NCBI GenBank assembly: GCA_019321725.1 | Contig: CM033114.1 | Coordinates: 15,852,278-15,916,277, forward strand | DNA: 64,000 nt | Source of the DNA: Paulownia fortunei | Taxonomy: Eukaryota; Streptophyta; Magnoliopsida; Lamiales; Paulowniaceae | Direction: 5' to 3' | Shown here: positions 1 to 64,000 of the stretch, in pieces | Layout: the number at the start of each line of letters is the position of its first letter | Position numbering within the stretch: the stretch's first letter is position 1 | Made by a program: the position numbers and the translations under genes | Notes under the pieces: generated by a model | Told to the model about the DNA's origin: nothing | The model's input: only the letters and a program-made list of their open reading frames with translations | The model's database searches: none

Positions 1-705
1 CAAAGAAAAAGAAAAACCTAACCATGTATTCAACTCTCTTTGCAGAAAATTAAATAACTTGCATAGATGGAATAAGAGGCTCGCAGGCCCTATTTTTTAA
101 ACCCAAAAATAGTAAATAAAATCAATCACATTGGTTCGATAGCACATGATCATCCCATATATGATCATAATTAAAATCACATACAATTAAAAATATGTAA
201 ATTTACCATGTGGTTAAACACAATTTTTTTGACTTGGGATAATTTTTGATTGCTTGAAAACTAATTTTTCTTTGAAAAATAATTTTTTTGAAATTATTAA
301 AATTAACATTTAATTTTAAAATTCCAAAAAATAAAAAATGATCCTAGGAAAAAATAACTTAACGAGTAGTACGAAGGTTGCCCATCGTGCGTGCACACAT
401 AGGGCGCCTAGCGCACAGGCCTCTCAGCCTGCGCACACATGCACAGCGAGCCAAGCACGCTGTTGTGCGCAGTACATCCAGCGCTGCGTGCAACCGACGT
501 GTGCACAACTCATTTCTTCACATCATTTTTCTAATTTTAATATTTAAATAATTTAAATAAGCAATTAAAATAATTCCCGATCATCAATTGCTAAAATTAT
601 CCAAAAATCAAATTCTACATACTAAACATGAATTTAAACAATTTAAAAACATGTATACATAAATCCAAATTGCACTGAATAAGCAAAATCTTATCTCTAA
701 TACCA
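1..705 (-). mobile_element. Copia 5' leader (partial, runs off left edge)
   Basis: Untranslated leader of a minus-strand Copia element whose gag would lie beyond the left edge. Read on the minus strand it starts at the primer-binding site next to the LTR at 706. It is colinear with the plus-strand leaders at 62670-63802 and 33547-34791; for example a shared block containing GGGATGATCATG occurs here and near 63137. It contains a GC-rich island (about 376-512) in otherwise very AT-rich DNA. The 69-codon open frame across that island is a by-product of its composition. Confidence is good for the assignment and low for the left limit. Confidence 0.75.
690..705 (-). other. Copia primer-binding site
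   Basis: The minus strand reads TGGTATTAGAGATAAG directly after the LTR end. This resembles the plant Copia primer-binding site TGGTATCAGAGC, which pairs with the 3' end of initiator tRNA-Met. Its position shows that the LTR at 706-2581 acted as a 5' LTR for an element extending to the left. Confidence 0.8.
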
Positions 706-2581
706 TAGTTAGGTTCACTATAATTGTAGGGGCATGCACAGCGGAAAATTAAAATTTTATCAAATATAAATTTATCAAATAAATTTATCCCCTAGATTCG
801 AAAGCGATTCTAATGATTGCACTTACTCAAGTGAATATATATTAAAATAAATATAAAATTTATAAGGAATGAAGTAATCAATTACTTATAGAACTCGCAG
901 GGATCCAAGTATCTTCCCTCTATCAGGTCCATAATATGAAAAATAACACTAATTAAAAGAATTCGCTAGTATCCTTTTAATCATTTACTAATGTGGATAT
1001 GGAGTAAATTTTTCCTTTTTGATCCAATTAATGGATCAAGAATAAACTTTCAAGAACAATAAAGATTGATTCTTTAAGTTCTTGAAACTTATATATAAAG
1101 AAAATATCAAGAAGTTAGTTTTATTTTAAAGAACAAGAAAATCAAGATTTCTTGAAAACACCTTTTCTTTTTCTTTCTTTTATGGAGAAAAAAATAGAAG
1201 ACTTAAAAAAATAATATTTTTTGCTAATTATTATGGTAATTTTCAGCCCTCCCTATAAATAGGGGTTGAAAATTTGTTCCTACTACAACTTTTGGAAAGT
1301 TTGTCAATTTTCAACTACTTCAAAGTTTGATTTTGGAAAGATTCAAAATCTTTCAATAACTCTCATTTTTTCTCTCTTCAACTTATGTGAATTTGTTTGA
1401 AACTACATTAGTCATCAAAATTATCTACATACATTCTTGATATTAGTTTGAACTCTTCAAATAATATCAAGATGAATATATATCAAATATATACCAAAAG
1501 TTTATTTATATATAAAATAAATCCTAGTGATGTGTGACTCTCTTAGGTTCACTACTAAAGTAGTAGTGGCTTGCAACATTTGCAACTTATGAATAACAAT
1601 TATTCAATTAATTAATCTAATTAATTAATTCACTATGAATTAACTCCTTAATTTCAAAAACCTCACTATCCATGAGAACACCTAACAAGTAATCATGGCA
1701 AGCTAATTTTAGATGAAATAGCGAGTAAGCCTATTTTAGTTGTGAGTACCATACACGTATGGTCCTTTCGACAACTAATCTCCCGATTGAATCTAGGACA
1801 TGGATTATAAGTCGAAACCTTAAATAAATTAATAACTATGATCCCATTTCAAGTTTCAATGATTTATGATGAATCTTGATTCATCCTGCCTTAACCAAGG
1901 TCTTTGAATCACGAACTATGAAAACACAAGAGATTATCTTGTTTAAAAAGACAAGTGTTTAATTCTATTTTGGCTACTAATAAACTTCCATGCACAATAG
2001 TGCAACCCCTAACATACTCCTTTTGTGATTATCAAGCAATCAAAAGATATATCAAAGTGCTGCAGGATGCACACAAGGCTATCATCGTGCCTCAAGTCCA
2101 AAGACTAGCCGTATACTATCGCAACATAGAAATTCTTATTTTAACAAACAAAGCCTCTAGCTAAGAATTTCTTGCAGGCTATGTTTGGTATACTCGTTCC
2201 CTAACAAGCATCCACATATATTCACTTGCATCTCTACAGTAATGCCAGCAGAATACGATATCCTCATCTCACGAGCATGCATCATATATGCAAGTCTTAC
2301 AGAGCTATTTGTTGTCCCATGTCAAAAAACTCTCGACTTGGAACTTATTTAAGACCAAAGCTTTAGAGGCATGTTCTATGATCACGATCATATGTGCGAT
2401 CATGGCTCGTAGCTAAATTTGGTCTAAGGACTTTATCTAATGTGTAAAAATAAAAGAATCATGACATAAGATAAAGAAAATGTCTTTTCATTAATATGAT
2501 TCCCAATAAGATTGTCTTTACAAAAGAAAAAAAGTATAATACACCCAATCCAATTAGGGTATTAGGTATCCTACTCTAACA
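706..2581 (-). repeat. Copia LTR (minus), shared by two elements
   Basis: Long terminal repeat of about 1.88 kb. On the minus strand it begins TGTTAGAGTAGG (at 2581) and ends next to the primer-binding site at 690-705. It aligns with LTR pieces at 13116-13564, 24443-26927, 63803-64000 (same strand) and 19125-21017, 31780-33529, 61320-62656 (opposite strand). The interior has many AATTAATTAATT tracts, as in the other copies. A polypurine tract lies on its right and a primer-binding site on its left, so this one LTR is both the 3' LTR of the element to the right and the 5' LTR of an element to the left. Confidence 0.85.
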
Positions 2582-2592
2582 ATCTCCCATTT
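2582..2592 (-). other. Copia polypurine tract
   Basis: The minus strand reads AAATGGGAGAT immediately before the LTR start TGTTAGAGTAG. This is the plus-strand primer position for Copia reverse transcription. The corresponding site in the plus-strand copy is near 37909-37921. Confidence 0.75.
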
Positions 2593-3488
2593 GCCCTAGC
2601 TCCAATCACGCATGTATCTAAGGACAATCATCTCAAGATATCCATCGAATATCTTCTGTGCTAAGGGCTTAGTAAGTGGGTTTGCTATATTTTATGCTGA
2701 GGCAACTCGATACGTAATGACGTTGCCTCTACCAATGATCTCTTTGATCAAGTGATATCATCTCATTATGTGCTGGGATCTTTGATAAGATTTTGGCTCC
2801 TTTACTTGTGTAATGGCTTTATTTTTATCACAATAATTATAATTGGATTAACAATGGATGAAACTATACCCTTGGATGAAGTTTCTTATCCAAACATGTT
2901 CTTTTGCTGCATCTGGTATGCCAATATATTCAGCTTTGGTGGTAAAGTCTACAGTCGTCTCTTACTTGGAACTCTTCCAACTGACCACACCACCATTCAT
3001 GATGAATATATTTCTCGACATAGACTTTGAGTTATATATATCGGACTGAAAACTAGAGTCTGTATATCCTTCTAGTTTTAGTTCTGCATTGTTGTATATC
3101 AGAAAGATATCCTTAATTCTTCTCAAGTATTTGAGGATCATCTTAATAGCTTTCTAGTGTCCTTTTCCTGGATTGGACTGATATCTACTTGTGACACTCA
3201 GAGCATGTGTTATATTAGGCCTTGTACATCACATTGCATATATTATGCTCCATATTGTGGAAGCATAAGGTATGCGGGCCATCCTTTATTTCTCTTCATA
3301 TGTCTTGGGAGGCATAACCTTAGAGAATGAAACCCCATGATTCATAGGTAGGAATCCTCTCTTGGATTCCTCCATGCTAAACCTTTTTAGCACTTTATCT
3401 ATGTATATGAACTGGGATAGTCCGATCATCCTTCTGGATCTATCTCTATAAAACTTTATCCTTATGATAAAAGATATATCTCCCAAGT
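2593..3488 (-). pseudogene. Copia pol 3' part: RT C-terminus and RNase H
   Basis: The C-terminal part of a Copia polyprotein continues the RT read at 5485-5945 after removal of the solo LTR at 3489-5479. Recognisable pieces on the minus strand are the RT tail (GIKIYRDRSRR-like, around 3390-3480), a YLRRIKDIFLIY-like connection segment, EYIG/KEHVWIRNFI of RNase H, and the end LTKPLAQKIF (about 2650) shortly before the polypurine tract. Several stops and frame changes show that it is dead. In function it would have been the reverse transcriptase and RNase H that copy element RNA in the virus-like particle. Confidence 0.85.
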
Positions 3489-5479
3489 TGTAACGACCCT
3501 AATTTCGCACTCATTTTCTGTTAATTTCATCAAAAAAATTGTTACATTTCATATATAATTGCCTAGCTTAAGATTAGTTGGATATAAATAAATAATTGGA
3601 TTAAATAATTAAGAATTAAATTAATCTAAATTAGATGAGCTAATTATTTATTTAAATAATATGATTATTTAATTGGACCCAATAAAATTGAAAATCTAAT
3701 TTGGAGTGAGTTAATTAATTGATTGGGTCAATTAAATAAACTTGGACTTATTAATTAATTGAACTAATTAATGTGCATGCTGAAGTCCAAGTCCAACTTA
3801 AAAATGGCTTATTAGTAAAAGCCTACTTGGAATATTAGAAGAATTAAATTAAATTAAAAAAAATAGTTTTTCTTATTTAAAATTGATATAAGATATCAAG
3901 ATTGAATTTATGAGATAGATTCAATATATTTGGATATCAAGATTGAATTTATGGGATAGGTTCAATGTATCTAGAGGAAAGAGGGGCTAAAAATTGATGG
4001 TCAATAAGATCCATATTTTTCGGCCATTAAAGATAGAAGGAAGAGGGAATTTTGGTATGATGTGGTATTGGTTTGTTAGGAAAGTTAGATTTTCCAAAAA
4101 ACCAAATTATATGTGGGGTTAATATTAGTTTTGATCTAATTTTCGTAGCCACCATATAAAAGAAAATTGAAGACAAAAAAATTCGATTCTTCTACTACTC
4201 CAAAAATTGGCCACAAGCAAGAAGTTCTCTTCTTCTCTCCTTCTCCACTCAAGTTTCATGCACAAACCACCCTTCCACCCTCTGCAAACCCAAAGTTAGC
4301 ATCTTTACAACTCTAGATAGGCAAGGAAGAATGAGTTTTACGGTCTACTTTAAGGTTTTTCAAAGGATTTGTGAATAATAGCATTAGAGGGCCACTTAGT
4401 TGATAGAATTCTAGTTGGTTTAGAGCTCGAAAGGTAAGTAACCCCTTAGTTCCATACATGCAATTATGTGCCTAAGTGATGTTAGTTGATGCTTTAAGTT
4501 CTGTGCGTTTATTATCCTTATACTGTCATTGCACTTGAATATCATGTCAACAAACACGATGCATTATTAAGTTAAGCTTAGAAGGTGACATGAGCATGCA
4601 AGTCTATTTTTAAAAGATACATGTACCCCAAATGTTTTGTTTCCAAAAAATTTAGTCGGGTGTACATTGATGTTAAGAAGGGTATGAGTAGGAAATGGGC
4701 GCGGGGGACCAGTGTTCCAATCAAGGGCCTTTATGGCCAGATGTAATGTTTAATGTTAATATTAATGAACCACTTGCGGAAAAATGAAAGTACTTATACC
4801 GGTATATATTTTTGGCTCCAAATAACTGGGCCCACTACATCCCTGATCAACTAGATGTCTCACCAAGTGAGCTCGCGACTAGGTTAATGAAATGAAAGAT
4901 TCAAAAGTTTCCATGAAAATGTTCAAGTTCAATATTTCCAAGTCAAAAATTTAAGTTTAATTTTTTTTAAAGTTGATGCCCAAGTCCAAGGTTTTCAAAT
5001 TAAATCATTTTTACGTTTTTTTTTAAAAGTGGATACTTGATAAGTTTTTACACAACAAGCATTCATGAGCATGCATTCATGCATGAGTTACTTACTGAGC
5101 TTGTTGAAAGCTCATTCCGTACTATATATATATTTTCCGGTGATGACATCCAAGAGATGGATGGAGATGGCCCGTCACAGTGAGTTACCCATTGTCTTAC
5201 GTTATTAAATGAACTTCCAGTTTTAGAACCTTTAGACATGTTTATTGTGGGTTTCACTTCCTCAAGATTTTGAGAGGATAATATTTTGAAATTAAATTCT
5301 TTTCCATTTTCGTTATGTGGAGTTTTGAGAACTTGGTATTTTATAAGTGTTAAATAATTATTATTAGTTTTCCTTTAACAAAAAAGAGTTTTAAATCTTT
5401 CATATTTTTAAAGAGTAAACTCTGTTCATATTTAAATTTTACATATATATAATTTAAGAAAATACTAGTAGATGCGACA
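3489..5479 (+). repeat. Solo Gypsy-type LTR inserted in Copia RT
   Basis: A 1,991-bp LTR begins TGTAACGACCC and ends GATGCGACA. It is flanked by a perfect 5-bp target duplication CAAGT (3484-3488 and 5480-5484). It interrupts the Copia RT exactly between a MKDL-like and a GDISFI-like segment on the minus strand, so the host reading frame confirms both ends. No coding internal region is present, so it is a solo LTR left by LTR-LTR recombination. A TATAAAAG box at 4155-4162 indicates plus orientation. The TGTAACGACCC start and long LTR suggest a Tekay/Del-like chromovirus, which is inference. Confidence 0.93.
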
Positions 5480-5484
5480 CAAGT

Positions 5485-5945
5485 CCTTCATGGAAAATTG
5501 ATTAGATAACCAAGTTCTCGTTGACTATAACATCCCTATATCATTACCAATTAGTTGAATGCAATCAACATAGAGCACAACAAATTTAACTGCACTTCCA
5601 CTAACCTTCTTGTTGACACATGGTTTATCCAGGTTCTTATAAAAATCAAACATTGTGATTGTTTCATCAAACTGGATTTTCCAACTCCTCGAAACTTGTT
5701 TAAGTCCATAAATGGATCTTTGGACCTTATAAATATTTTGCTCGTTGCCACTAGATATGAAGCCTTCTAGATACTTCATATAGATATCTTCCTTATTGTT
5801 TCCATTAAAAAAAGCGGTCTTCACATCCATTTTCCATATCTCATAGTTATAATATGCAGATATGGCCAGTAGTATTCAAATGGATTTAAGCATTGTTACT
5901 GGTGAAAAAGTTTCCTCATAATCAATTCCTTGCTTCTTGGATCAT
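5485..5945 (-). pseudogene. Copia reverse transcriptase, N-terminal half
   Basis: The minus strand reads through canonical Copia RT landmarks: a GIDYEETFSPV-like segment (about 5910-5940), MDVKTAFFNG (about 5800-5830), IYGLKQVSRSW (about 5690), and a catalytic box that reads YVDC instead of YVDD (about 5560). The loss of the second catalytic Asp, a stop near 5525 and internal stops make it non-functional. It continues across the solo LTR into 2593-3488. It belongs to the same gag-pol as 5946-7409 and 12048-12821. Confidence 0.9.
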
Positions 5946-6807
5946 TATCCACAGGGAGTTCCTATTCTTTGTTTTCTAATAAAAATTCATACCTATCAGG
6001 TATCCTTAAGACCCTTTCGGATCTGCGAAGAGGTTGTGCATCAGATGGTCCAGCATCAGCTGGTATATCATTTACTGCGTCAATTGGGGTGTTCTGTAGT
6101 TTTTGAACCTCTTCAAGTTCTATGACCTTAGCATTCCTCGAAACAAACACCCATTGTTTTGAGGTATCGTACAAATAGTATCCAATAGACTCCTTTAGAT
6201 ACCTCACAAACTTGCATAAGCTGGATCTCATATCCAACTTATCTCCCACTTGTTGCTTCACATAAGTAACGTACCCCCATACCTTAAGATATTTATAGGA
6301 ATGCATCTTTCAATACCATATCTCATATGGTGTTTTTGGCACGACTTTAGATGGCACCCTATTTAATAAGTATGCCGTTGTTTCCAAGGCATAGTCCTAG
6401 AATAAAAGAGGTAATGTAGTAAAACTCATCATAGATCAAACCATGTCCAACAAGTTTCAATTTCTATGTTATGCAACTCCGTTGAGTTGTGGAGTAGGAT
6501 TAGGAGTCCACTGTGAGAGAATTACATTCTCTTTTAGATAATCTAAAAACTCTATATTTAAGCATTCACCTCCTTAATCAGATCGAAATGTTTTTATAAT
6601 TAAGCCAATTTGTTTCTCTACTTCAGTTTTGAATTCTTTAAACTTTTTAAATATTTCAAACTTGTACCTTAAAAGGTACACATAACCAAACCTAGAGAAA
6701 TCATCGATAAAGGTTAAGAAGTAGTTATAGTTCCCGTGGGCACTAATACTTAGTAGTCCATATAAATCTATATGGATCAAATCCAATAGATGCTTGGCAC
6801 GCTTCAC
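5946..6807 (-). pseudogene. Copia integrase (core and C-terminal part)
   Basis: Open minus-strand segments 6574-6807 and 5962-6306 with decayed sequence between them match the Copia integrase core and the linker to RT. Landmarks are HIDLYGLLSISAHG (first catalytic Asp region), YNYFLTFIDDFSRFGYVY (second Asp region), PTPQLNGVA near 6480, and LNRVPSKVVPKTPYEIW near 6340. The end of 5962-6306 is the acidic/RRSER linker typical of Copia polyproteins. Several stops are present. Its role would have been cDNA insertion into host DNA. Confidence 0.88.
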
Positions 6808-7409
6808 TTATCTAACAAATGGAGATTTGATTATCTTTCCTTTGAGGCAGGATTCACATATTAGCAGTTCTTGCTCATTCTTTAGATTAAGCAATTGTGC
6901 TAAATTATTAATTATTTTCTCATAAATTTGCCATAATTTTACGTGCCATAGGCTCATGGAACTATGATTATCTAATTTTATTTTATTTTGTTGAATTATG
7001 AAAATGGGTTTACAGGGAGTAATAATATATAAACAATTCGTCAAAGAATCCGAACAGATAAAGTCAAAACATTTGAAAATAGAACAATTTCCATTCTCAA
7101 TGGTAAATCTAAAACCTTCTCTATCCAAAGCTAGAATATAGATAATGTTTTTAATAATATCTGGAACAAAAAGACAGTTGCTTAAAACTATTACATAACC
7201 ATTCTCTAAAGCTAGATTAATAGTCCATATAGCTAATGCAGAAATACTTGCTCTATTCCCCATCCTAAGGACCGTGTCTCCTCTATCCAGCTTCCCACTT
7301 TATGTCAACATCTGCAAATCATTGCAGATATGTGAGCCACAACTGAATCTGATAACCAATAAGTCTTGTTAACATACAAGTTAACTTTAATAAAATATAT
7401 ACCTGAACT
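6808..7409 (-). pseudogene. Copia protease remnant and GAG-pre-integrase
   Basis: The 151-codon open frame 6808-7263 is the GAG-pre-integrase / zinc-binding domain, with SLWHVKLWQIYEK and CESCLKGKI landmarks. Immediately upstream, 7264-7409 contains a frameshifted aspartic-protease segment (YWLSDS then GSHICN), the usual Copia protease active-site neighbourhood. The reading is cut at 7410 by the LTR insertion 7415-12047 and resumes at 12048 in gag, so gag and protease were once adjacent. Confidence 0.85.
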
Positions 7410-7414
7410 CTTTA

Positions 7415-7754
7415 TGTAACACCTCTTAACCTAACTACAAAACTTAAATAAACTACTACAATTAAATCAAGAAATGTTAACTTTTCATCAATACTAGAGT
7501 TATGATTTTAATAAAAGTTTTCCTTTTGGCTATAAGAGAAAGAACTTGAATTTATTTGTTGTTTTATTTCATTTTAAACACACCATGTACATAAATCAAA
7601 ATTGAGTACATCTGTTTACAAAACCATAACTGAGCGGCTTATTTACAAACAAAATAGACTTTTCAAAATAGACTACAAAATAGCTCAAAGCATCGCAAAT
7701 GAACAAATCTCTGTTCGGCCACTCTAGAGACTCCGTCAACCTCTAAACCTATAC
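7415..7754 (-). repeat. Solo LTR A, left piece (3' end of LTR)
   Basis: On the minus strand this is the last 340 bp of a Gypsy-type LTR ending GTGTTACA. It is flanked on the left by the target duplication CTTTA (7410-7414); the matching CTTTA lies at 12048-12052 beyond the other half. It is the inverted copy of the end of LTR B (9725-10058). LTR B inserted into it, splitting it from 10059-12047. Confidence 0.93.
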
Positions 7755-10058
7755 TGTAATGCCCAATTCTCAATTCTCTCTTACATAGCCAATAATAAGT
7801 ATTTTGTATGAATATGCATCTAATCAATGTACATTATTGAATTATGGCATACAAAAAACATGATTGCACAAACATGAATAATTGTTATTATATGCTTCAG
7901 TTATGATTTAACATGCATTAGTACATGAAATATGAGATCAAACTTTCATTTCTTGATTTAACATATTCCTTAAGTGCCTTTTTTGCAGTGAAAAGCTCGG
8001 TATCTCGGTTAAGGAAGATTGATGTGTTGAATGGCCATAAAATGAATTATTTGTATTGCTCCATACAAGTTATATGCTAAAGTGATTAATTGTCTAAATA
8101 TTTACTTGAAATATGTTACATTGGCTAAGAACTAAAAGTATGCATAATGGTGCAATTTGATTGGTTGATTGACTAGGTTGCATAAAACCATTCTAAACCG
8201 CATTGCACTTAATTATAACACCAAAGCATCAATTTTTGTCATCTCCTTAGCCTATGAACGTGGCTTTTGGCATGAGAAGACACCAAGCATGATGCAACCA
8301 ATCATCACCCTCCACTTACCTCTCTTTGAAAGGACAAAGAAATCATTTTCATCCATATTTCTTGTGGAAGCACCTCAAAAACGATCAGCCCTTATTCTCC
8401 TAAGTTTCTCCCAAATTTCTACACTCTCATACTCACAAAAGTTGAATTCAATCCATAGGAATTCATAGAACACAAGCTAGAACAAGTTTCCATCATTTTA
8501 AGCTTGAAAACCGTTGATTTTGAAGCTTAAATCCAACTTAATCAAGGTATATTCTTTTTCAATGTTTCTTATGATGAATTTGTAGTATCTTGGATGGTTA
8601 CATGTTTTAGTATGTTTTTGTATGATTGAAAACTTAAGTAAGTTACACTTGAAGCCAAAACCAAGCTAGTTAAGCTATTTTTTAGCAAAATTGATAGTAT
8701 TGTGAAATTGTTTAATTTACTTGTTTCTATTGATTTTGTAATGATTATATTGTGTTTGGAAGTTTCTTTGAATGATTGAAAACAATAGAAATTAGTTTGC
8801 TTAATTGTAGGTTAGAATCAATTTAAGTTAGAATCAAGTTTACGTCATTTTAATTCGGATTGTGTTCATGTTTTAGGGGCTGCCCTAATAATTATGTTTG
8901 AATTATTAGTTATTTAATGGCTGCCCTAATGTTTAATGTCTTGAATTAGTAGTAAAATATGGAGTATGCATTGTTTTTAAGGTTATGTAATTGATATGTA
9001 ATTCTTTACAAAAGATTGAAAAGTGTATATAAACTTTAACTAGAATAGACTAAATGATTTATAAAAAGGATATTAAATAGTACATGATTTGATTATGTTA
9101 GGCCTTTAACACATCCTATCTTCCAAATAGATTGGCCTTTTCACCTAGCACAAAGTGGACTTGAGGTAAGTTGAAGCTTTCATTTGGTGTATCACAAGAA
9201 TCATATAATGTTTGTTCATGTTTTAATGTGATTTTTGTTATTTGTCAAATGATGTAATGTTTGATGCATTTATGGTTTATGAAGCATGACACTATTAAGA
9301 GTATAATGATGTTTTTGAAAAGAAAGTATGGTACTTGATTGATGATCGGGTAGACAAGGGACGCGGGAGGGACCGGCGGACCCAACAAATGATGGCAAAT
9401 ACTTGAGGTTGAAAAACCGGTATAGGAAAGCCACAATGAATGAGATAGAATACGGCTAATACCTGAGATTGAAAGACCAAGTATGGAAACCCCGTATTAG
9501 TTCTCTTATTGGCCAATCATTATGAACAGGTTCCGAAAACTATGGTCTATCGCTATTAGTTAGGTACCACACTTCAAGGGCCCTAAAGAATAATTTATGA
9601 ATGAAAATTATTAAATAGAATATTGCATTTAATGATTTATGAGATTTGCATATATGTTATTTGTTATTGCATTAGTTTCATCTTACTGAGCCTTTAGTTC
9701 ATTAGATTCATGTGATGCAGGTGGAAATGTACAGGTTTAGAGGTTGACTGAGTCTCTAGAGCGGTCGGACAGAGATTTGTTCATATGCTATGCTTCAACC
9801 TGTTTTGTAGTTTATTTTGAAAACTCTGTTTTGTTTTTAAATAAGCCGCTCTATTATGATTTTGTAAACAGATGTACTCAGTTTTGATATATGTATATGG
9901 TGTGTTTAAAATGATTCAAGTTCTTTCTCTTATAGCTAAAAATGAGAACTTTTATAAAAAAAAAAAACAAACTCTAGTATAGATGAAAAAAATTAACATT
10001 TCTTGACTTAACTGTATCAGCTTGTTTAGCCTCTGCAGTTAGGTTAAGGGGTGTTACA
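7755..10058 (+). repeat. Solo LTR B nested inside LTR A
   Basis: A full-length 2,304-bp LTR begins TGTAATGCCC and ends GGTGTTACA, with imperfect 5-bp target duplications TATAC (7750-7754) and TATAT (10059-10063). It has no internal coding region and is therefore a solo LTR. It is the same family as LTR A but in the opposite orientation, so B and the right part of A form long inverted arms. Family (Gypsy, perhaps chromovirus) is inferred from the terminal sequence and length. The short open frames inside it are chance. Confidence 0.92.
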
Positions 10059-12047
10059 TATATATTTCCACATGCATCACATGAATCTAATGAGTTAAAA
10101 ACTCAGTAAGGTGAAACTGATATAATCAAAAATAGCATACATGCACATCTCATAAATCATTAAGTACATTATTTAATTTAATAACTTTTATTTATAAATC
10201 CTTCTTTAGGGACCTTGAAGTGTGGTACTTAACTAATAGTAATAGACCATGATTTTCGAAACCTGTTCATAATGATTCGCCAATAAGATAAATAATACGG
10301 GGTTTTCATACTTGGTCTTTCAACCTTAGGTATTAGCCGTATTCTATCTCATTCATTGTGGCTTTTTTATACCGGTTTTTCAACCTCAAGTATTTGCCAC
10401 CATTTGTTGGGTCTGTCGGTCCCTCTTGCATCCCTTGTCTACCTAACCATCAATCAAGTATCGTACTTTCTTTTCAAAAAATCTCATTATATTCATAGTA
10501 GTATCAGGCTTCATAAACCATAAATGCATCAAATATTACTTTATTAACAAATAATGACAATCATATTAAAACATGAATAATATTATATGATTTTTGTGAT
10601 ACAACAAAAGAAAGTTCTAACTTGCCTCAAGCCCACTTTGTGCTAAATGAAAAGATCAATCTCTTTAGAATATACGATGTGTTAAAGGCCTAACACAATC
10701 AATTCATGTACTTTTCAATATCCTTTTGTTAAATCACATAATCTATTCTAATTAAAATCATATACACTTTTCAATTATTTTTGGCAAACAATTTCATATC
10801 AATTACAAAACCTTAAAAATAATGCATGCTCCATATTTTATTGATAATTCAAGACATTAAACATTAGGGCAACCATTAAATAACTAATAATTCAAACATA
10901 ATTATTAGGGCAACTCCTAAAACATGCACACAATCCAAATTAACATGAGTAAACTCAATTCTAACTTAAATTAATTCTAACCATCAATTAAGCAAACTAA
11001 TTGCTATTATTCTCAATCTTTCATAGGAACTTCCAAACATAATATAAGCATTACAAGATTGATAGAAATAAGTAAATTAAGCATATTTCACAAGACTATC
11101 AATTTTGCTATAAACTAACTTAAGTAGCTTGGTTTTGACTTCAAGTATAACCACTTAAGTTTTCAATGATACAAAACATACTAAAATATGTAAACATTCA
11201 AGATACTACAAATTCATCATAAGAAACATTGAAAAAGAATATAACTTGATTAAGTTGGAATTAAGATTCAAAATCAACATTTTTCAAGCTTAAAAGTGTG
11301 AAAACTTGTTCTAGTTTATTTTCTATGGATTCATAAGGATTAAATTCAATTTTTATGAGTATGAGAGTGTAGAAATTTGGGAGAAACTTGAAGAAGAAGG
11401 GCTAGTCATTTTTGAGGTGATTCCACAAGAAAAAATGGCTAAAAATGACTTTTTTGACATTTCAAAAAGAGGTAAGTGGAGGGTGATGATTGGTGGCACC
11501 ATGCTTGGTGTCTTCTCATGCCAAAAGCCACGTTTATAGGCCAGGGAGATGACAAAAAATGATTATTTGGTGTTATAATCAAGTGCAATGTAGTTTAGAA
11601 TAGTTTCATGCAACCTAGTCAACCAACCAATCAAATTGCACCATTTTGCATAATTTTAGTTCTTAGCCAAATGTAACATATTTAAAGTAAATATTTAGGC
11701 AAATAAACACTTTATAATGCAACAAGTATGGAGCAATACAAATAATTCATTTTATGGCCATTCAACATATCAATCTTCTTTTATCGAGATACCGAGCATT
11801 CTAAAGTGATTATTTGATCTCATACAAAAGGCACTTAAGGAATATGTTAAATCAAAAAAATAAAAGTTTGATCTCATATTTCATGTACTAATGCATGTTA
11901 AAGCATAACTGGAGTATATAATAACAATTATTCATGTTCATGCAATCATACTATTTGTATGCCATAATACGATAATTCACATTGATTAGATGCATATTTA
12001 TGCAAGATGTTTATTATTGGCTATGTAGGAGAGAATTGGGCATTACA
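10059..12047 (-). repeat. Solo LTR A, right piece (5' part of LTR)
   Basis: This piece starts with the duplicated TATAT of the LTR B insertion and continues as the inverse of LTR B from its start to about 9724. Its minus-strand start is TGTAATGCCC (at 12047). The perfect target duplication CTTTA (12048-12052) matches 7410-7414. Together with 7415-7754 it gives a LTR of about 2,324 bp, close to B's 2,304. The insertion lies between Copia gag zinc knuckle and protease. Confidence 0.93.
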
Positions 12048-12821
12048 CTTTAGGATTACAAGATACTCCTTGCAATAAGTCCAGTGCCCTAGTTTGCCAT
12101 AGTAATAGCACTTGTTATTGGCTTGAAAAGAAACTTTCTTGACACCGCCCTTAGCCTTCAACTTGTTGGATTTATATGAACCGTTTTTTTTTTCTTTCTT
12201 GGGCTTTTTAGCCTTCGATCCAAAAGAAGATCCAACAAGCAGAATAGGCTTGTCCTTTTTTATGATGGACTCAGCCATCTTTAACATGTTCACAAGCTCT
12301 GGGAGACTAGTCTCCGTATTGTGCATGTTAAAGTTGACAACAAAGCTATCAAATGACTAAGGCAGAGACTGCAACAAAAGGTTTCGTTCTCCATAATGAC
12401 TCTAAGGGACGTCAGCCTTTTACTGAGGGTCATCATCTTCAATCTATGATCATAGACTAAAGAGCACTCAGTCATACGACATCTAAAAAGCTTTTTTTGA
12501 GATCAATATCTCGTCAGCCAAGTTTGTTCACCATACAACTCTTATAGGTGAAGGACGATCCCATAAGCAATATCTTGATCCTCATTCTGCTCTGCAGTTC
12601 ATTTGACATTGATGCCAACATGTAGCATCGAGCCTACAGATTATCATCAACATGATATAGGTAATCTATATAAGCCTCTGAAGCAATATCCTCTGGAGGA
12701 ACTGAAGGAGGCGAGGCATCGAGGATAAGAACTATCTTCAGGTTTCTTAGCCAATCAACAATATTAGGTCAGGTCAATTTATTTTGTTCAAAGATTGCTG
12801 CAAGTGGATTCTTTGCCATTT
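12048..12821 (-). pseudogene. Copia gag (UBN2-type) with degenerate zinc knuckle
   Basis: The minus-strand ATG at 12821 starts MAKNPLAAIFEQNKLT, the usual start of this Copia gag class. Further landmarks are DWLRNLKIVL, LPELVNMLKMAES, a lysine-rich segment, and a zinc knuckle read as CYYYGKLGHWTYC (about 12080-12120) in which the second Cys of CX2C is Tyr. Stops and frame changes interrupt the central part. Gag would form the cytoplasmic virus-like particle and bind element RNA. The same start occurs in the plus-strand copy at 34792. Confidence 0.85.
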
Positions 12822-13115
12822 TAGTAGAATAATCTACAAAACATACACGAAGCAGAAAATGAGTAAACTATAGGAAAAACATATTCATTTAATATGAGTT
12901 CTTTAATACTAAATGTCTCCCACTATTTTCTTTGAATTCCATCACCCTTAATGGTATTTCGGGAAATTAAATTTCCTTATGAGATTGAGGTCCAATGAAA
13001 ATATTTCACACCCTAATTTTATGAGCCCATGAAATATTTCTATCGGTAGTCAACTCTTTGATGATTGTATCATTATACGACCCTCAAGTGTACTAAGTGT
13101 CAAACAATACCCATC
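12822..13115 (-). mobile_element. Copia pre-gag leader, deleted
   Basis: On the minus strand this matches the last part of the plus-strand leader before 34792: both contain an AATAGTGGGAGACATTTA-like segment and a TAAAATTAGGGT segment upstream. The rest of the leader, the primer-binding site and most of the 5' LTR are missing, so a deletion joins leader to LTR near 13115. Confidence 0.7.
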
Positions 13116-13564
13116 AAACATTATTTCGACAGGTAAAACCTTCAACTAAGAATTTCTTGTAGGCCATGTTCGGTGTACTTGTTCCCTAACAAGCACCCAC
13201 ATACATGCACATTCGTCTATATGCTCATGCCAATGGAATATGATATCATCATCTCACGAGCATGTATCATATGTGCGAGTCTTACTAAGCTATTTGATGT
13301 CCTATCCCAAAAAGCTGTCAACTCAGAACTTATTCAAGATCAAAGCCTTAGAAATGTTCCAAGATCGCCATCATATGTGCAACCATGTCCCATAACTAAA
13401 TTTGATTTGAGGATTTTATCTAATGTGTAGAAATAAAAGATGCATGACATAAGATAAAGAAAATGCCTTTTTATTAATATGATTTCTAATAAGATAATCT
13501 TTACAAAAGAAAAAAAGTATAATACACCCAATCTAATTGGGGAGTCGGGCATCCTACTCTAACA
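13116..13564 (-). repeat. Copia 5' LTR fragment (minus)
   Basis: About 450 bp aligned with 2140-2581. It starts on the minus strand at 13564 with TGTTAGAGTAGGATG. Only the first quarter of the LTR remains, the rest having been lost in the deletion next to gag. The right flank (13565 onward) is Athila-like 3' DNA, so the Copia insertion was probably into an older Gypsy element. Confidence 0.85.
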
Positions 13565-15165
13565 CACCCATGTGCTTTCATGTCTCTTCTTCCTAGGTAG
13601 ATGGACATCTCCTTAGTGATAAGTGTGGATCTCCTATAGGCTCCAAGGGCGTCATCTGTTTGAAATGGGAGTTTTCTATTTTTTCTCTTCTTATGTGCTT
13701 TAATTCATTAACATTGAGGAAAAGTTAGGGGTGAGATTTGCATTTTGTGTGTTTGAGCTTTATGTAAAAACAATGAGCTATTTTTTTTATTGAAGCATTA
13801 TATATGAATTACTCATCTTGTGTGATGAAAGTCCGAGAGCAAGCATGCTTTTGTTAACACGCTTGAGTAAGTTTATGTTTTATGATTGAATGAATATCTT
13901 TATTGTCGATTGCCTAGGATGATACCTAATTGATATTGTATAGATTCTAGAGGAATAAAAGATTGTTAGTCTTGTGACATGATAATTCTTGTATGTATTT
14001 TAACTTTATCATGAATGATGAATTTTTATTGAGCACGTTGTGTCAAAATCTTGTGAATTACATGTTACTTGGTGTTGAATTTTGCTTTCAATAAGTCATT
14101 TTGTGGTGTTTTAGAACTTGATTGATAACCATTTGAGGCAAAACCCTGATAACTAGCAAACTTTAAAATGATTTAGGTCATCTTTAACTTGTTTGATCCT
14201 TTCAAGCTTACTATGAGTGCATATCTATCATTAGCTACCCCATTGTGCCTTATTGAAAAGAATACCATATGCAAAGCATATGAATTACCACAATTTGACT
14301 TTGTTTCATGTAAGCTCATTACACTCACCTTCTGCAACTAAAAAAATCATGACTTATCCCTAAGAGAGCTTAGTGTGTGATACATTGTACACTTTTGATG
14401 AGAGTACTAATATGGAAAAATGAGGGTGTATGAGCAAATGATGCAAGTCAGAGAGACCACAACCCAAGTTGACAAAAAAAAATAAGTTTGGGGTTTGTGA
14501 AGGAATGAAGAAAAAGAAGAAAAAGCCTTGGGATTTAAGAAAAAAAAGAGAAAACAAAGACAAAAAAAGAAAAAAAAATGTATAAAAGAAGAAAAACATG
14601 TATGAAGCAAAAGAATATGATGAAAAGTATGAATCCCAAAAAAGGCAAAATAGAGAAAAGTAGGGAAGAAAGAAGAAAGGAGGAGAGTAAAGATGTTGAA
14701 GTGCAAAAACACTTAGCTCTCTTGTTTTATGTTATCCTTACCCTTTCTTGATAGCTAAAACCTCGGCCTTACGTTACACTCTTATTGAAGTCCTATTGAT
14801 CTATATTTCTGTGGTGACTACATTAGTGGGGAAGGTGCATGAAAATCAAGCATATGGAGCACCAAAGAAATTCCTTGCTTTGACTAAAGGGGCCATTGGT
14901 TGTGAAATTCATAATTCATGCATGATACTTGAACTTGATACTTCACACACACACATTTGAATTCATGACTAGATTGATGAAGCACAAGTTTTGTAGTATT
15001 ACTTGACTAGCTTTGTGACTAACTTTTGGACTTATGTACAATAAATATTGATGAGGCAATTGAATGGGTTGATCAATCTTACTCATTCATGATCAAAGTA
15101 TGAGCTTATGATTGTTTAATTTAAAATTTTGCTCGAGGACAAGCAAATGATAAGTTTGGGGTAGT
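13565..15165 (+). mobile_element. Athila-like 3' non-coding region
   Basis: Non-coding DNA between a lost pol gene and the LTR at 15166. Features typical of the end of Athila-like elements are visible: purine-rich GAAAAAGAAG tracts (14500-14700), a GCTCGAGGACAAGCAA motif (about 15130-15146) seen also at about 47459-47474 and, in variant form, near 52873, and a TTTGGGGTAGT polypurine tract (about 15154-15165). It contains no LOG block. I see no gene; the long open frames on the minus strand here are low-complexity Phe-rich translations. Confidence 0.7.
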
Positions 15166-16619
15166 TGATAAGCTCATAATTTAACATATATCCAACACTC
15201 TCAAAATCATAAATTTAGATGTTTTTATCTGATAATTGATGGAATTATACCTTATCTTATGATATATATGTGTGGGTGCAAAGTTGGAAGAAATGGGTCG
15301 AAATATGAAAAATGCAAAAAAAAAATTAGAAAGAAGAGTTTCGAGTTGCGACCTAGAAAGTCCATGCAGTGACTCAAGATGATGAAAAGTGACAGTGTGT
15401 TTTGAGCCACGACCATAAATTCCATGTTGCGGCTCCAAATGCATGGATTAGAAAATAAAAGGTTTTGAGCTGCGACACCAAAATCTTGAGCCGTGGCTCC
15501 GCTATCATAATAGCAAAATATTCTCTAGTGGATTTTTGATGACAAGAGGCAAAAAAATACTCATTTTAGCATCTTTCTTGTTACCCACACCTTAGATACA
15601 ATACATACATCACCACCCATGTGATATGCTTATATATACACTTTATACACACTTGACAACAATTCACACCCACACACATTCTACACCTAAATTCTCATAT
15701 ACATTTTCTCTCCACCCAAAATACATATTTCTCCATTTTTTTTCACACACTACACCAAGAACACACACACCCATTAGGAGTTGGGGATTTGAAGACAAGA
15801 AGAGGAGAAACTTCGTTAGGCATTGAAGATTTTGAAGAAGAAGTGAAGAATCACTTAGTAGTTGTAATCTTCTACTTTAATTTCTTCTTTCATTTTAGGG
15901 AATAATTGGTGCTTGCTTAATTTCAATATAAACTAAATCACTTTTGTCAAGGCTTGGGAAGCCATTTCTATGGAGTTATGAGTTGACATTTGTATTTTGA
16001 TTGGAATGTTGTTTTTATTGTGATGAGCATATACTTTATTTTTAATGTTCCTTGAGACTTGGCTAATTTCAAGTTGAATTTAATTATTGCAATTAAGATC
16101 GAGAGGGGATGTTGTAACAATAGATCGGGTAGTATATGCCATGGATCGTCCCTTAGAGATATAGACATAGGTATGTGTGGCAGATATAAGTGTGAGAACC
16201 AAAAACTAGTGAAATTCACAAAGCTCAATGCACTCTTAATAGAATTGTCCGTAGCTAGAGATGGTGTCGGTGGCCTACAAGGGGTAGATTTGGTTCAACT
16301 CAAGAGAGAGTACTAATTATATTAGGAAGATCCACTGCCATACAACCGACATCATTCCTAATCATAATTAAGCTAGGTTCATAATAACATAGGATTTTTT
16401 AGTATTGAATTCAATCTCTTAATCTCCTTGGATTTTAGTTAATTTTATCAATTTAGTAGTTGTTGCATTTTAATTCAACTACCACCACAATCGTTAGGTC
16501 AAATATAGCATAGGTAATCTATATTCGTACTTACACATGCACTCCCTAGGGATACAATACTCTATTCATTCTTTAATACTTGTTGACACCTTGCACTTGC
16601 AGTTTGTGACCACCTATTT
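15166..16619 (+). repeat. Athila-like LTR
   Basis: The LTR starts TGATAAGCTCATAAT right after a polypurine tract and ends near CACTTGCAGTTTGTGAC (about 16600). That GACACC..CACTTGC..GTTTGT end is shared with the LTR end near 54655. It contains a three-unit array of roughly 61-bp repeats (15343-15500). The exact 3' end is uncertain because a Tat-type fragment follows directly. Confidence 0.78.
15343..15500 (+). repeat. Three ~61-bp units with inverted GC-rich half-sites
   Basis: Each unit pairs a GAGYYRCGACC-like half with a GCNGTGGCTC-like inverse half about 22 bp later: 15343 with 15366, 15404 with 15426, and 15467 with 15488. They are the only GC-rich clusters in this LTR. They sit in the first third of the LTR, where U3 regulatory sequence is expected. 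Confidence 0.6.
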
Positions 16620-18110
16620 TGGGGTCACCAGTAAACTCCCTATAATATGTTACTAACATAGTATATTGGCTTATATACACCTCCCTCCTCTTTAACCAGT
16701 ATTGAGGTCACCAAATGAGCAAAGGTCGCTAAATACAAGTACAACAGTTTGCCTTTCACAGGCTTAGTCAAAAGAGGTGGGGAGGTCAAGTGAGGTCCTG
16801 AAAGGCTCTTTCGCATTGCTCAATCCATTCAAAAAATTTCATATTTTTTAATAGCACAAAGAAGGCCAAGCTTCTATCTGCCAACCTCGAGATGAACTTG
16901 TTCAATGATTTTATTTTCCCTATTAACTTTTGGACCTCTTTAATTAACCTCGTGAGACTATTTCTCTCTTTCTCTACATATTGCAGTTGTAGGTTACAAC
17001 ATCTACTTACCTTAATAAGTAAGCAGGATAATTCTTTATTATTAAGAATAGTGTGCATAAGATAGCATCAACACGACACTATCGTACTGTTTGTGACCAC
17101 TATTTTTTCCCCTTAATCAATAGGTGAGATTTTTTATTCAATCTAGTATTCCAGAATAGCTTAAGGGCTGCTTTTATCTTCTCTAGGTTCGCCTCTATCC
17201 CTCTTTCATTTACTATGAAACCCAAAAGTTTCCCTCCTATAACTCCAAAGGTTCACTTTGTCGGGTTTAACTACATCCTAAACTGCCTCATGATCAAAAA
17301 AGTTTGTTCTAAATAAGCCAAGTGATCCTCTTCCTTGGAGCTTTTGACAAGCATGTCATCAACATAAATCTCCATATTCGAGCCACTGAGATCTTTAAAC
17401 ATCTTGTTCACCAACCTTTGATAAATTTCACCCACATTTATTAAACCAAAGGGCATCACATTATAGCAACAAATTCCTTTTTAGTTATGAAAGATGTTTT
17501 TACCCTATCATCCTCTGCCATAAAGATTTGATGGTAGCCTTGATATATATCCATCATGCTTAACAGAGCACACCCTGTTGTTGAATCCACCAAGCGGTTT
17601 ATTTGGGATAAGAGGTAGGGTCCTTGGAGCATGCTTTATTTAGATTGGTAAAGTTAGTATACATTCTCCATTTATCTCAGGTCTTTGAGACCGCAACGAC
17701 ATTTGACGGCCATTCTGTGAATTGGATGGATCTCTACCACATATCCAATCTCAAGGAGCTTATTAAATTCTTGCTCGATGATTCTATTTCTTTATGCCGT
17801 AAAATATCTTTTCTTCTACTTTATGGGTTTTATGGTGGGGTCGACGTCTAAACGATGGATAATGACCACAAGATTAATGCCCTCAAATCTACTAGCTTCC
17901 ATGCAAATACATCAACATTTGGGACCCGATCCTCATAAACATTTATGGATTGTGCAATCTAATTCGATCATCTTATATCCTTCAGAAGGCTTGATCTGAT
18001 ACTCTCTTTTGATTTTATTACTTAGGCCCTCTCCAATTTTATAAGAAGAGTGTCTATACTCCTTTGGCTTAAATGGGTCTGTTTCTTCTCAATCTTTCAT
18101 AAAGAGAGAT
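16620..18110 (-). pseudogene. Tat/Ogre-type Gypsy RT and RNase H fragment
   Basis: On the minus strand the order is RT then RNase H. Landmarks are a DVDPTIKPIKQKKR-like start (about 17850), MMDIYQGYHQIFMAEDDR (about 17520), MPFGLINVGEIYQRLVNKMF (about 17400-17455), the catalytic box YVDDML (about 17350), KFISRLADRSLAFF (about 16870), and an RNase H start KEEGGVYKPIYYVS (about 16680). The YVDD box is intact, but stops and frame changes occur upstream and downstream. This lineage is distinct from the Athila-like elements around it. The fragment is truncated at both ends. Confidence 0.85.
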
Positions 18111-18188
18111 TTGTAACACTTCCTTGCTATCTTTTGGTTACCTTTAACCTAGCCTACTCCAACTTTAGTGGGGAATTTCATTTTTAAG

Positions 18189-18431
18189 TGATAAGTGGAT
18201 ACCACTAATGATAAACATTTAGAAATGTATAATTAATTAGGATTTTTATAATTATTTTTACTTTAAAACTATTATTATAACTCCTAATTAAAGTATTTTT
18301 GTGTTTTAGGAATAAAATGGGAAATGAACATAAAAAAAATCAGATTAACAATTGTTTTGTGTAGGTTTTCAAGAAACTAGCGTAACTTTTGATTCCAAAA
18401 TAGTTTTGGGATAATTCTTGAGGTTGTGGAT
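18189..18431 (+). repeat. Probable Gypsy LTR start fragment
   Basis: A TGATAAGTGGATACC start resembles the Athila-like LTR start TGATAAGTGCATATA at 47495, and the organisation of the next 200 bp is similar. It is cut at 18432 by an inverted LTR end. No coding sequence is visible. Confidence 0.45.
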
Positions 18432-19024
18432 TGATAAGTGTTCATTGAAATTATGCAAAGTACAAGTGTACGGTGTCAAGTTTTAATATAATGATGAGTT
18501 GAGTTGAGTATCCATAAGGATTGTAATCAAAAATTGCATTAAGTACTGTAGTTCAAATAATCCTAATTTTATCTAGAAAATCGAGTGATGATTGGTAAAT
18601 AAAGTAAAGTAAGATAAAAATGCATAGACAAAATGGAGTTTTTAGAAGCAATTCAACAAACACCTTATGAGCAAGAAATTCTAGAGGAATGACTCACCTA
18701 ACTGTCACCTATGTTCTTCCTTCCAAAATATACCAATTCAAGTGAACAACACATGTAAGTTAAGAATTCCTAAGCTCATTAATTCCCTTTCTTGAGTGCC
18801 AAATTGACTATAAGTTCTAACATGAATTTTGATATCTCTATAAAAATTCAAGAGTAAAACTCTACAAAAGTTCAATGAATTCTTCTTCAAAACTTCAAAG
18901 GTTTCATAAGCTTCTCAACTCTATGATTCCTAGGTTGTGTTATCCCTATGATCATGTATAATCTTCTCTCTCTCGAGTGTCGAATCTCATACGTCAAACA
19001 ATCTCAATTAGTGACCAATTAATC
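18432..19024 (-). repeat. Athila-like LTR 3' end (inverted copy of ~54110-54680)
   Basis: Minus-strand sequence matches the last 550-600 bp of the plus-strand LTR 52910-54680, including the series on subjects such as AATTTCTTGCTCATAAGG and GGATACTCAACTCAACTCA. The minus-strand end is CACTTATCA at 18432, which with TGATAAGTG starts gives inverted LTR termini. The piece runs into the assembly gap on the right. Confidence 0.8.
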
Positions 19025-19124
19025 NNNNNNNNNNNNNNNNNNNNNNNNNNNNNNNNNNNNNNNNNNNNNNNNNNNNNNNNNNNNNNNNNNNNNNNNNNNN
19101 NNNNNNNNNNNNNNNNNNNNNNNN
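19025..19124. other. Assembly gap (100 N)
   Basis: Exactly 100 N, the usual placeholder for a gap of unknown size. An Athila-like LTR lies on its left and a Copia LTR on its right, so the gap falls in repeats and the two sides may not be truly adjacent. A translated frame crossing it is meaningless. Confidence 0.99.
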
Positions 19125-21017
19125 ATTGATCCCATTGAAACTTGCGCATACGATGCAGGTTCGAAAGGAGGATGCCTCGTTCTATAGGTATTGGTGTGGA
19201 GACACTAGTGCATATATGCGGGTGCTTGTTGGGAACAAGTACACTGAACAACCCCACCTGAAAATTTTCAATTAGAAATATTCTATTGTCGAATGGAAAT
19301 TTTCTCGTTACGATAGTGTAAGAATTAGTCCTAGGACTTGAGACACCATGGTAATCTTGTGCATGACATGTTGTACTTTGATATATTTTTTTATTGCATG
19401 ACAATCACAAGGGGTTTATATTGGGTATAATATCTTCATGTATGGAGATTAATGAGTGGCCAACAAAGGATCCGTCACCTATTTAGATGAATAGGTGAAT
19501 CTCCTATATGTTCCACTATACTTGACTCTAAAATCCTTGGCCAAGGTTGGATGAAAATTAGACATGGGATTTTTTAATTATTCATCATCGAGTCAAGCTA
19601 CTAGGAATGAAAACATAGTTATTGACCTAATTGGGTTTCGACTTAACATTCATGCCCTAGGCTCAATCAGAAGATTAGATGACGGAAGGACCGTACTTTC
19701 ATGGTATTCGTAACTGAAATAGGTTCGCACATTCACCTTAGACTAGGAGTCATGATGCATTGTTAGATGTTTCCCATATCTTGTGGGTTCTTGGAATTAA
19801 TGAATTAATTTCAAGAGAATTAATTAATTGGATTAATTAATCAGAACCATTAATTGTTCAACTAAATCACAAGAGTTGTGAGCCCACAGCTAGTTTAAAG
19901 TGAACCTAAGGGGTCACACACAAAACTTAGACAAGTTCATTTCTAGCCTCGAAATTAATCTAAGTGTTGGATTAAATTAATTAATATAATTAATTAATGG
20001 GGTTAAATTAATTCAAGTGTGGAATTAATTCAATTAATTAATTAGATTAATTGATTGGACCTAATTGGATTAGGAAGTCTAATTGGAATATTTAATTAAT
20101 TGATTGGATCAATTAAGTAAGATGGGTCTAATTAATTAAATAAATAAATTTAATTGATTGAATCAATTAAAATAGAGTCTAATTGATTACTTAGGCCTAA
20201 GCCCATTAGATATGCGCATGTAGGAAGCCCATTAGGAAATTGGATTGGTAATCCAATTCCTAGAGGAAGTTGAATTTTTCAATTTTTAAGAGGTAATAAA
20301 GAAAAAAAAAGTGCTTATGGGATAAAGAAACTTACCAAAAGAGTTGGAGATAAGAAAGGAAGAAAAGTCCTATATAGAAAAGACTTGTGGTTGCCTTTAT
20401 TGACAATCTTCTTGGATATTTTTATGGGAATTTTAATTGCTGATTTTTGTGAAGAAAAATAGTTTTCTTTCATCCCCAAAAATTCGTCCCTCCTTTCCTT
20501 TCAATCTCCAAATGTTCACCAACCTTTTATCTAGTTTAATTTTTGATTTAATTGTTGAATTAAGAATTAAATTAAACACCTAAAACACTAATTGTTAGTA
20601 TGTTCTTGTTCCAAACAAAATCATTTTAGGATAGAATTATCGAATCGAAAACTACTAGCATAGGATTCGGTTGTGAGTGGGCATCCAAGGTGTGGATACC
20701 GTTAGAGGGATAACATTTGGAATCCTAGAAGTGAATCAGATTTCAATTAAAGGGGTTTTGAATTGAAGAATATGGAGATACTTTCATGCAAGGATAACAA
20801 TTTGAATCGTTTCAATCCCTACATCAGCCGGAGAGCAAATCAAGATAAGAGTTTGTGAAACATTCTTACTTTAACTATCAGAAAACGCACAACTGAATAA
20901 TCGCGAAAGGGTTCTGAAATTCATTTTAATTACATGTGATCTAATATATATTCATATTTTTTGAAAAATTTTAAATTCCGCTGCGAAGACGTCACCCGAA
21001 ATCGCGCAAACCCAACA
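19125..21017 (+). repeat. Copia LTR (plus), 5' end lost in gap
   Basis: Same LTR family as 706-2581 in the opposite orientation. It shares a GGGTGCTTGTTGGGAACAAG segment (near 19211), the long AATTAATTAATT-rich core (19795-20180), and the end AACCCAACA at 21017. It is not followed by a primer-binding site, so it is a 3' LTR or a solo LTR. Its start lies in or beyond the gap. Non-repetitive DNA follows. Confidence 0.87.
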
Positions 21018-22044
21018 ATTTTATCAAACATATTAAGTTATATGAGTTCTAGGTTTTGGAGTGTTTCCAATGCTCTTATCAATATTCTCATATTCAGCAC
21101 TCCGATGGTAAATACTAACCAAGTTAAATAACTTCTGTATACACACGCTTTGTGAAATTTAAATATCCCTGCTACAAAAAAGTGTTCCAAAAACTATCCA
21201 GTACAAAATGTCCTTGTATTAGTATTTTTGTGTTTATTAATTATTGCAGGTTTTAGCAGGAATCATGAGACTCCCACGCAATAAAAAAAAAAAAGACTAG
21301 TCAATGTATTTCTGACCGTGATTAGAAAAACATTAGTGCCTGATGCTGCCATTAGTGCCAAGCAGATTCTTTAGCCTTAAAGACCAATCTACCCTCAATT
21401 CCCCCACTCACCTGTCTTTACACAAATTACTCCCACTAACAACAATTATAAACAAAAACATCAAGTTTCAGAATGAATAAAGAGATCATTGTTTGCTCTA
21501 ATTGAAAGCAGTACACTTTATTGCCAAAATGATTACACAAGACAAGAAAACTTTGGAAGAGAAATGTAGATTAAAACCCCGTTTCAGATTCAGTATATTG
21601 CGGAACTAGGAGGTTGACAAACAAATCCAATACTTATTTCTTGGATTCTTTCTCCCAGGGAAAAACCAAAAAGGAACAAGAAAAAGAGGGGAAAAAGAAG
21701 AAGAAATATTGTTTGTTTCTTGAATCGATCAACCGCTGCAACCAAAAATCATTCTTTCTTTCCCCAATCGAATTCCATTTAAAGGGAAAAAAATAAAATA
21801 ATAAAAGACAAGTTAAAATTAAGACCCACAAATTGCTTTACTCCCTGTCGCCTCGTGCCATAACTTCAAGCAATAAAGTGACCGTCAGAGAGACTTCATT
21901 TTCTTGATTTTAACTTAAAACTTGAAAAGATTCAAAATCTCACAGAATATAAATTAATCATTCAGAAGATACAGAACATTGATTACTTACCAAATTTAAG
22001 TCCAAAGATTTTAAAATTTCACACACCCAAAGGAGAAGAGGATA
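21018..22044. other. Probable host DNA, no gene seen
   Basis: AT-rich DNA without LTR, RT or integrase traces. It lies downstream of the STIG1-like remnant (which reads leftward) and would include its lost 3' part. The short open frames at 21614-21831 are Lys/Glu or Phe-rich low-complexity translations on opposite strands of the same bases and are not supported as genes. Confidence 0.6.
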
Positions 22045-22359
22045 TTAAAAAACGAAGTTTATAAAATCCCACATTTGGCTCTGTTTGTGCAGAACATTGG
22101 TGCAAACCCCAAGGCAGCACCGCTCCCCCAGCTTACATTTCTGGCCACACCGGCGGCAGTTGTTCCGGTCACCGAGCACATTCCGGCAATGCTTCTTGCA
22201 GCAATAAAGAAGGGTTGTTCCATTTTTTGCTGATACCCCATTGCACATATTTGTGACTGCGTTGTTATAACGTGTCCCTTTCTTGATGCTAGAAGCCAAG
22301 AATCAACTCCTTACACTCGTGTTTGCAGAAACCGATCGAGGGACACACATATCCTTCAT
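22045..22359 (-). pseudogene. STIG1-like cysteine-rich protein, broken copy
   Basis: The minus strand encodes the cysteine-rich core of the Stig1 family, secreted plant proteins first known from the stigma: NNAVTNMCNGVSA, YCCKKHCRNVLGDRNNCRRC and KCKLGERCCLGVCTN (about 22110-22270). The core is nearly continuous, but three defects are visible. The first ATG (22357-22359) gives 18 codons and then an in-frame TGA (22303-22305) just before the conserved part. No hydrophobic signal peptide is encoded, although the family needs one. After CTNVLH an extra A shifts the frame (NRAKCG continues in another frame), and the final Cys cluster is absent. A CT-rich leader and a TATA box remain upstream. It is best read as a pseudogene of a single-exon gene; an assembly error or an upstream exon is a weaker alternative. 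Confidence 0.8.
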
Positions 22360-22511
22360 TCTGAGAGAGACACACACACAGAGAGATAGAGAGAGAAAGA
22401 GAGGAAAATTTACTAATGGAAGGTGACAAATTGAAGAGGCGACCGTTGAAGGAGTGTGTAAAGTGAAAGGAGAGTGTGAATGATATCAGACACTTCGTGA
22501 CAGATTTGGAG

Positions 22512-22519
22512 TATATAAT
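22512..22519 (-). promoter_or_regulatory. Possible TATA box of the STIG1-like remnant
   Basis: The minus strand reads TTATATAC about 150 bp upstream of the first ATG, followed by a pyrimidine-rich leader with CT and GT microsatellite runs (22365-22402 on the plus strand). Spacing fits a plant core promoter with a ~120-base leader. No expression evidence exists. Confidence 0.4.
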
Positions 22520-23060
22520 TGTTGAATAAAATGGAGAATTAAAGAAAATGAGGGGGTAACTTGGTCAAGCATCCAATGTCCGGGCATACCGCAGAACATA
22601 GCTTTTGTCCGTTAGAGTGGGGCGTAGCTTTGACTTATATTTTAGTGTAGTAGTAAATATGTCTTAAGTTAAAAGTTTATACTCAACGGATTGGTGTTTG
22701 TATTTTGGTAAATTATTTAAAATGAGCTAAAGTTAAATATTTCGTATATATGAAGATCGATTTTAACTTCTTCTTCTTTTTTTTTTAAATTTGGTACATA
22801 TAAAAAACAAAGCAAAAGATTTAATTTGGTATTCAATTTTTATTTCTACAAAAATTGTGTTCGTTAAATTTTTGTTTTGGTTACAGAATATTGAATTATT
22901 TTTTTATATTTTTTATTTAATTTTATATATAAGTTATATTTATCCATTTTTATTTTTACTAATAAAAATTAAATAATAATAAATAAAAAACCAATTTTAA
23001 GTTAAAATAAAAAGAACAAAAATAATTGATAATTATAATCTTACTAATTATAAAACGAAT
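22520..23060. other. AT-rich intergenic DNA
   Basis: Upstream flank of the STIG1-like remnant. 22740-23050 is extremely AT-rich with poly-T and TATAT stretches. The 61-codon Phe/Tyr/Lys-rich frame at 22791-22976 is a composition artefact. No gene or element is recognised. Confidence 0.6.
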
Positions 23061-23962
23061 CAAAAGAAAATATAGCTTGCATTTTCAAAAGAAGTAAAAG
23101 GTTTACAAGCTTATGATATTCATTTATGGACACAAAAAGCTTGTCAAAGTTGGAATATTAGATTTGATGAGACAATCAAATCATTTGATTTTTCAAGAAT
23201 AAACCTTATGTGTACAAGAAGGTGATGGGGAGCATGGTGAAACTTTTAATACTTTATGTTGATGACATCCTACTCATTGAAAATGATTTAAAGATATTGG
23301 ATGCAACTACAACATATTTGCCTGCACAATTCCCTATGAAGGATTTGGTAGGCATAGTGTGTGCTGGGATTTAGATCCATATGGATAGATTGACTAAGAT
23401 GCTTGGATTGTTTTGATCCATTACATAACGAGATATTAAAGTAGTTTAGCATAGAAGGATCAAAGAGGAAATTTTCGCCAATGAGCTATGGGAATTCACT
23501 TTGTAAATCTTTAGCCAGGAAAGAAAAAAAAAGGCTCGCGTATCTTATGTATTCGCAATTAGAAGTATAATTGCAATGCTATGTATAATGTTTGATGTCG
23601 CTTATGCTCTAAGTATTACAAGCAAATCTCAATCAAATCTTGATGAGAAAGATTGAAAAAGTGTGAAGTCGATTCTTAACTACTTGCAAAGAACTAATGA
23701 TCTCTTCATAATATACGACAATAGAGAATTAAAACTGGAATGTTTTATTAATTCTACTTCTTGGTTTAATATAGATAACTCAAAGTCCATGCCTATGTTT
23801 GTATTTACCCAAAGTAGTCACAAGTTGAAGCTGGAAAGAGATGATGCAAATAGCTCTTTAGCCATGCTAGCAAACACTTCTCATCAAGCGAGTAGATCAT
23901 TAAAGCTATTAATTGTTGGTCGAAATGATATCTCAACAACAATTAAGATACCCCAAGTTTAA
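23061..23962 (+). pseudogene. Copia RT C-terminus / RNase H linker fragment
   Basis: The plus strand reads Copia RT from NIRFDETIKSFDF, through KLLILYVDDILLIEND with an intact YVDD box (about 23250), FPMKDL (about 23335), AYALSITSKSQSNLDEKD (about 23610-23655), and then SILNYLQRTNDLFIIY and SMPMFVFT in the 99-codon open frame 23663-23962. Stops lie between these parts. No LTR of its own is evident on the left. It ends before RNase H proper. Confidence 0.85.
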
Positions 23963-24442
23963 TAGTTGATGTTGAACCTATTTCAAATTCTTCTTTAGTC
24001 CAACACTTAACCCCTTTAACATTAAAGTTACTAACTATCCATAATAGACCTATAGTTGTCAGACTTATATTCAACTTAATATTTTGAGGACTGTATGCCC
24101 CAACTATAACAATACATCTGCAAAATCGAATTGAATTAGGGCATGTGTTAAATAAGTACGGAGGTAATATTTAGTAACTGTTGGTCCTAAGTGCATGAAA
24201 GGGTCCAAAGGATGATGATAGATAATTTAAAATTTCAATCCCTTTCAAAATATAGCTTTGAATAAAACTTTATACTCAACCCTTTGAAAATATAGTTGCC
24301 TCTTTGTCCAATGAGATAATAACTTTGTCACTTACTCAACTATTTTGATTGGCTTAGGCTTTCAAGAACATCTTACTGAACTTTAGAGTTATGCAATGTA
24401 AATATTTAAAAAACTTTAGGTAACAATTTTATATATTGTGCA
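23963..24442. other. Unassigned 480 bp
   Basis: Between the Copia RT fragment and the Copia LTR at 24443. No open frame of note and no terminal repeats. It may be decayed Copia 3' sequence or host DNA; the sequence does not decide. Confidence 0.4.
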
Positions 24443-26927
24443 TGTTGGGTTTACGTGATTCCGGGGTATACGTAGTGAAAAATTAAAATTTTTAAAAATA
24501 TTAAACCATAACAATTATAGTAATATCCCAAATTTGATGCGATTTTTAATGATCTCGCAATTTCTAATGTTGTAATAAAATAATTAAAGTTTCAATTTAT
24601 ACCTTTTTATGCACTCTGGTTATCATAGAATATGAAGCAATCAATTGCTAGTTTCTTTTCTAAATTTGATTCACAGGGATCCAAATGTCTCTCCTCTAAA
24701 GTAGTCCACACTTTGAGCAAGAACTCAAAATTAGAATTCCACTAGTAATTCTGATTTCTTTCTAATCTAGTTTATGTGTGTATAGAAAAATATTAATTCC
24801 TGTTATCAACTAGTGATAAAGAATTAATACTTAAAAAATGAAATTTATGGAGAAAAACGATGGTTGAAGAAAATAATTTTTCTTCTCTCTTTTGAATGGT
24901 CGAAAATTAAATGATGTTTTTTTTCCTATAATTTTTTACCATGAGGTATATACAGGGGGCTCAAAATTTTAAAAGTCCTACTCTTAGTATTTTTGTGTTT
25001 CCTTTTGATTGGTTGGAAGATATTTTAGTTAATCCAAACTTATTCCAACTTTATCCCTTTCATATCTTCCAAAGATATTTAAGGTTTCTCAAAAATTCCA
25101 AAATCTTGACTTTCCATCATTTTCAACCATCTTCATGGGCTAGGCCTTTGTGAATTGGGTTTGGACTCAAAAATAAATTACACAATTAATTCAATTAATT
25201 ATCTTAGCCAAAACTGAATTAATTAATTCAATCTAGCCCACCTAATCAAATTATGTCCAATTAAATAATTTAATTATTTAATTGAGCAAATTAATTTAAC
25301 AATTAATTTATGGACTACATAATTAATTTGATCCAATCAAATAATTATTTGACTCTAATTAGGCTCCTTAATCTTATTAGGTCCAATTAAATAATATAAT
25401 TATTTAATTAAATAATTAATTCAACTCCTTGAATTCTTGAATTAATTCAAGCCCCAATTAATTAATCTCCATTAATTAATTGGATCCAAACCTTTTGATC
25501 AATTCCTAAATTAGAAATGTTTAATCTCAAATTGTGTGTGACCCTTTAGGTTCATAACTAAGTTAGAAGTGGACTTGCAATATTTGCAACTTATGAATAA
25601 TAATTATTTTAATTAATTAATCCATTTGAAATTAACTCCTTAATTTCAACAACCTTACAAGTCATGGAAAATACCTGACAAGTGTATCATGGCCAGTATT
25701 TTCATAATCGGATCAGTGATCAAATCGATCTTGTTATTAATTAGCGGTTCTACCGGTCAAACTAGTTCAATTGGCGGGTTAGACCTGTTTAATGAAAATT
25801 GGCGGTCAGACCGGTTTAATAAAAATTGATTATATTTTGTTATTGTATTATGTAAAATAATAATATAATAGACTACTTATTATGTAATACATTTTAAATA
25901 TAAAAATAAAAAAATAACTATGCAAAAAAACATATAACAAAACGCAAAATCCAAATAATCACATAAATATAACAAAATATCAAACTTACACTTCTTAAAA
26001 AATTAAAAACAAAAAATAAAAAAAAAGATTGAAATCGGTCTGATTTTGAAAACATTGATCATGACTACCTAAACTTAGGTGAAATAATAAGTGAACTTAT
26101 TTCAATTACGAGTATCATATACGTAAGGTCTTTCTATCAACTAATCTTTCGATTGAGTCTAGAGTATGGATTAATAGTTGAAACCCTAATTGTTCAATAA
26201 CTATAATTCCATTTCAAGTTTCAATGACTCATGACGAATCGTTAGAAAACTCCCATCTAATATTCATCCTGCCTTGGCTAAGGACTTCTGAGTTATGAAC
26301 TATAAAAATATAGAAGATTCACTTGTTCTGCTAGACAAGTAACGATTTCTTTGTTGGCCACTTATTAACCTCCATACATATTAATGCAATATTCAATATA
26401 TCCCCTTTGTGATTGTTAGGCAATCAGAAGATACATCAAAATGAAACACGACATGCACAAGGCTACAATAGTGCCTTGAGCCAAAGGACTAATCGTATAC
26501 TATTGTAACATGGAATTTCTTATTTCGACAAACAAGTTTTCAATTTCAGTGTACTTGTTCCCTAAAAGCACCCGCATACATGCACTAGCGTCACAATGCG
26601 AATGTCCATGGAGTGAGACATCCTCCTCATGCGAGCATGCATCGTATGCACGAGTCTATTAGGCTATTCTATATCCCATCTCAAAAATCCCTTGACTCGA
26701 ACTAATTTAAGATCAAAGTCACAGAGGCATATTTCATGATCACTATCAAATACGTGACCATGCCCTATAGTTAAGTTTGGTCTAAGAACTTTATCTAATT
26801 ACAAAATGTAATTAAAGATAAAGAAATTTGCCTATTTTATTAATATGATTTGAAAAAGATTATTTTTACAAATATAAGAGTATAAAGGACGTCCAACCTA
26901 ATTGATACAATGTGAACTACTCTAACA
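24443..26927 (-). repeat. Copia LTR (minus) carrying a MITE
   Basis: On the plus strand it runs from TGTTGGGTTTACG to CTACTCTAACA; on the minus strand it starts TGTTAGAGTAG. It aligns with 706-2581 over most of its length, with a 364-bp MITE at 25694-26057. No primer-binding site or polypurine tract is obvious on either side, so a solo LTR is likely. Flanking pentamers GTGCA (24438-24442) and CTGTA (26928-26932) match at 3 of 5 positions only, which is not adequate as a target duplication. Confidence 0.85.
25694..26057. mobile_element. hAT-type MITE in Copia LTR
   Basis: A 364-bp insertion starts CAGTATTTTCATAATCGG and its other end, inverted, reads CAATGTTTTCAAAATCAG, giving imperfect terminal inverted repeats. 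It is flanked by near-identical 8-bp direct repeats ATCATGGC (25686-25693) and ATCATGAC (26058-26065). Removing it restores the alignment with the LTR at 706-2581 near 1692. Eight-bp duplications and non-coding content fit a hAT MITE. GGTC/GACC-rich sub-terminal repeats (25750-25825) are also typical. Confidence 0.85.
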
Positions 26928-28489
26928 CTGTAGTGCAAATAGATAATGTGAACATGTAAATGAAACTGCAGAATACAAATGTAAAAATTGAATGACACAA
27001 TGATTTTAGTATTTTGAAGGTAAGATAATCCTTCTATGTCTACTCTACTCCTAACTCCCTAAAGGAATCCATTAGAACTGCTTTTCAAGTACCTAATTTC
27101 AGTTTTAATACTACAACTTAGTTCCCCAAATTAAGTAGATAGTTCTTCTCAGTCTCTTGTTCCCCAAACTCTGCTAATAATGCAATCCAGTCTTTCTACA
27201 CAGGTCAAACCATGTCTTCCCACATAGCGACTGAAGAATCTTTCTAAAAGGTCTAATTCTTAACTCTTCTCATATAGTTCTGAGTTTGAACTCTTTCCAC
27301 ACAAGTCTTAGTCCATCCCAATAGTTCTTTCTGAATTTATTGATAAGGTATCACTCAGCATATGGATGTGTATATTGAGGATTGTTGAATAAGTATTCTC
27401 AAACTACTTTTCACACTTAGGCTATTTTTTAGAGAGATTTAGTAATCTTTTGTGTCATTTCGTGTGTATATATCTTGTCTCTCTTCTTGTATATGCAACT
27501 TCACTCTTCAACTTTATTTTATAGCTCCATCTTACTTTTTGCCTTTTGCACATGCTTTTCTTGTATCATGTTGGTACAAGTGTTCTATCATATCGTAGTC
27601 TTCCACTATTTGTAATCTAATGTCCTTTTTATCTATCAGCTTGTTTCTATTTTTTATCCATTAGTTTGGACTTCAGTATTTTATCAATATGAGATTTACA
27701 AATGTAACTTCATCCTTTGAAGGTACACATGTCCTCACTCTACTGTGACCCCTTAGCCCCTTTAAGTGCATTATTACGCTCTTGGACTTGGCCGCTTCTT
27801 AGAATCTCGTTAATTCACTAATATATTATTGGACTTAGCTAACTCTACTGATTTTTGGTGACTCTGAGTTCTCACTTAACTACTCTTGTCCTCACTATGT
27901 TGAAATCTTTAGTCTTGGGCGTTGTTGTCTTGGTCCTAGACTCTTCATCACTTCTTTGATTATCAACTCTGCTTCATCTTTTCTATTTTAGGCCAAGTTT
28001 TCTAAGATAACTACCTAGTAGAGTAGCCTTTACAGAGGTCCTACTTAAAATATTTCAAAAGTTTTGGGGGTCTATCCTTGACTAACCTACTCATCATCGA
28101 ATTCTATACAAGTTAATCTTAACAGTAACCAAGCAGTATGACCAAGGAGTAGCATTTATTTAAAAAGCTCTTTTAAAGCTAAAATAGACCTCTCTCTTTA
28201 TAAGATGTGGAAAATGGATTCACGTAGCATCATAATTGTTCAACTTTTATCAAATATTTTTAAAAACTGGTAGTTGTACAGATTGAAGACTTTTATGTAA
28301 GGTTGTGATGAACATTGACTAGGACATATGATTGAATACAAGTGAAGGTTTATATATTATCACAATGTGATAAACTAAGTTTTAGGATCAAAATTACACC
28401 TGTCCAAGAGGCTTAAAAAGGGTTTTAAATAATAAGGTTACAAAAGTATAATGTATAAAGAGTTATTTTATGTTAAAAATGATCTTTTA
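26928..28489. other. Unassigned repeat-like DNA
   Basis: No open frame of note. The composition and the first 100 bp (TGCAGAATACAAATGTAAAAA-like, then ATCCTTCTATGTCTACTC) resemble the ends of some Copia LTRs in the minus orientation, but I cannot show paired termini, a primer-binding site or a target duplication. It lies 3' of the LINE fragment at 28490. Confidence 0.35.
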
Positions 28490-30130
28490 TTAAGTTGAAA
28501 AGGGAGATTTCAAGGATGATAAGAAGTCCTCATAAACACTTGAATTTTACATAAAAATTATGTGCCGATCCTTCTGGTTGTAGCCCAAAAGTAGACCCCT
28601 AAACAATCCTAATGCCCTACACCAAACAAAGGAAAGGTAATAGAGGAAAGGTGAATGACTTTTAGTAATTAAGTAGTACCTCATAAAGGTATGTGCATTT
28701 CTTTCGACCCAAATACAACAAGCTACAAGAAAAATAACTTATTTTGACAACATCATAGTCTCTTTGCTTTCTTGAACACTTGCAAACTAAGATCTCATAC
28801 TAAGAAGGAACTTCAACAATCTAATAAGTAAAAAAGCCTATCAAAAGTGTCATCACAAAGGACAATGCATAAAAGATGGCCATGATTCTCCTTATGATCT
28901 TTACACATGACACATCATAATGGGATGATGACTTGTGGGGTTTCCTAATTTGCAATGAATAACTCTTGTTTAGCCTCTCATAAAGTAATGACCAAGTAAA
29001 AACCTTAATCCTAAAATGCACTTTTGCTTTCTAAATGCATCGGTACAATGGAAAAGGTTGAGGGGACAACGAGCAAGAGGCTATAAGAGAGAATTACGCG
29101 TGTAATTTTCTAAAGAAACAATTGTCAAGACTCTAGAATTCAAAAGAGAAAAATTTGAAAAGAGAAAGATAAACATTAACAAGAACATGTAACAAAATTA
29201 TGATATCACTATCTTCTCTGCCATTCATGTCCTTGAAGGAGTGAAAGTTCCAAGAACAAGGTGAGCTTGTATAAAATGAAAAAATGGGCCTTCATGGACT
29301 AGAGAAAGATAATAAAGTCACAAAATAAATACATTGGTCTATTATCTAGCTTAATATCCTCCTAAAACCAAACCTTACCTCCATTACCTATTTTGTATAC
29401 AATCAATTGAAACAGAAAAGATTAATATTGGGAAACAAAATTCCAAGTATTTGAACAAGAGGTTGCAACCAATCAAATGTAAGTCGTACTTGCTCTTGAT
29501 TAAGGGAGTTGGATTCTTCATGGAAACTCTACAATAACTTCCCAATCATGGAATTTGTGTCGCTGTAAATTACCTAATCACATTATTTTTTGGGTTACAC
29601 AGTCGGTCTAACTAAGTTGCATACAATCTAATGATTTGGTGATTCTTTTAGCCATTGACTCCCAAAAAAATGCACAAAGAGGATTTTCTCCCAGTGGTAC
29701 TTCCAAATACTAGATTAACTAACCCAAAATACCATAACTAGCTACACCAGAGGCATGTGATTAAGTCTGGTAAATAGTCAGCCCAAAGATCTTACTTTGA
29801 AACATGTTAATCTTTAAGACCTAAAACTTATTCAAAAATGTAAAAAATGGACCTCATTCCATATGGTTTCTTCATCCCCCAATTCTTCTATTCTAATGAT
29901 AAAACATCGCATGTTTTGGCTTTTTGAAAACCTATTCCAACATTAGAAAGAAGATAAAAGTGTCATATATAGAAAAAAACCATTTGTGATGGGAGAGAAT
30001 TACCACAAATCCTCTGTCTTATTAGAAGGGTTTCATGAGACCATATAAATAACAAGGAAAAATTTAATAGCTATCTCAACTAAAATCACATCACAAACTT
30101 CCAACTGAGAAACGTAGTCCCATGGATATT
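28490..30130 (-). pseudogene. LINE (L1-type) RT C-terminal half and zf-RVT domain
   Basis: The minus strand carries, in order, an FADDT-like box degraded to YDTFIFFLMLE (about 29970), KINMFQSKIFGL (about 29795), YLEVPLGENPLCAFFWES (about 29665-29720), and the C-terminal zinc-finger segment KVFTWSLLYERLN with a CVMCKDH motif and CCIWVERNAHTF (about 28700-29020). This is the standard order of plant non-LTR retrotransposon ORF2. Frequent stops and frame changes show long decay. The 5' part of the element, including the endonuclease, is not recognisable. Confidence 0.75.
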
Positions 30131-31189
30131 ATATCATGGGAAGTTCCCTAATGTGATATGTCCACTTATATAATTCATAAGGATATATGATGTAATTAAA
30201 TTGACATGGAATATTTAAATAAATAGCGAAGAATGATGAATTTAGTATCATCTCATTATCAGGCTATAGATGAGACTGAAACATTATGAGTATAGTTTTC
30301 AAGGTCTTAAGTTGAATGCTCTCATCCGTCGTTGCACTATGTGGGAAAAGAAAAAACAAACAGAGGAAAAAAAGGAATGTGAGATTTAAATATAATTTAG
30401 AAGCACAAAGAAACCCTTTCTGAGAGAAAAATCTAATTTTACTAAAACTGAAACAAAATGAGTACCTCATCATTGATAAGACAATGGTGCATAATGGGTA
30501 GTGGTTCGCCCTTGGGTAAACAAGCATGAATACAACATGTAGGATAATTCTATCTTAAAAGTTATTTAATACTTTTTTTGGAAAACACTCCAAGAATATA
30601 ATGAAGATAAATATGGGAAACTTAGGATAAAAATGACCTTTACTCCAATAGAGGTAAAGGTTATAAATAGTTTAGATCCAACACCATTCAGCATGTTGCA
30701 AGCCCATATGGCCAGATTTATGCCACTGAAATATGCTTAAAATTTGATTGACGCAAAGGAAAAATTTAATATAGAAATTTTAAAGAGAAATAAACCAAGG
30801 GGACTAGAAGATAGCCGAACAAATTTCCCCATAAGTCTTAGACTACTTTTAAATACAAGTTGAACAAATAATACACTAGAACACCAAGCCTACTTTGTTT
30901 TATCTTAAAGCATTTGCAATTTCTCCGAACATATATATGATCATTTCTCTCGATTTCTGATGAGAGGAGTATTGCTTAGATCATAATGTGTAATAATGTT
31001 CAAAAAATAATATTTAATTCTTAAAATATATACCATTTATTACCCTTACTTCTCTTACAATAATTCTTCTTTTTGGTTCAAACAAGAAAAAACCATCAAT
31101 ATTTTATTTTACTAAATCTATAAACTTTATCGCCAATCCTCCTCTACTTTACAAATGCAGTGCCATATAGACACCCTTTTTTCATAGTA
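30131..31189. other. Unassigned, possibly upstream LINE remnant
   Basis: AT-rich DNA between two LINE fragments. I find no readable RT, no LTR termini and no repeat array. It could be the more 5' part of the LINE to its left, too decayed to read by eye, or sequence inserted between the two. Confidence 0.35.
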
Positions 31190-31640
31190 AACTTAAATTT
31201 ATGTTAAAGAGAGATTACAAGGAGGAACAGGGGTTCTTGTAAACACTTGAATAAATAACATAAAAATAGCTTGACAAACTCTCTCGAGGTTCCTCGAGGG
31301 TAGACCTTTTAATAAACCTAGTGTTTTGTGCCAAACGGAAGCAAAGTATATAGCTTCGTGCCAAATCCAACTACTAGTCAAGTATTAAACCTTAAATATA
31401 CATGGATTCTTTTCTACTTAAATAGATCAATTTATAGAAAAAATAGTTGACTTCCATAATATCTTAGTCTCTTTGCTTCCTCGAACCTTTGGAAACCATA
31501 TCAAAAAGATCTTAAACCGATTATAACTTTATTATCTCTTTTATTAAATCAAAAAGTCTCTCCTAGAGCCCCTTAACAAAAGGAAACTGCAAAAGAACAT
31601 GACCATGATTAGCCCTCATCTTAAGATGATGTCCCAAACT
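31190..31640 (-). pseudogene. Second LINE 3' end fragment
   Basis: Parallel copy of 28490-28930. Both contain AAACACTTGAAT near their left end, a TAGACC...TAAACAATCC/TAATAAACC segment, TAGTCTCTTTGCTT and GACCATGATT. On the minus strand it ends as the C-terminus of LINE ORF2 (60-codon frame 31199-31381). The two copies are diverged, so this is an independent old insertion or an old duplication. Confidence 0.65.
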
Positions 31641-31779
31641 CCAAAGTATTAGAAACCCTACGCTTTAAGTCCAAGTTCTAGTTACTCCTCTAAGCCCCTA
31701 AACTCTTAGGTCTATGGACCTACCCACCCTTCACGTCCTATATTTATATATTATTCATAATTGAAAAGGTTTACTTTTT

Positions 31780-33529
31780 CACCTATATTTAGGTCTTGTT
31801 ACGTGTTAGTAGACTTTATTCATGATATGTGAGTTCTTGGAATTAATGGATTAATGTCAAGAAGATTAATTTATTGGATTAATCAGTTGAAATAATTAAA
31901 TTATTTAATTAAGTTATGAGAGTTGTGAGCTCATTACTAGCTTATGGGTAAACTAGGGATCACACATTAACTCAGAGAAATTCCATTTCTTACCTAATGA
32001 ATAATCTAAGAGTTGGATTAATTTGGTTAATATGATTAATTAAAAAGAGCTTAATTAATACAAATGTTGAATTAATTTTGTTAATTAATTGAATCAATCA
32101 ATTGACTTAATTGGATTAGGCACCCTAATTTGGTATAAATAAATAATTGATTGGGATCAATTGATTGTAGTAGGCCTATTTAGTTCTTTAAATAAATTAA
32201 TTTAATTGATTAGATCAATAAAATTAGACCCAATTAATTAACTAGGTCTAAGTTCATTAGGTGTTGGCATTAGGAATCAGATTGGAAATAGAGATGGCAA
32301 AGGGGTGGGTTTGGCCAAACCTGAGACATTTTCTGCTAAGGAAAAATCAGATCTGAGACCCGTGCCACACTGCCTCCGACACAAAACCAGACAGGTCCAA
32401 TCCACATTACTTGCCAACCTGTTAAGAATAATTTTTTTTGCCCTTTTAGCCTTGTATAGTTACTTTTCTTTTTATATAACTATTAGGTTTTGACATTCTT
32501 GACTTGATACTAAAGTGTTAATTGGTTTTAGTTATTTTTTTTTTATTTTCTAAAGGTGATATTAGCATTGATTATAGGAGATGAATATAATTAAACTATA
32601 TGTTTCACCATTTTTGAATATTTCATATAGCCTATCTACATACGATTGCTTTAATTTTAATGTAGCATATTCAAAATGTATGTTTGCATTAGGCCACATA
32701 TAAACCAATTATATATTTTTGAATTGAAATTGAATTTTGAATAGTTTTGGAATGGTTTTCGAGTTAATCAAATAATGTTGCACTGTGTACAATCACTTAA
32801 TTCAAAAATTAGTAAAGCTAAACTGATTATTTATTACAACATATAGTTTATAATAAGAAAATAATAATAGTAGGAGGTGGATTTGGAGTGGGTCCACAAA
32901 CTCGTTACATGTCTCGAATCTCGATGAATTTAAAAAGTTAAAACCTGTAGCCACCCTAAGACCCATTTACCTGGGTTTAGACCCGCCTCATTCATTATGG
33001 GTCTGGGTTTGAACCTGCCCCACTCTCATTTCTAATTAGGAATTCAAATCCTATATATACACTTCTTGATTAATTCTTTCTTCACAAGTTGAATCAAGAA
33101 TTGATTGATAACATGTAACACAATGTTATGCTTCTTTCGAAACTTTAAATACATCCATTAGTCTAGAATTATCGAATCATATCCTACTAGCGTAGGAAAG
33201 ATTGCGAGTGGGCATATAGGTTGTGGATACACTTAGTGGCATAACATTCGGGACTTTAAGTGAATTAATCCAACTAAGGGTTTTAGATATTTGATTTTTG
33301 TGATACAATCATGGATAGATACCGACCTCAGTCATTTCACTACACCATCATCAATTAAAAGACGATCATGTATACGTCTCTTGACTTTATAAGCTTTATT
33401 AGGCATTAAAACATGCAATCGATTAAATTGCCATAGTTTCAGGATACAATATAATTGCATATGATGTGATTTCTTTTCAATCATTGCAAATTTTCAATTT
33501 TCTGCTACGCTACATTTCCTGGATGCCAT
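31780..33529 (+). repeat. Copia 5' LTR (plus), 5'-truncated, with MITE
   Basis: Aligned with 19725-21017: GAGTTCTTGGAATTAATG, the AATTAATT-rich core, and the end TTCTGCTACGCTACATTTCC before the primer-binding site at 33530. The first several hundred bp of the LTR are missing. A 746-bp hAT MITE sits at 32289-33034. This LTR belongs to the element whose gag starts at 34792 and whose 3' LTR begins at 37922. Confidence 0.85.
32289..33034. mobile_element. hAT-type MITE / non-autonomous element in Copia LTR
   Basis: A 746-bp insertion starts TAGAGATGGCAAAGGGGTGG; its other end, inverted, reads TAGAAATGAGAGTGGGGCAG, an imperfect terminal inverted repeat. Flanking 8-bp sequences ATTGGAAA (32281-32288) and ATTAGGAA (33035-33042) match at 6 of 8. 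The empty site is seen in the LTR at 19125-21017 near 20242. Ends rich in GACCCG/GGGTTTGG (32300-32410 and 32885-33025) with an AT-rich middle are typical. The 62-codon frame inside is not a transposase. Confidence 0.85.
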
Positions 33530-33546
33530 TGGTATTAGATCTTAGG
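33530..33546 (+). other. Copia primer-binding site
   Basis: TGGTATTAGATCTTAGG directly after the LTR, close to the plant initiator tRNA-Met priming sequence TGGTATCAGAGC. It fixes the 3' end of the 5' LTR and the plus orientation. Confidence 0.85.
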
Positions 33547-34791
33547 TTTGTATATTTTAATACCTATTCGATTACATTTGATGAATTTATTTGATAAATT
33601 GCATTTATTTATGCATATTTTATTAATTAAATAAATTTCTTTATTTGGAAGTAATGCATTTTACATTTTAAAGCTTGAAACTAATACATGAGACAAAATA
33701 AACAAAAAAATAACAACACGATGGCAACCTGCCAACCCTCACCACCCAATGTGTGATGTCGGGTGGAGGCTGTTGTTGGCCTAGGTGGTGGGTAGTAACC
33801 CAGCTCCCACATTGGGTGGACTGCTAGCATCTTCTGCACATTGGTAGATGGTGGATCAAGTTGTCAGCCAGGTTGGGCATTGGGTGGGGGTGCTAGAATT
33901 TCATTACCTAACAAGTTTAAGAAAACTAGTTTCCTAGATCAAGAAATCATTTCTTAACCCAAGAAACTAGTTGACCTGCCAGATAGGGCCCGACACCTTT
34001 GGGCGCCCAGATTGTCAGATGCTAAGGCTCTCAAGCTCTTAAGGGCATGCATAGGCGCTCTACATGCAGGCGCCCAACACCCAGTAACCTAATACAGTGC
34101 AATTGGGCAGCTTGGGCACCAGGTGTGCCTTGTAGCATGTCATGTGAGCAAGCTACTACCTTGGTTTATCTACTTTGTCTCGAGTGATCACATAGGATTG
34201 AAAACTCATGATCATCCATTATTTAGTATGTATGTGATGCATGCTTGGTTAATTTAATATTTTTTTGTGATTATACTTGTCATCATGAGGATAGTGAACA
34301 TTAAATAAACATGATTAGAAAAATAATGAGGTCTTGCATCCAAACCAAGTGTTTCCTTCACTCGAAAATGTTTCAAGTGTAAAAGCTTAATTAGTTTTAT
34401 ATAAAGTGAAAGTGGGCAATATTGGATTGGACCCAATCATCCATGCATTCCATCATAAATAGTGACATGTGATATGTTGTTGTGCTTAGGGGCTCCAAAA
34501 ATTAGGATCTGTGGGAAAGTCGAGGCAAAATAGCTTAAGGACTGTATAGGAATACAATCGTTAATGTGTTAACTTTTTTTTTGGTTTTGTCATATGGCTC
34601 TTAAAATTAGGGTTATGAAAAAGTTTATTGGGCCTCAAACCCACTAAGAAATGGGATTTTCTGGAAGTTCTATTTTGAGGTAATAGAATTCAAATAAAAT
34701 AGTGGGAGACATTTATAGTTAAAGACCTTATTATAATTGATATCAATGGAATGCATGCTTATTCCTGTATGTGTTTGTAGATTTGGTATAC
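33547..34791 (+). mobile_element. Copia 5' leader with GC-rich island
   Basis: A 1.25-kb untranslated leader between primer-binding site and gag. It is colinear with 62670-63802 (shared GGTTGGACCCAATAATCCATGCAT-type block near 34420 and 63650). It contains a GC-rich stretch (33722-34140) of repeated GGGTGG/GCCCAGG-like words that does not align base for base with the islands in the other two leaders. No open frame is conserved. Confidence 0.75.
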
Positions 34792-35630
34792 ATGGCTAAG
34801 AATCTACTTACATCTATTATGAATACTAATAAACTTATCGGTCTTTACAATTTCGATTGGCTTTGGAACCCTAATTTTTTTAAGAATTCAAAAAGAGGGC
34901 ATATGTCCTCAATGTTGCACTGCCACTAAATCCATCGATGGATGCATGAGAAAGGATCTTGTAGCATTGCAAATAAGTTGAGGATGATCTGCAAGCATGA
35001 TGATATATGATGCACTTGATATCAAATGATTTACAAAGGCAACACGAGAATTTGGCACATACTGTTGAGATTCACTTTCACCTACAAGAGTTATACGGTG
35101 AACATATAAGGTAGATGAGATATTAAGTATCCAAAGAGCTATTTAGACCCATTTGATGGAAGGCTCTTTAGCCCAGGAATATACATTAAAGATGATATGC
35201 CTTATATAAAGGCTCGAGTCCCTAGGAGTCATTATTGTTAATAAGCTCTATGTGGATCTTATCCTACAATCTTTGTAGAGTTCCTTTAACTAATACATGG
35301 TCAACTTCAACATGCATAAAGGAGACTAGCCTTGCTGAGTTGGTCAACATATTGAAGACAATTGAATCCACTATGAAAAATGATAAGCCTATTATGCTTA
35401 TTGGTTCTTCATCCTAATTAAAGAATTCTAAGTCTAAGAAAGGGAGGAGAAAAAGTTCCTCAAAAAATAAAAAAAGTGAAGACATCCGATAGAGTCAAGA
35501 AGGGTTCCAAAGCCAATGAAAAGTGACACCATTGCAGCAAGTCAGGGCATTGGAGGAGTAACTGGAAGGAGTACCTTATGAGCCACAAAAATATTTTATG
35601 TGTGTACTTTGTTGAAATTAATCATTTGGT
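34792..35630 (+). pseudogene. Copia gag (plus-strand copy)
   Basis: ATG at 34792 starts MAKNLLTSIMNTNKLIG, matching the start of the minus-strand gag at 12821. ETSLAELVNILKTIESTMK with KPIMLIGSSS lies in the open frame 35235-35417, and a zinc-knuckle remnant (HCSKSGHWRSNWKEYL) near 35530. Stops and frameshifts are frequent. Gag would package element RNA. Confidence 0.82.
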
Positions 35631-37500
35631 TTAATGATACTTCTTGAGTATTAGGTACCGACTATCGTTCTCAACTATGCAATAATTTGTAAGTAATGAT
35701 AAGAAGCAGGGACCTAAGTAGAGGAGAGACGACCCTTTGATTGGGAATATAGCAATAGTTCTTGCATTAGCCATAGGGACTATCCACTTAGCATTAGGCA
35801 GTAGAATTATGATAGATTTAAAATAATGCCTTTACATGTCAAGTCCTGGGCTCACGGGGTTGAAAAATAAAAGCAAGTCTCTAGCATAATGGGCTCTGCT
35901 AGCAACTAAAGGAGTCTATTGTACAAGATTATAAAACATTCAAATTTTCCTCCCACAACTAATGTGGAATATCATAATTGTTGATGTCAGAGTTGACCCT
36001 ACGGTACTATCGGCACGGGAAGTCCGACCAGATGTGTACTTGGACAATCCTGGAGTATAGAAAGAATACAATGAGGACATTATCTATCCAATACGGAGTG
36101 ATTTTGATATCCCACATTATTTGTGGGAGAAAATTTGGAATGGTTTATAAGTGGGTATAACAGACTCATCTAGTAACTTGGATTAATCATTTTCTCAAAA
36201 TGAAGATGAATGTGAATTAATTGCTAGTAGAGCTTGTTGCGCAGGAGTCTTGCTTTCAGGTTCCAATCTTGTGGCCCTAGTGCACGACATTATGCATATG
36301 AATTAATTAATAACATTATCTCTATCTCCATTTTGGATACAAAGGGTTATTTTTTTCAAAAAAAGATTGAACTTGTTCAATTTTTAGATGTTGCACATTC
36401 ATAAAGTAACAAAATAAAACTAGATGATCAATCTTCGACATACTTGTGGCATTCTAGATTTGATCACATCTATAAGGAAAGAGTTCGTAAGATGGCATAG
36501 TTGCTTGACCTCACGATCTTGCAAGAAATACAAATCTTACCTCAAGAGAAGATGACCAAATCATTATTTATGAGACAAGTGAAGCGAGCTACTAATCCTT
36601 TTAGATTTGATCGATACGGACGTATGTGGTTTACTAAGTGTTAGTGCATAAGAAAACTATTCGTACTTCATTACCTTTACGACAACTTCTAAGTAAGTGT
36701 ATGTATATCTTCTAAGATATAAGTGTGAAGCCTTTGAAAAGTTTCAGGATTTAGACATGAAGTAGAGAATCAAACCAGCCCAAGTACTAAAATCCTTTGA
36801 TCCAATTGTGGAGATGAATACTTAAGCGGCGAGTTCCTTGATTACCTAAAAGAGAATAGGATTCTCATAGTGGACTCTACTTGGCATGCCTCAATTAAAT
36901 AGGGTATTTGGGCGAATGAAGCATACCTTGTTGGACATGGTCGATCTATGATGAGTTTTATTAGCTTTTTTTCTTCATTATGGGGTTATGCTCCAGAATC
37001 AGTAACATTCTTATTAAATAGATTGCCCTCTAAGTCGGTGCCCAAAACGTCATATGAGATATGGTGCGTCAAAAACCCTGTGTTCTAATATCATAGGGTA
37101 TTGGGGTACCTACTTATGTGAAGCAGCAAGTGGAATACAAGCTGGATGCCAAACCCATTTTATGCAAGTTTATTGGGTATTTATAAGAATTGGTTAGGTA
37201 ATGCTTCTATTACCCTTTGGAACAAAGTGTGTTTGTTTGAGTAACTCTATCTTCCTTGAGAAAGGGTTTCTAATGGATAAAAAGGGCGAGGTCATAGAAC
37301 TTAAAGAAACTCAAGAACCATAAAGTGTCCTACACGAGGCAATGGTGCTTGAACCTATTACTGACACTTCTAGTACACAACCTCCTAGAAGATTTGAAAG
37401 AACCTCGAAGTGACCTGAGAGGTATGGCTTCTTGTTAGAGAATTAGGAGGATTTTTTTATGGAATTCAACAAAGTCAATGTCTAACTTCATATTCACCTT
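35631..37500 (+). pseudogene. Copia protease / integrase remnants
   Basis: Decayed pol. A LWHSRFDHIYKERVRKMA segment of GAG-pre-integrase lies near 36450, an RATNPFRFDRYG-like start of the integrase core near 36590, a LLNRLPSKSVPKTSYEIW-like segment near 37010-37060, and the linker ending in R-rich and LLEN sequence near 37440. Stops throughout. Integrase is followed almost at once by RNase H at 37501, so most of RT was lost by internal deletion. Confidence 0.78.
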
Positions 37501-37921
37501 AAATAATGGGACGGATAGCTAGAATAGTTCCAAGCAAAAGCTGACTGCGGCTTTCACTACTTAGGCTGAATATATCGCAGCATGCAATGGTGCAAAATAA
37601 GCTATTTGGATACAGAACTTCATCCATGAGTTGGGTCTAGTTCAAATCATTGTTGATCCAGTCTTAGTGTACTAGGATAACAATGGGGTGATTGTGCAAG
37701 CAAAGGAGTTAAGATCTCATTACCAATCTAAGTACATCATGAGATGATACCTTTTGATCCAGAAATTTATTGATAGAGGTGACCAAATTGGAAAGAGCTA
37801 CCTTAGTAGAAAATATAGTAGATCTACTAACTAAACCCCTAGCACAAAGAGTATTTGAAGGACATTTCGAGAAGATGGGCTTTAGATACATGGGCAACTA
37901 TCTCTAAGATAAGTGGAAGAT
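37501..37921 (+). pseudogene. Copia RNase H remnant and polypurine tract
   Basis: Frames read KLTAAFTT.AEYIAACNGAK, AIWIQNFIHELGL and NNGVIVQAKE, then an ending like LTKPLAQRVFEGHFEKMG (about 37830-37875). The polypurine tract AAGTGGAAGAT (37911-37921) precedes the LTR. It corresponds to 2593-2900 of the minus-strand copy. Dead by stops. Confidence 0.82.
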
Positions 37922-38803
37922 TATTAGAATAGTACCCGATGAGCTAATTAGATTGGTCATCTTCAAACTCTTGTTAAAAAAATCTTATTCATATCAATAT
38001 TAATAAATGGTAATTCTTCATCTTAAATTTTACATTATAAAAATAAGATGAAGTTTATAGACCACACATAGCTATGGGGAATGGTCACACTTAGGATGGC
38101 GATCATAGATGATGTCTCTATGTCTTTAGTCTTACAAACATTCCAAGTCAAATATTCATTGAGATGGGACATTGATAAGTTCTAGAAGACTTGATCATAC
38201 TATGCTGGCTCGTAAGAAGAATGCCTTATTCTATGGGCATCAATATTTTGGCACTAGTTCATATATACGGGTACTTGTTAGGGAACAACTACACTAAACA
38301 AGCCAACCTGTAAATTCTCAATTGGAACAATGTTATCAGATATGAATTTCCTCATTATGATAGTACAAGTTTTAGGCTTTAGACTTGAGGCACCATTGCA
38401 ACCTTGTGAATGACATATTAAACTTTGATTAACTCATTGCATGACAATCACAAGAAAAATATTTTATGTATAGTATCATCATTTATAAAGGTTTATGAGT
38501 AGTCAACAAAAGATCCATCACCTATCGAGTTGAATAGGTGAATATCCTATGTTTTCTATGGTTCTTGACTTGAAAGTTCTTGGCCAAGGCTGGATGAAAG
38601 TTAGAAAAAGGATTTCTAATTTCATCATGGAGTATTGTAACTAGAATGTGTACATAGTTATTGAGCTAATAGGTTTTGACTAATAATCTATACTCTAAGC
38701 TAAATTGAAAATAAGTTGACTTAAGGTCGTACTTGCAAGGTTTTCACAACTGGAGAGGGTCACTCTGTCACCTATATCTTCTTCATGGCATATTGCTAGA
38801 TGC
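37922..38803 (+). repeat. Copia 3' LTR (plus), 3'-truncated
   Basis: Starts TATTAGAATAGTACCC, a mutated TGTTAGAGTAG, after the polypurine tract. It continues colinear with 61320-62100 and 19150-19760 (CGGGTACTTGTTAGGGAACAA near 38270). It is cut at 38803 where a minus-strand LTR of the same family begins. Confidence 0.83.
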
Positions 38804-40465
38804 TGCTGGATTCACGCTATATCGGGATACCAAACACAACAAAAAATAAAAAAATTAATATAAAAATATATCACATGCATTTAGTATCCTAAAATCTATG
38901 GAGACTGATCGACTATGTGTTATAAAAACCTATTAAATAAATATCGATTAACAAGTTCAAAACTTATACTTGAAGCTTTTCATTTAATGACGATGAATTA
39001 AAATGACTCAAGTCGTTATCTATCCACAACATATCGTAATTCATGAAACCCCAAACTCCTTCATTAGATTAATTCACTTAGAGTCTGAGTCTTACCCCTC
39101 TAAGCATATCCACACCCCGGTTACCCACTTGCAATGGTTTCTACGCTTGTGGAATATGATTATATAATTCTAGCCTAATGACGTGTATAAGGATTTGGAA
39201 CAAATACAACGCTTTATGTTTGGTGTGTGTTTTGATTCTTAATTCAACTAGTAAAATAAAGAATCATAACAAGTTCAAGAATAAGGGATTAAGGTTCGGT
39301 GACTATGCAGAGGGAGGAGTGGGTGAATTTTTGGAGTGGCTTTCCTTTAAAAAATGTGTGAAATTTGTAGCTCAGTTCTTCTAAAAAATTGGCCCCTATG
39401 AGGGCTTTAATGGCCCTTTAATTTCCTTCTCAAAGGGACTCCTTCCTTATCCTACTTACCTTTTGTTCATACATAGTGTGTTGTATAAGGTAAGTCTTCA
39501 TATCACTTGTGATAATTCCATGACCTCAATTCATTTAGGATGTGGATTCCCAATCTAATTCCTACTGGGCCTCAATCTCCATCAAGCCCATACCTAATGG
39601 ACCTATACCCAATTAATTAATTAGGTATAATTTAATTGATTCAAACAACTAAACATGAGTAAAATATGTTCAATATAATTAATTAATGCAATTAATTAAT
39701 TATTTATTCCAATTGGGCCACCTAATCCAATTAGGTTAATTAATTAATTCAATCAATTAATTGAATTAATTCAAAAATTGAATAATTTAAGCTCCAATAA
39801 TTAATTTGTTCCAACTCTCAAATTATTTTTTGGATAAGAATTGGACTTGTCTAAGTTGGTGTGTGACTCCTTAGGTTTACCCACAAGCTAGTTGTGGCCA
39901 CAACTCCTGAGACTTAATTAAATAATTATTTATTATCACTAATTAATCCTGTTGGAATCAACCCATTGATTCCAAGAACCCACAAATCATGAGTAGTATA
40001 TAAAAACATGCCACGAAGTCTTAGATACAAGTGAAAGAGCGAATATTTCCAATTACAAATACTGTGTAAGTACGATCCTTCTGTCTATAAATTTCTCATT
40101 TGAGCCTAAGCCATGGATTATTAGTCAAAACCCTATTAGCTAAATACCTATGTATCTATTCTTAGTAGCTTGATCCGATGATGAAATTAGAAAATTCATT
40201 CTCTAATTTCCATCCAACCTTGGCTAAGGACTTCTGGAATCAAGTATCATGGAAATACATATAAGTTTCACCTATTTATCTAAATAGGTAATAGATCCTT
40301 TGTTGGACACTAATAAACCTCCATGCATGAAAATGATACACCCAAAATATTCCTCTTGTGATTGTGATGCATCAGGAAATAAATCTAAGTGTATCATGTC
40401 GTGTATATGGTTTCAATGATGTTTCAAGTGTAAGGACTAATTTGAGTACTATCATAATGTGGAAA
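38804..40465 (-). repeat. Copia LTR (minus), 5'-truncated
   Basis: Left end TGCTGGATTCACG corresponds to TGTTGGGTTTACG at 24443, so this is the 3' end of a minus-strand LTR. It follows the family alignment through the AATTAATT core (39610-39780) to about 40465 (near CATAATGTGGAAATCCC), where Gypsy pol DNA begins. About the first 450 bp of the LTR are missing. Confidence 0.82.
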
Positions 40466-40740
40466 TCCCATTCAAAAATTGTAAAATCTTTGTGCAACCT
40501 TTTGGAAAAAGATAAGCCATTTGATTTTAATGTTGATTGGCTACAAGCCTTTGATCACATCAAGAAGGCTCTCATCTCAGCTCCTATTATGGTGGTACTG
40601 GATTGTACCGACAATTTGAGCTTATGTATGATGCTGCTAGTGATTATGCGGTTGGAGCGGTGTTAGGACAAAGAAGAGATACAATTTTTAGGGTCATTTA
40701 CTATGCAAGCCAAACAATTGATGATGCCCAACAAAATTAC
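40466..40740 (+). pseudogene. Athila-like RT/RNase H junction fragment
   Basis: Short pol piece reading SLCNLLEKDKPFDFNVDW, DHIKKALISAPIMVVLD and an RNase H start. It is very similar to 49735-49925 and differs clearly from the same region of element 1 (42440-42650), so it is a stray piece of the other Athila-like subfamily. It is joined to protease DNA of element 1 near 40740. Confidence 0.8.
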
Positions 40741-40744
40741 TACC

Positions 40745-41659
40745 ACACCCAAGTACAAAGATCTAGGTTGTCCAACCATTTCATATATGATAGGAAACAC
40801 TAGAATATAGCGTGTTTTGCTTGATCTTGGTGCTAGTGTAAATCTTCTACCTTTCTCAGTTTATGAATAGTTAGGTTTGGGAGAACTTAAAACAACTTCT
40901 GTTATACTCAAACTAGCTGACCATTTGATTAAAGTTGCAAAGGGAGTAGTAGAAGATGTGTTGGTATAAATTGATAAGTTTTAGTTTCCAGTTGTTTTTA
41001 TTATTTTGGACATAGAGCCTGTTGCACAAACGCATACACAAATTCCTATCATTTTGGGTCCTTTTCTTGCAACTTCAAATGCTTTGCTCAATTGTAGGAA
41101 TGGTATTTTGAAGTTATCATTTGGAAATATGACTTTGGAACTAAATGTGTTTAATGTTTGTAAGCAACCTGCAGAATATGTCAAAGTACAGGAAGTGGAT
41201 TCAATCGAGGAACTTGTTCATGAATACTTTACTACCACTAACTCTTCAGATTCTTTGGAGACTTGTTTTAAAAGTGAAAGTATTTGTAAAAAGATACACG
41301 CTAATACTCTCTCTAAATTTTCGAAAGTACAAGAAAATTATTTTTGGAAGCCAAGGTTTGAAGAACTTTCATCATTAATAATAAAATATATTCCATCAAG
41401 TATTAAAGCTCCCGTATTTGAATTGAAACCTTTGCCAGATGATTTGAAATACTATTTCTTGGGTGAGAATGAGACTTTTCTAGTAATAATTTCTTCCAAA
41501 CTTGATGCATTTCAAGAAGGTAAGTTGATCGAAACTCTAAAAATGCATAAGAATGCTTCAGGATGGACCATTGTTGATATTAAAGGTATTAATCCTTTAA
41601 TTTCCACCCATAACATCTATTTAGAGGAAAATGCTAAACCTTCTAAAGAAATGCAATGA
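40745..41659 (+). pseudogene. Gypsy aspartic protease and protease-RT linker (element 1)
   Basis: The protease active site reads LLDLGASVNLLPFSVYE (about 40820-40870). DLGA in place of DTGA or DSGA is usual in Athila-like elements. An 217-codon open frame (41006-41659) continues through LGPFLATSNALLNCRNG and the linker to GWTIVDIKGINPLISTHNIY, the segment just before RT. A stop near 40868 and another near 40970 break it. The homologous part of element 2 is at 59371-60200. The protease would cleave Gag-Pol. Confidence 0.85.
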
Positions 41660-42520
41660 AGGCTAAATCCTAATATGAAACAAGTAGTGAGAAATTAAGT
41701 CATTAAACTCTTAGATAATGGAATCATTTATTCTATTTTTGATAGCAAAAAGGTAAGTCCTACTCAAGTTGTACCTAAGAAATCTGGAGTTACTGTAGTC
41801 AAGAATGAGAATGATGAATTAATTCCAACTAGGACTATTACTGGTTGGTGAATGTGCATTGACTATAGGAAACTCAACTTAGTTACTAGAAAATATCATT
41901 TTTCATTACCTTTCATGAATCAAATTTTATAAAGAGTTTGGGACATGAATTTTATTACTTTTTAGATAGATATTCTGGGTATAATCAAATTATAATTGCA
42001 CTTGAAGATCAAGAGAAAATAAATTTTACATGTCCTTTTGGTACTTTTTCATTTTGAATTATGCCTTTTGGATTATGTAATGTACCAGCTATATTCCAAC
42101 GATGCATGCTTAGTATTTTTAGTAACATGGTTGAACATTTACTTGAAGTCTTCATGGATGATTTTTCTATTTTTGGTAATTCATTTGACGATTGCTTGTC
42201 TAATTAAGAAAAGGTTTTGATCAGGTGTGAAAAAAAAATCTTGTGCTCAATTAGGAGAAATATCGTTTCATGGTAACAATTGGTATTGTTCTTGGACACA
42301 TTATTTCATGAAAAGGTATTGAGGTTGACAAACCTAAAATTGAGTTAATTACTAATTTGCCAACACCAAAGAATGTGAAGGAGGTAAGATCCTTTTTAGG
42401 ATATGTTGGTTTTTATAGAAGATTTATCAAAGATTTTAGTATAATATCTAAACCTTTGTATAATCTTCTAAAAAAAGACACTATTGTTGAATGGACTAAA
42501 ATTGTAAAAAAGCTTAAATG
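41660..42520 (+). pseudogene. Gypsy reverse transcriptase (element 1)
   Basis: Frames give RRLNPNMKQVVRN-like start (mutated), [13 protein letters not shown] (about 41860), MPFGLCNVPAIFQRCM (about 42060-42105), VFMDDFSIFGNSFDD with FMDD for the catalytic box (about 42150), and KNVKEVRSFLGYVGFYRRF (about 42370-42425). Several frameshifts and stops (for example near 41698 and 41850). Element 2 holds a longer open RT segment (58898-59347). Confidence 0.87.
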
Positions 42521-42945
42521 CATGCTTACATCTGCTCCAATCATGCATCCTCCATATTGGACTTTGCCTTTGAAATAATGTGTGATGCTAGTAAATATGT
42601 TGTTGGAGCTGTCTTGGGGCAAAGAAAAGATAAGAAACCATATGTTATTTACTATGCAAGTAAAACTTTAAATAGTGCTCAATTGTATTATTCAACAACT
42701 GAAAAAGAATTACTTATTGTAGTTTTTACATTGGACAAATTTAGATCTTATCTTATTGGCTCACCAGTTGTTGTTTTTAGTGATCATGCAGGTTTGAAAT
42801 ATCTTTTGTCAAAAAAAGATACCAAACCTAGACTGATTAGGTAGATTATTTTACTCCAAGAATTTAATATTACGATTCGAGATAAGAAGGGAGTAGAGAA
42901 TCTGGTGGCTGATCATTTGTTGAGACTTGTTTGTGATGACTTATT
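42521..42945 (+). pseudogene. Gypsy RNase H (element 1)
   Basis: The 108-codon open frame 42518-42844 carries [39 protein letters not shown] and [15 protein letters not shown], the usual order of Gypsy RNase H with its catalytic Asp, Glu and Asp. It is followed after one stop by LQEFNITIRDKKGVENLVAD. This is the best preserved enzyme region of the element. Confidence 0.9.
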
Positions 42946-44313
42946 TCGAACCACACCCATTAACGATGCTTTACTTGATAAACAACTATTTAATGTTTCT
43001 ATTTTACCTTGGTTTGCTGGCATTGTTAATTTTCTTGTGACAGGAAAGATGCCATCGCATTGGAACTCTCAACACAAAAAAAAGTTTTTGATTGAGGTGA
43101 AAAACTTTTATTGGGATGATCCATACCTATTCAAATATTGTCCGGATCAAATCTTTTGAAAATGTGTGCCTGAAAATGAGATAGGTAATATTGTTAAATT
43201 TTGTCATTCAGAAGCATGTGGTGGTCACTTTTCAGCAAAGAAAACCACTGCAAAAATCTTGCAATGTGGATTTTATTGGCCAACTCTTTTCAAATACACT
43301 TACACTTTCTGCAAAAGTTGTGAAAATTATCAAAAGTTAGGGTCCCTTTCAAAGCAAAATATGATGCCCCTACACCCTATCCTAGTGATTGAAATCATTA
43401 ACTGTTGGGGTATTGATTTTATGGGACCATTTCCATTATCATTTGATTTTCTTTATATATTGGTTGCCATAGATTATGTTTCAAAATAGATCAAGGCAAT
43501 TCCTTGTCGAAATAATGATAGAATTTTTGAAAAAAAATATTTTAAGTTGATTTGGGATTCCTCGATCTATTATTTGTGAAGGGGAAAAAAAATTGTAACA
43601 AAGTTTTTGGAACTTTAATAAGAAATTTGGAATCATACATAAAGTTGCAACCCCTTATCGCCCTCAGACAAATGGACAAGTTGAACTTACAAATAGAGAG
43701 ATAAAATAAATTTTGAAAAAGACAGTTAACCCAAACCGTAAAGATGGGTCTCTTAGACTCACCGATACACTTTGGGCATATAAAACTGCTTTCAAACATC
43801 ATTAGGCATGTCTCCTTATAGGATAGTTTATGAAAAATCTTGTTATATACTTATTGAACTTGAACATAAAGCTTATTGGACAATCAAAATGTTAACTTCA
43901 ACCTTGATGAAACTTCAAAATTGCACAACTTGCAAATCAATGAACTTCAAGAATTGAGAAATGATACATATGAAAATTCTAAAATTTATAAAGCAAGAAT
44001 CAAAGATTTGCATGATAATAAAATTTTAAGAAAAACATTTGAGGTTGGTCAAAAGGTTTTGCTTTATAATTCTCTATTGCATTTGTTTCTTGGAAAATTA
44101 GGATCAAGGCGGAGCGGTCTTTTTGTTGTAAAAAAAGTATATCCTTATGGGGCGATTGACATTGAAAATCCTAGAAATGGTAACATATTCAAAGTAAATG
44201 AACAAAGAGTTAAACCATTTCTAGATAATCAATTTTCACAAGAGAAAATTCTTTTTCTTTCTAACCCTTATTATGATAAGAGTTGTATATATATATATAT
44301 ATATTTTCTTTGA
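42946..44313 (+). pseudogene. Gypsy integrase with C-terminal domain (element 1)
   Basis: The zinc-binding HHCC domain is visible as FCHSEACGGHFSAKKT and CKSCENYQKLG (43200-43340), then INCWGIDFMGPFP with the first catalytic Asp (about 43415) in the open frame 43166-43489. The core after the second Asp is frameshifted (43490-43870). The 145-codon frame 43876-44313 is the C-terminal domain: LQINELQELRNDTYENS, GQKVLLYNSLLHLFLGKL and VNEQRVKPFLD. The frame's last residues translate a TA microsatellite and are not protein. Confidence 0.88.
44285..44305. repeat. TA microsatellite
   Basis: About ten TA dinucleotides just downstream of the integrase C-terminus. The corresponding place in element 2 (about 56745) has a shorter TA/CA tract. 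Confidence 0.9.
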
Positions 44314-44477
44314 CTTTATTTGTTTTGAAGGCTTTTTTTTCTTTTATGGATTAAGTGGCGGATAACGATACTCCGTGGCTATTAAAGTCGGACTTATCAG
44401 TTTCCCAAATAATTGAAATATCTATATAAAGTTTTTCTGCTTTTCTCATTCTATTTTCTTGTTCTTTTCAAAATGGA

Positions 44478-45097
44478 TGACTTTCTTCTAACTCTGATTT
44501 CCTTTTCTTCCTAAAAATGCAATTTTAAAAATTTATAAAATCAGGATCGAAAGATTAAGGATGCTTATGCACAAGGGCATCCCACATGATATACGATAGA
44601 TACTTGAAGCAAAGGTAAGAGCACGTGAGTTTTCACATGAGTTTCCAGATTTGCTTACTAGATACATGCCTGATTTTGGTAAAAGCACATATTCAACAAA
44701 ACGAAGGGCGAAAAAAATGAAAGTTTATCACAATTGTGCCAGATGGACTTGCAACACAAAGTGTCGTTCTTTATGAATGGTTTCTAAAAATTGAGAAAAT
44801 AAACTTAAATTCATTATGGAGGACTGAGTAAGGAGTCTTTAAATTACATTATATTGACTCTTGAGATGCATTCATGTGGATTAGTACAACGTGTAATTCT
44901 TGATTTATGGGATCGCTTTCGAAATGAATATGAGTTTTATAGTCTTGAGAATCTAATATTAAAAGACCTTGTTTGCTAGTTTATAAGAAAACTGGATGGA
45001 AAGCATATCCTCGACCTATAGAGGGTGTTTAAGCCGTTATTGATATAAAACCAAAGAAAGATATGAGCCACAATCACAACTACATGTACATTCACAT
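44478..45097 (+). pseudogene. Unrecognised cargo ORF upstream of LOG (element 1)
   Basis: Between integrase and LOG, decayed coding-like sequence recurs in element 2 (55937-56570). A possible start ATGGATGAC follows TTTTCAAA in both copies. Readable segments are MLMHKGIPHDIR, AREFSHEFPDLLTRYMPDFG (about 44630-44685) and, in another frame, LNYIILTLEMHSCGLVQR, ILDLWDRFRNEYEFYSL and FIRKLDGKHILDL (about 44835-45020). I do not recognise the protein. It occupies the place of the env-like ORF of some Athila elements but could equally be part of captured host sequence. Both copies have stops and frame changes. Confidence 0.55.
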
Positions 45098-45508
45098 GTA
45101 AGTAGGTAATTTTAAAATTTTGTGTCCTTATTTTCAACATTTTTGATAAAAGAAAAAAATGTGTAATAAATGCATTCCCTATTTACAACTCAATAAATAG
45201 CACCATATGCACTCTATTTTTACACAACTTATTTTTAAAAAGAAAAAAAATTAAAAAAAATAAAAGTTTCTTCAACTCGCAAATTCAACTGCATTTGTGT
45301 CTTTTGTGGATCCAATCTAGGAAAAAAAAGTAAGTTTATAGGGGGCAGCCAATAACCTTGGTAGAACTTTAGTAGAAAGAAAAATTCATTTAGTCTATGG
45401 GGGAGGCAGTTTGGGGTTAATAGGGAGTGTTGCTATTTCTGCTTATATTGGAGTAGTCAAAGTTCTGGAAGTTATTCCAAAATCTTTTAACAGTATAGAA
45501 TATCACAG
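45098..45508 (+). other. Intron-like 411-bp block, precisely absent from element 2
   Basis: The block starts GTAAGTAGGT and ends AATATCACAG. Element 1 reads ACATTCACAT before it and GTATGACCATCGG after it; element 2 (minus strand, junction at 55936/55937) reads ACATTAATATGTATGACCATTGG, the exact joined product. The block carries the N-terminal part of LOG. Removal by splicing before reverse transcription is the simplest reading. A deletion using the short shared GTA is a possible alternative. Confidence 0.7.
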
Positions 45509-45902
45509 GTATGACCATCGGAGATGAGCTAAAAGTGTCACATATTTAGGACAAAATGCCTAACATGTTAAACAATGCGGATGCATTCATCATTCTACTT
45601 GGCAGTTTTGGTATACTGGAGGAATTATTCCAAGTTGTCTCTTGGGCACAACTCAACATTACCAGAAATATAGGTATGTTAATTGTTTTTATGATGGTTT
45701 GCTATCTTTTGTAGATCATGTTGTGAAAAAAAGTTTTATTTCACTATCTGCGAGAAAAATCCTCATTTATCCGACACCTGACCAACTGATTGATCAATTT
45801 CTAGCTTATGTGCTAGAACCTAATCTAGCCTTGGCCCATATGGATTGGTCCAATAGGAATAATAGTCAAAAATGCAAATTGAATTTGACTCTCAGTCTGT
45901 GA
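45269..45902 (+). pseudogene. LOG-like: LOG-like cytokinin riboside 5'-monophosphate phosphoribohydrolase, captured copy
   Basis: LOG hydrolyses cytokinin nucleotides to active free bases. N-terminal part: KFNCICVFCGSNLGKK (45280-45325), then in shifted frame NNLGRTLVERKIHLVYGGGS, LGLIGSVAISA and VLEVIPKSF (45350-45490). C-terminal part: MTIGDELKVSHI, stop, DKMPNMLNNADAFI, a PGGYGTLEE-type motif degraded to LGSFGILEE (about 45605), and FQVVSWAQLNI. The open frame 45642-45902 continues with GLLSFVDHVVKKSFIS and a PTPDQLIDQFLAYVLEPNLALA tail. Order and spacing match the ~215-residue plant family over nearly the whole length. At least one stop, two frameshifts and a lost Pro-Gly exclude activity. 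It sits inside element 1, between the unknown ORF and the 3' region. No introns interrupt the C-terminal half, which suggests capture from RNA. Confidence 0.85.
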
Positions 45903-47494
45903 AACTTATTGTTAATTGTTTCATTTAATAGTGTGTGTTTTGTGTTGTTTCAGCTTTATTTTTTTTTAGCCACACTTCAGGTGATATCTTTTAAACTCTA
46001 CTTTCCTATCTATTTTTGACATTAGGGACAATGTCTTGATTAGGTTAGATGAGGGATAGTTGATATCATGACTTGCATGTTCAATGAGTGTTTTTCTAGT
46101 ATTTTATTTCAAAAAAAAAATCAAGCGTGTTTTCCTATAGGTTCGTTGAAACCATGAAAAATGGTGGCATAGTAAAGGTAATTGTAACACTCTTGAGACG
46201 CATCCCTATTTTTTGCATAACATGGCAAGTTTGTGAAGTTTTTAACAAAAATTAAGCATGAATAATGTGGTTTGATTGATGATGGGTGTTGTTTTGGACG
46301 TTGATGTTGTTATTTGGTTAATATATTTTTGCGATAATTATATTCATTTTTTTTTGCATGAATAGTTATGTTATTCAGTGCGAAGATAATCATGTCAAAA
46401 TAGAAAGTTCTTATGCCCTCGCTCTAATTATCACTTGGATCTTCAATATGTAGGTGTTCAATATTAGGCTTTCTAGCATCATTGCCAAATCAGCTTATTC
46501 CCCATGTGATGTTCCAAGAGAACATCTCCCTAGTGAGCCACTTTGAACCTTTCAATAAATAAATATTTTCTTTTGTAACCATATCTTTTTACTTAGCCTA
46601 AATACACTATTATCCAACCCTTGTTCTAAAAATAATTTGGAGTTTAAGAGACAATCCATTGACAGGGTGAACTTGTAAAAAAATTTAGGTGGGAGTAGAA
46701 GATAAGTGTGGGGGAGTTTCTCTTCGATTAAAAAGAAAAGTAAAGAAAAGAAAGATTGCAAATTGCTAAAAATATTATGAGTTGCAACTAAAAATAGGAT
46801 ATTACAAGATGAAAAAAAAATTAAGAGGGGTCTAATTCAATAATAATACACCCCAGTATCGAAATTTATGGAGTTTGAGAATTCTTCATCTAAAAACTCT
46901 GTCTCTAATTCAATAAAATTTTTAGAACCTTTGTTGTGTTCCATCTTTTTATTTCTTAGCCACGTCACTACCCTTTGGCCCCATTACAACCTTTGTTGAA
47001 GACCTTTTGATTTCGTGTGATACATTCAGTGTAGTGGAGATCTGCACCAAATGAAAAGTCTATGATGTTTAACTTTTCCATTAGAGATTGAGTGATGATT
47101 TTTGTAAGGTTCTATGAGAATTCAATTGTTTGAAACATGCATAGTTTCGTCACTGTTGACACTAACTATCCACACACACACTTGAGTATGCTTATTATTG
47201 AAATGTATTGACTTTTGAATGACTAAGAGTTAAACTCAATATTTGTTTGATTTCATTTCCATATTACTTTGTTGCTTCCTAAGAGTAATAGTTGGAAGAT
47301 AGTTATCATAGGTGTTTGTGGGTATCATCACTGGAAACCCTCACGAGACTATAACTCATCCTCTATAAGCCACCTAGGGGTTTAAAGGCTTGTTGCATAT
47401 GCTAAATGCAATCATGATTTTCTATGAAATCGAATTAGTTTAGGTTTGTTTAAGGCTTGCTCGAGGACAAGCAAGGGATAAGTATGGGGGAATT
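45903..47494 (+). mobile_element. Element 1 3' non-coding region and polypurine tract
   Basis: No gene. It is colinear with element 2 for several hundred bp (TTAGGTTAGATGAGGGATAG near 46040 matches TTAGGTTAGAGGAGGGGATAG on the minus strand near 55390), then diverges. A GCTCGAGGACAAGCAA motif (47459-47474) and the polypurine stretch AGTATGGGGGAA (47481-47492) precede the LTR. Confidence 0.78.
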
Positions 47495-49105
47495 TGATAA
47501 GTGCATATATTGACATATTTTTGTATCAAATCCTTTATACTTTTCTTACTTTATTCTTGTTAATATCATTGTTTTATTAATGTTTTGTGTTAGGGAATCA
47601 ATGAATATAAAAAGATCAAAAGAAACAGGTTTCCAAACTTGTGCAGTTTTTGTATTTTAGGCATAACTCCATGATTAAAAGCCTTATGGACCTAAATCTT
47701 ACTTCATTTAAAAACCAAGAGACAGGACTAAAACATTTTTGTTGGAAACTTAACCCAATGCAGTCTTGATTATAGTAGGAAATTCATCCAAATGGATGCA
47801 CAAAATGGATCACCGAAAAATCGGATAAGAGTTTAGCCCAATATTGACTTACTTGGCTAATTGGGTCATATCTCTTAAGCCCAAATTGATTTTAGGCTGA
47901 AATTTGGATATGTTATATGCAAGAGGTAAATAAACAAGTTTGTTGAGACACGATGTTGAGAAAATATGTCAAAATAGTAAAAACATATGCTATACTGTGT
48001 TGCTATTGCTGAAGGATGGCTCTTTGATATAATTCGGTAATTTGACCATATCTCCCTCATCCAACAGCCAAATTTGACAAATGATATATGAAAATATATC
48101 AACATCAAAAGATTGACAACTTGTGTTTTTTATGCATAATCAAAATTTGGTTGTATCTGACCTATAAATGCAATTCAATCGGGCAAGTGAGAATTTTGAG
48201 GACTTGGTGTAAAAAGTTACCAACTCTTGGCAACTAGCATACCACTTGATTAACTCCTCTATTATTTTTTTGGCCTCTAGGATACTCCAAGTACTATAAA
48301 TAGGCCTTGTATTAAGCTTATAAGAGAAGGGGGTAAAGGATTTCTTTAGGCTAAGTTTTCTAGTAATGTAAGCTTTCTAGTAGTAATAGAAATGCATTCT
48401 CTAGTTTCTCTTCTATTTTTAGTTTTTTCTACTTTTATTATGTCTTTCTAAATTTAATTTTGCTAAGAAAAAAGGGTGAACCTCTTGATGGAGGTTATAA
48501 GGGTAGAAAATATTTAAGTATGTTGTATTATTATTTTGAGTTTTGATCTAAACCCTACTTATTTTGTGGTGATTCTTGATTTATGTATCTCCAATGGCAC
48601 AACAAATATTTGGGTTCATTTAGCTTATTGTGTGGGTCTACCCACCGATTGCTAATGTGAAACCTTGATTTGTTGTTGATAAAGGTGTGCATAAATGCTT
48701 GATCCCATAAATAAGTGTTTGACATTAAGAGATAATCTACAAATAGTAAACACAATATCCTGATTACTTATTGTATGAGCAATTTGATAATATCTTTTCA
48801 TTGGAACCTTCATTATGTATGGATTTCAATAGTGGCAATTAAGCGAGGTAAAAAGAATAAATAACTGTTTCTCTATCCAAAACTCAAGAGTGGATCCCTA
48901 ATCCTCAATACTTTATTTACTTTGGTTTTCCATTAGTTACAACATACATTAATTTTTCATATATTTTGAATCACATAAATCCTATTTTTTTTAGAATTAT
49001 AATCCTGAATTCTTCAAGCGGCTTCCCTATGGATCGACGTCAGACTTACGAGAAATTCATTATTTAATACAACCTGTACTTAGTTTGCAACCTTAATGTC
49101 ATAGC
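47495..49105 (+). repeat. 3' LTR of Athila-like element 1
   Basis: Starts TGATAAGTGCATATATTGAC right after the polypurine tract. A possible promoter is the CTATAAATAGG at about 48294. The end is near CTGTACTTAGTTTGCAACC (49072-49095), the usual Athila LTR end. RT coding of another element starts at about 49106, so no flanking duplication can be read. Confidence 0.8.
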
Positions 49106-50125
49106 AACTAATACCAACGAGAATGGTCACAGGTTAACGAGTATGTATTGATTATAGAAAACTCAACAAAGCTTCTCGTAAAGACCATTTTCCCCTTCCA
49201 TTTATTGATCAAATGTTAGACCGACTTGCTGGTGTCAATACTATTATTTTCTTGATGGTTATTCGGGTACAATCAAATTGTCATAGCACCTAAAGACCAA
49301 GAGAAAATAAAATTCACATGCCCTTATGGTACTTTTGCTTTTCGAAAAATACCATTTAGATTATGCAATACCCTTGCCTTCAAAGATGTATTATGGCAAT
49401 TTTCATGATATGTTGGAGAACATAATAAAAATTTTTATAGATGATTTTTTCAGTTTTGGGCTCCTCATTTGATATATGTCTACATAATCTTTCTCTTATT
49501 TTAAAAAGGTGTGAAGAGACTAACCTTCTTTTAAATTGGGAAAAAGTGTCATTTTATGGTAAAATATGGTATTATTTTAGGTTACCGAGTGTCCTCCAAA
49601 TGACTTGAGATAGACTGAGCAAAAATTACTGCTATTGAAAAACTTCCACCACCAATCAATGTGAAAGCTATTCATTATTTTTTGGGACATGCTAGGTTTT
49701 ATAGAAGATTCACTAAAGATTTTTCAAAAATTATAAAATATTTGTGCAATCTTTTGGAGAAAGATAAGCCATTTGATTTTAATGTTGATTTCCTACAAAC
49801 CTTTGATCACATCAAGAAGGCTCTCATTTCAGCACCTATTATGGTGGTACTGGATTGGACTCGATCATTTGAGCTTATGTATGATGCTGCTAGTGATTAT
49901 GCGATTGGAGCGGTGTTAGGACAAAAAATACCGATCATGCTGCGATTAGATATCTCTTTGCTAAAAAATATGCAAAACCAAGGCTAAATCGATGGATACT
50001 CTTTCTTCAAGAATTCGATCTTGAAATCAAAGATGAGAAAGAAAGTGAAAATGTGGTGGCTGATTATTTATCAAGGTTGGGAAGAAAAATGGGAATTTTG
50101 AAAGGCCAATTAAAGAATTTTTCCT
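49106..50125 (+). pseudogene. Athila-like RT/RNase H, second subfamily, internally deleted
   Basis: Begins abruptly in RT at IPTRMVTG, then [20 protein letters not shown] (about 49140-49205), FIDDFFSFG (about 49440), and the open frame 49661-49987 with FLGHARFYRRFTKDFSK and [19 protein letters not shown]. RNase H jumps from GAVLGQK to a [12 protein letters not shown] segment (about 49925), a deletion of the domain's middle. It ends with [20 protein letters not shown]. It differs from element 1 in many residues and matches 40466-40740 closely. Confidence 0.83.
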
Positions 50126-51395
50126 AAATGAGTTATTTTGCAGGTGTATTATTACCCCTAGACCTCACATATCTTCAAAAGAAAAAAATTCTTACATGAT
50201 ATAAAATCATATCTATAGGATGATCCCTTGCTCTTCAAAAGGTATCTAGATTCTATGATTTGGAGATGCATTCCAATGGAGAAAACAAATAAAATTCTAA
50301 AGCATTGTTATTCATCCCTATATGGTACTCATTTTACACCTACAACGATAACTTCTAAGGTATTGCAATCCAATTTTTATTGACTAACTTTGTTTAAGGA
50401 TTGTTATGCTTTTGTGCAGACATGTGACCAATATCAAAGGGTTGGAATAATTACTAGATATTATGAGCTTCCTTCCACAAACATAATGGAAGTTGAACTC
50501 TTTGATGTTTGGAGGATTGACTTCATGGTACCATTTCCTCCATCAAATAGTCGATCATACAGTTTTCTTGTTATGGATTACGTTTTCAAGTAGATAGAAG
50601 TAATTGTCACACCTACTAATGATGCCTAAATAGTGCTTAAATTCTTGTATAAACACTTTTTCACTCATTTTGGCACATCTAGAGCAATTGTAAGTGATGA
50701 AAATTCTCATTTTTGTAATAAAATATTTATTAACCTTTTGGCTAAGTATGGTGTAAGATAAAAGGTTGCTCTTGGATACCATCTCAATAAAATGGACAAG
50801 TCAAAATCTCAAATCAGGAAGTGAAGCAAATCCTTGAGAAAACGGTAAGCATTAATCAAAAGGATTGGGCACATAAGCTTAATAATGTCATATGGGCATA
50901 CCGCACAACATATAAAACTCCTATACGTATGTCTCATTATCGATTAGTTTTTGGAAAAGCTTGTCACATCCTCGTTGAGCTAGAACATAGAGCATATTGG
51001 GTTGTGCAATAATTAAATTTTGATATAAAGGTAATTGGGGAAAATACATTATTGCAACTCAATGAAATGGAGGAATTTAAGCATGATGCCTATGAAAACA
51101 CAAAAATATATAATGAAAGAACAAAACAATAGCATTACAAAATCAACTTGAGAATGGAATTTCAACCCGGACAACTTATGTTGCAATTCTAGATTAAAAC
51201 TTTTTCCTAAAAAATTAAAATCTTGATAATTCAATCCCTTCATTGTCAACAAGACATTTCAATTTAGGATGGTTAAGCTCAACGGTAAGGATGACACATT
51301 ATTTCATATCAATGGACAAAGGTTGAAGTATTATTATGAAAATGAAATTTGGAAGATGTCTAATCTTCCACTTAGAGAGGTAACCTAAGGTAATT
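50126..51395 (+). pseudogene. Athila-like integrase, second subfamily
   Basis: Landmarks: KHCYSSLYGTHFTPTTITSK-like zinc-binding start (about 50300), CDQYQRVGIITRYYELPS and VWRIDFMVPFPPSNS (50430-50545), [13 protein letters not shown] (about 50810-50850), and [20 protein letters not shown] (50863-50925) with the conserved AYRT motif. The C-terminal domain is read in fragments to about 51330 (INGQRLKYYYEN). Stops at 50593 and elsewhere make it inactive. The part after it contains no LOG block. Confidence 0.83.
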
Positions 51396-52909
51396 GGTTT
51401 CGATCTAGCTAAAGACTTTAAACAAAGCATTTCTTATGGGGCAACCCAAGCTCTCTCATTTTTGTGTGTGTTGTTGTATTTCTTGTTATTCTTGTATTAT
51501 TTCATGTCATGATGATTGTTCCTTCATATTTTACTCATTTTTGAGGTTAAAGGTTGAAAATTCAAAAATTGTAGAGAAAAAAGTACATGCATGCGCTGAA
51601 AGAAAATCTCCAGTCCTTCCTGCATACTCATTATCTTCGTCTGATTACACCCTTCCCACCTAGGACTGAACACCATCCATTTTCAGAAAAGTCTTTTTCT
51701 TTTACATTTCTCTCAATCATTGAGGACAATGCTGATATTAAGGTTAGGGGGGATTTCAGGAGTTTAGGATAATTGCTTGTTGCTAGAAAAGTTTAATGCT
51801 TGTTTGTGCATGTTTGAAAAAAAAGTGAATATTAGAACATGTATGTTTGTTTATGTGTCTAAACATAAAAAATTTATTTTATTTGCTTTATGAGGTCTTA
51901 TGAATCTTGATGCACTAAGTAGTTTATTGAGTTATATTTAATTATTTGTAGAAAATTTATAAGGTCTAATTGTTTTCAAAATGATCCCACCAACCTCTAG
52001 AATTTGTTCGATTACTAGTCGAGGTGAAATCCTAGGTGGCATAGCATTAGGGAGATGATTTGGTCCAGTTTTAGACCATTTTAGCCTTTGAATCCAACCT
52101 ATACTTGAATAATTCCCTAGTGTCCCCTCTTGAGCCTATTGAAATAATTCTTTGGACACCCCATACACATTATCGAGCTTTATGCAAAATTCTAATTTTT
52201 GACCCTTTTTCTTCTCATTTACACAATCATTCTTTATTAAATTGTTGTATTAAAAAAAATAAAGAGAAGAAAATATATGAAGAGATTATGAATTAAGTGT
52301 ATAATTTGAACTCCCTAAAATAAACAGACCCTCATTGCATACACAAAAGAAATAAGTTTTGGGAGTAAACCAAGATCAAAAAGAAGAAAAATGGGATGTT
52401 CAGTAAAGAAAAATGAAGGGATTGATGAAAAAATTGGTGCTCGTTCATAAAGGTTCTAATATGATTATGTAAAATAGGTAATTTTTAGGTACAATTTTCC
52501 ATATTTTTCCACTATTAGCAAAGTCTCACAATACAAGATTTGGAAGTACTTTTGATCATTGGTGCTATGATCTACCTGCATTAGTGGAGACTAGTGTAAA
52601 AAACAAGCTTATGGAGTTTGATAAGCACTTCAAAAGTGGACCAAATAGGAAAAGTCGGTTTTATAAACCTATTCGGATAATAAATGAAAGTTGATATACT
52701 ACTACTTTTATACTCACATACACAAGACCATAAAGTTAAGTAAAACTAATATGCATGTTAACATGTAAACTTGGTATATTTTCTAATCTTTTCATATGAT
52801 ATGTTAGAAAAATCTTTCTTGACTTTAGTAACCTGATTCATAGAGGGGTTGTTATTGAGAATTCCTATTTGATGCTTGAGGACAAGCAATCTTCAAGTTT
52901 GAGGGTATT
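51396..52909 (+). mobile_element. Athila-like 3' non-coding region, no cargo
   Basis: Between integrase and the LTR at 52910. It resembles 13565-15165 in organisation: a TATTAAGGTTAGGGGGGATT segment, purine-rich AAAGAGAAGAAAA tracts (52255-52275), a CTTGAGGACAAGCAATC motif (52875-52891) and a GTTTGAGGG polypurine tract before the LTR. No gene and no LOG sequence seen, in contrast to elements 1 and 2. Confidence 0.72.
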
Positions 52910-54680
52910 TGATATGTTGGTTTTATACCAAAAATTAATATTACTTTTGATTAACATTTGGTTTGTTTTTAAATGTTTATATTACATTTTATGCATTTAT
53001 TTTGAAATCTTGTAAGTAATGGCTAAATTAGAAGAAAATGGAAAAAAACAAAAACTTGGTTGAAATTTTAAAAAAATCGCATTGTGATCCTAGTGATGGT
53101 AGTTTTTGTATTTCAATCATAACTCTTTGCTCCAATATCACATTGACTTGATTCTTGATCCATTGGAAATCAAGAAATAGATCTACAACTTTTATGTTTT
53201 CCATGAAATCTAGTTCTTTCGATTTCAATAAAAAAAAAATGAGTTCAAGAGTCAATTTTGGACTGAAACTTTCTAGTACGATACATTTTGGTGCTTTAAG
53301 CATAACTCTCTCCAAAAATTTCTATCAAGTTGATTTAAGTATATATGGAAAGCCATGACATAAATTTACAATTCATTACAGGATATAAAATGCAAACTCA
53401 GACTAGAAACAACTCAAAAATGGCTTGCAAGAAGAATAATCAGACTACTTGGAACTACGGTGCCAAACTCAGAGTAGCGGCGCCAGCTTAAAAGAAAGTT
53501 TCCAGATTGTTTAGTGCCACGGCACTAGAGGACAGATTATTTGGCACTGTGGTGCTAGAAATCAAAGCTATGACACTAGTTTAATTTGTGCTCTGACAGA
53601 CAGTTTGGGTCCATGGTCCCGGAATTCAAAGTCGCGGCCCCAGTTCGCGAAAAATCTAAAACTTGATTTTTAAGTCCGATTTTAGGACTTTTTTGGGAGG
53701 ACTTTAAAAACAACTTCTAAGACAAATTTTGGGCCTTCTTTCGGCTGAAAAATATGAAGGAAAATGAGAGGAAAAATAGGGAAAAATCCAAGAAAAGGGA
53801 AGGATTTTAGGGTTTTTTTTTGGAAGACTCTTGACGGAGGAATCATCTTGAGAGAAGATTGGCATCAACCAAGGGGATGCTTGGAGAGAAGGAGCCATTC
53901 CGGGGAGACAAGGAGAGCTTCAACCATTCTTCTCACTTCACAAATTGGTGAACAATTTCCATGTTATTTCTTATGTATTTCTTGAAGTTGTATTCATCTA
54001 TGATGAACTAAACTTTTCTTTTTAGAGGATGATGTAACCTTATTTGATCCTATATTTTAAGTTCCAAACAATATTAGTTCAAGTTATTCATCTTGTTTGT
54101 GTTATCTTGTTTAGTATTGCATCTTGATTACTTGGCCACTAATTGTAATTATTTGATGTATGAGATTTGATACTCGAGAGATGGAAGATTCTACATAATC
54201 ATAAGGATAACATAACCTAGGAATCATAGAGCCTTTGAAGTGTTGAAGAAGAATTCATTGAAATTTGTAGAGTTTTATTGTTGAATTTTTATAGAGATAA
54301 TGAAATTCATGTTGGAACTCACAATCAATTCGGCACTCGAGAGAGGAATTGATGAGTTTAGGAATTCTTAACTTACATATGTTGTTGAATTGAATTGGTA
54401 TGTTTTGGAAGAAGAACATAGGTGAAATTAGATGAATCATTCCTCTTGAATTTCTTGCTCATAAGGTATTTGTTGTATTGCTTCTAAGAACTTCACTTTT
54501 GTCTTTGTATTTTTTATCTTACTTTACTTTGTTTACCAGCCATCACTTACTTTTCTAGATAAAATTGGGAATATTTGAACTACGGTACTTGATGCAATTT
54601 TTTATTACAATCCTTGTGGATACTCAACTCAACTCACCATTGTATTAAAATTTGACACCGCGTACTTGCGGTTTGTAAAA
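52910..54680 (+). repeat. Athila-like 3' LTR
   Basis: Starts TGATATGTTGGTTTTATACC after the polypurine tract and ends near GACACCGCGTACTTGCGGTTT (54653-54673). The last ~570 bp are an inverted match of 18432-19024. A GC-rich cluster of short inverted words (GTGCCACGGCAC, GGCACTGTGGTGC, GGTCCATGGTCCC) lies at 53455-53650. The 73-codon frame at 53764-53985 is leader-like sequence after the cluster, not a gene. Confidence 0.8.
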
Positions 54681-54783
54681 TATTCTACGAACAGTTTGAA
54701 ATACCCACTCTGTCTGACCAAAATATGCCTCAAAATTTCATTGGTTAACCTTAAAACAAAATGGTGATTTTTTCTATTTTTTG

Positions 54784-54806
54784 TTTTTTTTTTTTTTTTT
54801 TTTTTT
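54784..54806. repeat. Poly-T run (23 T)
   Basis: A pure T23 tract near the junction of the plus-strand LTR end and the 3' region of element 2. On the minus strand it is A23. It may be a simple replication-slippage tract; no gene or target duplication ties it to a retrocopy tail. Confidence 0.9.
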
Positions 54807-55217
54807 AACAACATGACTCGCATGATAACAGAAGATCAAAAGAATGTTTTTTTAACAACATGCAAGGTAGACATAATTAAGCATCTCAAATTGTAACAAA
54901 ACTAATTTAAATGATCAATTAAAGTTCAGAATGCTTGTTTTCTTAAGTTTTCCACTTATTCATAAAATATGTGTGAATATTAAAAGTAAGCACTTTAACA
55001 TGGTCAAAATTTTCAGTTATATCTATCGCAACCAATCTTTCCACAAGGCTTAGGATGTGTACAAGACTAATTATTTTTTTCAATATAGTACCCTTAGACT
55101 CTAACAAAAAGAAGATTGCAATAATATTTTGACAATTCACAAAATTTCAATTAAAAACATCACAAACATGCCATGTTTCTCATGATTTCAATTGATCTAA
55201 AAGAAAACATGCTTGAT

Positions 55218-55373
55218 AAAAAAAAATTGAAAAACACAGATTGAACACACAAGATATGATATCAATTATTAAAAAAAACTAGAAAACACACATTGAACAC
55301 ACAAGACATGATATCAACTATTAAAAAAAATTATAAAACACATATTGAACAAACAAGACATGATATCAACTAT
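55218..55373 (-). repeat. Three tandem 52-bp units in element 2
   Basis: Units 55218-55270, 55271-55322 and 55323-55373 each hold an A-run, AAACACA.ATTGAACA and GATATCAACTAT. Element 1 has a single counterpart (about 46068-46125), so the triplication arose in the lineage of element 2. Confidence 0.85.
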
Positions 55374-55529
55374 CCCCTCCTCTAACCTAATCCAGACATT
55401 ATCCTCAACGTCGAAAATAGATTGAAAAGTAGAGTTTAAAAATTATCACCTGAGAGGTGGCTTATTAAAAAAATGAAGCTAAAACAACAAAAAACATAAA
55501 CTATTACTTGAAACCATTAAGGATAAATT

Positions 55530-55936
55530 TCACATGCTGAGAGTCAAATTCATTTTGTGTTTTCGATCACTGTCCAGGTTGGACCAATCCTCACAGGCCA
55601 AGGCTGGATCATTTTCTAGCACATATGCTAGAAGTTGATCAATCAGTTGGTCAGGTGTTGGAACAAAAATTAGGATTCATCTCGTAGATGGTGAAATAAA
55701 ATCTTTTTTCGCAACATGATCTACAAAAGATGGTAAACCATCATAGAAACCATTAACATTAAGAATACCTACAGGTTTTTGGTGAATGTTGAGTTGTGTC
55801 TGAGAGACAACTTGGAATAATTCTTCTAGTGTACCAAAACTACTAGGTAGAGTGATAAATGCATCCACATTATTTAAAATGTTAGGCATTCTGTCCTGAA
55901 TATATGACACTTTTAGCTTATCTCCAATGGTCATAC
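55530..55936 (-). pseudogene. LOG-like: LOG-like C-terminal half, captured copy in element 2
   Basis: From the splice-like junction at 55936 the minus strand has an ATG (55934) and reads 134 codons with a single TGA (55677-55679). Sequence parts: MTIGDKLKVSYIQDRMPN, VDAFITLPSSFGTLEELFQV, HQKPVGILNVNGFYDGLPSF, VDHVAKKDFISPSTR, stop, then PTPDQLIDQLLAYVLE. The catalytic PGGYGTLEE motif reads PSSFGTLEE: both Gly replaced, GT and EE kept. The family's N-terminal CVFCGSS and YGGGSIGLMG parts are absent, so the nucleotide site is incomplete. It is better preserved than the copy at 45269-45902. It lies directly after the unknown cargo region. Confidence 0.88.
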
Positions 55937-56570
55937 ATATTAATGTACGTGTAGTTGTGATTGTCGCTCACATCTTTCTCTGGTTTTACATCCAATAACG
56001 GCTTAAACATCGTCTAAGGGTCAAGGATATGTGTCCCATATAATTTTCTTATAAACTAGCAAATAGGGTCTTTTAATGTTAGATTCCCAGGACTATAATG
56101 CTCATATTCATCCCAAAAGTGATTCCATAAATCAAGATTTGCATGATGTACTAATCCATATGAATGCATCTCAAGAGTCAATATAATGTCATCTAAAAAC
56201 TCTTTATTCAGTCCATCCATAATGAATTGAATTTTATCTTCTCGATTTTTAGAAACTATTCTTAAGGAATAACACTTTGTATTATAAATCCATCGAGCAC
56301 ATTTATGACAAACTTGAATTTTTTTTCACCCTTTATTTTTTTGAATATTTGCTTTTACCAAAACTAGGCATGTATCTAGTAAGCAAGTTTGCAAACGCAT
56401 GTGAAAACTTACCTACTACTCTTACCTTTGATTCAATTATCCATCGTATGTCCCTTGGGATACCCTTGTGCATAAGCATCTTAATCTTTCAATCCTGGTT
56501 TTATAAATTTTTAAAATTGCATTTTTATGCAGAAAAAAAAATCACTTCTTGAGAGTTAGAAGAGTGTCAT
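55937..56570 (-). pseudogene. Unrecognised cargo ORF upstream of LOG (element 2)
   Basis: Counterpart of 44478-45097. A possible start ATGGATGACACTC lies at about 56571. Segments in common: MLMHKGIPRDIR (about 56470), FANLLTRYMPSFGKSKYS (about 56350-56400) and HNYTYI next to the junction at 55937. It is interrupted by stops and frame changes in other places than in element 1. The function is not recognised. Confidence 0.55.
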
Positions 56571-56819
56571 CCATTTTGAAAAGAGTAATGAGAAAAAAAG
56601 AAAAAACCATGTAAAGAGATTTTAGTTGTTTAGAAAACCAACAAGTCCAACTTTAATAGCCACAGAGTACCGTTATCCACCACTTAATTGCATAAAGGAA
56701 AAAAAAAGCCTACAAAATGAATAAAGTCAGAGAAAATAAGTAGATATACACACACTAATCATAATAAGAGTTAGAAAGAAAAAGAATTTCCTCTGTAAAA
56801 ATTGATTTTCTAGAAATAA

Positions 56820-57950
56820 TTTGAGTTTTTGTCCATTTACTTTGAATACGTTACTATTTCTAGGATTCTCATGTCAATCGCCCTATAAGGATATAACGCT
56901 TTTATAATAAAAGGACCACTCCACCTTGATCTCAATTTTCCAAGAACCAAATGCAATTGAGAATTATAAAGCAAAACCTTTTAACCAACCTCAAATATTT
57001 TTTCTTGAAATTTTATTATCATGAAAATATTTTTTATTCTTGCTTTATGAATTTTAGAATTCTCATATGCATCATTTCTCAATTCTTAAAGTTCATTGAT
57101 TTATAATTTGCACAATTTTGAAACTTTATCAAGGTTTAAGTTAAATATTGTGATTGCCCAATAAGCTTTATGTTCAATTTTAATAGGTAAATGACAAGGT
57201 TTTCCATAAACTATCATATAAGAAGTCACGCCTAATGATGTATTGAAAATAGTTCTATATGCCCAAAGTATATCATCAAGTCTAAGAGACCAATATTTAT
57301 GATTTAGATTAATTGTCTTTTTCAAAATTTATTTTATCTCCCTATTTGCAAGTTCAACTTGTCTATTTGTCTAAAGATGATAAGGGATTACAACATTATG
57401 TATGATTCCATATTTTCTCATTAAAGTCCTAAAAACTTTGTTACAAAATAATTTTTCCCCCATTACTGATAATGGATCGAGGAATTCAAGATTGACATAA
57501 AATATTTTCTTTCAAAAAAATTTATCACTATTTTGTGATCATTATTTCTATAGGGAATTGCCTCAATCAATTTTGAGACATAATCTTGACGACCAATATG
57601 TAAATAAAACCAAATGATAATGGAAATGGCCCAAGAATTCATTACCCCAACATTAAAAGATGTCAATCATTAGGATAGGGTGTAAGGGCATCATGTTTCA
57701 CTTTGAAATAGATTCTAACTTCTGATAATTTTCACAACTTTTGTAAAAAGTATAAGTGTCTTTAAAAGTGGTTGGCCAATAAAATCCACCATATGCTTCT
57801 AAATGACCAAATTTAACAATATTACATATCTCATTGTCAGGCATGCATCTTCAAAAGATTTGATCAAGACAATATTTAAATAGGTATGGATCATTCCAAT
57901 AAAAGTTTTTAACCTCAATCAAAAACTTCTTTTTGTTTTAGGAGTTCCTA
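56820..57950 (-). pseudogene. Gypsy integrase (element 2)
   Basis: Minus-strand order: FLIEVKNFYWNDPYLFKYC (about 57880), zinc-binding region with a partial deletion (EAYGGFYWP for the EACGG...FYWP seen in element 1), SCENYQKLE, GNEFLGHFHYH in place of GIDFMGPFP (first Asp changed), then the open frame 57101-57325 with HKYWSLRLDDILWAYRTIFN and KPCHLPIKIEHKAYW, and a C-terminal domain to about 56830. Dead by stops and loss of the catalytic Asp. Confidence 0.85.
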
Positions 57951-58560
57951 TCACAAGAAAATTAACAATTTCATCAAACTAAGGTAAAATAGAAACATTA
58001 AATAGTTGTTGATCAAGGAAAGTATCATTAATATATGTGGTTTGAAATGAGTCATTACCAACAAGTCTCGACAAATGATCAACCACCACATTCTCTACTC
58101 CTTTCTTATCTTAATTTGTAATGTTGAATTCCTGAAGTAAGAGAATCCACCTAATCAGTCTAGGTTTGGCATCTTTTTTTGACAAAAGATATTTTAAAGC
58201 TTCATGATCACTAAAAATAACAATTGGTGAGCCAACAAGATAAGATTTAAATTTATCTAATATAAAAACCACAAAAAGTAATATTTCTCAATTGTTGAAT
58301 AATTCAATTGAACATTATTTAAAATTTTACTTGCATAGTAAATGACATATGGTTTCTTATCTTTTGGTTTTCTTTTCCTAAGCCAGCTCCAATAACATAT
58401 TCACTAGTATCATACATTATTTTAAAAGGTAAAGTCTAATCTGAAGGTTGTAGGATTGGAGCAGACGTAAACATGCTCTTAAGCTTAACAAAAGTGTTTT
58501 CACAATTTTCAGTACATTCAAATATAGTGTTTTTTATTAGAATATTACACAGAGGTATAG
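57951..58560 (-). pseudogene. Gypsy RNase H (element 2)
   Basis: The minus strand reads, with stops and frameshifts, [17 protein letters not shown] (about 58310-58360), [20 protein letters not shown] (about 58160-58220) and FNITN.DKKGVENVVVDHLSRL (about 58070-58130). It corresponds to 42521-42945 of element 1 but is less intact. Confidence 0.8.
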
Positions 58561-59370
58561 ATATAATACTAAAAATTTTGATAAATCTTTTATAAAAACT
58601 AACATGTCCTAAAAATAGTCTTCCCTACTTCACAGACTTCGATATTGCAAATTGACAATTAACTCAATTTTAGATTTGTCTACTTAAATATCTTTTGACA
58701 AAATAATATGTCCAAGAACAATACAAGTTGTCAGCATAAAATGGCATTTCTCCCAATTGAATACAAAGTTCTTTTCACATCTGATGAAAACCTGTTCAAA
58801 ATTAGACAAACAATCATCAAATGAATTACCTAAAATATAAAAAAAATCATCCATGAATACTTCAAGAAAAATGTTCAACCATGTCACTAAAAATACTTCA
58901 AGAATGTAGTTGGTGCATTACATAATCCAAACGGCATACTTCAATATGCAAAAGTACTAAAAGGACATGAAAAGTTATTTTCTCTTTATCAACGAGTACA
59001 ATTGCAATTTGATTATACCTAAAATATCCATCTAAGAAGTAGAAAATTTCATGTCCTGCAACTTTTTCTAAGATTTGATCTATGAAGGGTAGCGGAAAAT
59101 GATCTTTTCTAGTAACTGAATTGAGTTTCCTATAGTCAATGTACATTCGCCAACCAGTAACATTTCTAGTTGGAATTAATTCATCATTATCATTCTTGAC
59201 TACAATAACTCTAGATTTCTTAGGTACAACTTGAGTAGGGTTTACCCAGTTGCTATCATAAATAGGATAAATGATTTCATTATCTAAGAGTTTAATGACT
59301 TCATTTCTCATTATTTCTTTCATATTAGGATTTAGCCTTCGTCGCATCTCTCTAGAAGGTTTAGCATTTT
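58561..59370 (-). pseudogene. Gypsy reverse transcriptase (element 2)
   Basis: The 149-codon open frame 58898-59347 carries MRRRLNPNMKEIMRNEVIKL, TQVVPKKSRVIVVKN, NVTGWRMYIDYRKLN and [20 protein letters not shown]; 58684-58887 continues with VFMDDFFYILGNSFDDCLS, the catalytic box as FMDD. A frameshift separates them where MPFGLCNAP-type sequence is expected. It is the best preserved RT in the window. Confidence 0.88.
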
Positions 59371-60200
59371 CCTATAGGTAGATGTTATATGTACAAATTA
59401 AAGGACTAATACCCCTCATGTCAACAATGGTCTATCCTAAAGCATTTTTATGCATTTTCAAAGTTTCGTTCAACTTACCTTATTGGGATGCATCGAGTTT
59501 GGATGAAATTGTTATTGGAAAAGTCTTATTCTCATCCAAGAAAGAGTATTTCAAATCAAATTCAAAGGTTTCAAATTAATCACAGGAGCTTTAATACTTG
59601 ATGGAACATATTGTACTATTGATGATAAAAGTTTTTCAAACCTTGGCTTCCAAAATATTTTTCCTATACCTGCAAAAATTTAGAGAGAGTATTAGAGTGT
59701 GACTTTTAACAAATACTTTCACTTTCAATATTCATGAAGAAGTACCTCGATTGAATCCACTTCATGTACTCTAATATCTTCTGCAGGTTGCGTACAAATA
59801 TTAAATACAGTTAGTTCCAAAGTCATTTTAAAAGATAACTTCAAAACACTATTCCTAAAATTAATCAAAGCATTTGAAGTTGCAAGAAAAAGATGACCCA
59901 AAATGATAGGAATTTGTGTATATGTATATGTAACAAGCTTTGTGTCCAGAAAATGAAATCCATTGGAAAATAAAACTTATCAATTTATACCAACACATCT
60001 TCTACTACTCTCTTTGGAACTTTAATCGAATGGTCAACTAGTTGGAATGCAACAAAAGTTGTTTTAAGTTCTTCCAAACCTAACTATTCATAAATTGAGA
60101 AAAGTATAAGATTTACACTAGCACCAAGGTCAAGCAAAGCAAGCTCTATTCAAGTGTTCCCTATGGTACATAAAATGGTTGGATAATCTAGATCTTTGTA
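59371..60200 (-). pseudogene. Gypsy aspartic protease and linker (element 2)
   Basis: The protease active site reads ALLDLGASVNLILFSIYE (about 60090-60140), then a HSIKVPKRVVEDVLV segment (about 59995-60030) and the linker to RT, parallel to 40820-41659. Multiple stops. DLGA again replaces DTGA. Confidence 0.8.
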
Positions 60201-60384
60201 CTTGGGTGGAGTGAATTGTTGAATGATTGAACTAACACTTTCAGCTAAAAATACATTTTTTTGTGCATGATGTTTTTTTTTTTATTGTACACAAATCTTT
60301 CAAAAATTTGGCAAAGAAGGAACTTGTTTAATTATATCTAACAATGGAATATTAATATTGACTTGTTGAAAGAGTTAAAATATT

Positions 60385-61319
60385 TCAGAATTTGATTTCA
60401 ATTTCTGAGTTGGTCATAATCTTTGAGAAAAGGCTGCTGGAGGTAAATATTTTTTCTTTTTCATCATTTTCATACTTACCTTCTTTAAAATTACCTTCAT
60501 TGTCAACACCACTTTCATTCTTCATTCCTGAAGGTGGATTAGAAACTTTCTCCTTGGGATGAATAGTCTTGTCAATAATTTTTCCATTATGAAGAGTTCT
60601 GACCAAATTAGCTTCCTTAATTGATTTTTCACCTGAAAAAGAAACATGACATTGAGTGGAAAGATTAGATTGAGGTTGAGCAGGATACTTATCTTTTTCC
60701 CGAGTGTGCAAAGAGGCAATTAATGTTGAAAGTGTATTTTTGATCTCTTTCATGGCTTGTGAAGTTTGATTATTGATGTTTGTTTGTTCAAGCATAAATG
60801 CTTGCAAAATTTCCTCAAGGGATTTTGTATGTAGAGTTGGATAAGAATGAAAGTTTGGTGGCTTTTGTGAATGTAGCAATTGGGCACGGTTATCATCTTG
60901 TTAATTTAAATGGGGATGATTTCTCCATTGTGGATTCTAAGTTTTGGAATATGGAGAATTGAAAGTTTTTTTGAAAGTGTTCAAGAAATTTGGTTGTACT
61001 GGAATGTTTGGACATTCATTGGCGAAGTGCCCATAAGTTAACAATTGCGGCAAACTTCTTCCTCTCGCATAGATTTGATTTTCTTTACTTTTTTTAGTTC
61101 AATGGCTTCAACTTTTCCTATTAAACTAGCAATCCTAGCATTTAGATCATCTTCTTGACTAAGGTAATATTTTTCTTTATTACTATTAGCAAGATTAGAT
61201 CTAATAGAACCTTCAAAAGAATTAATACTATGTCATGATTAAGATTTTTCTACCAAATGGTCTAGATATTCTAAGGCTTCATAAGGTTTTTTATCAATAA
61301 ACTCACTATTACACATTAT
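60385..61319 (-). pseudogene. Gypsy gag C-terminal part with zinc knuckle (element 2)
   Basis: The minus strand reads IEIMCNSEFIDKKPYEALEYLDHLVEKS (split: CNSEFIDKKPYEALEYLD at 61260-61320), a CCHC-like knuckle CRNC..MGHFANECPN (about 61005-61050) and, in the 164-codon open frame 60385-60879, KSLEEILQAFMLEQTNINN and KDKYPAQPQSN, the usual end of Athila-like gag. The N-terminal half is cut off by the Copia LTR at 61320. Gag would package element RNA. Confidence 0.83.
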
Positions 61320-62656
61320 TTCAATAAATTTGGACTTGATGATGATCATGAAACATGCCTCTGTGGCTTTGGTCTTAAACTTGTTACGAGTCGGGGGTTT
61401 AATAAGATAGGACATCAATAAGCTTAATGGACTCTCAACATAATGCATGTTCGAAAGGAGGATGTCTCATTCTATAAGTGTTGGCATGGGGATGCTAATG
61501 CATGTGTATGGGTGCTTGTTAGGAAATAAGTATATTGAACGACCTATGAAAATTCCTAGTTGGAAACATTGTTTGTCGAATAAGACTTGAGGCACCATTA
61601 TAGTCTTCACTAAACAGACCAATTGGAAATTTTTAATTGGAAACATTATTTTTTGAAATAAGAGTTTCATGTTACAATAGTACATGATTAGTCCTTGGGT
61701 TTGAAGCACCATAATAGCCTTATGCAAGTCATGTTCCATTTTGATGTATCTTCTGATTGCATCACAATCATAAAAGAGGTACGTTGGATATTACATTGAT
61801 ATGTATGAAGGTTAATATAGCCAACAAAGGATCCATCACTTGTATAGCAGAACAGAGTGAATCTTCTATGTTTTCATAGTTCATGACTCAAAAGTTCTTG
61901 GCCAAAGCAGGATGAAAGTTAGATAGGGTTTTTTAACGATTCGTCATGAGTTATTAGAACTTAAAATAGAATCACAGTTATTGAGCAATTAGGGTTTTGA
62001 CTATTAATCTATGCCCTACACTCAATTGAGAGATTATATAATAAAAGGACCTTACGTACGGTACTCGTATTTAAAATAGGATGACTCACTAATTCACCTA
62101 AGACTAGGTAGTCGTGATACACTTGCAAAAGGTTTTTCATGATTTGTGAAGTTTTTAAAATTAAGGTGTATTTTTAGGTGGATTAATTATGTTCAAGTGG
62201 ATTAAATAGGCAAAAAATTATTTTTTTCTTCCATCTTTTCTTCAACCAAAAATTCCATCATTTTGTCTAAGTATTAATTTTTTAATCACAAGTTGATAAT
62301 AAGAATTAATATTCACTAAATTCACTCCAAAAACTAGGTTAATAAAAGAATCTGAATTGCTAGCGAAGAGGATTTCGTGTTCCTACTCAATATGTGGACT
62401 ATTTTAGAGGGGAGAAGCTTAGACCCCTATGAAGTTAGAATTTAGAAAAGGGGTAGCAATCGATTGCTTCAAACCCTATGATAATCAGATAGCTTAAAGG
62501 TATAAATTAAATCTTTGATTTGTTTTATACAACCATTGGAATTTGCGAGATTGTTAAAGTCGCATAGGAATCGGGGTGCTATTGTAATTATCACATCAAG
62601 TTTATTTAAAAACATTATTTTTCCATTGTGTACCCCTAGATCACGTGACCTAAAAG
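61320..62656 (+). repeat. Copia 5' LTR (plus), 5'-truncated
   Basis: Colinear with the plus-strand copies from AACATGCCTCTGTGGCTTTGG (61350, inverse of a segment near 2360) to the end next to the primer-binding site at 62657. The first ~200 bp of the LTR are missing and the break joins Athila gag. It is followed by a leader, so this is the 5' LTR of an element. Confidence 0.83.
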
Positions 62657-62669
62657 TGATATCAGAACC
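62657..62669 (+). other. Copia primer-binding site
   Basis: TGATATCAGAACC directly after the LTR, a mutated form of TGGTATCAGAGCC that pairs with initiator tRNA-Met. Confidence 0.75.
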
Positions 62670-63802
62670 ACAGTTTTCCAAATTCCAATTGAATTCAATT
62701 TATGCCCATAAATTTAATTATTAAATTTTGATTGATTTTTTTGTATTTTTGATTGGGATAAAATTATTTTACAATTTATTTAATTATTAAATAGAACATG
62801 TGTAGTTGAATTTGATTTAGCCGTCAGAATAAAACATATGGCTCGATCGCATAATAGTAGCACGACATGTGCGCTCACGTACATGGGCATGCACACAACA
62901 ACTGTGCCATGGTGAAACACGCTACATGCCTAGCGTGCAGTGTGAGGGGGCAATAGATGGCCTCATCGTGTTGGATTGCAAAATTTTATTTTTTAGAATT
63001 TTAATATTTTTTGGATAAAATGGGCTTTTCGTGAAAAAATTGAGATTTTATCCTAAGTCATGAAATTACAATTTAAATGGATGGTAAATTTACATGCTTT
63101 TATAAATTCATGAGATGTGTTTATGGTCATGTATGGGATGATCATGGATCCTTTTGACTAATGTGATTGAATTATTATAGTTTGGGGTTTTAAAATAGTA
63201 TATACAAGTCTCTTATTCTTTCCTTGTATGTATATTACATTTTTTAAATGAGAGTAGCATAGGGTGAGGTTTTTCCTTTACTTTCTGTGAACAAGAATAA
63301 GAACCAAGATGGAGAATCAAGAGAAGACCTATGAATGTATGAGATCTATTCATGTAATAGAAAGTAATTTTTATTTCTATTTTGTTACCATTAGACTGAC
63401 TTACATCTATTTTTGGCTCAAATAGATCGTATAAGATTTGCCTATGATCATCCAAGTTATGTATGTATTAGATGTATGTATAAGGTTTATTTAATATTTT
63501 CATATGATATGCTTTCCATCAATTGAATGAAAACATATTAAATAAACTAAGATTAAAAGATGGTGAGGTCTTAGTTAAAATAAACTTGAATTAAAATAAA
63601 GAAAAGAAATTTTTGAAATTTAAATTTCAAGCAAATATGGATAAAACTAGGTTGGACCCAATAATCCATGCATACCATCAGAAGTAGACGACATGATGAT
63701 GCTACCTTACTTTGTTATTGGCCATGAGTCATGGAATGACTCTACAATGAAAAGTTATGATCTCTACTAAGCATGTAGATGCCTATGAGATGAACTCGTC
63801 TT
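62670..63802 (+). mobile_element. Copia 5' leader with GC-rich island
   Basis: Leader colinear with the inverse of 1-689 and with 33547-34700. The GC-rich island (62850-62960) has repeated GTGCGC/GCATGC-like words. Gag is not reached: at 63803 another Copia LTR begins. Confidence 0.75.
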
Positions 63803-64000
63803 TGTTAGTTTTGCTATAATCGTAGGGGCATACGCAGTAAAAAATTAAAAGATTTTTATCAAACATAAATTTAACCCCTCGATTCGAAAGAGATTTTAAC
63901 AATCGCACTTATTCAAGTGAATATATAAATAAATATTAAATTTAGATTATACATTTTGTGGACCGATTATTGCAGGGATTAAAGCAATCAATTGCTTATC
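63803..64000 (-). repeat. Copia LTR (minus), start only
   Basis: Starts TGTTAGTTTTGCTATAATCG and follows the left end of the LTR at 706-2581 (GTAGGGGCATACGCAG versus GTAGGGGCATGCACAG) to the window edge. It is the 3' end of a minus-strand LTR inserted in the leader of the preceding element. Its other end lies outside the window. Confidence 0.83.

What the first reader, a model, noticed from the sequence alone, without database searches (positions are those of the whole stretch)
45269..55936. A plant cytokinin-activating gene (LOG) captured by an Athila-like retrotransposon, present in two element copies
Seen: LOG-like sequence at 45269-45902 (+, N- and C-terminal halves) and 55530-55936 (-, C-terminal half), each between integrase and the 3' region of colinear Athila-like elements. 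Both share the same upstream cargo region, so capture predates their divergence and the element moved with the gene inside. Known: LOG releases active cytokinins; retrotransposon capture of host genes is known (for example maize Bs1), but I know of none with LOG. Inferred: capture through RNA, since the C-terminal half has no intron, followed by decay (PGGYGTLEE to PSSFGTLEE and LGSFGILEE). Younger copies elsewhere in the genome could still be open and expressed.
Basis: partly seen in the sequence, partly recalled or inferred. Interest (0 to 1): 0.86.

Follow-up and report, generated by a model that had tools for sequence, protein, structure and literature searches.

The report
Retrotransposon carrying a modified LOG gene
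Two decayed copies of a plant jumping element carry a copy of a cytokinin-activating enzyme gene; relatives of that gene are intact and multi-copy in several plant genera with an altered substrate pocket and a conserved tail, and next to it lies a small gene resembling a plant RNA-virus zinc-finger protein.

Summary
In detail: LOG-like (PF03641) sequence lies in sense after the integrase in two colinear Athila-like elements. Both window copies are dead and differ evenly over codon positions, so they decayed neutrally after insertion.

It is not the first case: a LOG-type domain in Gypsy elements of Citrus and Populus is in print (PMC9289625, citing a 2011 survey). The guess of open copies elsewhere is supported: proteins up to 77% identical are intact in Paulownia, with relatives in Rehmannia, Orobanche, Reevesia and Populus forming one clade.

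Beyond the finding: (1) of 127 near-full-length listed relatives, 117 keep the catalytic Arg and 121 the catalytic Glu, but none keeps the pocket Lys or Glu of canonical LOGs, and 117 end in a basic + LxLxL-like tail absent from 45 bacterial-type LOGs; so it is probably not a plain cytokinin-activating LOG. (2) The shared upstream cargo is a small Cys-rich gene whose intact relative passes Pfam's cut-off for the carlavirus nucleic-acid-binding protein (PF01623), a family known for silencing suppression.

Activity, expression and element context outside the window were not tested; the host genome could not be searched.

The parts
40746..46094 (+). Element A, part colinear with element B: protease region, RT, RNase H, integrase, cargo, 3' region (protease and RT named by inspection)
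   Evidence: blastn self-comparison 40746-45100 vs 60208-55934 and 45509-46094 vs 55936-55335 at about 82%
42518..42841 (+). RNase H of element A
   Evidence: PF17917 E 7e-29
43160..43486 (+). Integrase zinc-binding domain and following core, element A
   Evidence: PF17921 E 1.2e-11; about 318 nt separate it from the RNase H piece
44473..44824 (+). Small Cys-rich, basic protein gene (carlavirus nucleic-acid-binding-protein-like), element A, broken by stops and a short gap
   Evidence: tblastn with P0122 and P0121; stop-free piece 44600-44775 hits PF01623 at E 8.2e-4, 19.7 bits, below the 20.9 cut-off
45266..45902 (+). LOG-derived gene, element A, both halves, with frameshifts and stops; ends in the family tail
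   Evidence: tblastn with P0001, PF03641, translation
47485..47500 (+). Polypurine tract and start of the 3' LTR of element A (by inspection)
   Evidence: TGGGGGAATTTGATA found once in the window, at 47485; no LTR pair found
55335..60208 (-). Element B, part colinear with element A
   Evidence: blastn self-comparison
56203..56574 (-). Same small Cys-rich protein gene in element B, frameshifted
   Evidence: tblastn with P0121 and P0122; piece 56056-56325 alone has no Pfam hit
55530..55955 (-). LOG-derived gene, C-terminal half, element B (one stop, N-half deleted)
   Evidence: PF03641 E 9.8e-24, PDB LOGs, tblastn

Best explanation
Shown: both copies are dead members of an Athila-like Gypsy lineage whose region between integrase and 3' LTR holds two small sense genes: a Cys-rich basic protein with an intact relative that matches the carlavirus nucleic-acid-binding family, then a LOG-derived protein. 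The LOG-derived protein belongs to one clade with intact, multi-copy members in five named plant genera, a predicted LOG fold, a mostly kept catalytic Arg/Glu pair, a changed base pocket (Lys100 to Met/Leu/Ile, Glu125 to His/Gln) and a conserved, predicted disordered C-terminal tail (basic residues, then LxLxL-like). Inferred: the clade as a whole lives in retrotransposons, and LOG was captured once from a plant LOG mRNA and kept as an accessory gene because it helps the element. Most likely mechanism (inferred, about even odds): it still hydrolyses a nucleoside monophosphate, but not the usual cytokinin nucleotide or not with the usual specificity, while the tail takes it to the nucleus and to a host co-repressor; with the zinc-finger protein it changes the host cell state or silencing in favour of the element.
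Against: No DNA context was seen for any relative outside the window, so 'in a retrotransposon' is shown only for the window copies and, from print, for Citrus and Populus consensuses. The host plant LOG comparison rests on two Arabidopsis chains. The 127 rows come from the top 120 of each of two searches seeded with this clade, so their uniformity is partly selection. Residues alone may not tell activity: passages of PMC11593424 say that wheat LOGs with the same critical residues differed in their main product. No substrate, localisation or expression data. Five of 21 dereplicated rows do not end in LxLxL: four Orobanche and one Reevesia. The zinc-finger match spans 37 residues and only 1 of the 2 database proteins passes the cut-off; its fold model is poor (pLDDT 53).
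Confidence: 0.5

Rival explanations
1. The element carries an ordinary cytokinin-activating LOG that raises active cytokinin in the cell and so drives division of cells in which the element is copied.
For: Catalytic Arg and Glu and the PGGxGT motif are kept in most of the 127; the fold matches Arabidopsis LOG structures; two Populus members are named LOGL10 (P0143, P0182). Residues do not always predict LOG activity (PMC11593424 passages).
Against: Lys100 and Glu125, placed by passages of PMC4979012 at the adenine/prenyl pocket, are absent in 127 of 127. The same passages say that alanine swaps of the AMP-binding and catalytic residues, Ser19 excepted, nearly abolished activity.
Confidence: 0.22
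2. Passenger capture: the LOG fragment was picked up by chance, has no function, and simply decays, as in the window.
For: In the window A and B differ evenly at the three codon positions in LOG (22/21/16), the zinc-finger gene (17/14/13) and 7 of 8 pol segments.
Against: That pattern shows only that both copies died after insertion. Elsewhere the ORF is intact, with catalytic residues and tail conserved in rows 56-69% identical to P0001.
Confidence: 0.12
3. The relatives in other genera are dispersed host LOG genes, and only the Paulownia-type lineage sits in a retrotransposon.
For: No genomic context was obtainable; some carry LOG gene names.
Against: Uninterrupted ORFs on short contigs, copies on many different contigs of one species, one clade apart from the two Arabidopsis LOGs, and the printed report of LOG domains in Populus and Citrus Gypsy consensuses.
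Confidence: 0.12
4. The Carla_C4 match is convergence: a short basic stretch with cysteines native to the element, not a relative of viral proteins.
For: The match spans 37 residues; only 1 of 2 database proteins and neither window copy passes the cut-off.
Against: E 2.4e-6 above the curated cut-off and a second weak hit to Viral_NABP (E 0.0041) for P0121; 0 of 8 scrambled controls hit either family.
Confidence: 0.35

Closest known systems
YgdH/LOG domain in Gypsy consensuses of Citrus sinensis, C. clementina and Populus trichocarpa (PMC9289625 passages; Steinbauerova et al. 2011 as cited there, not held)
   Same: LOG-type domain as an extra domain of a plant Gypsy element
   Different: The passages seen give no lineage, no pocket or tail analysis and no zinc-finger neighbour
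Additional ORFs (aORF-3S) between pol and 3' LTR, as in Athila (PMC7264820, parts 1 and 2 of 3 read)
   Same: Position and sense orientation, presence in many copies
   Different: Sense ones described there are env-like; these are LOG-derived and virus-zinc-finger-like
Arabidopsis LOG structures 2a33 (At2g37210) and 1ydh (At5g11950)
   Same: Fold, PGGxGTxxE motif, catalytic Arg and Glu
   Different: Pocket Lys and Glu replaced; extra conserved C-terminal tail
Carlavirus nucleic-acid-binding (Cys-rich) protein, PF01623
   Same: Profile match over the basic stretch and cysteines
   Different: In a retrotransposon, no other viral gene noticed beside it; function untested
Orchid Gypsy elements with an AlkB RNA demethylase ORF (PMC9289625 abstract and passages)
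   Same: Host-type enzyme fixed in a Gypsy lineage
   Different: Different enzyme; activity there shown in vitro

Membership tests
LOG / lysine-decarboxylase-like superfamily (PF03641, TIGR00730) | Profile match above the curated cut-off and LOG fold | tested here: met
Cytokinin-activating LOG (phosphoribohydrolase) | Catalytic Arg99 and Glu122, PGGxGTxxE | tested here: met
   Arg99 in 117 and Glu122 in 121 of 127 near-full-length relatives; the motif is damaged in both window copies
Cytokinin-activating LOG (phosphoribohydrolase) | Adenine/prenyl pocket residues Lys100 and Glu125 | tested here: not met
   0 of 127 and 0 of 127; 56 of 56 bacterial-type, both Arabidopsis chains and 4 of 4 Sapindales rows keep them
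Cytokinin-activating LOG (phosphoribohydrolase) | NCBI equivalog NF058542, cut-off 300 bits | tested here: not met
   107-123 bits for 4 of 4 proteins tested; the model serves bacteria and archaea, so this weighs little
Cytokinin-activating LOG (phosphoribohydrolase) | Release of cytokinin base from its riboside monophosphate | not testable with these tools
   Needs purified protein
Athila clade of Ty3/Gypsy | No additional RNase H between RNase H and integrase | tested here: met
   About 318 nt between the RNase H and integrase H2C2 pieces in A; clade definition from PMC6317226 passages
Athila clade of Ty3/Gypsy | Place in an RT/RH/INT tree | not tested
   No reference set of element proteins at hand; the name Athila-like rests on the row above and on recalled motif likeness
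Athila clade of Ty3/Gypsy | Athila ORF-1 domain (PF03078) | tested here: inconclusive
   No Pfam hit in two pieces upstream in B; PMC6317226 reports it in 16% of Athila elements
Carlavirus nucleic-acid-binding protein (PF01623) | Profile match above the curated cut-off | tested here: inconclusive
   Met by P0121 (27.8 vs 20.9 bits); P0122, an N-terminal part, no hit; window piece of A 19.7 bits, of B no hit
Carlavirus nucleic-acid-binding protein (PF01623) | RNA-silencing suppression, nucleic-acid binding | not testable with these tools
   Reported for viral members in PMC12172455 passages

The most novel reading that the evidence does not exclude
An Athila-like retrotransposon lineage has carried, since before the split of its host genera, a two-gene host-manipulation cassette: a virus-type zinc-finger silencing suppressor and a LOG enzyme rebuilt for a different nucleotide, aimed at the nucleus and at co-repressors by a new tail. 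It would be a retroelement that acts on host nucleotide or hormone signalling and on silencing at once.
Probability: 0.25. Interest if true: 0.88.

Novelty: new variant of a known kind. Interest (0 to 1): 0.62.

Why it matters
In what I could read, LOG domains in Gypsy elements are mentioned only in passing. If the clade is under selection, plant retroelements have kept a hormone-pathway enzyme for a long time and changed its pocket, which makes the question 'what do extra ORFs of plant retrotransposons do' directly testable by enzyme assay. It also warns that genes named LOGL10 in poplar may be element genes, which would distort counts of LOG gene families. A zinc-finger neighbour of viral type would link plant RNA viruses and retrotransposons in gene exchange.

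Tried and rejected
Window's own genome: the genome search was asked the same question 11 times and never answered, so copies were not counted, LTR pairs not dated and no dN/dS computed. Viral contigs: with P0001 0 relatives in 10 stretches; with the 8-row alignment 30 loci in 156 stretches, best 41-42% identical, two of 52% over 33 residues, set aside as non-plant LOGs by identity alone; with P0121 0 in 3. Genome contigs with P0173: 3 loci in 34 stretches, all bacterial by title, best 51%.

Segmental duplication: set aside because similarity does not run on as one block past 46094/55335 or 40746/60208; beyond lie pieces of 35-99 nt on the 3' side, some in colinear order and so perhaps element remnants, and pieces of 242-435 nt at 65-72% on the 5' side. 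No target-site duplications were looked for. Piece between the two cargo genes (about 44825-45097): open in one frame of B but for two stops that A shares, no Pfam family (weak SHQ1, E 0.03); unexplained. Structure of P0121: too poor to search.

Paper searches: none listed a paper joining carlavirus proteins or PF01623 with retrotransposon cargo; of 3 papers naming PF01623 two concern glyoxalases and one a soybean carlavirus, none opened. No search was made for the pocket change or the tail as such. Rows dropped: proteins under 195 or over 225 aa; P0082 and P0123-P0125 (Acer, Xanthoceras), which keep canonical residues, were counted apart.
Full report
What is there. The window is AT-rich (32% GC) and holds many diverged repeats. 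Two elements, A (+, 40746-46094 and on to an LTR start near 47494 inferred by inspection) and B (-, 60208-55335), are colinear. Both have pol followed by the same 3' cargo. In A the RNase H (PF17917, E 7e-29) and the integrase zinc domain (PF17921, E 1.2e-11) are about 318 nt apart; eight other pieces sent in that call had no Pfam hit at 0.01. That leaves no room for the extra RNase H that marks Tat elements of angiosperms according to PMC6317226 (passages). It supports Athila-like; no tree of element proteins was made.

The LOG gene. Copy B's C-terminal half matches PF03641 at E 9.8e-24 and Arabidopsis LOG structures. With the intact relative P0001, tblastn finds A at 45266-45878 and B at 55955-55533 and nothing else. 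B lacks 411 nt that A has (45098-45508). Both are in sense with integrase. Both are broken.

How the two copies relate. Over 4792 aligned sites A and B differ at 697 (14.5%, K2P 0.165). Differences fall evenly on the three codon positions in LOG (22/21/16 of 128/130/132 sites), in the zinc-finger gene (17/14/13 of 103/102/102) and in 7 of 8 pol segments; the exception, an RT piece, has p 0.043, uncorrected. So nearly all divergence came after both had inserted. The flanks are not shared as one block, which speaks for transposition rather than segmental duplication. No LTR pair was found, so no LTR date is given.

Intact relatives. A protein search with copy B listed 120 of 1097 matches, headed by 217-aa proteins of Paulownia fortunei and unnamed ENA contigs at 70-77% identity, then Rehmannia, Reevesia and Orobanche, with bacterial LOGs below. 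A search with eight of them listed 120 of 7131 (only the 8000 candidates sharing most words were scored), adding Populus (four taxa), many environmental contigs and Xanthoceras. ORFs such as 218 aa on a 905-nt contig fit a gene without introns. Clusters hold up to 205 members. In a tree of 59 rows the 43 rows of this type, window copy B included, form one clade (100/97); its sister is Xanthoceras plus Acer, then the two Arabidopsis LOGs, with bacteria as outgroup; Paulownia, Rehmannia and Orobanche group together, as do the Reevesia rows, and Populus rows mix with environmental ones.

What changed in the enzyme. PMC4979012 (passages) names Arg99 and Glu122 as proposed catalytic residues, places Met96, Lys100 and Glu121 at the adenine, and Met96, His97, Lys100, Glu125 and Trp129 at the inferred prenyl pocket. 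Among 127 proteins of 195-225 aa of this type, Arg99 is kept in 117, Glu122 in 121, Trp129 in 115, but Lys100 in 0 (Met 51, Leu 46, Ile 29, Thr 1) and Glu125 in 0 (His 75, Gln 49, other 3). All 56 bacterial-type LOGs, four Sapindales proteins, a Pseudomonas chain and both Arabidopsis chains keep Lys100 and Glu125. The window copies share the changed pocket (Met, Gln). NCBI's cytokinin-LOG equivalog cut-off of 300 bits is not reached by 4 of 4 tested (107-123 bits), though that model is made for bacteria and archaea. Against reading function from residues: passages of PMC11593424 tell of wheat LOGs with the same critical residues and different main products.

The neighbour. Between integrase and LOG both elements have a broken small gene, A 44473-44824 and B 56574-56203. 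A search with A's piece gave 2 proteins: P0121 (100 aa, four cysteines, precomputed PF01623) and P0122 (Paulownia, partial). P0121 reaches 27.8 bits for PF01623 (cut-off 20.9) and weakly PF05515 (17.6 vs 23); P0122 has no hit. Of 8 reversed or shuffled versions none matches either family; three have unrelated hits at E 0.1-0.2. Each window copy has lost one of the four cysteines. P0121 and the intact LOG P0002 both list a longest contig of 1730 nt, which hints that they lie on one contig; this was not seen. Passages of PMC12172455 describe such viral proteins as silencing suppressors, and one, of chrysanthemum virus B, as a weak suppressor and a transcription factor that causes hyperplasia.

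Known or new. PMC9289625 (passages) already reports the LOG-type domain in Gypsy consensuses of two Citrus species and, with a filter lifted, Populus trichocarpa. None of the 10 paper searches listed a paper on the zinc-finger neighbour or on this clade as a whole; no search asked for the pocket or the tail as such. The library is limited to open-licence papers.

Verdict. Real, a known kind, but a variant with features that point to a kept and altered accessory enzyme. The decisive data, genomic context and dN/dS of intact copies and an enzyme assay, are missing. Names of plant orders, and of the Arabidopsis loci as LOG3 and LOG8 where call outputs give only locus codes, are recalled.

Noticed in passing
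window 44473-44824 (+) and 56203-56574 (-): Small basic Cys-rich gene between integrase and LOG; its relative P0121 passes Pfam's cut-off for the carlavirus nucleic-acid-binding protein.
   Followed up: partly
window 44825-45097 (+) and 55956-56202 (-): Stretch between the two cargo genes, open in one frame of B except for two TAG stops that A shares; no known family.
   Followed up: partly
window 49619-51012 (+): Pieces that look like another Gypsy element with RT and integrase (by inspection of ORFs); tblastn with the LOG and zinc-finger relatives finds nothing after it, so not every such element here has the cargo.
   Followed up: partly
proteins P0123-P0125, P0082: Xanthoceras and Acer proteins that are sister to the element-type clade, keep the canonical pocket and lack the tail; the three Xanthoceras ones hold two LOG units.
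   Followed up: partly
proteins P0143, P0182 (Populus trichocarpa, P. nigra): Named LOGL10 but fall in the element-type clade, so LOG gene family counts may include element genes.
   Followed up: no
window 7405-12058: Large inverted repeat of about 2 kb, 86% identical arms (7744-9731 and 12058-10061).
   Followed up: no
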